Below, in pieces: positions 1-39,585 of a DNA stretch of 39,585 bases (positions within the stretch are counted from its first letter, which is position 1; each line of letters starts with the position of its first letter). Made by a program: the position numbers and the translations under genes. The DNA is from an uncultured Oscillospiraceae bacterium (lineage in GTDB: Bacteria; Bacillota; Clostridia; Oscillospirales; Oscillospiraceae). Where the stretch lies: contig CAJOIU010000016.1 of the NCBI GenBank assembly GCA_905234855.1, positions 1-39,585 on the forward strand, read 5' to 3'. The notes beneath the pieces are model-generated. The model was not told where the DNA came from. It saw only the letters and a list, made by a program, of their open reading frames with translations, and did no database searches.

Positions 1-1
1 C

Positions 2-106
2 TTTGAGTCGAACGGCATGCTGCTTTCCGCCTGCGAAAACGACGAGGGCGATCCCCATCTCGTCATCCTCGAGGACAGCCTCTCCGCCGGCTGGACGCTT
101 TGCTGA
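2..106 (+). CDS. metG: C-terminal end of probable methionyl-tRNA synthetase (partial, enters from left edge)
   Basis: Only the last 34 codons are in the window; the frame is open from base 2 to the TGA at 104-106. The peptide begins FESNGMLLSA and ends in a hydrophobic stretch and Cys. In the OB-fold tRNA-binding domain at the C-terminus of many bacterial MetRS proteins (and free Trbp111/CsaA-type proteins), the last strands read GxESxGMLLAA followed by a short acidic loop and a V-x-L strand. This fragment fits that pattern. The assignment rests on a short motif recalled from the family, so another protein ending in this domain (PheT-like or CsaA) is possible. A strong intrinsic terminator follows 28 bases after the stop. 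Confidence 0.55.
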   Translation, partial: FESNGMLLSACENDEGDPHLVILEDSLSAGWTLC

Positions 107-133
107 TCCCGGCCCATTCATAAATCCTCCAAA

Positions 134-174
134 CCTCCCATATCCTTACCACAAAAGGACATGGGAGGTTTTTT
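134..174 (+). terminator. Intrinsic terminator after metG-like gene; its 3' arm contains the yabP ribosome-binding site
   Basis: Arms at 134-147 and 155-168 form a 14-bp stem with one A-C mismatch, followed by six T (169-174). The 3' arm ends in GGGAGG (163-168), which is the only plausible Shine-Dalgarno for the ATG at 178. Read-through RNA would therefore bury the yabP ribosome-binding site in the hairpin. Confidence 0.85.
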
Positions 175-177
175 GCT

Positions 178-462
178 ATGGCATCGGACGAAAAGACCCG
201 GGGGGTACAAGCGCCCCACAGCCTTACGCTTTCCGAGCGGCAGAGGCTCACCGTCACCGGCGTGGAGGAGGTCGTGAGCTTCGACGAGGATACGGTCGCC
301 GTGCGGACGGTGAAGGGACTGCTCCTCGTCCGCGGCAGCGGGCTGAAGGTGGATAAGCTGGAGAAAAACGCCGGGGAGCTTTCCCTTTCCGGCCTCGTGA
401 CCGATCTCGGCTATGAGGAGGCGCGCACCGCCTCCGGCTTCTGGTCGAGGCTCTTTCACTGA
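178..462 (+). CDS. yabP: YabP-family sporulation protein
   Basis: A 94-residue protein of YabP length. The core LTLSERQRLTVTGVEEVVSF followed by a V-x-x-x-T-x-x-G-x-L-x-V-x-G segment and a short Leu/Gly tail is typical of the YabP/YqfC family. These proteins form small beta-rich assemblies; in Bacillus subtilis YabP is made in the mother cell under sigma-E and is linked to spore-coat/cortex formation. The gene overlaps the next one by TGATG, so yabP and yabQ are translationally coupled, and divIC follows, reproducing the conserved yabP-yabQ-divIC order. Its ribosome-binding site lies inside the preceding terminator stem. Confidence 0.9.
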   Translation: MASDEKTRGVQAPHSLTLSERQRLTVTGVEEVVSFDEDTVAVRTVKGLLLVRGSGLKVDKLEKNAGELSLSGLVTDLGYEEARTASGFWSRLFH

Positions 463-1151
463 TGGAGCTGCCGGTGCCGGTACAGCTCCGGGAGGCCGGA
501 TGGTTCCTCCTGCTGGGCGGCGGCTTGGGGCTTGCCTATGACCTGCTGGGGGCGCTGCGGGATCGGTGGAAGCTGCCCGCGCTCCTTGCCGACGCCGTTT
601 TCAGTCTGGCCGCCCTGCTGGCGCTGTTTGCCGGGGGACTGGCCTCCATCGAGGGACGGCCGCGGATTTATATGCTCTTCTGCGCCGCGCTGGGCTGGGC
701 GTTGTGGGGCGGCGGGGTCTCGCCGGTCACGCGGCCGCTGCTCGGCGCCGCGCTGGGGGCTGTGAAGCGCCTTCTCCTGCTTCCCCTGCGTCCGGCGGCA
801 GGTTTTTGCCGCAAACTCTGCAAAAAGGTCTTTTCAAATGTGAAAAAATGGTTTACAATAATCGGAAGAGACTACCGACCGAGGAAAGGAGCGCGCAGCG
901 ATGAAGCTACGAAGAGCGGGATGGATCACAGGACTCGTCATCGCGGGACTGATCCTTTACGCGTGCGTCACCCTGACGAATATGCGATCCAAGGTCAATC
1001 AGGCGGCCAAGACCCAAGCGGAGCTGCAGACCCGGGTGGAGCAGATCCAAGAGGAAAACGCCGCCCTGCAGCACGCCATCGACAACAAGGACGACCCGGA
1101 CACCATCGGCGACATCGCCAGAGAAAAGCTCGGTCTCGTCATGCCGGATGA
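462..1151 (+). CDS. yabQ: YabQ-family sporulation membrane protein; 3' end doubtful
   Basis: Starts in a TGATG overlap with yabP. Residues 1-130 look like YabQ: several hydrophobic helices (about residues 12-30, 40-62, 70-95), then a basic cytoplasmic segment ending KKVFSNVKKWFTI near residue 133, a usual YabQ ending. YabQ is needed for spore cortex formation in B. subtilis. From about residue 147 the frame runs inside divIC for 251 bases, and the residues become Arg/Gly/His/Pro-rich, the look of an out-of-frame read. Either the natural stop has been lost or there is an indel near 830-900, so the true protein probably ends before 901. Identity is good; the stop coordinate is not. Confidence 0.75.
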   Translation: MELPVPVQLREAGWFLLLGGGLGLAYDLLGALRDRWKLPALLADAVFSLAALLALFAGGLASIEGRPRIYMLFCAALGWALWGGGVSPVTRPLLGAALGAVKRLLLLPLRPAAGFCRKLCKKVFSNVKKWFTIIGRDYRPRKGARSDEATKSGMDHRTRHRGTDPLRVRHPDEYAIQGQSGGQDPSGAADPGGADPRGKRRPAARHRQQGRPGHHRRHRQRKARSRHAG

Positions 1152-1179
1152 GCGTATCTTTTACGATGCGGGCGAATAA
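901..1179 (+). CDS. divIC: FtsB/DivIC-family septum-formation protein
   Basis: A 92-residue single-pass protein: short basic N-terminus, a transmembrane helix at about residues 8-26, then a coiled coil (about 30-65, with NQAAKTQAELQTRVEQIQEE and regular Leu/Val/Ile heptads), ending in a DxIGDIAREKLGLVMPDE motif typical of DivIC/FtsB. It would sit in the divisome with FtsL and DivIB/FtsQ at the septum. The GAGGAAAGGAG run at about 879-889 precedes the ATG. Third gene of the yabP-yabQ-divIC unit, closed by the terminator at 1192. Confident of the family; the DivIC versus FtsB name follows gene context. Confidence 0.9.
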   Translation: MKLRRAGWITGLVIAGLILYACVTLTNMRSKVNQAAKTQAELQTRVEQIQEENAALQHAIDNKDDPDTIGDIAREKLGLVMPDERIFYDAGE

Positions 1180-1191
1180 GCCAAAAATAAC

Positions 1192-1238
1192 GTGCCAATA
1201 TTGTGCTAAATGCCGATATTGGCACTTTTTTGTTTTTT
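1192..1238 (+). terminator. Intrinsic terminator after divIC
   Basis: GTGCCAATAT (1192-1201) pairs perfectly with ATATTGGCAC (1216-1225), loop 14 nt, followed by a T-rich tail (TTTTTTGTTTTTT). Confidence 0.9.
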
Positions 1239-1288
1239 CGCCTTGTGCATTATGCGGAGAAATTTACAATGTTTTTCCCGGTTTGGTG

Positions 1289-1317
1289 TTGACTTTGGGG
1301 CGGCGGGACAGTATACT
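1289..1317 (+). promoter_or_regulatory. Housekeeping promoter of the marR-catabolic operon
   Basis: TTGACT (1289-1294), 17-bp spacer, TATACT (1312-1317). Predicted start near 1324. It is the only good promoter upstream of the marR gene. No equally good one is visible in the 62 bases between marR and the catabolic genes, so co-transcription is likely. Confidence 0.8.
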
Positions 1318-1333
1318 GTACTTAGTCGGCTAA
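1308..1333 (+). promoter_or_regulatory. Two adjacent palindromes over the promoter: probable MarR operator
   Basis: ACAGTATACTGT (1308-1319) is a perfect 12-mer palindrome that contains the -10 box. TTAGTCGGCTAA (1322-1333) has the TTAG-N4-CTAA layout seen in SlyA/MarR-family operators and covers the expected transcription start. Binding at either would block initiation. That MarR binds here is inferred from position. Confidence 0.6.
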
Positions 1334-1355
1334 ATCTAATCGGAGGATAAGTCTC

Positions 1356-1787
1356 GTGGAAGACGAGAAACTGCTGAGCCTTTTTACGGATATGGCTCGG
1401 AATCATACTTCTTATGTGGAGCGCCGCCTGCAGCCGCTGGGGATCCATGCCGGGCAGGGCGCGATCCTGACCGCCTTGGGGGAGCACGGGCCGTGCACCC
1501 AGAAGGAGCTGGCGGAATACCGGCGCGTATCCGCCGCCACCATCAGCGTCATGCTCCGCCGTATGGAAAAGGGCGGGCTGATCGTCCGCACCGCCTCCAA
1601 TGACGGCAAGGGCAACCGCATTGATCTGACGGACGCAGGTTCCCGGATGTACCGGGAACTGGCGCGGGATCGCATCGGCGAGTCCGAGCGCATGTTCGCA
1701 GGCCTCACCGCCGCGGAGCTTTCCGCCGCGGAAAAGATATTTCAGACGATCTCCCGCAATATGGAGGAGACCAACGCCCCGAAATAA
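1356..1787 (+). CDS. MarR-family transcriptional regulator
   Basis: A 143-residue winged-helix protein starting with GTG, 9 bases after GGAGG (1342-1346). Residues 35-110 hold the MarR core: L-x-x-x-G-P-C-T-Q-K-E-L-A as the helix before the recognition helix, SAATISVMLRRMEKGGLIVR as recognition helix and turn, and a wing around NDGKGNRIDLTDAG. N- and C-terminal helices would form the dimer interface and ligand pocket. It lies 62 bases upstream of the ring-cleavage operon, on the same strand, with palindromes over its own promoter. An autorepressor released by an aromatic or ring-cleavage intermediate is the natural inference; MarR proteins often sense phenolics. The ligand is unknown. Confidence 0.88.
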   Translation: MEDEKLLSLFTDMARNHTSYVERRLQPLGIHAGQGAILTALGEHGPCTQKELAEYRRVSAATISVMLRRMEKGGLIVRTASNDGKGNRIDLTDAGSRMYRELARDRIGESERMFAGLTAAELSAAEKIFQTISRNMEETNAPK

Positions 1788-1849
1788 GCTCCGCCGCGGA
1801 GTTTATATATAACCAAGTCAAATAAAATATTTTTTAGGAGGAACAAACA

Positions 1850-2878
1850 ATGGGAAAACCTATGGCTGATTATGCCCATACTCCCGAGCTTGAGGAGTAC
1901 GCAGAATGGTTTAAGGACTTTGCCGACCTCTATCGTGAAGACGGCATCCTGCAGGTCACTTGGAAGACCAAGGACATGCCCATGCATCACTCCGGCATGG
2001 CGCACCGCGCTGTCGGCCAGCTCGCCCGCCTCATCGGCATGGATATGAAGAACGAGATCATCATCTTCACCATGCTCGGCGACAACTGGATGATTGAGTC
2101 CGATCCCGACGGCTGGGAAACCTATTCCGAGCTGCCCACCCAGCGCTTCCAGCATCAGTATTTCGACGACACCAACCTCTTCAAGAACATGGTGTTCGAT
2201 ATCGACGTTCCCACCATCGGCGCCATCCCCGGCCCCGGCTTCCACTGGGATTCCGCTCTGCTGGCGGACATCACCATCGCCACTGAGGACTGCGTCATGG
2301 AAGTTCCTCACGGTCAGGGCGGCCTCGTCCCCGGCGACGGCATGGGCGGCCTCTGCCAGTTCTACATGGGCGCCAAGCGCGGCAACTACTATCTCTCCAC
2401 CACCCGTCAGATGACCGCGCAGGAGATGCTGGACTTCGGCTTCATCTCCGAGGTCGTTCCCAAGGGCAAAGCGCAGGAGCGCGCTTGGGAGATCGCCCGC
2501 ATGTGGAAGAAGATGTCCTATGAGAACCGCACCATCATGGCGAACATCATGAAGCGCCCCGTCCGCAAGTGGCTCATGGACGACTTCAAGCTCCACACCG
2601 TTTCCGAGCAGTACGGCTCCCTGCTCCGCATCGCCGCCGGCGAGCTGGGCGACGAGAACTCCAGCCAGCAGGACGAGAAGTACATCTCCCGCGTCAACGA
2701 CTGGCGCTATGCCACCACCGACATGCAGAAGCCCCAGACCTCCGAGAGCTGGGTCGATATGCCCAAGAAGGCGGCCGAGTGGTTCAAGAAGGTCGAGGCC
2801 GGCGAGATCGAGAACCCGTTCAAGCACAACGATACTCCGGGTTACTACAAGCCCTATCGCCCCGAGCCCAAGAAATAA
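1850..2878 (+). CDS. Crotonase-superfamily C-C bond hydrolase (6-oxocamphor-hydrolase-like); candidate dihydrophloroglucinol cyclohydrolase
   Basis: A 342-residue crotonase-fold protein with a C-terminal extension (about residues 265-342) longer than ordinary enoyl-CoA hydratases. The middle aligns by eye with 6-oxocamphor hydrolase, which cleaves a cyclic beta-diketone by a retro-Claisen reaction and needs no CoA. Matching points are His52 (GMAH), His132 in PGPGFHWDSALLADI and Asp163 in GLVPGDGMGG, corresponding to the catalytic His45, His122 and Asp154 of that enzyme as I recall them. The two acid residues typical of hydratases are not evident. With the reductase, hydroxyacid dehydrogenase and BKACE lyase downstream, the natural substrate would be dihydrophloroglucinol (a cyclic 1,3-diketone), giving 3-hydroxy-5-oxohexanoate. 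Ribosome-binding site AGGAGG at 1836-1841. A generic enoyl-CoA hydratase is the alternative. Strong C-ending codon bias suggests high expression. Confidence 0.7.
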   Translation: MGKPMADYAHTPELEEYAEWFKDFADLYREDGILQVTWKTKDMPMHHSGMAHRAVGQLARLIGMDMKNEIIIFTMLGDNWMIESDPDGWETYSELPTQRFQHQYFDDTNLFKNMVFDIDVPTIGAIPGPGFHWDSALLADITIATEDCVMEVPHGQGGLVPGDGMGGLCQFYMGAKRGNYYLSTTRQMTAQEMLDFGFISEVVPKGKAQERAWEIARMWKKMSYENRTIMANIMKRPVRKWLMDDFKLHTVSEQYGSLLRIAAGELGDENSSQQDEKYISRVNDWRYATTDMQKPQTSESWVDMPKKAAEWFKKVEAGEIENPFKHNDTPGYYKPYRPEPKK

Positions 2879-2892
2879 GTTTACACATCACC

Positions 2893-2918
2893 CCAGAGGA
2901 GGCTGCAGTCTCCTCTGG
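2893..2918 (+). other. Intercistronic hairpin
   Basis: CCAGAGGAG (2893-2901) pairs perfectly with CTCCTCTGG (2910-2918), 8-nt loop. No T-run follows directly, so it is more likely an mRNA-stability or processing element than a terminator. Confidence 0.6.
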
Positions 2919-2958
2919 AAGGCGTTATAAAAATCTTTTTTAAGGAGACTGATTTATC

Positions 2959-3840
2959 ATGCCCAAGGTATATTCCGGTGATCTCACCAAAATGTTCGAC
3001 ATCAGCGGCAAGAAGGCCATGATCTTCGGCGGCGCCGGCGGCTTCGGCAAGGCGATCGCGGAAGGCTATGCGGCCAACGGCTGCTCCGTTTGCATCTCTT
3101 CCCGCAGCGAGGCCAAGCTGCAGGAGGCCGTGAAGGATATCGAGAAGGTCGCCGCTCCCGGCGTCAAGGTCATGTACATCGCCGGCGACGCTGCCGACGA
3201 GGAGTTCGTCAAGAAGGCCGTTGAGGTCGTCACCGGCCCCGACGGTATCGGCGGCTGCGACATCCTCGTGAACGCGCAGGGCATCAATAAGAAGATGTGG
3301 TCTTGGGAGATCGACACCGACTTCTTCAAGAAGATGCTCGACACCAACATCACCTCCCTGATGCTGACCTGCAAGCACTTCGGCAACTGGATGAAGTCCA
3401 ACAACATCGAAGGCGCCGAGAAGATCGAGGAGTCCGCTTTCGAGCACGGCAAGGCCAACCCCAATCAGGGCTACGGCAAGATCATCAACTTCGGCTCCGT
3501 CCGCGGCATCCGCGCTGTCGCCAACGGCGGCAACGGCAACGTCCCCTACAACACCACCAAGGGTGCTGTCGAGATGCTCACCAAGGCTTACGCCGCTGAC
3601 CTGCGTCCCAACATTCAGGTCAACGCCATCGGCCCCACCATCACCTACACCCCGATGATGGTCGGCCTGCTGCCCCCCGATGAGAAGGTCCGCAACGGCA
3701 TCGCCGGCGCCCTGCCCGCGCAGCGCATCGGCTATGAGATCGACGTCGTCGGCCCGGCCATCTTCCTTGGCTCCGCCGCTTCCGACATGGTCACCGCTAC
3801 CACCATCTATCCCGACGGCGGCCTCGTCGCTACTTCGTGA
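2959..3840 (+). CDS. SDR-family reductase; candidate phloroglucinol reductase
   Basis: A 293-residue classical short-chain dehydrogenase/reductase. The cofactor loop GGAGGFGKAIA spans residues 24-34, with SSRS at 47-50 after beta-2, compatible with NADPH. The NAxG motif is VNAQG (104-108) and the catalytic tetrad is Asn130, Ser180, Tyr197 and Lys201 (YNTTK). The C-terminus YPDGGLVATS is usual for the fold. Known phloroglucinol reductases of anaerobes are NADPH-dependent SDRs of this size that reduce the aromatic ring as its keto tautomer to dihydrophloroglucinol. Sitting directly after a cyclic-diketone hydrolase makes that role attractive, but the substrate cannot be proven from the motifs. 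Ribosome-binding site AAGGAG at about 2941-2946. A strong hairpin separates it from the upstream gene and another from the downstream gene. Confidence 0.75.
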   Translation: MPKVYSGDLTKMFDISGKKAMIFGGAGGFGKAIAEGYAANGCSVCISSRSEAKLQEAVKDIEKVAAPGVKVMYIAGDAADEEFVKKAVEVVTGPDGIGGCDILVNAQGINKKMWSWEIDTDFFKKMLDTNITSLMLTCKHFGNWMKSNNIEGAEKIEESAFEHGKANPNQGYGKIINFGSVRGIRAVANGGNGNVPYNTTKGAVEMLTKAYAADLRPNIQVNAIGPTITYTPMMVGLLPPDEKVRNGIAGALPAQRIGYEIDVVGPAIFLGSAASDMVTATTIYPDGGLVATS

Positions 3841-3862
3841 TCCCGGTCATTCCGCAATCCTT

Positions 3863-3889
3863 CCGTCCCCCGCGCTCCGCGGGGGACGG
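3863..3889 (+). other. Intercistronic hairpin
   Basis: CCGTCCCCCGCG (3863-3874) pairs perfectly with CGCGGGGGACGG (3878-3889) across a CTC loop: a very stable 12-bp GC stem. The following bases are not T-rich, so partial attenuation or protection of the upstream mRNA is more likely than full termination. Confidence 0.65.
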
Positions 3890-3915
3890 ACATTCGGTTT
3901 ATTAGGAGTAAAAAA

Positions 3916-4875
3916 ATGAAAGTCGAAGACATCAAAACCATAGCCATGTACGGCGCCGGCACCATCGGCGGCGGCTTCGCGGCGTACTTCTCTCTGAAGG
4001 GTCTGAACGTGAACGTGTTCGTGCGTTCCGAGGGCTCCATCGAGCGCTCCAAGCCCAAGGTACAGGAAGCCATCGACACCTATGTGAAGTACGGCATCAT
4101 CGAAAACGGCGACGACATTTGGTCGCGCATCAAGTTCACGACCGACCCCGCCGAGGCCTTCACGGGCGTGTATTTCGTTCAGGAGAACGGCCCCGAGAAC
4201 ACCGAGGAAAAGCACAAGATGGTCGCCGTCATGGAGCAGTATCTGCCCGAGGACGCCATCATCGCCTCCTCCAGCTCCGGCACCCCCGTCACGCTGATCG
4301 CCGCCGAGGCCAAGCACCCCGAGCGCATCATCGTGGGTCACCCCTTCAACCCGGCCTACCTGCTGCCCCTCATCGAGATCTGCGGCGGCGAGAAGACCTC
4401 CCCCGAGACCGTCGCGCTTGCGCGTGAGTTCTATGCCAAGTACGACAAGGCTCCCGTCGTTCTGAACATCGAGAAGAACGGCTTCATCGCGAACCGTCTC
4501 ATGCACGCCCTGTGGCGCGAGGAGATCGCTCTCGTGTGCGAAGGCGTCTGCTCCATGGAAGACGCGGACAATGCTTGGACCTTCGGCCCCGGCCTGCGTC
4601 TGGCCGCCTTCGGCCCCGCCATGAACTACGAGCTGGGCGGCGGCGATCTCGGCCTCAAGGGCTGCGCCATCAAGTTCGGCGCCATGACCGACGCCGTGTT
4701 CGCCGATATTTCCGACATGAAGAAGGTCCCCGCCGAATGGGCCGACCTCTCCGGCGATCAGATCATTCCCGAGATGGCGCACTTCCCGCCGGTCATCGGC
4801 AACACCAAGCCCCAGATCGCGTCCTTCCGCGACAATATCATCATCAGCCTGCTGAAGATGCACGAGAGACTGTAA
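3916..4875 (+). CDS. 3-hydroxyacyl-CoA-dehydrogenase-fold oxidoreductase; candidate 3-hydroxy-5-oxohexanoate dehydrogenase
   Basis: A 319-residue protein of the 3-hydroxyacyl-CoA dehydrogenase superfamily. It has an N-terminal Rossmann domain with YGAGTIGGG (12-20), Ser119-Ser121 in the SSSSG strand, and the catalytic pair His142 (VGHPFNP) and Glu154 (LIEI). The all-alpha dimerisation domain follows from NGFIANRL (188-195), with the conserved Asn193. Single-NAD-domain members of this length include enzymes acting on free hydroxy acids, such as L-carnitine dehydrogenase and lambda-crystallin/gulonate dehydrogenase, as well as CoA esters. In this operon, oxidation of 3-hydroxy-5-oxohexanoate to triacetate (3,5-dioxohexanoate) fits. 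A weak AGGAG precedes the ATG, and the next gene starts 16 bases after the stop. Confidence 0.75.
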   Translation: MKVEDIKTIAMYGAGTIGGGFAAYFSLKGLNVNVFVRSEGSIERSKPKVQEAIDTYVKYGIIENGDDIWSRIKFTTDPAEAFTGVYFVQENGPENTEEKHKMVAVMEQYLPEDAIIASSSSGTPVTLIAAEAKHPERIIVGHPFNPAYLLPLIEICGGEKTSPETVALAREFYAKYDKAPVVLNIEKNGFIANRLMHALWREEIALVCEGVCSMEDADNAWTFGPGLRLAAFGPAMNYELGGGDLGLKGCAIKFGAMTDAVFADISDMKKVPAEWADLSGDQIIPEMAHFPPVIGNTKPQIASFRDNIIISLLKMHERL

Positions 4876-4891
4876 TAAGGAGAATTTTTCT

Positions 4892-5272
4892 ATGGCAAAG
4901 AGAATCATTACCGTTGCCCTGACCGGCGCCGTGACGCCCGCGGGCTACAACGTTCCCGAGACCCCCGAGCAGATCGCCGAGCAGGTCTTTGAGTGCTGGA
5001 AGCTCGGCGCCTCCGTCGCTCACCTGCATATGCGCGACGACGCCGGCATGGGCGTTATGGATCCCGTCAAGTTCTATGAGACCATCAAGCTCATCCGCGC
5101 CAACAAGGAGTGCGACATCATCGTGAACTGCACCTCCTCCGGCGACAACCGCGTTTCCGACGACTCCCCCTACGGCAACGCCATGCGTATGCTGCACCAC
5201 AAGAACGTCCCCGGCATCGAGATGGGCACCTTCGACGCCTCCTCCTTCAACTGGCGGCGGCGTTTTCCATAA
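4892..5272 (+). pseudogene. Beta-keto acid cleavage enzyme (BKACE/DUF849), N-terminal part before a frameshift; candidate triacetate acetoacetate-lyase
   Basis: The first 121 codons of a BKACE-type Zn-dependent lyase, which splits a beta-keto acid with acetyl-CoA into acetoacetate and a new acyl-CoA. Visible family marks are TGAVTP at 11-16, the zinc-binding HLHMRD (His44, His46) and VNCTSSGDNR around 79-87. After Trp121 (5252-5254) the frame changes: this frame reads RRRFP-stop, while the sequence GGGVFHNSPAM needed to continue the family lies in another frame. A missing GG (or one extra base) at about 5252-5255, inside a GGC-repeat tract, explains it. It may be a real inactivating indel or an assembly/sequencing error. 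Ribosome-binding site AAGGAG at 4877-4882. Confidence 0.8.
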
Positions 5273-5894
5273 CAGCCCCGCCATGCTGATGCAGCTCGGT
5301 AAGCTGTATCAGGAGAAGGGCATCAAGCCCGAGTTCGAGATCTTCGACCTCGGCGCGCTGCGCGCCATCGGCGCTTACTGGAAGCAGGGCTACGTCGTTG
5401 CGCCGCTGCACTTCCAGTTCTGCATGGGCGTCATGGGCGGCATGGACGCCACCCCCGGCCAGCTCCAGCTCATGATCGACGAGATGCATCGCCTCCAGTT
5501 CGAGGGCGCGCTGCCCAAGGAGATCACTTGGTCGGCCTTCGGCATCGGCAAGGGTCACCTGCCCACCATGTTCGCGGCCATCGCCAACGGCGGCGGCGTC
5601 CGCGTCGGCATGGAGGACAACGTGGTCTTCGGCAAGGACAAGGAAGGCAAGAAGATCATGGCCACCAACATGATGCTCGTCGAGCGCGCCGCGAATGCCA
5701 TCCGCGCTTACGGCGACGAGCCCGCCACACCGGCTGAGGCTCGTCAGATGCTCTCCCTGCCCGCGCTGGACATCGAGGCCGTCAACGCCAAGCTCGCCGC
5801 TGTCAAGGTCGAGGACCTCGAGGCCGCGAAGCAGGCCGTCAAGGACGAGTTCGGCGGCCCGTACTTTGCCGCGAAGGGCATGGGCGGCAAGTAA
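5255..5894 (+). pseudogene. Beta-keto acid cleavage enzyme, C-terminal part after the frameshift
   Basis: Continues the BKACE fold in the shifted frame; an ATG at 5283 would allow a separate 203-residue ORF, but no ribosome-binding site precedes it. It contains the family's EFEIFDLG strand, HFQFCMGVMGGM, WSAFGIGKGHLP, and the active-site loop GVRVGMEDNVVF, where Arg, Glu and Asp correspond to the catalytic Arg, the third zinc ligand Glu and the neighbouring Asp of the characterised lyase Kce. A helical tail of about 55 residues follows. With the upstream part the protein would be about 334 residues, somewhat longer than the 275-310 usual for the family. In context the full enzyme would convert triacetate plus acetyl-CoA to acetoacetate and acetoacetyl-CoA. 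A strong terminator follows. Confidence 0.8.
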
Positions 5895-5922
5895 TTGATT
5901 TCATAACCGCATAAAACACCGG

Positions 5923-5957
5923 GAGGGAAGCCGACGATCGGCTTCCCTCTTTCTCTT
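5923..5957 (+). terminator. Terminator of the catabolic operon
   Basis: GAGGGAAGCCGA (5923-5934) pairs perfectly with TCGGCTTCCCTC (5938-5949), CGA loop, followed by the T-rich TTTCTCTT. Confidence 0.9.
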
Positions 5958-6229
5958 AACCTATCACAGATGGATTTGACGGATTGAAACGCAGGAACAA
6001 ATATGGTATACTGAATTATCAGATGTGTTTAACTGCTTGTGTGTTTTGACTGCTTAGACGTGCATATCAAGGATTTATGGGATAGAAATGGAACACTTAT
6101 AAAAACCACACAATCGCAAAAACCGTGTAGCTGACAATTTGAACAGTTGTTCTGTGTATCATTCAAAGCGCATTTCTTCTCCGTCAATACATCAAATGTT
6201 GGTTTTCCCCCAAAAACCTTAAACAGTTG
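5958..6229. other. AT-rich geneless stretch
   Basis: About 270 bases with clearly lower GC than the neighbours. No ORF with a ribosome-binding site or recognisable family was found; a 74-codon minus-strand open frame at 6029-6253 has a Cys/Phe-rich composition, no ribosome-binding site and runs into the psuG terminator. It contains an apparently orphan promoter (5984-6012). It may be the remnant of a lost gene or encode a small RNA. Confidence 0.5.
5984..6012 (+). promoter_or_regulatory. Orphan promoter with extended -10
   Basis: TTGAAA (5984-5989), 17-bp spacer, TATACT (6007-6012), preceded by TGG for an extended -10 element. It points rightward into a stretch with no plausible coding sequence on that strand before the convergent psuG. 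Confidence 0.6.
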
Positions 6230-6265
6230 AAAAAATCGGCGTGACCAAATCATGGTCGCGCCGAT
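6230..6265 (-). terminator. Intrinsic terminator after psuG
   Basis: Arms 6235-6247 and 6253-6265 form a 13-bp stem with one mismatch (G-T type) and a 5-nt loop. On the minus strand it is followed by a T-run (A-run at 6230-6235 on the plus strand). Confidence 0.85.
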
Positions 6266-6278
6266 GCGTTATTCCTCG

Positions 6279-7196
6279 TTATCGCAGCGCGGACAGCGCC
6301 GCGGCGGTTTTGGCCGCCAGCGCGGCATTATTGAGAACGAGCTTTATATTCGCCTCGAGGCTGTCTCCGCCGGTGAGCTCCTTCACCCGCGCGAGCAGGA
6401 AGGGCGTCACCTTCTTGCCCTTCACTCCCTGCGCCGCGCTCTCGGCCACGGCTTGGTCGATGGCGGCGTTTATGACGTCCGCCGGCATGGAGTATTCCTC
6501 CGGGATGGGATTGCCGCACAGCAGGCCGCCCTTGTAGCCGAGACCCCGCTCCGCCGCGAACACCGCCGCCAGCTCCTCCGGCGTATCGGCGCGGAAATCG
6601 ACGCCGAACCCGCTCCGGCGCGTATAGAAGGCGGGCAGCTCATCCGTGCCGTAGCCGCAGACGGGAACCCCCTTCGTTTCGAGGTATTCGAGCGTCAACC
6701 CCAGATCGAGGATGGATTTCGCCCCCGCGCAGATCACCAGCACCGGCGTCTGCGCCAGCTCTTCGAGGTCGGCGGAGATATCCATGGTCGTCTCCGCGCC
6801 GCGGTGCACACCGCCGATGCCGCCGGTGGCGAATACCTCGATCCCCGCCAACGACGCCACGATCATGGTAGAGGCGACGGTGGTGGCGCCGTCCATGCCC
6901 CGGGCGCAAAGCATGGGCAGATCCCGGCGGCTGGCCTTGGGGATCTCCTGCCCCCTCCGGGCGAGGTATTCGATCTCATCGTGCGAAAGTCCCGCCTTCA
7001 GACGGCCGCCGATCACGGCGATCGTCGCAGGCACCGCGCCGTTGTCGCGGATGGTCTGTTCTACGGCAAACGCCGTCTCCGCGTTCTGCGGCCACGGCAT
7101 CCCATGGGAAATGATGGTGCTCTCCAGCGCCACGACGGGCTTTCCCTCCGCCAGCGCCGCAGCCACCTCGGGCTGTATGTCCAAATAACGATTCAT
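6279..7196 (-). CDS. psuG: Pseudouridine-5'-phosphate glycosidase
   Basis: A 305-residue protein that matches PsuG along its length: VVALESTIISHGMPWPQN (22-39), IAVIGGRLKAGLS, a TTVASTMIVASLAGIEVFATGGIGGVHRG core, SADLEELAQTPVLVICAGAKSILD, and NPIPEEYSMP near the C-terminus. PsuG is a Mn-dependent cytoplasmic enzyme that reversibly cleaves the C-C glycosidic bond of pseudouridine 5'-phosphate to uracil and ribose 5-phosphate, recycling pseudouridine from RNA turnover. The usual partner kinase PsuK is not adjacent. A CGGAGG lies 11 bases before the ATG, slightly far. It follows the DUF1294 gene by 30 bases on the same strand and may share its transcript. Confidence 0.95.
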   Translation of the reverse strand: MNRYLDIQPEVAAALAEGKPVVALESTIISHGMPWPQNAETAFAVEQTIRDNGAVPATIAVIGGRLKAGLSHDEIEYLARRGQEIPKASRRDLPMLCARGMDGATTVASTMIVASLAGIEVFATGGIGGVHRGAETTMDISADLEELAQTPVLVICAGAKSILDLGLTLEYLETKGVPVCGYGTDELPAFYTRRSGFGVDFRADTPEELAAVFAAERGLGYKGGLLCGNPIPEEYSMPADVINAAIDQAVAESAAQGVKGKKVTPFLLARVKELTGGDSLEANIKLVLNNAALAAKTAAALSALR

Positions 7197-7226
7197 GCTT
7201 GACGCGCCTCCGTAATCTCGATAAAA

Positions 7227-7508
7227 TCAATGTGATACGACGTAGAACAGCAGCAGGAAAAACGCCGCCTGCATCGCAAGGATCACCGGGATGCCCACGG
7301 TGAATTTCGACTTATGGGTCTTATGCCGGAAGAGGTACATCCCCGCGAGGCAGCCGATGCCGCCGCCGATCACCGCGGTGACGAGCAGTGTCGATTCCGA
7401 AATGCGCCATGCGCCGCGCTTGGCTCGGCGCTTATCGACGCCCATCAGAACAAAGCCCGCAAGATTGATCAGCTCCAGATAGACCAATAGAATATAATAG
7501 CTTTCCAT
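7227..7508 (-). CDS. DUF1294 small membrane protein
   Basis: A 93-residue protein beginning MESYYILLVY. It has an N-terminal hydrophobic helix (about 5-23), the DUF1294 motif MGVDKRRAKRGAWRISE (22-38), a second hydrophobic segment with GGGIGCLAGMYLFRHKTHK (48-66), and a third C-terminal helix (about 72-92). This arrangement is the signature of DUF1294, whose function is unknown. The frame stays open upstream as an antisense shadow of alaX, but the start at 7508 is set by family length and by the promoter: the -10 box ends only 7 bases before the ATG and there is no ribosome-binding site, implying a leaderless transcript. Confidence 0.9.
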   Translation of the reverse strand: MESYYILLVYLELINLAGFVLMGVDKRRAKRGAWRISESTLLVTAVIGGGIGCLAGMYLFRHKTHKSKFTVGIPVILAMQAAFFLLLFYVVSH

Positions 7509-7515
7509 ACGCCAA

Positions 7516-7544
7516 AGTATACACTTTTTCCAAAGCGAGGTCAA
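7516..7544 (-). promoter_or_regulatory. Promoter of the DUF1294-psuG unit (leaderless)
   Basis: On the minus strand: TTGACC (7544-7539), 17-bp spacer, TATACT (7521-7516). Predicted transcription start is at about 7509, one base before the ATG at 7508. Confidence 0.75.
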
Positions 7545-7547
7545 CCG

Positions 7548-8690
7548 ATGGATACCGTAAAGCTCTACTATGAAAACGCCTACACCCGCGCCTTCGAGGC
7601 GGCAGTCCTCGCCTGCGAGGAGGCAAAAAACGGCTGGCACGTCATCCTCGACCGCACGGCCTTTTTCCCGGAGGGCGGCGGTCAGACCGCCGATACCGGC
7701 ATGCTGGGCGGCGTTCGGGTGCTGGACGCCCACGAGAAGGGCGGCGTCGTTTATCATCTCACCGACGCGCCCCTGCCCGTTGGACAGACGGTCACAGGAG
7801 AGATCGACTGGGCGGATCGGTTCCGCAAGATGCAGAACCACACCGGGGAGCATATCGTCTCCGGCGTCATCCATTCGCGGTTCGGCTACGACAACGTGGG
7901 CTTTCATCTCGGTGCGGACGGCTGCACCATCGACCTGAGCGGCGAACTGACCCGGGAGCAGCTCGATGCGATCGAGGATGCGGCGAACACCGCGGTATGG
8001 GCAAACCTCCCCGTCACGGCGCGCTTTCCCTCGCCGGAGGAGCTGTCCGTCATGGACTACCGCAGCAAGCTCGATCTCACGGAAAACGTCCGCATCGTCA
8101 CGGTGGAGGGGATCGACCGCTGCGCCTGCTGCGCGCCGCATGTTTCCCGCACGGGCGAGATCGGCGTCATCAAGCTGCTGGACGCCATGCGCCACCGGGG
8201 CGGCGTGCGCATCTGGATCAAATGCGGCTTCGACGCGCTGCGGGACTATCGCGCCCGCTATGCCGCCTCCGCGGCTGTCTCCGCGCTGCTGAACGTGCCG
8301 CAGGCGGAGATCGTGAGCGGAACGGAGCACCTCATCGCCCAGCGGGACGCGCTGAAATTTGACCTGATCGCCCATCAGCGCCGGGCGCTGGAGGCGCAGG
8401 CCGCCGCTCTTGAGCCCACCGAGGGGAATCTCCTCCTGTTCGCGGACGCGGACGACGCTGGCATGCGCATCCTCGCGAACGCGGGCATGGAAAAATGCGG
8501 CGGCGTGTGCGCCGTGTTCTCCGGGGAGGACGGCGCCTATCGCTTCGTGATGGCGAGCCGCACCCGGGATATGCGCGCCTTCGCCAAGGAGATCCGTGAG
8601 CCGCTGTCCGCCCGCGGCGGCGGACAGGAACGCATGATCTCCGGCCGCTGCGCCGCGGCAAGGAAATTGCTTGAAGCCTATTTCCGATGA
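7548..8690 (+). CDS. AlaX-type alanyl-tRNA editing protein (long form with DHHA1-like C-terminus)
   Basis: A 380-residue stand-alone relative of the AlaRS editing domain. Residues 35-50 (DRTAFFPEGGGQTADT) and the zinc motif HTGEH (His98, His102) with CACCAPH (Cys194, His198) are the AlaX/AlaRS-ThrRS editing signature. The C-terminal third (about 240-380), with GNLLLFADADDAGMRILAN and SARGGGQERMISGR, is a DHHA1-like domain. Such proteins hydrolyse Ser- or Gly-mischarged tRNA-Ala in trans. It diverges from the DUF1294 gene, with overlapping control regions; GAGG at 7537-7540 precedes the ATG. A TATAAT at 7493-7498 could serve as its -10, but no good -35 is seen. Confidence 0.9.
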   Translation: MDTVKLYYENAYTRAFEAAVLACEEAKNGWHVILDRTAFFPEGGGQTADTGMLGGVRVLDAHEKGGVVYHLTDAPLPVGQTVTGEIDWADRFRKMQNHTGEHIVSGVIHSRFGYDNVGFHLGADGCTIDLSGELTREQLDAIEDAANTAVWANLPVTARFPSPEELSVMDYRSKLDLTENVRIVTVEGIDRCACCAPHVSRTGEIGVIKLLDAMRHRGGVRIWIKCGFDALRDYRARYAASAAVSALLNVPQAEIVSGTEHLIAQRDALKFDLIAHQRRALEAQAAALEPTEGNLLLFADADDAGMRILANAGMEKCGGVCAVFSGEDGAYRFVMASRTRDMRAFAKEIREPLSARGGGQERMISGRCAAARKLLEAYFR

Positions 8691-8697
8691 TCAAGAA

Positions 8698-8732
8698 AAA
8701 TGGATCGCCGGGAGCTGAACGCTCCCGGCGAT
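8698..8732. terminator. Shared terminator between alaX and the convergent SDR gene
   Basis: ATCGCCGGGAGC (8704-8715) pairs perfectly with GCTCCCGGCGAT (8721-8732), 5-nt loop. A good T-run (CCATTTTTCTT) follows on the minus strand; the plus-strand tail is weaker. Confidence 0.85.
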
Positions 8733-8750
8733 GCCATATTTGATGCCGTA

Positions 8751-9530
8751 TCAGTAGCCGACGATGGACGCGCCGCCGTCGATGACCATGACCTGCCCGG
8801 TGGTATTGCCGGAAAGCTCCGAGCAAAGGAACACTGCGGCGGAGGCGATCTCATAGGGCGTATTCATCACGCGGCCGGTGGGGACAAAATTATGGACGGG
8901 AGGCGGATTGCCGCCGGGGCCCTCCGGCATGGCAGATACGCCGGTGCCGAAGGACGCCGTGCCGCCCGGGGCGATGGCATTGACCCGGACGCCCCGATGT
9001 CCCCATTCGGAGGCCGCCTGCATCGTAATGGCCAGCACAGCGCCCTTGCTGGCGCTGTAGGAAGCGGAGCACATGGGAGGCACCATGCCGCGCATGCCCG
9101 CCATGGAGGCGATGTTCAGGATCGCGCCGCCACGATCCTTCATGCTCTGCTTCACGACCTGCTGCATCATGAAGAAGGTGCCCTTGGCGTTCGTCGCCTG
9201 CACCCGATCCCATTCCGCCGGGGTCAGCTCCAGCGCGTCGCCGCCGGTCATAACGCCCGCGGCTTGGATCAGAACGTCGATCTCCCCCAGCTCGGCGCGG
9301 ATGCGCTCCACCACCGCGGGGATTTCCTCCGCCGAGGAGATATCCAGCGCATAGGGATGCACCTGCCCCTTGTCCTTCAGCATTTCCGCCGCCTTGCGGA
9401 TCTTTTCCTCGCCGCGGCCGATCATGGCTACCACCGCGCCGGAGGATGCCAGCGTCTCGGCGCACGCAAAGCCGATCCCGCTGCCCGCGCCGGTCACAAC
9501 GGCTACCTTGCCGGTAAAATCAATCTTCAT
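8751..9530 (-). CDS. Short-chain dehydrogenase/reductase of unknown substrate
   Basis: A 259-residue classical SDR: TGAGSGIG at 13-20, GRG at 38-40 after beta-2, QAAG at 89-92, catalytic Asn114, Ser142, Tyr158 and Lys162 (YSASK), RVNAIAPGG near 180, and a DGG C-terminal motif. Proteins of this kind are usually annotated as 3-oxoacyl-ACP reductase (FabG)-like or gluconate 5-dehydrogenase-like. The loop after Pro187 (GTASFGTGVSAMPEGPGGNPPP) is unusually long and Gly/Pro-rich and probably shapes a specific substrate pocket. AAGGAGAAG precedes the ATG. It stands alone between a lipoprotein gene and a terminator, so context gives no substrate. Confidence 0.85.
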   Translation of the reverse strand: MKIDFTGKVAVVTGAGSGIGFACAETLASSGAVVAMIGRGEEKIRKAAEMLKDKGQVHPYALDISSAEEIPAVVERIRAELGEIDVLIQAAGVMTGGDALELTPAEWDRVQATNAKGTFFMMQQVVKQSMKDRGGAILNIASMAGMRGMVPPMCSASYSASKGAVLAITMQAASEWGHRGVRVNAIAPGGTASFGTGVSAMPEGPGGNPPPVHNFVPTGRVMNTPYEIASAAVFLCSELSGNTTGQVMVIDGGASIVGY

Positions 9531-9592
9531 ACGCTTCTCCTTTTCCAGTCAAATATCTTTTCCGGGGATCCCGGATGGATTCGGATAGGAAA

Positions 9593-10909
9593 TCAGTCGG
9601 CCGTCGCCTCTTCAATGGCGGCGGTGTTGTTGCCCTCAGCGGCAAGCTCCGTGATCGTCTGCCGCAGGGCGGCCATATCGCCGCTGTCACAGATATAATG
9701 GATGCCCACGACCTGCTGGATCGCGTCGCCGGTGAAATAGAAGATGGGGCCGGAGAGATCAGAGAGGGTGACCGAGATCGTGATCTTGTCCCCCGTGGGC
9801 TCGGCGACCGTTTCGCTGCTCACTTGGATGGCGGCCACCTGCCGGATGAACCGCATGGCCAGATCCCCGTCCAGCGTGAGATAGCCGCTCTCCTCGCCGA
9901 TGGTGTATTCCACGAAAATGCCCGCCACGGTGAGATCCGTCCGCTCGCCGTTTGCGACCTGCACGGTGGTCTGGATATCGTCCCGCAGGCCGCCGATGCT
10001 GCCGCCCTCGAATTTTCCGTTGTTGTTGGCGGCCATGATCTGCACGTCCCACAGCGCGTCGATTCCGGAAAGCCAGTAATACACCGTGCCGAAGTCGGGC
10101 GCGGCCGTCACCGCAAGACAGCGCTGGGCAAAGGAGAACGTATAATACGTCCCGTCCGCCATGGTGAAGATATAATCCCGCACGTCGGTGAGGTCAATGT
10201 TCTGGTCGGGGAAGTTTTCCACCACCGTCACCGTCGCCCCGGACAGCGCCGCAAACGCCTGCCGCACAACGGCGGGATCGTCGCTCGTCACCGTTGCGCC
10301 GCTGCCCAGCCGATAGCCGACGGAAACCGGCGTATTCTGCTCGAACCCGTCCGCAAAGGCGCGCACGCCGTCGTCAAAATAGAGATCGAACAGATCGAAG
10401 GAGCTGCTGTAGGCCGGGAACTCGATCTCCCACAGCGCGTCGCCGCCCTCCACGGCATAATTGCCGGTATAGGTGCTGAGCACCCGGGAGCCGTCCGCCA
10501 AGCGGCCAAAGGTGAAATAGTATTCGTCGCCGTCCGCCATGGTGAGGACATATTCCCCGCCGGAGGCCGCCTGCTCGGGAGACGGCGCCGTGACCGTCAT
10601 GCTCCGCAGCGCGTCGCAGGCAGCGATGATGGAGGCGCGGTCAAAGACATACGCCCGGCAGCCGCGGGTACCGTCCGACGCCTCGCTCTGGTAGCTCAGC
10701 GCCACGGGGGTATCGGTATAGTAGCTGCCGCCGAAGTCCTCCCAGCCGAGATAGGTCAGCAGCGGCGCGGCCTGAAACACATCCTCCGCCGACTCCTCCG
10801 CGCCGGGACGCACCAGCTCCGTCCCCGGCATAAGACTGACGTAATCGCCGCAGGCGCACAAAGCCCCCAGCAGCGCGAGCGCCAGTATCAGCGTGCATAG
10901 CTTTTTCAT
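9593..10909 (-). CDS. Predicted lipoprotein with an internally duplicated domain
   Basis: A 438-residue protein of unknown function. The N-terminus MKKLCTLILALALLGALCAC is a lipoprotein signal, with Cys20 the likely lipidated residue (lipobox LCAC). The rest is acidic and beta-rich, suited to the outer face of the membrane. Two copies of one domain are visible. Residues 91-164 (AALRSMTVT-type strand, YVLTMADGDEYYFTFG, ...GGDALWEIEF) and 212-291 (FAALSGATVTV, YIFTMADGTYYTFSF, ...SGIDALWDVQI) match in order and spacing. A looser third unit may follow at about 355-420. I do not recognise the family. It has its own strong promoter upstream at 10951-10979. Confidence 0.8.
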   Translation of the reverse strand: MKKLCTLILALALLGALCACGDYVSLMPGTELVRPGAEESAEDVFQAAPLLTYLGWEDFGGSYYTDTPVALSYQSEASDGTRGCRAYVFDRASIIAACDALRSMTVTAPSPEQAASGGEYVLTMADGDEYYFTFGRLADGSRVLSTYTGNYAVEGGDALWEIEFPAYSSSFDLFDLYFDDGVRAFADGFEQNTPVSVGYRLGSGATVTSDDPAVVRQAFAALSGATVTVVENFPDQNIDLTDVRDYIFTMADGTYYTFSFAQRCLAVTAAPDFGTVYYWLSGIDALWDVQIMAANNNGKFEGGSIGGLRDDIQTTVQVANGERTDLTVAGIFVEYTIGEESGYLTLDGDLAMRFIRQVAAIQVSSETVAEPTGDKITISVTLSDLSGPIFYFTGDAIQQVVGIHYICDSGDMAALRQTITELAAEGNNTAAIEEATAD

Positions 10910-10950
10910 ATCGTTCTCCCTTCCTATGAGGGGTTTTGTCGTTCCGTATC

Positions 10951-10979
10951 AGTATAGCACAGCGCGGCGCGTTTGTAAA
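10951..10979 (-). promoter_or_regulatory. Promoter of the lipoprotein gene
   Basis: On the minus strand: TTTACA (10979-10974), 17-bp spacer, TATACT (10956-10951), preceded by TGC for an extended -10. Confidence 0.75.
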
Positions 10980-10989
10980 ACCGCGGGCG

Positions 10990-11023
10990 AAAAAACAAAA
11001 ACCGTCCGGCAGAATGCCGGACG
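10990..11023 (-). terminator. Intrinsic terminator after rpsT
   Basis: CGTCCGGCA (11003-11011) and TGCCGGACG (11015-11023) form a 9-bp stem with a GAA loop. The minus-strand tail is GTTTTTGTTTTTT. Confidence 0.9.
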
Positions 11024-11036
11024 ATCTCGGTTTTTC

Positions 11037-11303
11037 TCACTCAGCCATGGCGTTGATCTTCTTGGCCATCGCGGATTTCTTGTGCGCCGCGTTATTCTTA
11101 TGAATAAGGCCCTTTGACGCCGCCTTGTCGACGGACTTCACGGCAGCTTTATAGGTCTCAGCAGCCTTCGCGCCGTCGCCGGCCTCAACCGCCGCGTCGA
11201 ATTTCTTGATCTCCGTCTTCAGAGCGGATTTCGCAGCCCGGTTGCGGGCGTTCGCCGCTTTCTGCAGCTGATCTCTCTTTGCCGAGGACTTGATATTCGG
11301 CAT
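11037..11303 (-). CDS. rpsT: 30S ribosomal protein S20
   Basis: 88 residues starting MPNIKSSAKR, the standard S20 opening, followed by the basic, Ala/Lys-rich helices with NxxxKSALKT, KAASKGLIHKNNAAHKKSAMAKKIN and a short tail. The frame is open farther upstream, but the start at 11303 is fixed by the family and by GGGAGGTG about 10 bases before it. S20 binds 16S rRNA early in small-subunit assembly and is usually monocistronic. Here it has its own TATAAT promoter and terminator. Convention and position next to gpr agree with many Clostridia. Confidence 0.97.
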   Translation of the reverse strand: MPNIKSSAKRDQLQKAANARNRAAKSALKTEIKKFDAAVEAGDGAKAAETYKAAVKSVDKAASKGLIHKNNAAHKKSAMAKKINAMAE

Positions 11304-11352
11304 TTCCTTGCACCTCCCTAATAAAGTCTGAACATGATGTCCGCAGATGCGA

Positions 11353-11381
11353 ATTATATCAAGCTTTTCCGAAAAATGCAA
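11353..11381 (-). promoter_or_regulatory. rpsT promoter
   Basis: On the minus strand: TTGCAT (11381-11376), 17-bp spacer, TATAAT (11358-11353). The 5' leader before rpsT is about 45-50 nt. Confidence 0.75.
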
Positions 11382-11437
11382 GTATTTTTTTTAATTCTCT
11401 GCAAAATGTACAAAATAAACTGCGAGGAGATGATCGT

Positions 11438-12253
11438 ATGCTCGGTTTTCGCACCGATCTGGCCGCGGAGGAACTTCCGCAGGGCGGCGGCGAGCTTCCC
11501 GGCGTCACCAGCCGGAGCTATGACAGGGATGGCTTTCATGTGACCGACGTGGAGGTTCTCAACACACAGGGCAGCAATGCGTTATGTAAACCAATCGGAA
11601 GGTATATCACTATGGATATGGAGACGTTCTTCCGCCGGGAGGAGGATTCCTTTGCCCATGCGGCGGCGCTGCTGGCAGACTGTATCCGCCGGCTGCTGCC
11701 TCTGCGGGAGCGTGACAGTATCCTTGTGGCCGGGCTGGGAAACCCCGATATCACCCCGGACGCCATTGGCCCGGAGGCAGCCTCTCTTACGCTTGCCACC
11801 CGCCATTTGAAGGTACAGATGCCGGAGGAATTTTCCGCGTTCCGTCCCGTCAGCGTCTGTCAGACCGGCGTTTTGGGGACGACCGGCATGGAGAGCTCTG
11901 AGATCATTCGCGCTGTCAGCGGCGCGGTAGCGCCGGACGCTATCGTGGTGATCGACGCTCTGGCCGCCCGATCCAGCGACAAGCTCTGCCGCACCGTGCA
12001 GCTGACCGACAGCGGCATCGTCCCCGGCTCCGGGGTGGGCAATGACCGCGCGGAATTATCACGTCGGGTGCTGGGCTTACCTGTGACGGCCATCGGCGTT
12101 CCCACCGTTGTGGACGCCGGGGACGGCCTCATCGTCACCCCCCGCGAAATCGACAAATATGTGCGGGACGCCGGGAAGCTCATTGCCTACGCTCTCAACC
12201 TCGCGCTGCACCCGGCTTTGACGCTTTCCGATGTGGATATGTTTGTCGGATGA
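11438..12253 (+). CDS. gpr: GPR germination protease (spore-specific endopeptidase)
   Basis: A 271-residue protein of the GPR family. It starts MLGFRTDLAAEE (the RTDLA propeptide motif), then TDVEVLN, a VAGLGNPDITPDAIGPEA core (96-113), TGVLGTTGMESSEII, VVIDALAARS, and GSGVGNDRAELSRRVLGLPVTAIGVPTVVDA. GPR is synthesised as a zymogen in the forespore under sigma-G and degrades small acid-soluble spore proteins during germination. B. subtilis GPR is longer (about 370); this shorter form is common in Clostridia. GAGGAG precedes the ATG. It shows that the organism is, or recently was, an endospore former. Confidence 0.95.
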   Translation: MLGFRTDLAAEELPQGGGELPGVTSRSYDRDGFHVTDVEVLNTQGSNALCKPIGRYITMDMETFFRREEDSFAHAAALLADCIRRLLPLRERDSILVAGLGNPDITPDAIGPEAASLTLATRHLKVQMPEEFSAFRPVSVCQTGVLGTTGMESSEIIRAVSGAVAPDAIVVIDALAARSSDKLCRTVQLTDSGIVPGSGVGNDRAELSRRVLGLPVTAIGVPTVVDAGDGLIVTPREIDKYVRDAGKLIAYALNLALHPALTLSDVDMFVG

Positions 12254-12254
12254 A

Positions 12255-12270
12255 CGTTTCACGTGAAACA
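12255..12270. promoter_or_regulatory. parS site 1 (one mismatch)
   Basis: CGTTTCACGTGAAACA matches the bacterial parS consensus TGTTTCACGTGAAACA at 15 of 16 positions. It lies immediately after the gpr stop and 240 bases upstream of parA. Confidence 0.92.
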
Positions 12271-12451
12271 TTTCGGAGCGGAAAGAAACCGAGCTCAAAC
12301 GGCGAATCGTTCCGAAAGCGTACCGTGCGCAAAGCGTCTTGATCCTCAAAAACAGTAATTATTGCTGATCGAGCAATGTTTTGCACCCGGCACTCTTTCG
12401 TGGCTTTCGAAAACACAATGATTCTTTTCCGCTCTTTATGCCGATGACCCG

Positions 12452-12479
12452 TTGAAATTCAGAACAAATCTGTTATAAT
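12452..12479 (+). promoter_or_regulatory. parA promoter
   Basis: TTGAAA (12452-12457), 16-bp spacer, TATAAT (12474-12479). Predicted start near 12486, which puts the ATG at 12488 at the very 5' end of the RNA and leaves the ribosome-binding site for 12509 in the leader. Confidence 0.75.
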
Positions 12480-12508
12480 AGGATGCAATGTTCAAAAGGA
12501 GGCGCGTC

Positions 12509-13276
12509 ATGGGTCGCATCATTTCCTTTGCCAACCAAAAAGGCGGCGTAGGCAAAACGTCCACCTGCGTGAATCTTTGCGCCGCCGTCAAAATCAAACG
12601 TCGGAACATCCTTCTTATCGATGCCGACCCGCAGGGCAACGCCACCACAGGCATGGGGGTAGACAAGCATACGACGCCCTCCCTGTATGATGTGCTGATT
12701 CGCGGCGTTCCCGCGGAGGAGGCCATCGTAGAGACGCCTTACGGCGATGTGATCCCCACGAATATCAACCTCTCCGGCGCTACGGTAGAGCTGGTGGACG
12801 CGCCCGAACGCGAGCAGGTGCTGAAAAAAGCGCTCGAGCCGCTGCGGGATCGGTATGAATACATATTCATCGACTGCCCTCCGTCTCTCGGACTGCTGAC
12901 GCTGAACGCGCTTGTGGCATCGGATGCGATCATCATTCCCGTACAGTGCGAATATTACGCCATGGAGGGACTGGCCGACCTCGTCACTTCCATGCGACTT
13001 ACGAAAAAACGGTTCAATCCCGATTTGGAGATCGAGGGGATCCTCCTCACGATGTATGACCGGCGGCTGTCCTTTTCCACGCAGGTAGCGCTGGAGATCC
13101 GCAAATACTTCGGCAAAGCGGTCTTCTCCACCGTTGTTCCGCGAAACGTACGGATCGCGGAGGCGCCCAGTCACGGGATGCCTATCAGCGCCTACAGCCG
13201 GATGTCGAGAGGCGCTACCGCTTATGACTGTCTGGCCATAGAGTTTTTCCGACACAACCACACGATGAGCATATAA
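12509..13276 (+). CDS. parA: Chromosome-partitioning ATPase ParA/Soj
   Basis: A 255-residue ParA-type ATPase: deviant Walker A KGGVGKTS (11-18), LLIDADPQGNAT (35-46), IDCPPSLGLLTLNAL (switch/Walker B), and QCEYYAMEGLADL. It binds DNA nonspecifically as an ATP dimer and with ParB moves parS-marked origin DNA; in Firmicutes Soj also modulates DnaA. The frame is open from 12488, but AAGGAGG at 12496-12502 selects the ATG at 12509, which gives the usual MGRIISFANQKGG N-terminus. parB follows after 13 bases. Confidence 0.96.
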   Translation: MGRIISFANQKGGVGKTSTCVNLCAAVKIKRRNILLIDADPQGNATTGMGVDKHTTPSLYDVLIRGVPAEEAIVETPYGDVIPTNINLSGATVELVDAPEREQVLKKALEPLRDRYEYIFIDCPPSLGLLTLNALVASDAIIIPVQCEYYAMEGLADLVTSMRLTKKRFNPDLEIEGILLTMYDRRLSFSTQVALEIRKYFGKAVFSTVVPRNVRIAEAPSHGMPISAYSRMSRGATAYDCLAIEFFRHNHTMSI

Positions 13277-13289
13277 CACGGAGGTATTC

Positions 13290-14138
13290 ATGGGTAAAAA
13301 AGGATTGGGAACGGGTCTCGGAGCGTTGTTCGGCGAGGAGCCGGAGGTTATTCAGACCGACACGCTGCCCATCAGCCGGGTGGAACCGCGCAGCGGTCAG
13401 CCCCGCACCGTATTCGATGAACCGGCGCTGCAGGAGCTTTCCGAGTCCATCGGACAGCACGGTGTTCTGCAGCCCATCACCGTCCGCCCGCTGGAGGGCG
13501 GATATTATCAGATCATCGCCGGAGAACGCCGCTGGCGCGCCGCCCGCATGGCAGGACTGGCCGAGATCCCCGCCCGGATCGTCGAGGCTGACGACCAAAA
13601 AGCGCAGGAGCTTGCGCTCGTGGAAAACCTGCAGCGGGAAAACCTCAATCCCTTGGAGGAAGCACGTGGCTTCCGCTCTCTAATGGAGGATTTCGGTCTC
13701 ACGCAGGATGCCGTTGCCATGAGCGTGGGCAAGAGCCGACCGGCCGTGGCCAATGCCTTACGCCTCCTCGCCCTGCCTCAGGAGATTTCCTCGCTTCTGG
13801 AGAGCGGTCAGCTCACCTCCGGCCACGCCCGCGCCCTGCTTCCCATCGAGGATCCTGTTCTGCAGCTCCAAGCTGCCAGGCAAGTGGTGGAAAAGGGCTT
13901 ATCCGTTCGGCAGACCGAAGCGCTAGCCGCGGCTCTGATGAAAGCGCCTAAGCAGCAGAAGGTCAAAGACCCCTCCGCCGTAGATTACGCTGCCGTAATG
14001 AGCGCGCAACTCGGTCAGGCGCTTGGTCGCAAGGTGAATATCGTGGACGGACGCAGGCGCGGCAGGATCGAGCTGGAATATTACGGTGCGGATGACCGCG
14101 AAGCGCTGCTGAACGCGCTTCTTAGCTTAAAGAAATGA
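13290..14138 (+). CDS. parB: Chromosome-partitioning protein ParB/Spo0J
   Basis: A 282-residue protein: [14 protein letters not shown]-terminus (ParA-contacting peptide), the ParB/Srx CTPase domain with the GERRWRAA motif at 78-85 and [14 protein letters not shown], then a helix-turn-helix ([24 protein letters not shown]) that reads parS, and a C-terminal dimerisation domain. It loads at the two parS sites that bracket this gene group and spreads as a CTP clamp, recruiting SMC. The GERR motif and the parS sequence both favour canonical Spo0J rather than Noc. Confidence 0.96.
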
Positions 14139-14155
14139 GAAGAGGAGAAGCATAA

Positions 14156-15460
14156 ATGCTGGATATCAAATTCGTTCGTGAAAACCCCGAGGCCGTTAAG
14201 GAAAACATCCGCAAAAAGTTCCAAGACGCCAAGCTTCCGCTGGTGGATGAAGTCCTTGAGCTCGATACCAAACTCCGTGCCGCCAAAACCGAAGCCAACG
14301 AGCTGCGCGCCAACCGCAACGCCCTCTCCAAGCAAATCGGCGTATTGATGGGTCAGTCAAAAAAGGATCCCTCCAAGCGGGAGAAAGCCGAGGAGATAAA
14401 AAAACAGGTGGCCGCGCAGGCTGCACGGCTGGCGGAGCTGGAGAAGCAGGAGCCGGAGCTGGAAGCGGAGCTCACAAAGCGCATGATGATCATTCCGAAT
14501 ATCATAGACCCCTCCGTTCCCATCGGACCGGACGACTCCCATAATGTGGAGCTGCAGCGCTTCGGCGAGCCGATCGTCCCCGATTACGAGATCCCTTATC
14601 ACGCCCAGATCATGGAAAGCTTCGACGGCCTTGACCTTGACGCCGCACGACGCGTAGCCGGCAACGGCTTCTATTATCTGAAGGGGGATATTGCCCGGTT
14701 GCACTCCGCCGTTTTGGCGTATGCCCGCGATTTCATGATCGACAAGGGCTTCGTATATCACATCCCGCCCTTCATGATCCGCGGCAACGTCGTCTCAGGC
14801 GTCATGTCCTTTGCCGAGATGGACGCCATGATGTACAAGATCGAGGGGGAGGATCTCTACCTCATCGGCACCTCTGAGCATTCCATGATCGGCTCCTTCA
14901 TCGATCAGATCCTTGACGAAAGCCGTCTCCCCATTACTTACACGAGCTATTCCCCCTGCTTCCGCAAGGAAAAGGGCGCCCACGGCATTGAGGAGCGCGG
15001 CGTTTATCGCATCCACCAGTTCGAGAAACAGGAGATGATCGTCGTCTGCCGCCCCGAGGAGAGCATGGAGTGGTACGAGAAGATGTGGCGTTATTCCGTC
15101 GAACTCTTCCGCAGCTTGGAGATCCCCGTGCGGCAACTCGAATGCTGCTCCGGTGATCTAGCCGACCTCAAGGTCAAGAGCTGCGATATCGAGGCATGGA
15201 GTCCCCGTCAGCAAAAGTATTTTGAGGTTTGCTCATGCTCCAATCTCGGCGACGCACAGGCGCGCCGCCTCAAGATCCGCGTCCGGGGCGCGGATGGCAA
15301 GCTATATCTAGCCCATACGCTGAACAATACTGTCGTCGCGCCGCCTCGGATGCTCATCGCCTTCCTTGAAAACCATCTGCAGGCCGACGGCAGCGTTACG
15401 ATCCCCGAGACGCTCCGTCCCTATATGGGCGGCAAGGAACTGCTCATCCCGTCCAAATAA
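14156..15460 (+). CDS. serS: Seryl-tRNA synthetase (archaeal-like subtype)
   Basis: A 434-residue class II synthetase with the N-terminal coiled-coil arm (about 1-110; MLDIKFVRENPEAVKENI) that grips the tRNA-Ser long variable arm. The catalytic domain has TSEH (242-245 region), motif 2 CFRKEKGAHGIEERGVYRIHQFEK, and motif 3 near HTLNNTVVAPPRMLIAFLENH. Ordinary bacterial SerRS has PTAEV, SEAGSAGRDTRGL and HTLNGSGLAVGR at these places. TSEH, FRKExGAHG and HTLNxT are instead the forms I recall from archaeal and some clostridial enzymes. AGAGGAG precedes the ATG. It follows parB by 17 bases and is probably in the same operon. Confidence 0.93.
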   Translation: MLDIKFVRENPEAVKENIRKKFQDAKLPLVDEVLELDTKLRAAKTEANELRANRNALSKQIGVLMGQSKKDPSKREKAEEIKKQVAAQAARLAELEKQEPELEAELTKRMMIIPNIIDPSVPIGPDDSHNVELQRFGEPIVPDYEIPYHAQIMESFDGLDLDAARRVAGNGFYYLKGDIARLHSAVLAYARDFMIDKGFVYHIPPFMIRGNVVSGVMSFAEMDAMMYKIEGEDLYLIGTSEHSMIGSFIDQILDESRLPITYTSYSPCFRKEKGAHGIEERGVYRIHQFEKQEMIVVCRPEESMEWYEKMWRYSVELFRSLEIPVRQLECCSGDLADLKVKSCDIEAWSPRQQKYFEVCSCSNLGDAQARRLKIRVRGADGKLYLAHTLNNTVVAPPRMLIAFLENHLQADGSVTIPETLRPYMGGKELLIPSK

Positions 15461-15463
15461 AAA

Positions 15464-15479
15464 TGTTTCACGTGAAACA
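15464..15479. promoter_or_regulatory. parS site 2 (perfect)
   Basis: TGTTTCACGTGAAACA is an exact match to consensus parS, three bases after the serS stop codon and just before the terminator stem. With site 1, the two parS sites enclose parA-parB-serS, 3.2 kb apart. Confidence 0.96.
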
Positions 15480-15484
15480 ATAGA

Positions 15485-15520
15485 AAATCGGCTGCTCGCA
15501 CGAGCAGCCGATTTCACTTT
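15485..15520. terminator. Bidirectional terminator between serS and argF
   Basis: AAATCGGCTGCTCG (15485-15498) pairs perfectly with CGAGCAGCCGATTT (15501-15514). T-rich tail on the plus strand (TTTCACTTTTA) and TTTTC on the minus strand, serving the convergent serS and argF. Confidence 0.9.
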
Positions 15521-15529
15521 TATACAGTA

Positions 15530-16522
15530 TCAATTACCGATCGTGGCCACCAGCACCGCCTTGATGGTATGCATGCGATTCTCGGCCTCATCGAATACCT
15601 TGCTGGCCGGGGAGCGGAACACTTCGTCCGTCACCTCGCGGATATCGTAGCCGAGCTCCTTCTGCTGTTTCGCCATCGTTGTGTTGAAATCATGGAAGGA
15701 GGGGAGGCAATGCATGAAAATGCAGTCGGGGTTTTCCGTCGCCGCCAAGACTTCCGGCGTTACCCGATAAGGCGTCAGCAGCGTCACGCGCTCGGGAATT
15801 TTGTCCTCCTCGCCCATGGACGCCCAGATATCGGTATACAGCACGTCCGCACCACACAGCAGTGCGGGATCGCTGCCGAACTCGATCTTAGCGCCGGACT
15901 TCGCACCCTCCTCTCGGCAGTATTCGACGACCTCCGGCGCGGGAGCCAGCTCCGCCGGACCCCAGCCTACATAGTCGATTCCAAGCTTGCAGCAGATATA
16001 CATGAGGCAATAGGCCACATTGTTCCGCGTATCGCCGCAGAACACGATCTTGCATTCCTCCAGCGGCTTTTTCGTATTCTCCCGCAGGGTCAGCACGTCC
16101 GCGAGCGCCTGCGTCGGATGATCCACATCCGTCAGCCCGTTCCAGACCGGGACACCCGAAAATCGCGCCAGATCCTCAACGAGAGACTGATCGTAGCCCC
16201 GATACTCTATGCCGTCGTAAAATCGACCCAGCACCCGGGCGGAATCCTCGATGGATTCTTTCTTTCCGACCTGCGAGCCGTTCTTGTCAAGATACGTCAC
16301 CCCGGCGCCCTCATCCATCGCCGCCACCTCAAAGGAGCAGCGGGTGCGGGTGGAGGTCTTGTCGAACATGAGAACGATATTTTTACCGCGCAAGAGCGTG
16401 CCTACCTCGCCGCGCTTCTTCTTCGCCTTCAGCTCCTGCGCCAGATCGATAAGATATAAGATTTCCTCCCGGGAATAATCCTTCAGCGTCAGCAGCGAGC
16501 GCCCCTTCAAATCCACAGCCAT
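15530..16522 (-). CDS. argF: Ornithine carbamoyltransferase
   Basis: A 330-residue transcarbamylase. The carbamoyl-phosphate motif STRTR is at 57-61, DHPTQ near 139, FCGDTRNNVA and the ornithine-binding DIWASMGEE near 235, and the catalytic HCLP (in FMHCLPSFHD) near 275. It joins carbamoyl phosphate and ornithine to give citrulline; the reverse (catabolic, ArcB) direction cannot be excluded by sequence and no arc or arg neighbours are present. The frame is open 33 codons farther, but family length and AAAGGA before 16522 fix the start. It begins 7 bases after the stop of the Fe-ADH-like gene, which suggests translational coupling. Confidence 0.95.
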   Translation of the reverse strand: MAVDLKGRSLLTLKDYSREEILYLIDLAQELKAKKKRGEVGTLLRGKNIVLMFDKTSTRTRCSFEVAAMDEGAGVTYLDKNGSQVGKKESIEDSARVLGRFYDGIEYRGYDQSLVEDLARFSGVPVWNGLTDVDHPTQALADVLTLRENTKKPLEECKIVFCGDTRNNVAYCLMYICCKLGIDYVGWGPAELAPAPEVVEYCREEGAKSGAKIEFGSDPALLCGADVLYTDIWASMGEEDKIPERVTLLTPYRVTPEVLAATENPDCIFMHCLPSFHDFNTTMAKQQKELGYDIREVTDEVFRSPASKVFDEAENRMHTIKAVLVATIGN

Positions 16523-16529
16523 TGTTATA

Positions 16530-17750
16530 TCATCCTTTCCCAGCATTTTTTTCCGGCATCCCGCAGGCCACACGAAGCACCGAGGCACATTGCGCCGCCT
16601 CCCATACCGCCGGGGCGGCATAACGGGGATTTGCCTCTAAGACCGTCAAATCGGCGATCTCGTCCATGTTGCTATCGGAAATCTCCTCCAGCGTATCCGG
16701 CAGACCGATACAGAAGGTCATCCGGCGAATGCGTTCGATGAGCGCTGCCGCCTTCTCCGTCCTCGTCCCCTCTGCGCAGACCTCCGCCTCCTCGGCCAAG
16801 GCCGCCAGCATCGGTTCGGCGTGTTTACCATATTTTTCCAAACAGATCGGCAAAAACACCGCGCAGGCGTCTCCGGGGGATATCCCGCAAACCCGCGAAA
16901 CGGCGCGGCTCATGGCTCGGACATAGCCAAAGCCCGCCCGGGACGCGGCTTCCCCCGCCCGGCGGGAGGCATTGAGCAGAATGCTGCGCTGTCGGGTCGA
17001 TCCGCCGCTGTTCCAGCAGGGCTCCACCGCCTCAAAAAAGCCTCTCACGGCCTCCGCCGCCGCGTGCCGCGCCGCATCGTCCGCATAGCCGGAGCAATAC
17101 GCCTCCACCGCCAGACTCAAACCCTCGGCGGCATTACGCGCCAGCACCTCCCGGGGCATATCCTCCAGAAGCTCGGGATCGAGCACCGCATAGGCGGGGA
17201 TAAGGGAGCGGTCACTGACGGTAAAGGTATTCCCGCGTCCGTCCGAAAAGTCGGCGGAGCCAAGCGCTTCGGCGCCGGCGCCGGTGGCCGTTGGGATCAC
17301 GATCACAGGCGGCGTCTTTTTCCGATGCAGCCGCCCGCGGCCCACCATGCTCATAACGCTGCGGCCCGGACGCGCCGCCCGGGCGGCGGCTGTTTTGGCG
17401 ATATCCAGCGCAGCGCCGTCCCCCAAAACGAGGAAGCACGCGCACCCTTCCCCGATCCAATACAGGCGTATATTCTCCGCGTCGTCCGCCGTCGGCACGG
17501 CAGACAGCCGATCCCATACGGCATAGGGTATATCGCTTTCCCGCAGCGAACGGAAAAGACGTTCCTGCCAGCGCTCCGTTCCCGCGCCGAGGATCACCAG
17601 CGGCTTGCCCAAGCGATTGGCTCGGATGAGCTGTGCCGCGGCAAAGATCGAGCTCGCGCCCTCCTCTGCCATCTGCCCCTTTGGCGGACGCATACCCGCC
17701 CGGCGAAGCGTCTGGTGGAGCCGACAGTACGCCGTCGTCAGTAAAAGCAT
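16530..17750 (-). CDS. Iron-type alcohol dehydrogenase homologue lacking metal ligands (probable pseudoenzyme)
   Basis: A 406-residue protein with the group III (Fe-ADH/DHQS-like) fold outline. A nucleotide-loop relative GDGAALDIAKTAA (110-122) stands for GGGSxxDxAK, IPTATGAGAEALGSA (152-166) for PTTAGTGSE, then AEGLSLAVEAYCS (208-220) and a C-terminal helical domain. The metal ligands are missing. Where active members have DALTHAIEAY this has Glu209 and Leu213, VHAMAH has become VRAMSR (Arg282 at the His), and IPHG has become ISPGD. A standard dehydrogenase reaction is therefore unlikely. A regulatory or structural role, or a changed chemistry, is possible. It is coupled to argF. A GGAGAGGGGG run precedes the ATG at 17750; Met20 is an alternative start. 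Confidence 0.75.
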   Translation of the reverse strand: MLLLTTAYCRLHQTLRRAGMRPPKGQMAEEGASSIFAAAQLIRANRLGKPLVILGAGTERWQERLFRSLRESDIPYAVWDRLSAVPTADDAENIRLYWIGEGCACFLVLGDGAALDIAKTAAARAARPGRSVMSMVGRGRLHRKKTPPVIVIPTATGAGAEALGSADFSDGRGNTFTVSDRSLIPAYAVLDPELLEDMPREVLARNAAEGLSLAVEAYCSGYADDAARHAAAEAVRGFFEAVEPCWNSGGSTRQRSILLNASRRAGEAASRAGFGYVRAMSRAVSRVCGISPGDACAVFLPICLEKYGKHAEPMLAALAEEAEVCAEGTRTEKAAALIERIRRMTFCIGLPDTLEEISDSNMDEIADLTVLEANPRYAAPAVWEAAQCASVLRVACGMPEKNAGKG

Positions 17751-17824
17751 GGCAAAACCCCCTCTCCATGCGGATAAATCGAGGAATTGATAAATTTATG
17801 ATACCACATTCCGGAAAAATATTG

Positions 17825-17830
17825 TATACT
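17825..17830 (+). promoter_or_regulatory. Probable -10 element for the MBL-ROK pair
   Basis: TATACT 21 bases before the ATG at 17851, with GAGGTG (17837-17842) as ribosome-binding site. No convincing -35 at the right distance. Confidence 0.45.
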
Positions 17831-17850
17831 TATTTTGAGGTGATGTCAAA

Positions 17851-18465
17851 ATGAAACTCGTATGGCACGGACATAGCTGCTTTTCCGTGGAAACCGGCGG
17901 CTATACCGTTGTATTCGATCCCTATGCCGACGGCAGCGTCCCCGGATGCGCCCCCCTTCGGCTGACCGCGGACGCGGTATATTGTTCTCACGGCCATCGC
18001 GACCACAATGCGGCGGACAGGGTGACTCTGTCAGGGCGGAGCTGCCCTGTCGCAGTGGAGACCCTCTCCTGCTACCATGATGACAAGCTCGGCCTGCTGC
18101 GCGGGAAAAACACGATCCATATCCTCTCCGCCGAAGGGATGCGCATTGCCCATCTGGGCGATATAGGCCATATGCTGAAGGGCGCGGCGCTGCAGGCGCT
18201 TTCCGGCCTTGACGCGCTGATGATCCCCGTGGGCGGGTATTTCACAATCGACGCCGCCACGGCGAAAAGGCTCGTCAACGCGCTGGAGCCGCGGGTGGTG
18301 CTTCCGATGCATTACCGCCTCGGGGAGATGGGCTATGACGTGATCGCGGAGCTTTCCGACTATACCGCCCTGTGCGATAATCTCAGGGAATACGACACGA
18401 ATGCTTTTGAGCTGACCGCCGAGACCCCTGCGCAGACCGCGGTGCTGCGCTACTGCCATGGGTAA
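17851..18465 (+). CDS. MBL-fold metal-dependent hydrolase (UlaG/YtkL-like)
   Basis: A 204-residue metallo-beta-lactamase-fold protein: opening MKLVWHGHSCFSVE, the metal motif SHGHRDHN (His47, His49, Asp51, His52), AHLGDIGH (a later metal His/Asp region near 105), MIPVGGYFTID, and VLPMHYR. This is the layout of the small UlaG-like (MBL-fold, COG2220) hydrolases with no known physiological substrate in most bacteria. The last codons overlap the ROK kinase start by 8 bases, so the two are translationally coupled and may act together, for example on a phosphorylated sugar derivative; that is inference only. Confidence 0.88.
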   Translation: MKLVWHGHSCFSVETGGYTVVFDPYADGSVPGCAPLRLTADAVYCSHGHRDHNAADRVTLSGRSCPVAVETLSCYHDDKLGLLRGKNTIHILSAEGMRIAHLGDIGHMLKGAALQALSGLDALMIPVGGYFTIDAATAKRLVNALEPRVVLPMHYRLGEMGYDVIAELSDYTALCDNLREYDTNAFELTAETPAQTAVLRYCHG

Positions 18466-19339
18466 ATACTACGGAATCGATATCGGCGGCACCACGGTGA
18501 AGCTCGGCCTGTTTTCCGAGACCGCTCTTCTGCAGAAATGGGAGATCCCCACCGACATCTCCGAGGACGGCAAGCACATCCTCTCGGATATCATCCGTTC
18601 GCTGCCGGGCGATGCGGACGGCGCGGCCATCGGCGTTCCCGGCGCGGTACTGCCGGACGGCACGGTGAACCGCTGCGTGAACCTAGGCTGGGGCGTCTGC
18701 CGACCCGGCGACGAGTTCACCGCCCTCACCGGCATCCCCTGCCGGATGTGCAATGACGCAAACGCCGCGGCCATCGGAGAGCATTGGCTCGGCGGCGGCG
18801 CGGGCTTTTCCAGCATCCTGCTCATCACCCTCGGCACCGGCGTCGGCGCAGGGGTCATCTATAACAACAGCCTGCTTTCCGGCTCCCACGGGGCGGGCGG
18901 CGAGATCGGCCATATCTGCGTTGAGCCGGAGGAAGAGGACGTCTGCGGCTGCGGCAACCACGGCTGTCTGGAGCAATACTGCAGCGCCACGGGCATCACG
19001 CGCCTCGCGGAAAAGGCCGGACTGGGCCCCATGTCCTCGAAGGACGTATTCGAGCTGGCCGGGCGCGGCAACGATACGGCGCTGGCTGTGGTGGATCAGG
19101 CGTGCGACCTGCTGGGACGGGGGATGGCGGCGGCCTGCACCGTGATCGATCCGGAGGCCATCGTGATCGGCGGAGGCGTATCGCTCGCGGGGGAATTTCT
19201 GCGCATCCGTGCGGAGGCAGCGTTCCATAAATACGCCTTCCACGCCTGCCGCGGCACGGAGATCCGCCTCGCCACCCTCGGCGGCGACGCGGGCATCTAC
19301 GGAAACGCCCGGCTCGCCATGCTGCCCTTTCAAAGCTGA
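18458..19339 (+). CDS. ROK-family glucokinase
   Basis: A 293-residue ROK protein: phosphate loop GIDIGGTTVKLGL (6-18), catalytic Asp100 in CNDANAAAIGE, LGTGVGAGVI, GAGGEIGHICVE (His152), and the ROK zinc cluster CGCGNHGCLEQY (Cys163, Cys165, Cys170). There is no N-terminal helix-turn-helix, so it is a kinase and not a ROK repressor. Clostridial members of this length are usually ATP-dependent glucokinases; other hexoses or N-acetyl sugars are possible. It starts inside the MBL gene (8-base overlap) and ends at a terminator. Confidence 0.88.
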   Translation: MGKYYGIDIGGTTVKLGLFSETALLQKWEIPTDISEDGKHILSDIIRSLPGDADGAAIGVPGAVLPDGTVNRCVNLGWGVCRPGDEFTALTGIPCRMCNDANAAAIGEHWLGGGAGFSSILLITLGTGVGAGVIYNNSLLSGSHGAGGEIGHICVEPEEEDVCGCGNHGCLEQYCSATGITRLAEKAGLGPMSSKDVFELAGRGNDTALAVVDQACDLLGRGMAAACTVIDPEAIVIGGGVSLAGEFLRIRAEAAFHKYAFHACRGTEIRLATLGGDAGIYGNARLAMLPFQS

Positions 19340-19352
19340 CAGAAAATAACAC

Positions 19353-19386
19353 GCCGCACCCGGCATCGGGTGCGGCGGCCGTTTTC
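19353..19386 (+). terminator. Terminator after the ROK kinase
   Basis: GCCGCACCCG (19353-19362) pairs perfectly with CGGGTGCGGC (19367-19376), GCAT loop, tail GGCCGTTTTC. Moderate because the T-run is short and offset. Confidence 0.65.
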
Positions 19387-19477
19387 TATCATACAAAACC
19401 TCAATGACTGCGAATTGGGTTACCGGGCGCAGCGCTGGGAAACGCCTTGGCTCGGTGCGGATGCAAAGCTCTTTTTG

Positions 19478-19505
19478 GATACTTTTTCTTTCGAGAAAAA
19501 GTATC
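19478..19505. other. UUCG-type hairpin at the end of the permease gene
   Basis: GATACTTTTTCT (19478-19489) and AGAAAAAGTATC (19494-19505) form a perfect 12-bp stem with a TTCG loop. It includes the permease stop codon. T-runs lie inside the stem rather than after it, so it may be a repeat-type or stabilising element and not a classical terminator. Confidence 0.5.
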
Positions 19506-20151
19506 AAAGGTCGATGATCTCAAACCGGCAGATAGCGCGGCGGCACGAGAGCGCCGTAGCGAGCGCGTATACCGCGAGGCAGCACAGCAGGATCGCCGTC
19601 TGGGCGGGCAGGCGTTCGCAGCCGTTTAAGAACGTGAGCCCGGGGAAGTGGTGCAGCGCCTCGCATACGCCCACCGTCAGCATCGAGACGATGATGAACG
19701 ACACAAAGGGCTTGGCGAACTTATACGCCGTCCGGAAAAAACCGCTGAGAAACAGGACATTGAACTCGGCATAGATCAGCGCGATATAGCCGAGATACAC
19801 GAGATTTGCGTTCATCATGGGATTGCTCGCATACGGCGCGGCGTCCCGCAGCAGCGTCATCCGCACGGCCGTAAGGATCGCCGCCAGCGCCAGTGCCGTG
19901 AGCTCGATGAAGCACACGAAAATATACTTTGCCCGCACCGCATTGGCCTTTTCCATGGGCAGAAGCACGGTATAGAGGATATCGTTCGACTCGCGGCAGG
20001 CCTGAAAACTCTGGAAAATGCCGAGGCACACGAAAAATGCGCCCACGAGGATGGGATAGCCGGGGATCAGCGTCATGGCCGCGAAGGCCAGAAAGAGATA
20101 GGAAAGCGGCGATGCGGCCAGCTTCATTTCCTTAGTCAGCAAGCTTTTCAC
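19504..20151 (-). CDS. ABC-2-type transporter permease subunit
   Basis: A 215-residue membrane protein with about six hydrophobic segments (starting LSYLFLAFAAMTLIPGYPILVG), matching the small ABC-2 permeases that pair with the ATPase encoded just upstream. The frame is open to 20190, but the GTG at 20151 has AAGGAGG about 7 bases before it and gives the usual KSLLTKEMKLAASPLSYLF opening. It overlaps the ATPase gene by 20 bases. Third gene of the abrB-like / ATPase / permease operon. Substrate unknown; such three-gene sets often export peptides, drugs or bacteriocins. Confidence 0.85.
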   Translation of the reverse strand: MKSLLTKEMKLAASPLSYLFLAFAAMTLIPGYPILVGAFFVCLGIFQSFQACRESNDILYTVLLPMEKANAVRAKYIFVCFIELTALALAAILTAVRMTLLRDAAPYASNPMMNANLVYLGYIALIYAEFNVLFLSGFFRTAYKFAKPFVSFIIVSMLTVGVCEALHHFPGLTFLNGCERLPAQTAILLCCLAVYALATALSCRRAICRFEIIDL

Positions 20152-20875
20152 GGAAATCCTCCTTCTCATAGTGCACCATGATCTCTTCAAGGTCGTTCCC
20201 TGTGCCCTGCCGGCGGTGCTCCTCCAGAAACGTGTCGAGCCGCCCGCTGGAAATGAGCTGCCCCTGCCGGATATAGGTGATGTGGTCGGCGCATTTATCG
20301 AGGTCGGACGTGATATGCGTTGAAAACAGGATCGCCGCGCCCTGATCCCGCAGATAGCCGAAGATATCGAGCAGTTCCTCCCGGGACACGGGATCGAGCC
20401 CGCTCGTCGGCTCGTCGAGGATGAGCAGCTCCGCCCGGTGGGACAGCGCCATGGCGAGATTCAGCTTCACCTTCATACCCTCGGACAGCTCCCGCGGCGT
20501 TTTCGCCGGGTCGATGGAAAAAGCGTCCAGATATTTCCGCAGGGCGGCCTCGTCCCAGTTTTCGTAAAACCGCCCCGTCACCGCGAGGATATCCGCGATC
20601 CGCTTGCGGGGGTAGTAGTCCACCGCGCCGCCCGCAAAGCCCACGCGCTGCTTCACCGCCCGCTCGTTTCCACGGATATCCATGCCAAAATAGCGGATCT
20701 CGCCGCCGGTGGGGTGGACGATGTTCAGGATGGATTTGAGCGTGGTGGTCTTCCCGGCGCCGTTGCGTCCGATGAAGCCCATGATGCTGCCCGCATCCAC
20801 GGAAAAGGACACGGGACCCAGAGAAAAACTCGAGTACTCCTTGCGCAGCCCGCGCACCTCCAACAGCGGCGTCAT
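20132..20875 (-). CDS. ABC transporter ATP-binding protein
   Basis: A 247-residue ATPase: Walker A GRNGAGKT (36-43), signature LSEGM (130-134), Walker B LILDEPTSGLDP (151-162), switch His in FSTHITSD. The Q-loop region reads VGFAGGAVDYYP, without an obvious Gln, a departure from the norm. Resembles exporter ATPases of the YhcH/EcsA or bacitracin type. It begins with an ATGA overlap with the AbrB-like regulator gene and overlaps the permease gene downstream, so the three are translated as a unit from the promoter at 21130-21158. Confidence 0.93.
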   Translation of the reverse strand: MTPLLEVRGLRKEYSSFSLGPVSFSVDAGSIMGFIGRNGAGKTTTLKSILNIVHPTGGEIRYFGMDIRGNERAVKQRVGFAGGAVDYYPRKRIADILAVTGRFYENWDEAALRKYLDAFSIDPAKTPRELSEGMKVKLNLAMALSHRAELLILDEPTSGLDPVSREELLDIFGYLRDQGAAILFSTHITSDLDKCADHITYIRQGQLISSGRLDTFLEEHRRQGTGNDLEEIMVHYEKEDFREKLAD

Positions 20876-21093
20876 GCGCGCTCGCCCCCTTCCTCCTCAA
20901 AGATCTTGGAAAACATCTCGGAAAGGCTCCCCTTGGGCGGGATCGCGAGCCCCCGCTTTTCGTCGCCCAGCAAAAGGAGCGAATCGCCCGGCTCGATGCC
21001 GAATACCTCCCGCGCCTGCTTCGGGATCACGATCTGCCCCTTTTCGCCCACCGTGACTGACCATGCATATCTTCCCTTCGGCGGTTTTTTCAT
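20872..21093 (-). CDS. AbrB/MazE/SpoVT-domain transcriptional regulator
   Basis: A 73-residue swapped-hairpin AbrB-type DNA-binding protein: VTVGEKGQIVIPKQAREVFGIEPGDSLLLLGDEKRGLAI (13-51) is the full domain. The short C-terminal tail ends FSKIFEEEGGERA. The open frame extends far upstream, but the start at 21093 is given by GAGGTG 5-6 bases before it and by family length. First gene of an ABC-exporter operon and transcribed from a promoter whose -10 lies in a large palindrome, so it is very probably the autorepressor of this operon. Confidence 0.92.
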   Translation of the reverse strand: MKKPPKGRYAWSVTVGEKGQIVIPKQAREVFGIEPGDSLLLLGDEKRGLAIPPKGSLSEMFSKIFEEEGGERA

Positions 21094-21110
21094 AGCGCAC
21101 CTCGTAAAAA

Positions 21111-21137
21111 AGTATGATTTGTTATACAAATCATACT
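21111..21137. promoter_or_regulatory. Large perfect palindrome: operator of the AbrB-ABC operon
   Basis: AGTATGATTTG (21111-21121) and CAAATCATACT (21127-21137) are perfect inverted 11-mers around TTATA. The palindrome spans the minus-strand -10 box and the expected start site, 18 bases before the regulator's start codon. Confidence 0.8.
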
Positions 21138-21158
21138 CCAACCTCCCGCCGATGTCAA
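21130..21158 (-). promoter_or_regulatory. Promoter of the AbrB-ABC operon
   Basis: On the minus strand: consensus TTGACA (21158-21153), 17-bp spacer, TATGAT (21135-21130). The -10 lies inside the palindrome at 21111-21137. Confidence 0.85.
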
Positions 21159-21165
21159 GAATCTC

Positions 21166-21194
21166 TTGCCAACCGTGTTCGCCGCCTTTATAAT
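21166..21194 (+). promoter_or_regulatory. Promoter of the GNAT acetyltransferase gene
   Basis: TTGCCA (21166-21171), 17-bp spacer, consensus TATAAT (21189-21194). Diverges from the AbrB operon promoter only 8 bases away. Confidence 0.8.
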
Positions 21195-21222
21195 GGGGAA
21201 AACCCGAAAAGGAGGCGCCGCC

Positions 21223-21783
21223 ATGCTTCGCTTTGCCGAACCCGCCGACGCGGAGGCGCTGCTCGCGATCTACGCGCAGTATATCGAGACCTCCATTACC
21301 TTTGAATATGACCTGCCGACGGCGGAGGAGTTCCGCCGCCGGATCGAGGATATCACCGCGACGTATCCCTATCTCGTATATGAGGAGGGCGGGCGCGTCC
21401 TCGGCTATGCCTATGCCCACCGATACCGTGAGCGGGCGGCGTATCAATGGGGCGCGGAGCTTTCCGTATACATCGACCGCTCCGCCCACGGCTTTGGCTT
21501 GGGAAAGCGCCTGTATGCCGCGCTGATCAGGCTTTTGCGCCTGCAGGGCGTCAGAACGGTCTACGGCGTCGTCACCCAGCCAAACGAGAAAAGCGGCCGT
21601 CTGCATACCGCCATGGGCTTCACCGTGGCGGGGATCGTCCGCAGCGCCGGCTATAAGGCGGGGGCATGGCACGATGTGGCCACCTATGAAAAGCCTATTG
21701 CCCCCCACGACGACCCTCCCGCGCCGCTGCTCCCGCTTTCCGCCGCCGATCCCGCGGCGATACAGCAAATACTGCAGGCATAA
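21223..21783 (+). CDS. GNAT acetyltransferase (phosphinothricin/methionine-sulfoximine N-acetyltransferase-like)
   Basis: A 186-residue GNAT protein. The order LRFAEPADAEALLAIYAQYIETSITFEYDLPT, then LGYAYAHRYRERAAYQWGAELSVYID, the acetyl-CoA loop SAHGFGLGKRLY, VVTQPNEKSGRLHTAMGF and GAWHDVATYEKPI is that of the PAT/YncA subfamily, which N-acetylates phosphinothricin, methionine sulfone/sulfoximine or related amino acids. AAGGAGG at 21209-21215 fixes the ATG at 21223, although the frame is open to 21166. It has its own strong promoter and a terminator, so it is monocistronic. The substrate in the gut context is unknown. Confidence 0.9.
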   Translation: MLRFAEPADAEALLAIYAQYIETSITFEYDLPTAEEFRRRIEDITATYPYLVYEEGGRVLGYAYAHRYRERAAYQWGAELSVYIDRSAHGFGLGKRLYAALIRLLRLQGVRTVYGVVTQPNEKSGRLHTAMGFTVAGIVRSAGYKAGAWHDVATYEKPIAPHDDPPAPLLPLSAADPAAIQQILQA

Positions 21784-21784
21784 C

Positions 21785-21822
21785 AATACCGCCGAGCCAA
21801 CCCGGTTCGGCGGTATTATTCT
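21785..21822. terminator. Terminator between GNAT gene and rnhA (convergent)
   Basis: AATACCGCCGAGCC (21785-21798) pairs with GGTTCGGCGGTATT (21804-21817) with one G-T pair and a 5-nt loop. AT-rich flanks but short T-runs on either side. Confidence 0.7.
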
Positions 21823-21830
21823 ATATGGTA

Positions 21831-22262
21831 TTACGCGAATTTTTCCCGCTCCGCCACGGCCATGCGATCGCAGCGGTTGTTATATTCGTTGTCGGCGTGA
21901 CCCTTGACCCAAACGAAGCGCACGTCGTGCTTCTGCAGAAGACCGTCCAGCGCACGCCACAGCTCAGCGTTTTTAAGACCGCCCTTTTTGGAAAAACCCG
22001 CAGCCTTCCATTTTCGGAGCCAGCCCTCGGTGATTGCCCGGGAAATATATTGGCTGTCGGTATACACCGTGACGGCGCAGGGCTCGCGCAGCGCCTCCAG
22101 CGCTTGGAGGACGGCGGTAAGCTCCATGCGGTTGTTGGTGGTCTGCGCCTCACCGCCGGACAGCTCCTTTTCGATCCCCTTATAGATGAGGATCGCGCCC
22201 CAGCCGCCGGGGCCGGGATTGCCGGAGCAGGCTCCGTCGGTATAGATGGCTACGTCCTTCAT
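21831..22262 (-). CDS. rnhA: Ribonuclease HI
   Basis: A 143-residue RNase [21 protein letters not shown] with catalytic Asp9, NNRMELTAV with Glu47, VYTDSQY with Asp69, [15 protein letters not shown] carrying the fourth acidic residue and the basic handle region [12 protein letters not shown]. It cuts the RNA strand of RNA-DNA hybrids, removing R-loops and primer remnants. It starts in an ATGA overlap with the gyrA stop, an unusual but sensible coupling of topoisomerase and R-loop clearance at the end of the origin operon. Confidence 0.96.
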
Positions 22263-24766
22263 TCGGCGCTCTCCGGCGCATCCGTTTCCTCCGCCTCGGC
22301 CTTATCCGTGCAGGCCACGGAGATGACCCGGCTGCCCTCGCTGACGCGCATGACGCGCACGCCCTGCGCCGCGCGGCCATAGACCGAAACGCTTCCCACG
22401 TCCGTGCGGATGATGGTGCCGTCGTCCGAGACGATGAGAAGGTCCTCGTCGCCCAAAACGATCTTCATATCCACCACCGCGCCGGTCTTGGGGGTGATGG
22501 TATAGTTTTTCCGGCCGACGCCGCCGCGGCTCTGCACATCGCCGCCGCGCAGGTATTCCTCCGCGGGGGTGCGCTTGCCATAGCCGTTTTCGGTGACGGA
22601 CAGCACCGCCGCGCCGTCGATCACGGCGCCGGCGCCTACGACCAGGTCGCCCTCGCGCAGCTTGATGCCGCGCACGCCGGCAGCGGTGCGTCCCATGGCG
22701 CGGACGTCCGTTTCATGGAAGCAGATCGCCATGCCGTCCGCCGTGGCCATCAAAATTTTCTGATCGCCATCGGTGAGCGTGACGGAGATGAGCTCGTCGT
22801 CCGGGTCGATGCTCAGAGCGCGGATGCCGACGTTTCGGATATTTTTCAGCTCCTCGAGCTTCATGCGCTTCACTGTGCCGTTTCGCGTGGCGAAGAAGAG
22901 GAACCGCTCGCCCGTCAGCTCGCGGACGTGCAGCATGGCCTCCACCCGCTCCTCCGGCTCCACGGGGATGAAGTTCACGATGGGAACGCCCCGGGCGGCG
23001 CGGCTCGCCATGGGGATCTGATAGCCCTTCTTGCGGTAGGCGCGGCCGGCGGAGGTGAAGAACAGGATATAGTCGTGGCTCGACGCGGTGAACACCGTTT
23101 CCACATAATCCTCCTCGCGGGTGGCCATGGCCTTCACGCCGCGGCCGCCGCGGTTCTGGGCGCGGTATTCGCTGGCGGGCAGGCGCTTGATGTAGCCGTT
23201 GTGCGTCATGGTATAGACGCACTCCTCCTCGGGAATAAGATCCTCCGCGTCGATCTCGTCGAACACGTCTTGGATCTCGGTCTTGCGCTCGTCGCCGTAT
23301 TTGTCGCGGATGGCCACGAGCTCCTCCTTGAGCAGCGCCTTGAGCTTTTCGGGATCGGCCAGAAGCTCCAGATACCACGCGATCTTCTCCTGCAGCTCGT
23401 CATACTCGGCCTGCAGCTTCTCGCGGTTTAGCCCCTGCAGCGCGATGAGGCGCATATCGCAGATGGCCTGCGCCTGCACATCGTCGAGGCCGAAGCGCGC
23501 CATGAGGTTTTCCTTCGCGTCGTCGTAGCTCGAGCGGATGATGCGGATGACCTCGTCGATATTGTCCTGCGCGATGAGAAGACCCTCCAACAAATGGGCA
23601 CGCTCGCGCGCCTTGCGCAGGTCGTATTTCGTCCGGCGGGCGATCACGTCCTCTTGGAAGGTGAGGTATTCGTCCAGAAGATGGCGCAGGGAGAGGATCT
23701 TCGGCTGGGTCTGGTTTTCCACCAGCGCCAGCATGTTGATGGAAAAGGTGGTTTGCAGCTGCGTCTGCTTGAGGAGGTTATTGAGCACCACCTGCGGATT
23801 GGCGTCGCGCTTGAGCTCGATGACGATGCGCATGCCGTTGCGGTCGGACTCGTCGCGCATATCCGAGATGCCCTCAAGGCGCTTTTCCCGCACCTGCTCG
23901 GCGATGGCCGCCACAAGGGCGCGCTTGTTCACCTGATACGGCAGCTCGGAAACTATGATGCGCGTGCGGTGATCACGGCCATATTCCTCAAAATCCGTGC
24001 GGGCGCGGACGGTCACGCGGCCACGGCCGGTGGCATATGCCTGCCGGATGCCGCTGCGTCCCATGATGATGCCCTTCGTCGGGAAATCCGGCCCCTGCAT
24101 ATGCTGCATGAGATCCTCAAGCTGGGCGTCGGGGTTATCCAGCACGCAGATCGCGGCATTTATGACCTCTGTGAGGTTGTGAGGCGGGATGTTCGTCGCC
24201 ATGCCGACGGCGATGCCGCTCGAGCCGTTTACCAGCAGGTTCGGGAAGCGGCTGGGCAGCACGCGCGGCTCCTTGCGCGTTTCGTCGAAGTTGGGGTCCC
24301 AGTCCACGGTTTCCTTTTCGATGTCCCGCAGCATCTCGTCGGCCATCTTGGCCATGCGCGCCTCGGTGTATCGGTATGCCGCAGGGGGATCGCCGTCCAC
24401 GGAGCCGAAGTTGCCGTGGCCGTCGATGAGGGGATAGCGCATGGAAAAGTCCTGCGCCAGACGCACGAGCGCATCGTAGACGGAGGCGTCGCCGTGGGGA
24501 TGATATCGGCCCAGCACGTCGCCGACGGCGGTGGCGCACTTTCGGAAGGGCTTGTCCCGTGTGAGGCCGTCTTCATACATGGCGTAGAGGATACGGCGGT
24601 GGACGGGCTTCAGTCCGTCCCGCGCGTCCGGCAGGGCGCGTCCCACGATGACGGACATGGCGTAGTCGATATAGCTCGTCTGCATTTCCTTGACGAGCTC
24701 GCTTTCCACGATATGCTGCTCGGGGAACGCGATGTCCTCGGGCTTATAGTCTCTGTTATGTGCCAT
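22259..24766 (-). CDS. gyrA: DNA gyrase subunit A
   Basis: An 835-residue GyrA: winged-helix/quinolone region [19 protein letters not shown] (89-107), catalytic Tyr133 in RYTE, tower and coiled-coil domains, and a C-terminal six-blade pinwheel beginning near residue 510. The GyrA box reads QNRGGRG (about 535) rather than QRRGGKG. At the position of E. coli Ser83 there is Ala (Ala94 here), followed by Ser95, the same order as in Mycobacterium. Excellent AAGGAGGTGA ribosome-binding site. Fifth gene of the origin block, 14 bases after gyrB; rnhA overlaps its end. Confidence 0.98.
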
Positions 24767-24780
24767 TTTCCGTCACCTCC

Positions 24781-26712
24781 TTAAAAGTCCAGATTGACGA
24801 CGTATTTCGCGTTCGTCTCGATCCACTGCTTGCGCGGCTCCACTTCCTCGCCCATGAGGATGGTGAACACCTCGTCTGCCTTCACGGCATCATCGAGCGT
24901 GATGCGCCGCAGCGTGCGGGTCTCGGGGTTCATGGTGGTTTCCCAAAGCTCCTCCGGATCCATCTCGCCGAGGCCCTTGAAGCGGCTGATATCCACCTTG
25001 GCGTTCGGGTTGTCGCCCCTCAGCTCGGAGGAGATCGCGTCACGCTCGTCGTCGGAATACGCCACGCGCTGGGTCTTGCCGCGCGAGAGCTTATAGAGCG
25101 GCGGCACGGCCGAATATACATAGCCGTTTTCGATGAGCGGCCGCATATAGCGGAAGAAGAAGGTGAGCAGCAGCGTGCGGATATGGCTGCCGTCCACGTC
25201 GGCATCGGCCATGATGATGATTTTATGGTAGCGAAGCTTTTCGAGGTTGAACTCCTGCCCGATGCCGGCGCCCAGCGCCACGATCATGGGATAGAGCTTG
25301 TCGTTTCCGTAGATCTTGTCGGCGCGCGCCTTTTCCACGTTCAGCATCTTGCCCCACATGGCAAGGATGGCTTGGAACCGGCTGTCCCGCCCTTGGATGG
25401 CGGAGCCGGCGGCGGAATCGCCCTCGACCACATACAGCTCGCACAGGCTCGGATCGCGCTCGTTGCAGTCCTGCAGCTTTTCGGGCATCTGGCCGGATTC
25501 GAGGCCGGTCTTGCGGCGGACGCTCTCGCGCGCCTTCCGCGCCGCCTCGCGGGCGCGGGACGCGGTCATGGCCTTGTCGATGATCGCCTTGCCGACGGCA
25601 GGGTTTTCTTCCAAAAACTGATCGAGCTTCTGGCTCACCACAGAATCCACCAGCGTGCGCATATCGGAGTTGCCGAGCTTGGCCTTTGTCTGGCCCTCGA
25701 ACTGGGGGTTCGTGAGTTTTACGGAGATGACGGCGGTGATGCCCTCGCGCACGTCCTCGCCGGAGAGGGATTCCTCGTCCTTGAGGAGCTTGGCCTTATG
25801 GCCGTAGGCGTTCAGCACGCGGGTGAGGGCTGTCTTGAAGCCCGTCTCATGCATACCGCCCTCCGGCGTATGGATGTTGTTGGCAAAGGAGACCATATTT
25901 TCGTTATAGCCGTCGTTCCACTGGATCGCCACCTCGGCGGTGGAATCCTCCCGGTCGCCCTGCATATAGACCACCGTTTCATGGACGGGGGTCTTGTTTT
26001 TGTTGATGAAGGTGACAAATTCCCGGATGCCGCCCTCGTAATACATCTCGTCGAAGGCTTCCTTGCCGGGACGCTCATCCTTCGTGGAGATGCGAAGTCC
26101 CGCGTTCAGGAACGCCTGCTCCCGCATGCGGACGTGCAGCGTCTCATAGTCGTACACGGTATCGTCGAACATCTCGGGATCGGGATGGAAGCGCACGGTG
26201 GTGCCGGTGCGGTCGGTGGTGCCGACGATCTCCATATCCTTAGTCTTTTCGCCGCGGGAAAACTCCATATGGTAGATGTTTCCGTTTTTGTGGACGTCCA
26301 CCTCCAGCCAGTCGGACAGGGCGTTCACCACGGACGCGCCCACGCCGTGCAGGCCGCCGGAGACCTTATATCCGCCGCCGCCGAACTTGCCGCCGGCGTG
26401 CAGAACGGTATAGACGACCTCGAGCGCCGGCTTTCCCGTCTGCTCTTGGATATCCACGGGGATGCCGCGGCCGTTATCCGAAACGCGGATCACATCGCCC
26501 TCCTCGATGACGACTTCGATGTGGCTGCAATAGCCCGCCAGTGCCTCGTCGATGGCATTGTCCACGATCTCGTATACGAGATGGTGCAGGCCGGAGGACG
26601 ACGTGGAGCCGATATACATGCCTGGCCGCATACGGACGGCCTCCAGCCCCTCCAGCACCTGAATTTTAGATGCGTCGTATTCCTGTGTTACCTTTTCGCT
26701 AAAATCAGACAT
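24781..26712 (-). CDS. gyrB: DNA gyrase subunit B
   Basis: A 643-residue GyrB: GHKL ATPase with [10 protein letters not shown] (Glu/Asn/Asp), DNGRGIPV and [15 protein letters not shown], transducer domain, then the TOPRIM domain with [15 protein letters not shown] (catalytic Glu) and [16 protein letters not shown], and the tail [18 protein letters not shown]. Length is the short Gram-positive type without the 165-residue insert. AGGAGAAG precedes the ATG, which lies within the remB gene (8-base overlap). Pairs with gyrA next in the operon. Confidence 0.98.
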
Positions 26713-26965
26713 GAATCTTCTCCTGAATTTCGAGCCGCCGGACGAGGATCGCCGTATTCGGCTGCGTTAATATGACCTTATCATCGGCGCAAACCACGAA
26801 GGATTTGGGGATGTCCTCCGCCGCCAGCGACAGGCGGCCTTCCTTTTCCGCCGCCGAGAGAAACTTTCGCGTGTGGACGGACCATGAGGTGTTGTCGAGA
26901 TCGAAGATCCCTACGATCTCGGTATCCTCCATGGCCGCCTCGCCGCCTACATATAAATATTTCAT
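26705..26965 (-). CDS. remB: RemB-type regulator (DUF370, extracellular matrix regulatory protein B)
   Basis: An 86-residue protein: [40 protein letters not shown] followed by [31 protein letters not shown]. This is the RemB/YaaB layout found between recF and gyrB in B. subtilis. RemA is an established DNA-binding activator of matrix genes; RemB is its paralogue, with less clear function. Lies 1 base after recF and overlaps gyrB by 8 bases, so its expression is tied to the replication-initiation operon. Confidence 0.9.
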
Positions 26966-26966
26966 A

Positions 26967-28076
26967 TCACTTTTCCCGCCGGATCCGCCCGGCCTCTACG
27001 GAAAATACCCGCCCGCCGGTGCGCCGCCGGATGGCCTCGCCCTCGCAGCAGGTGATGATCGTCTGCCCGCCGCCGATGCGGTTGAGCACAAATTCCTGCC
27101 GCGCCGCGTCCAGCTCGGACAGTACGTCGTCCAGCAGCAGCACAGGGTATTCCCCCGTCTCCGTCCGAAAGATCTCTCGCTCGGCGAGCTTGATGCTCAG
27201 CGCCGCCGTCCGGGTCTGTCCCTGCGAGGCGAAGCTGCGGGCGGCCGCGCCGTTTATCGTGATCTCAATATCGTCCTTATGCGCGCCGGTGAGACATTGC
27301 CCGGCTTCGAGCTCCGCCTGCCGGTGGCGCTCCTGATGCTCACAGATCTGGTAGTATATTTCCTGCATCGGCGCTGTGGGATCGGTCACGGTGCTGACCG
27401 TTTTATACGTCAGTCCCAGCGCCTCCCGGTTATCGGAGAAGTCCCCGTGAATGGGCGCCGCTGTTTCGGCCAGCCGCTGGACGAAGGACGCGCGATAGCG
27501 GATGATCCGGGCAGAGCATCGGGCGAGCCCGTCGGAAAATTCGTCGAGTGTATCGAGAAGCCTCGGCTTTTCGCGCCAATCCTTCAATATGCGGGTCTTG
27601 TTTTCATAGAGGCGGTTGAAGTCCGTCAGCACCGAGGCATAGCTGGAGCGGAGCTGGGATATGGCGGTATCCATCAGCCGCCGCCGGGCGGCCGCGCCTT
27701 CCTTGATGAGATACAAATCGTCCGGGGAAAACAGCACCGCCGTCATGACGCCGGAAAGCTCCGCGGAGGTTTTTTTCGCTCCGTTCACCGTGACGGCGCG
27801 CCGCTGACCCCGCCGGAACAGCAGCCGCACCGTCTGCTCCCGTCCTCCGGCCTCCACGTCCGCCAAGAGACTGGCCCAATCACTGTCGAAGCCGATGAGC
27901 TCCTTATCGAAGCGGGTGCGGAAGCTGTGGGCGCCGGAGAGAAGATACACCGCCTCCAAAAGATTCGTCTTCCCCTGAGCGTTCGTGCCGGTGACGACAT
28001 TCACGTCCGGCCCAAATTCCACGGTCTCCTCGTCGTAGTTGCGGAAGCCGGACAGCGCGATCCTTTGGATCCGCAT
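26967..28076 (-). CDS. recF: DNA replication and repair protein RecF
   Basis: A 369-residue SMC-like ATPase: MRIQRIALSGFRNYDEETVEF opening, Walker A GTNAQGKT (30-37), Q-loop region near 60, signature near FASQGQTRTAALSIKLAE (LSIKLAE), Walker B PVLLLDDVLSELDAARQ and the conserved C-terminal IITCC. It loads RecA at gaps with RecO and RecR. Only 3 bases separate it from dnaN; the S4-domain gene (yaaA) that usually sits between them in Bacilli is absent. Confidence 0.97.
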   Translation of the reverse strand: MRIQRIALSGFRNYDEETVEFGPDVNVVTGTNAQGKTNLLEAVYLLSGAHSFRTRFDKELIGFDSDWASLLADVEAGGREQTVRLLFRRGQRRAVTVNGAKKTSAELSGVMTAVLFSPDDLYLIKEGAAARRRLMDTAISQLRSSYASVLTDFNRLYENKTRILKDWREKPRLLDTLDEFSDGLARCSARIIRYRASFVQRLAETAAPIHGDFSDNREALGLTYKTVSTVTDPTAPMQEIYYQICEHQERHRQAELEAGQCLTGAHKDDIEITINGAAARSFASQGQTRTAALSIKLAEREIFRTETGEYPVLLLDDVLSELDAARQEFVLNRIGGGQTIITCCEGEAIRRRTGGRVFSVEAGRIRREK

Positions 28077-28079
28077 GGA

Positions 28080-29189
28080 TCAGACCCGCAGCCGGACGGG
28101 CAGAATCATATAGGCGAAGCCGTCCCCCTCCGAAGGGAAAATAACACAGGGGGAATTGGCGTTGTTGAGACCGATGCGGATCATATCGTCGGGAGCGGCC
28201 TTCAAAACATCCAGCAGATAGCGGTTGTTGAGGCCGATGGTCAGCACCGCCTGCCCCTCCTTCATCTTCGCCGGGCAGCGATCCTCGCCGCTGCCGATAC
28301 CCGTGGTGCAGCTCACGTTCACAAACTCGGGACCCACGAATACCTTGAGGGGATTTTTCATCTTCTCGTCGATCACGAGGGACACGCGGCTGACCGAGCG
28401 CAGCAGATTCTCCCGCGCTACCTCCATCACGATGGCAAATTCCGTCGGCACGCTCTTTTTATAATTGAGGAACTCTCCCTCCAGCCGGCGGGAGATCAGC
28501 ACGGTGCTGCCGATCACGAAGGAGACATGCTTCGCGCCGACGGTGATATCCGCCGTCCCCTCCGAGTCGGTGCAGAGCTTTTCCACGTCGCTCAGCGCCG
28601 TGCCGGGAACGATGAATCGGCAGCTTTCCAGCGATCCTGTCTTCACGCGTTCGCGCCGCAGGGAGAGGCGGAAGCCGTCCACCGCCACGATCACGAGCTC
28701 GTCATTCTCCACCTCGAAGAGGGCGCCGGTATAGATGGGGCGGCTCTCATTGTCGCTGACGGCAAAAATCGTCTGCCGCAGCATCTTGCCTAAAATATCC
28801 TGCGGAACGGAAATGGCGTTCTCCTTTTCCACCGCGGGAAGCTCGGGAAATTCCCCGCTGTCCGTGCCGATGAGGGAAAACTCCGCGTCGCCGCATTTGA
28901 TCTCTACGATATTGTTTTTCTCGATGTTCAGCGAAACGATCCCGTCCGGCAGGCTTCGGACGATCTCTCCGAACAGGCGGGAGTTGAGAACGATGGCGCC
29001 CGGCTCCGCCACATCGGCGGGAAAGTTGGTGTAGATGCCCTTTTTAAGATCGTAGCCGGTAATTTTTACATCATTGCCCGCTTCGATGAGAAGTCCCTCC
29101 AGCGCGGGGATGGGACTTTTCGAAGCCGTGCATCGGGAGGCAATGTATACGGCCTGCTGGATAAGATACTTTTCACAGGAAAATTTCAT
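28080..29189 (-). CDS. dnaN: DNA polymerase III beta subunit (sliding clamp)
   Basis: A 369-residue clamp with three repeats of the clamp fold. It starts MKFSCEKYLIQQAVYIASRC and ends MILPVRLRV, matching the usual MPVRLx terminus. Internal marks include ELPxLPxVEKE-type segment near 130 and YLLDVLKAAPDD near 315. It encircles DNA and holds the replicative polymerase. GGAGGAGCG precedes the ATG. First gene after the origin, leading recF-remB-gyrB-gyrA-rnhA with overlaps or very short gaps throughout. Confidence 0.98.
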   Translation of the reverse strand: MKFSCEKYLIQQAVYIASRCTASKSPIPALEGLLIEAGNDVKITGYDLKKGIYTNFPADVAEPGAIVLNSRLFGEIVRSLPDGIVSLNIEKNNIVEIKCGDAEFSLIGTDSGEFPELPAVEKENAISVPQDILGKMLRQTIFAVSDNESRPIYTGALFEVENDELVIVAVDGFRLSLRRERVKTGSLESCRFIVPGTALSDVEKLCTDSEGTADITVGAKHVSFVIGSTVLISRRLEGEFLNYKKSVPTEFAIVMEVARENLLRSVSRVSLVIDEKMKNPLKVFVGPEFVNVSCTTGIGSGEDRCPAKMKEGQAVLTIGLNNRYLLDVLKAAPDDMIRIGLNNANSPCVIFPSEGDGFAYMILPVRLRV

Positions 29190-29412
29190 GACGCTCCTCC
29201 GTACAGAAAGAAAGATAGAATATATTTTAGTAGGGTTAGTAGTAGGCGGAAATTATGTTCAAAACCGCAGAAAGCCGTTGATGTGAGCGGGTTTTGCCTG
29301 TGGAGAAAATTGTGGAGAAAAACAAAGGTTTTCCACAGCCGTTGGGGACGGAAAATTTCTCCACAGCTTTCCACGGGAAGTTTTCATCATTTTGCGGAAA
29401 AATGTGCAGAAC
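29190..29412. other. oriC: Chromosomal replication origin (oriC) between dnaN and dnaA
   Basis: The 223-base gap holds a cluster of DnaA-box-like 9-mers: TGTGGAGAA at 29299-29307 and 29311-29319 (two in tandem, minus orientation TTCTCCACA), TTTTCCACA at 29329-29337 (fits TTWTNCACA exactly), and TTCTCCACA at 29357-29365, plus degenerate sites at 29367-29375 and 29256-29264. Between the boxes and dnaN lie a GC step (GCGG, 29246-29249), a TAG-trinucleotide run (29228-29245) and an AT-rich segment (29210-29227). This is the order box - GC - DnaA-trio - AT-rich described for the B. subtilis basal unwinding system. Confidence 0.88.
29228..29245 (+). repeat. DnaA-trio element (TAG trinucleotides)
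   Basis: Six in-register triplets TAG TAG GGT TAG TAG TAG, followed by GCGG; read from dnaA towards dnaN the strand shows CTACTACTA. DnaA-trios are repeats of 3'-GAT-5' used by the DnaA filament to grip single-stranded DNA during unwinding. Position next to the AT-rich dnaN-proximal segment fits. Confidence 0.75.
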
Positions 29413-30729
29413 TCATCGGTCGTGGATGGAATTGATATTGGAGGTGATATCCCGGATGGTGGCGCTCATCTCGGGGTCGGAATGCATCAGCTCCTCCACC
29501 TTGCGGGTGGAATTGAGAACGGTGGAATGGTTGCGGTGGTCGAATTGCTCGCCGATGTCTACGAGGGAGAGGTTTGTGAGCGTTCGCATGAGATACATGG
29601 CGGTCTGACGCGCCATGGCGGTGTTTTTGGAGCGGCGCTGACCGCGGATCTCCGCCTCGTCAATGCCAAAATAGCGGGAGGTTTCCGTGATGATGACCTC
29701 CGGCGTGGGGATGTATACGCCCGTACGGATCACGTCCTTGATGGCGCGCTTCACGCTTTCGACGGAGATGGAATCGTCGTCAAGGTCACGATAGGCCGTG
29801 AGGCGGTTCACCACGCCCTCGATCTGGCGGATATTGGCGGTGATGTTCTCGGCTATGTAGCGCACGACCTCGTTCGAGAGGATGAGCCCGAGACCCTGCC
29901 CCTTATTGCGGATGATGGCCATGCGCGTCTCCATATCGGGGGGCTGGATGTCGGCCATGAGACCGCCCTCGAATCGGGTGCGTAGCCGATCCTCCAGCGC
30001 AGCCATTTCCTTCGGCGGACGGTCGGATGTGATGACGATCTGATGCCCGGCCTCGTAGATGGCGTTGAAGGTATGGAAAAATTCCTCCTGCGTGCCCTGC
30101 CGCCCGGCGATGAACTGGATATCGTCCACGAGGAAGAGATCCACCTTGCGGTAGCGGCTGCGAAATTCCTCCTGCGTGTTTTCCCGCAGGGATTTGACCA
30201 TTTGATTGGTGAAATCGTCGCCCTTTACATAGCCGATCTTTGCCGAGGGATCCCGCTGCAGGATCTCCTGCCCGATGGCGAGCAGCAAATGGGTCTTGCC
30301 GAGGCCGGAATTGCCGTAGATGAACAGCGGGTTATAGGCCTTACCGGGATTTTCCGCCACGGCGATGGCCGCCGCGTGGGCGAACTTGTTGGAGGCGCCC
30401 ACGATGAAGCGGTCGAAGGTATAGCCCAGCGCCTCCGGGAGCACGTCGTTTTTCTGATCCTCCCGCTGGTATTCCAGCACCTCGTCGCCCACGAGGATGA
30501 GGATCTCGAAGTCGCAGGCAAAAAGATCGGACAGCGCCTGCCGGATCGTCGGCTCGAAGCGCTGACGGATGATGCTCCGCTTAAATTCGGTGGTGGTCTC
30601 CAAAACGAACCGGCGCTCCCCCAGCTCGATGGGTCTGCAGTCCGAAAACCATGTATTGATAGCGGTGGGGGTGAGGTTCTCGCCAAGCTTCTGCAGGATG
30701 CTCTGCCAGATATCGTTGAGTGAGTTCAT
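29413..30729 (-). CDS. dnaA: Chromosomal replication initiator DnaA
   Basis: A 438-residue DnaA with a short domain I (1-80), practically no domain II, the AAA+ domain III starting near 100 (YTFDRFIVGASN), Walker A GNSGLGKT (139-146), Walker B LFLVDDIQFI, box VII Arg region LRTRFEGGL, then domain IV. In domain IV the DnaA-box-reading signature, usually GRDHTTVxHA, reads HRNHSTVLNS: Asn400 replaces the Asp that contacts bases (E. coli Asp433) and Ser402 replaces Thr. The ribosome-binding site is weak. It diverges from mfd; the usual rpmH-rnpA upstream neighbours are absent. Confidence 0.98.
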   Translation of the reverse strand: MNSLNDIWQSILQKLGENLTPTAINTWFSDCRPIELGERRFVLETTTEFKRSIIRQRFEPTIRQALSDLFACDFEILILVGDEVLEYQREDQKNDVLPEALGYTFDRFIVGASNKFAHAAAIAVAENPGKAYNPLFIYGNSGLGKTHLLLAIGQEILQRDPSAKIGYVKGDDFTNQMVKSLRENTQEEFRSRYRKVDLFLVDDIQFIAGRQGTQEEFFHTFNAIYEAGHQIVITSDRPPKEMAALEDRLRTRFEGGLMADIQPPDMETRMAIIRNKGQGLGLILSNEVVRYIAENITANIRQIEGVVNRLTAYRDLDDDSISVESVKRAIKDVIRTGVYIPTPEVIITETSRYFGIDEAEIRGQRRSKNTAMARQTAMYLMRTLTNLSLVDIGEQFDHRNHSTVLNSTRKVEELMHSDPEMSATIRDITSNINSIHDR

Positions 30730-30914
30730 CCTATGTCCTGCCTTCCTGCCTTATATTATAATATGAAATCTATTATTTATATTATAAGCCAATGATTTAT
30801 TATAGCATTCCTTGCCGCCGATTACAACCTTTTGTTGCCTTCAGAAGTCCGATCCCGGAAAAAAATCTTGCATCCGCAGGAGAGCTGAATTACAATGATA
30901 ATGAGGTAAACGAC
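30730..30914. other. AT-rich control region between dnaA and mfd
   Basis: Contains several TATAAT-like elements on both strands between about 30752 and 30806, including the palindrome ATATTATAATAT, which probably supply the dnaA (minus) and mfd (plus) -10 boxes. No clear -35 and no good DnaA box were found. It is the most AT-rich stretch of the origin region and could be a secondary unwinding site, but it lacks the trio structure seen at 29228. Confidence 0.5.
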
Positions 30915-33900
30915 GTGAAGAATCTTACCCTTGCGATCCTGCAGAATAAAAACCTGACTCCCCTCCCCGACGCCGTCGAGGGGGGCGCTTTGCCTGCTCT
31001 TGTTTCCGGGCTGGCGCCGGTGCATCGCGCCCATCTGGCCGCGGCGCTGTCCCTGCGGACGGAACGGCCGGTCTTCGTGATCTCGCCGGACGACACGGCG
31101 GCCGAGGCCATGGCCGCCGATTTACGCTCCCTGCTGGGCGGGGATGTGACCGTCGTCGGCAGCCGCGAGTTCACGTTTTATGAAACGGAGAGCGTATCCC
31201 GGCAGGCGGAGCAGCGCCGTATGCGCGCGCTGGACGATCTCGGCGCCCGCCGGACGCAGGCGGCGGTATGCACCGTGGCCGCGCTCCTGCAGCGCGCCAT
31301 GCCCCCCTCCGTGGCCGCCAGAGCCGGGTTCACCCTCCGGCCGGGGCAGACGATGGCGCCGGAGGATGTGATCGACCGGCTGCTGCGCTCCGGCTACCGC
31401 TCCGCCGATCAGGTGGAGGGACCCGGGCAGTTTGCCCATCGGGGCGGCATCCTTGACGTGTGGTCAACGGCGGAGGAAACGCCGGCGCGGCTGGATTTCT
31501 TCGGGGACGAGATCGACGTGATTTATCGTTTTGACGCCTCCAGCCAGCGCCGCACGGAGGAGATGAAAGCCCTGCGCGTCCTGCCCGGGGCGGAGACGCT
31601 TCCCTCTCTCGGCGAAGGCGGCCGCGAGGGGCTTATCTCGGAGCTTCGCTCTCTGTCGGCACGGATCAACCGGAACGCGTCGCGGTTCGACGCCAAGCGG
31701 CTCATAGAAACGGTGAATAAGGATATCGAGACGCTGGAAAACGCCTCGGACTTCACCGCGGCCGATCGGTATATGTGCCTTGTGTATCCCCAGCCGGCGA
31801 CGGTGCTGGACTATATCCCGCCGGAGGCGCTCGTGGTCATGGATCAGCCCGGCAAGTGCGCCGAGCGGGCGAAAAGCTATCTGAAACAGGCGGCGGAGGA
31901 TATCCGGCTGCTCATCGAAGGCGGCACGCTTCTGGGACGGCTGGCGGAGTTTTATCTCCCGTGGGAAGCGGCGACGGAAAAGCTTCTGGATTTTCCCGTG
32001 GTGATGGCGGACGCTTTCACGGTGGGACGTTATCCGCTGGAGCCGCGCACGACGGTGGGCGTTTCCGCCAAGCAGCTCCCCTCCTATGCCGGCAGCGCGG
32101 ACGCTGCGTCGGACGATGTGAAGCATTGGCTGGGCGAGGGCTATCGCTGCGTGGTGCTCGCCGGAGACAAACGCCGCGCCGAGGCGCTCAAAGAGCTCCT
32201 TTCCGGCAAGGGCATCAGCGGGGTGTATCTCGATCCGCGACTAGATACGCTGCCGGAGCCCGGCAAATGCGCGGTCTGCGTGGGGAGCCTTTCCTCCGGC
32301 ATGGAATATCCCCAAATGAAGCTCGCCGTGCTGGCCGATACCCAGATCGCCAAAAGCGGCCTGCGCACGGCGCGGCGCAAGCGGGCTCTGCCCGCGGGGG
32401 CTCGGCTCGGCTCGTATGAGGATCTCTCCGTGGGCGATATCGTGGTGCATGAGACCCACGGCATCGGCCGCTTCGCGGGCATCTTCCAGATGCCGGTGGA
32501 CGGGGCGGAAAAGGATTATATCAAGATCTGCTACGCCGGAACGGACGCGCTGTATGTCCCCGCGACACAGCTCGACATGGTGACGAAATACATAGGCGCG
32601 GGGGAGGACAGCCCGGTAAAGCTCTCAAAACTCGGCGGCTCGGACTGGAACCGCGCGCGCAGCCGGGCGAAGGCCGCAGCCAAGGAGATGGCGGCGGAGC
32701 TCATCGGCCTGTATGCCGCCCGGCAGAACAGCCCCGGTCACGCCTTCGCGCCCGATTCCCCGTGGCAGACGGAATTTGAGGACGCCTTTGAATATACGGA
32801 AACGGACGATCAGCTCCGCTGCATCCGCGAGATCAAGGACGATATGGAGCGCCCCGTGCCCATGGATCGCCTGCTGTGCGGCGATGTGGGCTACGGTAAG
32901 ACGGAGGTCGCCCTGCGCGCCGTGATGAAATGTGTTTTGGACGGATATCAGGCGGCGATCCTCGTGCCGACCACCGTGCTGGCGCAGCAGCATTATCAGA
33001 CGGCGGTGAGCCGGTTTTTCGGCTTCCCGATCCGCATCGGGCTGCTCTCCCGGTTCTCGACGCCCGCCCAGCTCAAGGGGACGCTGGCAGAGCTGCAAAG
33101 CGGCGAGTGCGATATCGTCATCGGCACCCACCGGCTGCTGCAGAAGGATATCCGCTTTAAGAAGCTCGGCCTTCTCATCGTGGACGAGGAGCAGCGCTTC
33201 GGCGTGAGCCACAAGGAGCATATCAAGGAGCTGTCGAAGCAGGTGGACGTGCTGACGCTCTCGGCCACGCCCATCCCCCGCACCCTCAATATGGCGCTCT
33301 CCGGCATCCGGGATATGTCCACCTTGGAGGAGCCGCCGCATGACCGCCTTCCGGTGCAGACCTTCGTCATGGAGCATGACTGGGGCGTGGTGAGCGACGC
33401 CATCCGGCGGGAGGTCGCCCGGGGCGGGCAGGTGTATTACCTCCATAACCGCATAGACAATATCGAACGCACCGCCGCGCGGCTCCAGCAGCTTCTTCCG
33501 GATGTTTCGCTGGACGTGGCGCACGGCCGCATGAACGAGGCGGAGCTGTCCGCCGTGATGGATCGCGTTTCGCAGGGACAGACGCAGGTGCTCGTCTGCA
33601 CCACCATCATCGAAACGGGCATCGATATCCCGAACGTGAACACCCTCATCATCGAGGACGCAGACAAGATGGGGCTTGCCCAGCTCCACCAGATCCGCGG
33701 CCGCGTGGGACGCTCGTCCCGCCGCGCCAGCGCTTATCTGACGTATCGGAAGGACAAGGTGCTTACCGAGATCGCGGAAAAGCGCCTTGAGGCCATCCGG
33801 GAATTTGCGGAGTTCAACTCCGGCTTCCGCATCGCCATGCGGGATCTGGAGATCCGGGGCGCGGGCAATCTCCTCGGCTCCGAGCAGTCCGGCCACCTCA

Positions 33901-34439
33901 TCGATGTGGGATACGATATGTATCTGAAGCTCCTCGAGGAGGCGGTCATGGAGGAGAAGGGCGAAACTCCCCCCGTGCGCACGGAATGCGCCGCCGATCT
34001 GGCCGTCAGTGCAAATATCCCCGAGGCGTATATCCGAAGCCCGGAGCAGCGCATGGATATCTACCGCCGCATCGCTCTCATCCGCACCGAGGCGGAGGCC
34101 GACGATATCACCGACGAGCTGTGTGACCGCTTCGGCGATCCGCCGCCGAGCGTGAATGCGCTCATACAGGTGGCGCTGCTGCGGGGCGAGGCGTCGCAGG
34201 CGGGCATCACGGACGTGACCCAGAAGGGCGGCTTTGTGCGGTTTGCCTTCGCGGACTTCGATTTTGAGAGCGTCAGCGCCCTGTACGCGCAGGATGCGTG
34301 GAAGGGCCGCGTGAAGGTCGAGGCCGGCGGCAAGCCCGCCGTGGCGCTGAAGCTCGCCTCCAAGCGCCGCATTCTGGAGGAGGCCCGCAGCTTTGTGCGG
34401 GATTACGCCCGGATCCATTCGAAGGAGGTTTCGGCATGA
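30915..34439 (+). CDS. mfd: Transcription-repair coupling factor Mfd
   Basis: About 1174 residues from the GTG at 30915. The frame is open to 30792, but GAGG at 30903-30906 and the family's usual length favour the GTG. It has the UvrB-like N-terminal domains (GREFTFYETESVS, GQFAHRGGILDVWS), the RNA polymerase-interaction domain (VGDIVVHETHGIGRFAGI), and the RecG-like translocase with GDVGYGKTEVAL (Walker A), DEEQRFGV (Walker B), TLSATPIPRTLN, TTIIETGIDIPNVNTLI and QLYQIRGRVGRS-type QLHQIRGRVGRSSR. The TRCF C-terminal domain follows. It removes RNA polymerase stalled at lesions and recruits UvrA. ATGA overlap with the lipoprotein gene downstream. Confidence 0.97.
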   Translation: MKNLTLAILQNKNLTPLPDAVEGGALPALVSGLAPVHRAHLAAALSLRTERPVFVISPDDTAAEAMAADLRSLLGGDVTVVGSREFTFYETESVSRQAEQRRMRALDDLGARRTQAAVCTVAALLQRAMPPSVAARAGFTLRPGQTMAPEDVIDRLLRSGYRSADQVEGPGQFAHRGGILDVWSTAEETPARLDFFGDEIDVIYRFDASSQRRTEEMKALRVLPGAETLPSLGEGGREGLISELRSLSARINRNASRFDAKRLIETVNKDIETLENASDFTAADRYMCLVYPQPATVLDYIPPEALVVMDQPGKCAERAKSYLKQAAEDIRLLIEGGTLLGRLAEFYLPWEAATEKLLDFPVVMADAFTVGRYPLEPRTTVGVSAKQLPSYAGSADAASDDVKHWLGEGYRCVVLAGDKRRAEALKELLSGKGISGVYLDPRLDTLPEPGKCAVCVGSLSSGMEYPQMKLAVLADTQIAKSGLRTARRKRALPAGARLGSYEDLSVGDIVVHETHGIGRFAGIFQMPVDGAEKDYIKICYAGTDALYVPATQLDMVTKYIGAGEDSPVKLSKLGGSDWNRARSRAKAAAKEMAAELIGLYAARQNSPGHAFAPDSPWQTEFEDAFEYTETDDQLRCIREIKDDMERPVPMDRLLCGDVGYGKTEVALRAVMKCVLDGYQAAILVPTTVLAQQHYQTAVSRFFGFPIRIGLLSRFSTPAQLKGTLAELQSGECDIVIGTHRLLQKDIRFKKLGLLIVDEEQRFGVSHKEHIKELSKQVDVLTLSATPIPRTLNMALSGIRDMSTLEEPPHDRLPVQTFVMEHDWGVVSDAIRREVARGGQVYYLHNRIDNIERTAARLQQLLPDVSLDVAHGRMNEAELSAVMDRVSQGQTQVLVCTTIIETGIDIPNVNTLIIEDADKMGLAQLHQIRGRVGRSSRRASAYLTYRKDKVLTEIAEKRLEAIREFAEFNSGFRIAMRDLEIRGAGNLLGSEQSGHLIDVGYDMYLKLLEEAVMEEKGETPPVRTECAADLAVSANIPEAYIRSPEQRMDIYRRIALIRTEAEADDITDELCDRFGDPPPSVNALIQVALLRGEASQAGITDVTQKGGFVRFAFADFDFESVSALYAQDAWKGRVKVEAGGKPAVALKLASKRRILEEARSFVRDYARIHSKEVSA

Positions 34440-35584
34440 AAAGAAAGAGATTATCCGCCCTCGTTCTGGCGCTCATGCTGGCGTTGTCGCTGTGGGGCTG
34501 CGGAAAGACGGTGATCGAGCCGTATGAGTCCACGCCGCCGCTGGATTTCGCCGCGGCGTTTCAGAAGCATGACCCGGAGGAGATCGTGCTGTATGCCGGG
34601 GGCGAGGCCGTCACATGGCGGGAGCTGTTTTATGAAGTGATGTACTATGCCCGCGTCCTCTCCGGCTCGGAGACGATCGCCTTCGAGAGCTGGGACGAGC
34701 CCTGTCTCATCGTGGCGGACGCCGACGGGTCGCATCCGACCTACGGATCGCTCGTGCTGCAGAACGCCCTCACGGTGATCACCCAGTATCACGTCATGCA
34801 TAAAAACCTCACCGATGCGGGCGCGGTGCTGGGCAAAGAGGCGCTCGATGCCGTGGACGCCGTCCGGCAAAGCGCCGTAGACGATAACTTCGGCGGCGAC
34901 GAGGCAGCGTTCTATGCCTATCTCGACGATATGTTCTGCACCGAAGCCTTGTGGCTATGGTTCCATCAGGTGGACGCGCTGTATCAGTACGACGGGTTCA
35001 CGACCCTTTTCGGCAAAAACGGCGCGGACCTTCCCGACGCGGATGTGCTGGCCTATGCCGCCGGCGACCCGGCCGGGAATTGGACGGAATATGTGCAGCT
35101 AAAGCAGATCTGGCTGTATACGGACGATACCGCGGAGGACGCCGCGGCGGCGGAGACGGACGCGCTCGCGCAGATCGAGGCGGCGCTGGCCGCCGCTCCG
35201 GCCGACGAGGCGGAGGCCGTTTTCGACGCACTGTACGCGCAGTATAACGAAAACTCTGAGCTCGACGTTTACGGCGGCAGCCGGGCGGTATATGACGGCG
35301 ATGTGGACGAGGCGGTGTATCACGCGGCGCTGTCGCTGGAGGACTATGCGTGGACGACGGCGGACACAGGCGGCGCGCAGGTCGTGGTGATGCGCGTGCC
35401 GCTCGAGCCGGACGCCAATGTGGTCTTCGACCCGGAAAGCGGCACGATGTATACTCTGCGGTATTTCGCGGCGTGGCAGAGCTATGCCGACCGCATAAGC
35501 GGCCCGGACGGCTGGTTTGCCCACGCGACGCTGGAATGGGCGCCGGGCTTCGAGGATTTCAGCCTCGCCGAGGCGTTTGACTGA
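34436..35584 (+). CDS. PrsA/SurA-like lipoprotein (foldase-related, PPIase domain not obvious)
   Basis: A 382-residue secreted protein. The N-terminus MKRKRLSALVLALMLALSLW-GC is a lipoprotein signal with Cys22 lipidated. Residues 45-150 resemble the SurA/PrsA N-terminal chaperone domain (VLYAGGEAVTWRELFYEVMYYA, like the usual V-x-G-x-x-V-T-x-x-E-F). Mfd is frequently followed by a SurA/PrsA gene in Clostridia, which supports this. The expected parvulin domain is not recognisable; the region near 290-330 (YAWTTADTGGAQVVVMRV) may be a much altered remnant. Strongly acidic. Starts in an ATGA overlap with mfd, so it is in the same transcript. Confidence 0.7.
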   Translation: MKRKRLSALVLALMLALSLWGCGKTVIEPYESTPPLDFAAAFQKHDPEEIVLYAGGEAVTWRELFYEVMYYARVLSGSETIAFESWDEPCLIVADADGSHPTYGSLVLQNALTVITQYHVMHKNLTDAGAVLGKEALDAVDAVRQSAVDDNFGGDEAAFYAYLDDMFCTEALWLWFHQVDALYQYDGFTTLFGKNGADLPDADVLAYAAGDPAGNWTEYVQLKQIWLYTDDTAEDAAAAETDALAQIEAALAAAPADEAEAVFDALYAQYNENSELDVYGGSRAVYDGDVDEAVYHAALSLEDYAWTTADTGGAQVVVMRVPLEPDANVVFDPESGTMYTLRYFAAWQSYADRISGPDGWFAHATLEWAPGFEDFSLAEAFD

Positions 35585-35596
35585 AAAGAAAATACG

Positions 35597-35638
35597 GCGC
35601 TGCCCTCGGTTCGGAGCCGGACGGGCAGCGCTTCCTTA
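35597..35638. terminator. Bidirectional terminator between lipoprotein gene and gerAB
   Basis: GCGCTGCCC (35597-35605) pairs with GGGCAGCGC (35623-35631) around a partly self-complementary 17-nt loop. Tails TTCCTTATT (plus) and CGTATTTTC (minus). Confidence 0.75.
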
Positions 35639-36760
35639 TTATATAAGCATTTTCCTCAGCCTGCCGACGAGCAGGATGAGGGGGAAGCCGGCGAAGACGA
35701 AGAGATTCATAAGGAGCGGGATGCGCGTCTGCGACCATGCGGAAAACTGTTGGGAGGACGCGGCGATGAAGTGCCCGCACGCCCACACGGCGGGCGCCTC
35801 CAGCCACAAAAGCCACCGACCGCGGCGCGGGCTGAACAGAGGCAGGTTCTCCGATTTGGGATACCCGCATACCGTCCGCAGCGCCTCATGGGCGCAGCGA
35901 AGCAGCAGGGTGCAGAGAACGAAATCGGCAAATACCCACAGGGCGATGACCACCGCTTCGATCCGCTGGGCGAGGCCGAAAAGCGACACGTCCCGGATCA
36001 TGGTGAAAAACGGATAGCTCAGATGTGCGGTCAGCGCCGCGCCGAAGGTGCCGACGGCCTCCATGCACAAAAGACATGCCACGACGGAGAAGATCGCCAG
36101 CGGCAGGACGACCCATTTGGCGGGCTTTTCCGTCGGCTCGACATAGCCGCTCAGAAAGGAAAACAGCGCCGCGGCTCCGCCCACGGTGAAGATCGGCCAT
36201 GCGCCGAGGAGGATGCCGGGCGCGTCCGACAGATCCACGGGGACGAGGTTTTTCCATGTGACGTTCGATACGGCGAACAGGGAGACGAGCGCCAGCGCCA
36301 GCAGCAGGATCGCCCGCAGGATCACGGCGGTGCGCGCCGTCGCCCGAAGGGTGCCCAGCGCGGCGAGCATACACAGCGCCAGCATCACGAGGAGGAAGGG
36401 ATCGGTGTTCGACTGCTGGTATACCGTGGCGGCGAGCCGCTCCGCACCGCCGCGCAGGATGAAACCCGCGTAAAACAGGAACCACGCGCCATAGACAAGC
36501 AGCACCAGCCGCCCGAGCACGGGGCCGAAATAGCGCAGGATAAGGTTTGCCGTCCCCTCCCCGGGGCGAAGCTGCCGCCGGAGAAGATTCATGAGCGCTG
36601 TCAAAACCAGCAGAATGAGAAACGACGGCACGGCGCACAGCCATGCCCCCCGACCTGCCATCAGCACCGACGTGCGGGGAAGCACCCGCATCAGCGGCGA
36701 GAGTAGCGCGGCAAAGATCGCGGCGGCGAATTGGGGGCGCGTAACGGTACTGTCTTTCAT
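35639..36760 (-). CDS. Spore germination permease, GerAB/YndE family
   Basis: A 373-residue polytopic protein with about ten hydrophobic segments and no signal peptide, opening MKDSTVTRPQFAAAIFAALLSPLMRVLPRTS. Features of the family include the early Arg-Gly-x-Trp region, PGEGTANLILRYFGPVLGRLVLLVYGAWFLFYAGFILR and a late RCAHEALRTVCG loop. GerAB proteins are APC-superfamily-like subunits that bind the germinant in the inner spore membrane. Third gene of the operon in the order gerAA-gerAC-gerAB; the stop of gerAC is 21 bases upstream. No Shine-Dalgarno is visible, so it probably relies on coupling. Confidence 0.85.
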   Translation of the reverse strand: MKDSTVTRPQFAAAIFAALLSPLMRVLPRTSVLMAGRGAWLCAVPSFLILLVLTALMNLLRRQLRPGEGTANLILRYFGPVLGRLVLLVYGAWFLFYAGFILRGGAERLAATVYQQSNTDPFLLVMLALCMLAALGTLRATARTAVILRAILLLALALVSLFAVSNVTWKNLVPVDLSDAPGILLGAWPIFTVGGAAALFSFLSGYVEPTEKPAKWVVLPLAIFSVVACLLCMEAVGTFGAALTAHLSYPFFTMIRDVSLFGLAQRIEAVVIALWVFADFVLCTLLLRCAHEALRTVCGYPKSENLPLFSPRRGRWLLWLEAPAVWACGHFIAASSQQFSAWSQTRIPLLMNLFVFAGFPLILLVGRLRKMLI

Positions 36761-36781
36761 GGGGCGGGTGTCACACTCCGA

Positions 36782-37891
36782 TCAGTTGGAAAGGTCATAG
36801 CTTCGCTGGATCTCCCCCGCGGCCTTCACCGTGACGGGCAGCGACGGGAACATCGTTTCCCAGTCCCCGTCGGCGTCTGCCGCGCCGGTGGGGGCGGTTT
36901 TCATGACGGCGCCCCGCAGATCGAGATAATCGCAGCCCAGCCGCTGGGAGAGCGATACCGCGGAGGAAAGAGCGCTCTCCACAGCGGCAGAAAGCGCCGA
37001 TTGCAGCCGTTCGACATCCTCCGCGCCGCCCTCCTTCCGCTCCAGAACCCCCGCCTGCAGGGTGCAGTCGATGCGGATCCCGGAAAGCCTGCCCTCCTCC
37101 CATACGCCGGAGGCGCTGGCGCTGGCGCCGAACAGCTCAAGGACACAGCCGTCCAGCTTGATATGCGTGCCGGTGACGCCCTTTTCCAGCAGCGCCGCGC
37201 CGAGGGTCTCCTCCTCGGTGAGATAGGCGGCGAGAGCGCCGTTTTGCAAAACGGCATAGCCGGCGGGGATCACGGCGTCGGTGACTTCCTCCTCGGTGTA
37301 TACCGTCCCCTCCGAGGGACGCTGCTCCACCGCCATGCAGAGAGCGCTGCCCCTCTCCAGCAGCGACGAGGCCGCTTCCCGCAGGGTATAGACGTGCAGC
37401 CCCCGCACCAGCTCCTCCCGTTCCAGAGAGGCCAGCCGCTCGGTGATATCCGTCTTTGCGCCGGAGGCGCCCGTCACGGCGGCGTAGGCGTTCCCCTTCA
37501 CGGCCAGCATCACCGTGTCCATGCGCATGGCCGGACTTCGCTCCGCCCAGTCCAGCAGCGGCATAACGCCCTGATCGGCCATGGTCTCCCCGATGAGGAT
37601 ATAGCGCACATGCGCGTAAAACAGCTCGTCCTCCGGGGAATAATCCTGCAAGCGGCTGATGGCCGGCTCGATTCCGGCGGCGGAGGTCTTCATGACGAGA
37701 GGCGCGCCGCCGTCCGGTCCGATGCCGGAGGATACGCTCAGGATGACGCCGCCCTCCGTCCGGTCGAGGCCGATGGTCTGGATCGGCCGCAGATGCTCCA
37801 TATCCCGGTGGCTCGAAAACATATTCCCCTCGCAGCCGGAGAGCAGCAGCGCCGCCCCGAGGGCAAGGCAAATCGCGGCGATCCGTTTCAT
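36782..37891 (-). CDS. Spore germination lipoprotein, GerAC family
   Basis: A 369-residue lipoprotein: MKRIAAICLALGAALLLSGCEG with Cys20 lipidated. Then IQTIGLDRTEGGVILSVSSG (the GerC repeat of GerAC proteins), SPEDELFYAHVRYILIGETMADQGVMPLLDWAERSPAMRM (the R-x-x-L-D-W-x-x-R-x-P motif near 115-125), and the C-terminal domain with AVESALSSAVSLSQRLGCDYLDLRG. GerAC anchors to the outer face of the inner spore membrane and is needed for receptor function. The start at 37891 overlaps the gerAA stop by four bases (ATGA); the open frame farther upstream is gerAA antiphase and not coding. Confidence 0.88.
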   Translation of the reverse strand: MKRIAAICLALGAALLLSGCEGNMFSSHRDMEHLRPIQTIGLDRTEGGVILSVSSGIGPDGGAPLVMKTSAAGIEPAISRLQDYSPEDELFYAHVRYILIGETMADQGVMPLLDWAERSPAMRMDTVMLAVKGNAYAAVTGASGAKTDITERLASLEREELVRGLHVYTLREAASSLLERGSALCMAVEQRPSEGTVYTEEEVTDAVIPAGYAVLQNGALAAYLTEEETLGAALLEKGVTGTHIKLDGCVLELFGASASASGVWEEGRLSGIRIDCTLQAGVLERKEGGAEDVERLQSALSAAVESALSSAVSLSQRLGCDYLDLRGAVMKTAPTGAADADGDWETMFPSLPVTVKAAGEIQRSYDLSN

Positions 37892-39402
37892 GCCCGCCTC
37901 CGAATATCCCCGCCGTTTATGGAGGCGTCCCGCAGCTTGTCCGTCCACGGCGGACGGCGCAGGAAGACCGCCTGCGAGCCCGTCTTTCCCTGTCCGGCGA
38001 AGGCGGTGGATACATATGCCCGGCCAAAGCTCTCCAGCGAGCAGAGGTGCCATATTATAAAGGTAACGCCCACCACGATGCCGAACAGCCCCGCAAGCGA
38101 GGCGGCCACCGTCAGCGCGAAGCGGCACAGCCGCAGCGCCGTACCCATGTCCTGACTCGGCATGGTATAGCCCGCAATGCCCGCCAGCGCCACGACGATC
38201 ACGGCGATGGGGCTGATGACCTGCGCCTCCACCGCCGACTGGCCGACGATGAGCGCGCCAATGATGCTGACCGTATGTCCCACGGGATCGGGCAGCCGAA
38301 GCCCCGCCTCCTGCAGAAGCTCGAAGGCGATGAGCATGCCGAGGATCTCCGCCGACGTGGAAAACGGCACGGACTGCTTCGAGTCGATCACCGAGAGCAG
38401 CAGCTCCGTGGGGATCATCTCCGCGTGGAACATGGCGATGGACACATAAAGCGCCGGCAGTAAAAGCGTTATCGCAAACGCCAGCCACCGCAGCAGGCGG
38501 ATGGCCGACGCCGCGAGATAGTGCTGGGAGCCGTCCTCGTTCGTTTTCATGAACTCGGGCAGCGAGGCGGGGGCGATGAACGCCACGGGGATCCCCTCCG
38601 CCAGCACGGCGGCGCGGCCGTCCAGCAGCGCCATGGCGAGCTTATCCGGCCGCTCGGTATGGATGAGCTGCGGAAAAGGCGAGCGGGGCGCGTCGCACAG
38701 GCCGCTGTCCAGCGTATCCGGCAGGATGAGACCGTCCACATCGAGGCTGTCCAGCCTTCGCAGCAGCTCCTGCGGCAGCTCCGGCGCGGCTGCGCCCTCA
38801 AGCCACATCACCGCCGCGGCGGTGCGGCTTTTGCGGCCGACAGTCGTCTGGACGAGCTTGAGCTTCGGCGTGCGCAGGCGCGAGCGGAGCAGGCCGGTGT
38901 TCACCCGCAGCGATTCCACAAAGGCGTCCTTGCTGCCCTTGACGGATTTTTCGATAGAGGGCTCCTGTACGGTACGGTGCTGGTCGCTTTTCACCTGAAA
39001 AAGAAAGGCCGTGCCGTCAAATACCGCCGCGCAGTTCCCGCAGGAGAGGGCGTCGATGACCTCGTCCATAGTCTCCACGCGCTTCATGTCGCTGCCGTAA
39101 GCGGCGCCACGATCCAACAGGGCAGCCGCGTCTCCGGGTGTTTTCGCGCCGCCAAAACGGGCGGGATCGGTCAGCGGCCGCAGTACCTGCTCGGCCACGT
39201 CGGAGCCGGACACCGTGCCGTCGATCCAACAGACGAAAAGCGCCGCGCCTGTGCCTCCCGCCGCTACCTCCCGGCCGATGAAATCACCGCATCCGGAAAA
39301 TAATCCCCGCACCGCATCGGGTGAGATCGGGCAGTCGATCTCCGGCTTCGGCAAAGGGTGACGATCTACATCTTGTGGTCTGAAACGATTGAAAATCAAC
39401 AT
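37888..39402 (-). CDS. Spore germination protein, GerAA family
   Basis: About 504 residues from Met at 39402; 528 if the ATG at 39474 is used. The soluble N-terminal part has the GerA motifs GGTGAALFVCWIDGTVSGSDVAEQVLRPL and VNTGLLRSRLRTPKLKLVQTTVGRKSRT. Then the LPDTLDSGLCD and DGRAAVLAEGIPVAFIAPAS segment, and a membrane region of about five helices (ALYVSIAMFHAEMIPTELLL, EILGMLIAFELLQEAGLRLP, VGQSAVEAQVISPIAVIVVALAGI). The 39474 start lies on top of a rightward promoter in an A/T-rich run and adds an unconserved peptide, so I prefer 39402, but neither has a good ribosome-binding site. First gene of the gerAA-AC-AB operon, expected to be forespore-specific. Confidence 0.9.
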   Translation of the reverse strand: MLIFNRFRPQDVDRHPLPKPEIDCPISPDAVRGLFSGCGDFIGREVAAGGTGAALFVCWIDGTVSGSDVAEQVLRPLTDPARFGGAKTPGDAAALLDRGAAYGSDMKRVETMDEVIDALSCGNCAAVFDGTAFLFQVKSDQHRTVQEPSIEKSVKGSKDAFVESLRVNTGLLRSRLRTPKLKLVQTTVGRKSRTAAAVMWLEGAAAPELPQELLRRLDSLDVDGLILPDTLDSGLCDAPRSPFPQLIHTERPDKLAMALLDGRAAVLAEGIPVAFIAPASLPEFMKTNEDGSQHYLAASAIRLLRWLAFAITLLLPALYVSIAMFHAEMIPTELLLSVIDSKQSVPFSTSAEILGMLIAFELLQEAGLRLPDPVGHTVSIIGALIVGQSAVEAQVISPIAVIVVALAGIAGYTMPSQDMGTALRLCRFALTVAASLAGLFGIVVGVTFIIWHLCSLESFGRAYVSTAFAGQGKTGSQAVFLRRPPWTDKLRDASINGGDIRRRA

Positions 39403-39467
39403 ACTGGTAGTATTCCCACCGCTTCGGAAATCATCAAAAATTTTTTGAAAAAATGCGAAAAAAAGTG

Positions 39468-39496
39468 TTGACATTTCGATTTCCCGGTGTTACTAT
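39468..39496 (+). promoter_or_regulatory. Strong rightward promoter at the right edge
   Basis: Consensus TTGACA (39468-39473), 17-bp spacer, TACTAT (39491-39496). It points out of the window and away from gerAA. Confidence 0.8.
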
Positions 39497-39585
39497 AGCA
39501 AAGCGCTCGCGAGAAGCGGGAGCGCGGTGTACCTTGTAAATTAAACAATGTAAGAACAGCTTATGCAAATAAGCACCAGCAGAAG
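39497..39585 (+). ncRNA. Untranslated leader, possibly of an rRNA operon (cut by right edge)
   Basis: After the promoter come a GCGCTC / GAGCGC imperfect hairpin (about 39503-39524), then ACCTTGTAAATTAAACAATG and a CAAATAAGCACC stretch with no ORF. The ACCTTGxAAATTAAACAA form resembles the sequences that precede 16S or follow spacer regions in clostridial rRNA operons. This is recognition by resemblance only; the rRNA itself is outside the window. Confidence 0.4.

Follow-up and report, generated by a model that had tools for sequence, protein, structure and literature searches.

The window analyzed here (39,585 nucleotides of an uncultured Oscillospiraceae bacterium) contains five co-directional genes at positions 1356–5894, encoding a MarR-family regulator, a crotonase-fold protein (CRO), an SDR reductase, a 3-hydroxyacid dehydrogenase (HCD), and a beta-keto acid cleavage enzyme (BKACE). 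All operon products gave strong Pfam matches, bearing out the gene row of a sequence-only reading that had listed a MarR regulator followed by four enzymes. The features are as follows:

1289–1317, forward strand: sigma-70-like promoter, TTGACT (1289–1294), 17-bp spacer, TATACT (1312–1317), from sequence reading
1322–1333, forward strand: inverted repeat TTAG-N4-CTAA, invariant in the window and the related loci L040 and L042
1356–1787, forward strand: MarR-family regulator, 143 aa, GTG start (Pfam MarR_2, 3.3e-13)
1850–2878, forward strand: CRO, C-C hydrolase of the crotonase fold resembling beta-diketone hydrolases, 342 aa (Pfam ECH_1, 4e-12)
2959–3840, forward strand: SDR reductase, 293 aa, proposed ring ketoreductase (Pfam adh_short_C2, 3e-36)
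3916–4875, forward strand: HCD, 3HCDH-family 3-hydroxyacid dehydrogenase (Pfam 3HCDH_N, 2e-43)
4892–5272, forward strand: N-terminal part of BKACE (Pfam BKACE, 5.6e-28)
about 5250–5894, forward strand: C-terminal part of BKACE, in a different frame (Pfam BKACE, 1.6e-47)

The promoter upstream of marR is retained in both of the relatives that were aligned (L040 and L042). The inverted repeat is likely a MarR operator near the transcription start, and the operon is presumably under MarR control. An Rfam scan of window positions 1–12000 returned no match above gathering scores. BKACE matches its family but is not a single open reading frame here: DNA alignment to four distinct intact relatives (L035, on the same contig as L041; L149; L143; and L144) revealed that 8 nucleotides are missing at 5254/5255, leaving the gene in two frames. 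This loss may stem from misassembly or be a mutation of recent origin.

The solved relatives closest to CRO are Anabaena beta-diketone hydrolase and 6-oxocamphor hydrolase. Chains of these two proteins made up the twelve best PDB fold matches found by Foldseek for the AlphaFold2 model of CRO (pLDDT 84.8), with 25–29% identity in the matches. In 6-oxocamphor hydrolase, His122, His145, Asp154, and Glu244 have catalytic roles; the title of PDB entry 1szo refers to an H122A mutant. These residues align with H132, H154, D163, and E253 of CRO, which are invariant in 42 aligned sequences, so that CRO has both the fold and the His/His/Asp/Glu catalytic set in common with the two hydrolases. CRO differs from them in being ~80 residues longer and in occurring with HCD and BKACE. 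Trp40 is a substrate residue in the 6-oxocamphor hydrolase/ABDH group; no equivalent was found in CRO, where His47 aligns at this site, and the substrate of CRO therefore likely differs from those of that group. CRO is a putative retro-Claisen hydrolase of a 1,3-diketone.

The Pfam names ECH_1 and 3HCDH, together with weak NCBIfam matches, could also be explained by an ordinary CoA-ester beta-oxidation set, but the catalytic residues of CRO are those of non-CoA diketone hydrolases and the operon genes include no acyl-CoA dehydrogenase or ligase. Moreover, MarR, CRO, SDR, and HCD fell below the cut-off in all NCBIfam matches listed (the best 25 for CRO and SDR). HCD lacks the CoA-contact Lys/Asn (Lys56/Asn221) and keeps Ser/His/Asn, based on an alignment to 4om8 and 6aa8 with positions counted by eye, and its closest relative is a non-CoA dehydrogenase. 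Absence of the CoA-contact residues has also been reported for CsTfD (PMC10470551). Given the CRO and HCD residues and the CRO fold, beta-oxidation was ruled out as a barely credible explanation. The pattern that the sequence-only reading had set against its own proposal, with all four enzymes closest to CoA-ester enzymes, was not found: CRO is nearest the diketone hydrolases and HCD is of the non-CoA type.

From gene content, residue conservation, predicted fold, co-occurrence, and coexistence with the cyclase pathway described below, we infer a MarR-controlled operon for the reductive-hydrolytic opening of phloroglucinol-type (1,3,5-trioxygenated) rings. A C-substituted phloroglucinol is the most likely substrate, although this assignment is tentative and close to evenly poised. 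The SDR, which carries an NADP-type Arg (SSRS) and YxxxK, would reduce one ring carbonyl with NADPH, perhaps together with a cupin encoded on contig 5 of the same genome. CRO, standing in for the cyclase-type dihydrophloroglucinol cyclohydrolase, would then convert a 1,3-diketone to a 3-hydroxy-5-oxo acid by retro-Claisen hydrolysis, HCD would oxidize this product to a 3,5-dioxo acid, and BKACE would use acetyl-CoA to yield a 3-oxoacyl-CoA and acetoacetate. The last steps would require a thiolase and a CoA-transferase, which are encoded in the Flavonifractor operon discussed below and are absent from the window operon.

In Clostridium scatologenes, phloroglucinol is degraded by the PGR-DPGC-TfD-TAL pathway, in which a Mn-dependent "cyclase" opens the ring (PMC10470551). 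The order of the chemistry is the same as that proposed here, the SDR, 3HCDH-type dehydrogenase, and BKACE families are common to both, and relatives of both systems show cupin-SDR pairs. In contrast, the ring openers belong to unrelated families, a PF04199 cyclase with Trp/Tyr substrate residues in C. scatologenes and a crotonase fold here. Identities to the cyclase-type clusters of gut genomes were 27–28% for SDR, 30–33% for HCD, and 46–47% for BKACE (the last using an intact relative). In phylogenetic trees, phloroglucinol reductases and triacetate lyases fell into clades of their own; the SDRs of five cyclase-type loci formed theirs with 100/100 support and have the NADP-type Arg in common with the window SDR.

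Trp16 of BKACE has been tied to triacetate as the substrate (PMC10470551). Neither the window BKACE nor its close relative has this residue; alignment of an intact relative with 2y7d and triacetate lyases placed Val14 at the substrate-selecting position, and the same residue is present in the window ORF. Among 20 distinct BKACEs from CRO loci, the site held Val in 14, Ile in three, and Met in three, compared to Trp in 4/4 triacetate lyases. A Val/Ile/Met pocket may accommodate a bulkier substituent. Kce, another member of the PF05853 family, has Glu14 where the window protein, broken by the 8-nt deletion, has Val14. The one-pathway chemistry of the sequence-only reading (reduction, ring opening, re-oxidation, and beta-keto acid cleavage) is thus retained on families and residues, but its equation of the four proteins with the C. 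scatologenes enzymes is not, in view of the unrelated ring opener, identities of 27–47%, and Val in place of Trp. Identity with the C. scatologenes pathway was ruled out by the ring opener, the BKACE residue, the clades, and the coexistence of the two systems.

A different reading keeps free phloroglucinol as the substrate and has CRO taking the place of dihydrophloroglucinol cyclohydrolase without being homologous to it. This reading is consistent with the shared four-step chemistry, with cupin-SDR pairs in the cyclase-type and CRO-type clusters alike, and with the absence of the cyclase enzyme at E ≤ 1e-40 from 25 of the 40 CRO genomes, including that of the window; free phloroglucinol is a possible substrate in these 25. 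The other 15, among which Flavonifractor An10 (the source of the cyclase query) is counted, carry CRO together with a cyclase enzyme 78–100% identical to the query. This coexistence favors a substrate other than free phloroglucinol, and the BKACE pocket and the separate reductase and lyase clades also speak against free phloroglucinol, which we consider rather unlikely as the substrate of the operon.

Within the genome of the window (82.6% complete), no match to the Flavonifractor cyclase enzyme was found at E ≤ 1e-40. The sole PF04199 match, on contig 32 (L033), is ~26% identical to cyclase enzymes. This protein and an HCD paralogue were considered as a real phloroglucinol cluster and rejected, because the RWPYF stretch of the five cyclase-type loci is missing; no window-like SDR or BKACE lies within the 14 kb read. 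NCBIfam NF053538 (3,5-dioxohexanoate:acetyl-CoA transferase) was uninformative as a pathway marker, with matches in 0/391 genomes at E ≤ 1e-90 and in 0/14 controls.

Co-occurrence was assessed among 35 genomes of the same genus for CRO, SDR, BKACE, and the cupin. CRO was present at ≥70% identity in nine. SDR (E ≤ 1e-80) was found in 8/9 CRO genomes versus 0/26 others (Fisher 4e-7) and BKACE (E ≤ 1e-50) in 9/9 versus 0/26 (Fisher 1e-8), both values being uncorrected for phylogeny; the cupin was found in 9/9 versus 1/26, plus one genome of another genus. CRO lies on a different contig from SDR and BKACE in six of the nine, and in the four loci read with CRO on a separate contig, the SDR, HCD, and BKACE genes come immediately after MarR. 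The pattern, part of which could be due to shared descent, points to a functional link of CRO with SDR, BKACE, and the cupin. In a class-wide sample of 391 genomes, CRO was detected at E ≤ 1e-15 only in the genome of the window. Thirteen further genomes from a 60-relative search (E ≤ 0.001) were rejected as CRO carriers since identities were at most 31%, as generic enoyl-CoA hydratases would show. Among plasmids, 29 records encode CRO-like proteins (at most 34.1% identity in the 20 listed) and seven encode cyclase proteins at 29–32%. Coprococcus catus and Pseudoflavonifractor phocaeensis An507 also carry CRO; Eubacterium ramulus, a carrier of the cyclase enzyme, did not appear among the CRO matches listed.

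The neighbors of CRO vary. Four loci (L052, L055, L087, and L088) have cupin-SDR-acetoacetate decarboxylase-like-aldehyde dehydrogenase genes in place of HCD/BKACE, and further CRO loci have just a CoA-transferase or nothing recognized; different members of the CRO family may therefore have different substrates. The module could act on some other cyclic 1,3-diketone that the SDR would generate by oxidizing an alicyclic alcohol (a cyclitol or a quinate-like or terpenoid compound); 6-oxocamphor hydrolase works on such a diketone in camphor catabolism. Besides the four loci, this view draws on the alicyclic diketone substrates of the closest characterized CRO relatives (partly from entry titles) and on the window SDR, whose best profile matches, among the best 25 NCBIfam matches listed, are glucose and gluconate dehydrogenases. 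However, the reductases of cyclase-type loci have profile matches of the same kind. HCD and BKACE need a 3-hydroxy acid from ring opening, which implies a ring oxygenated at positions 1, 3, and 5. A homologous cupin adjoins the reductase in 5/5 cyclase-type loci read, and many CRO-linked SDRs also have a cupin neighbor; six SDRs of CRO loci (L044, L053, L068, L069 twice, and L071) lie outside the CRO-linked and reductase clades and were not counted as CRO-linked. The resemblance of these cupin-SDR pairs to those of phloroglucinol clusters argues for a phloroglucinol-type ring as the target of the CRO module; another cyclic diketone is considered quite improbable.

In the human gut bacterium Flavonifractor plautii ATCC 29863, the CRO operon (L096) has the order LysR-MFS-DUF362-HCD-MFS-CoAT-CoAT-thiolase-CRO-CRO-BKACE. 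Five related operons have a gene of the phosphotriesterase family after BKACE, presumably with a lactonase role. When nine genomes carrying F. plautii-type operons were searched for the CRO-linked SDR at E ≤ 1e-45, it was found in one (G451) and not in ATCC 29863; there, the DUF362 protein or another SDR is a candidate for the reduction step. No protein closely matching the cyclase enzyme was found in the ATCC 29863 assembly; a cyclase cluster has been reported in F. plautii from a different genome record (PMC10470551). In the available portions of two sources, F. plautii is credited with A-ring fission (PMC9281540), and F. plautii DSM 4000 with Eggerthella lenta is described as converting catechin and epicatechin to 4-hydroxy-5-(dihydroxyphenyl)valeric acid (PMC11887054). 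Those portions name no genes for this fission, nor does any title or abstract start among the matches listed from the open-access full-text literature; subscription literature may have them.

The preferred substrate of the phloroglucinol-type route would be the A ring of diarylpropan-2-ols made from flavan-3-ols by other gut bacteria, and its opening would give 4-hydroxy-5-arylvaleric acids and their gamma-valerolactones, a product logic that fits flavan-3-ol A-ring fission. ATCC 29863 and DSM 4000 are the same strain, so the CRO operon is found in an organism described, in the source portion available, as cleaving the catechin A ring. The F. plautii operon has no window-type SDR, and its link to this fission is a proposal of the present analysis. 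It may be, with a likelihood somewhat short of even, that CRO together with SDR-cupin, HCD, BKACE, thiolase, and CoA-transferase is the gut bacterial system that cleaves the A ring of diarylpropan-2-ols derived from catechin, thereby making phenyl-gamma-valerolactones, and that horizontal transfer has spread it through relatives of Flavonifractor, uncultured bacteria of deer and rumen, and even Actinomycetota.

Phenyl-gamma-valerolactones are reported to be major dietary flavan-3-ol metabolites, accounting with downstream metabolites for 42–60% of epicatechin intake according to the available portion of PMC9281540. Their production varies from person to person. If CRO opens the A ring, this capacity would be readable from genomes and metagenomes. 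On a more modest reading, anaerobes would have two unrelated openers of phloroglucinol-type rings, one of which would be missed by surveys counting the cyclase enzyme alone. The cupin, found beside both kinds of ring reductase, is a further candidate part of ring-opening systems. The CRO route would represent a second, unstudied way of opening phloroglucinol-type plant rings, possibly including the ring left from the catechins of tea, cocoa, and tannins.

Five co-directional genes were found in the window, encoding a MarR regulator, the crotonase-fold β-diketone hydrolase-like protein CRO, the proposed ring ketoreductase (SDR), a 3-hydroxyacid dehydrogenase of the 3HCDH family (HCD), and a β-keto acid cleavage enzyme (BKACE), as the sequence-only reading had claimed. 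The host genome is 1.79 Mb and 82.6% complete, and the window lies on its contig 16. Compared with the intact copies of four distinct relatives, BKACE lacks 8 nt at 5254/5255 and is consequently split across two frames (L035 and L041, being one contig, were counted once). The deletion (window 5250–5260) may be a mutation or an assembly error. Upstream of marR, TTGACT-17-TATACT and TTAG-N4-CTAA are kept in both close relatives aligned. The nearest named contigs, with CRO identity of 96%, are L040–L042, whose records bear red deer assembly titles. L040 is binned as Bacteroidales, with CRO and SDR 96–97% identical to those of the window; the other close relatives are Oscillospiraceae, and L040 is probably misbinned. 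Downstream lies a gene unrelated to the operon, by name presumably a pseudouridine-5'-phosphate glycosidase:

Window 6279–7196, minus strand: Indigoidine_A-family gene

The top solved relatives of CRO are the Anabaena β-diketone hydrolase (E 6.5e-31) and 6-oxocamphor hydrolase (3e-25). In a family-profile alignment, H122, H145, D154, and E244 of 6-oxocamphor hydrolase, which we take to be its catalytic residues, correspond to H132, H154, D163, and E253 of CRO, and these show no variation across 42 aligned members. The twelve top fold matches of the CRO AlphaFold model (mean pLDDT 84.8) were chains of the same two enzymes (target-normalised TM 0.82–0.87). Structure 1szo is the H122A mutant of 6-oxocamphor hydrolase. 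CRO resembles 6-oxocamphor hydrolase in its His/His/Asp/Glu set and predicted fold but differs in having His47 at the position aligned with Trp40.

The top solved relative of HCD is 5-formyl-3-hydroxy-2-methylpyridine 4-carboxylate 5-dehydrogenase, a non-CoA dehydrogenase. Aligned with 3-hydroxybutyryl-CoA dehydrogenase 6aa8, HCD retains the Ser, His, and Asn residues, whereas Ile and Gly replace the CoA-contacting Lys56 and Asn221 (positions by eye), a loss shared with the C. scatologenes dehydrogenase CsTfD, as reported in the available part of PMC10470551. With the nearest solved relatives of CRO and HCD being non-CoA enzymes, the prospect that all four enzymes are closest to CoA-ester enzymes, named in the sequence-only reading as its refutation, was not borne out. 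In BKACE (aligned via an intact relative), Val14 corresponds to a Glu of Kce, a characterised PF05853 member. This position holds Val in 14, Ile in 3, and Met in 3 of the 20 distinct CRO-locus BKACEs of at least 250 aa, and Trp in 4/4 triacetate lyases.

It had also been proposed that the four activities of the C. scatologenes phloroglucinol pathway could be assigned here. According to the accessible sections of PMC10470551, the ring opener there is a Mn-dependent "cyclase" and its triacetate lyase has Trp16, whereas the window operon has the crotonase-fold candidate CRO and Val14. In five CRO-bearing genomes, loci L117–L121 pair the cyclase enzyme with an SDR of the phloroglucinol reductase type, accompanied by a dehydrogenase and BKACE in all but L120. 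RWPYF occurs in 5/5 of these cyclases and TGAW in 4/4 of the BKACEs, as predicted from Trp20/Tyr22 of the cyclase and Trp16 of the lyase in the same excerpts (PMC10470551); because of this resemblance, the loci were taken as genuine phloroglucinol clusters and used as stand-ins for the C. scatologenes sequences. Their identities to the window proteins were low (SDR 27–28%; HCD 30–33%; BKACE, via an intact relative, 46–47%). In trees with long branches flagged, the four triacetate lyases form a clade (100/99) apart from the CRO-locus BKACEs (92/84; 20 rows, 19 distinct), and the five reductases form a clade (100/100) apart from 14 CRO-linked SDRs (95/97), with six further CRO-locus SDRs outside both. 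Ring opener, BKACE residue, low identities, separate clades, and coexistence rule out the C. scatologenes pathway as the identity of the window operon. A homologous cupin adjoins the reductase in 5/5 cyclase-type loci read:

L117 7015–7368: small cupin beside phloroglucinol reductase
L118 5912–6295: small cupin beside phloroglucinol reductase
L119 6597–6947: small cupin beside phloroglucinol reductase
L120 11087–11467: small cupin beside phloroglucinol reductase
L121 11125–11475: small cupin beside phloroglucinol reductase

A small cupin also adjoins many CRO-linked SDRs; the word "cupin" is absent from the main text of PMC10470551.

Co-occurrence was assessed across 60 related genomes, of which 35 belong to the genus of the window organism. 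CRO (at least 70% identity) is present in 9/60, every one same-genus; 13 more have weak matches only (≤31%). SDR (E≤1e-80) occurs in 8/9 same-genus CRO genomes vs 0/26 others, the exception being the fragmented assembly G022, and BKACE (E≤1e-50) in 9/9 vs 0/26 (Fisher 3.8e-7 and 1.4e-8, values that ignore phylogeny). The cupin occurs in 9/9 vs 1/26, plus one genome from another genus of the family, and stands alone amid unrelated genes in 6/6 loci read. CRO and SDR/BKACE lie on separate contigs in six genomes, so the functional link is independent of adjacency. In all four unlinked loci read (L143, L144, L151, L152), SDR, HCD, and BKACE come immediately after MarR; the genome of L151 has a stop codon inside the SDR frame.

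One scan, incomplete because it was made with two short peptide patterns, gave 65 CRO loci from named genomes. The operon LysR-MFS-DUF362-HCD-MFS-CoA transferase A-B-thiolase-CRO-CRO-BKACE is conserved, complete or partial, in Flavonifractor, Pseudoflavonifractor, and Intestinimonas relatives, with a phosphotriesterase-family gene 3' on the same strand in five loci (L057, L060, L061, L063, L065). F. plautii ATCC 29863 (L096), which we take to be the same strain as DSM 4000, has this operon without the phosphotriesterase-family gene, and its second CRO is split in the draft. Of nine genomes that carry F. plautii-type operons, one has a close CRO-linked SDR. Most such operons lack a linked SDR, and the DUF362 protein that they regularly encode is possibly their ring reductase:

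L058 3657–4937: DUF362 protein, with equivalents in 16/65 CRO loci

A cupin-SDR-acetoacetate decarboxylase-like-aldehyde dehydrogenase-CRO order in L052, L055, L087, and L088 (from Olsenella, Propionibacterium, and two uncultured genomes) suggests a different downstream route. Several uncultured Oscillospiraceae have CoA-transferase-CRO pairs, and many CRO loci have no recognised partner; such diverse neighbourhoods may reflect several substrates. Bacillota, Actinomycetota (Olsenella, Propionibacterium), and one contig binned as Treponema all contain CRO proteins at 67–78% identity, a pattern that suggests horizontal transfer.

HCD and BKACE acting after CRO demand a 3-hydroxy-5-oxo acid and therefore a ring with oxygen at positions 1, 3, and 5. 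The cyclase enzyme was found (E≤1e-40) in 15/40 CRO genomes searched, 78–100% identical and including the query's own genome; it was not found at this threshold in the window's genome (82.6% complete), three same-genus genomes, or 21 other CRO genomes, some incomplete. With no cyclase enzyme visible in the window organism, free phloroglucinol is a possible substrate there; coexistence with the cyclase pathway elsewhere and the smaller BKACE residue suggest that the ring carries a substituent. On contig 32 of the window's own genome (L033 5873–7868), a cyclase-family gene precedes those of an HCD paralogue and a transporter-like protein, possibly another C–C hydrolase pathway.

For a C-substituted phloroglucinol ring such as that of 1-(3,4-dihydroxyphenyl)-3-(2,4,6-trihydroxyphenyl)propan-2-ol, our derivation is that opening, oxidation, BKACE, and thiolase would yield 4-hydroxy-5-arylvaleryl-CoA, and CoA removal would give the known acid and lactone. 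The available passages ascribe A-ring fission to F. plautii (PMC9281540), describe 4-hydroxy-5-(dihydroxyphenyl)valeric acid made from catechin and epicatechin when F. plautii DSM 4000 was combined with E. lenta (PMC11887054), and attribute C-ring cleavage to E. lenta, with later steps shared with F. plautii (PMC13057332); the A-ring genes are unnamed in these passages. The ATCC 29863 assembly gave fragments or a weak match only to the cyclase enzyme, making the CRO operon the visible candidate for A-ring fission in that organism.
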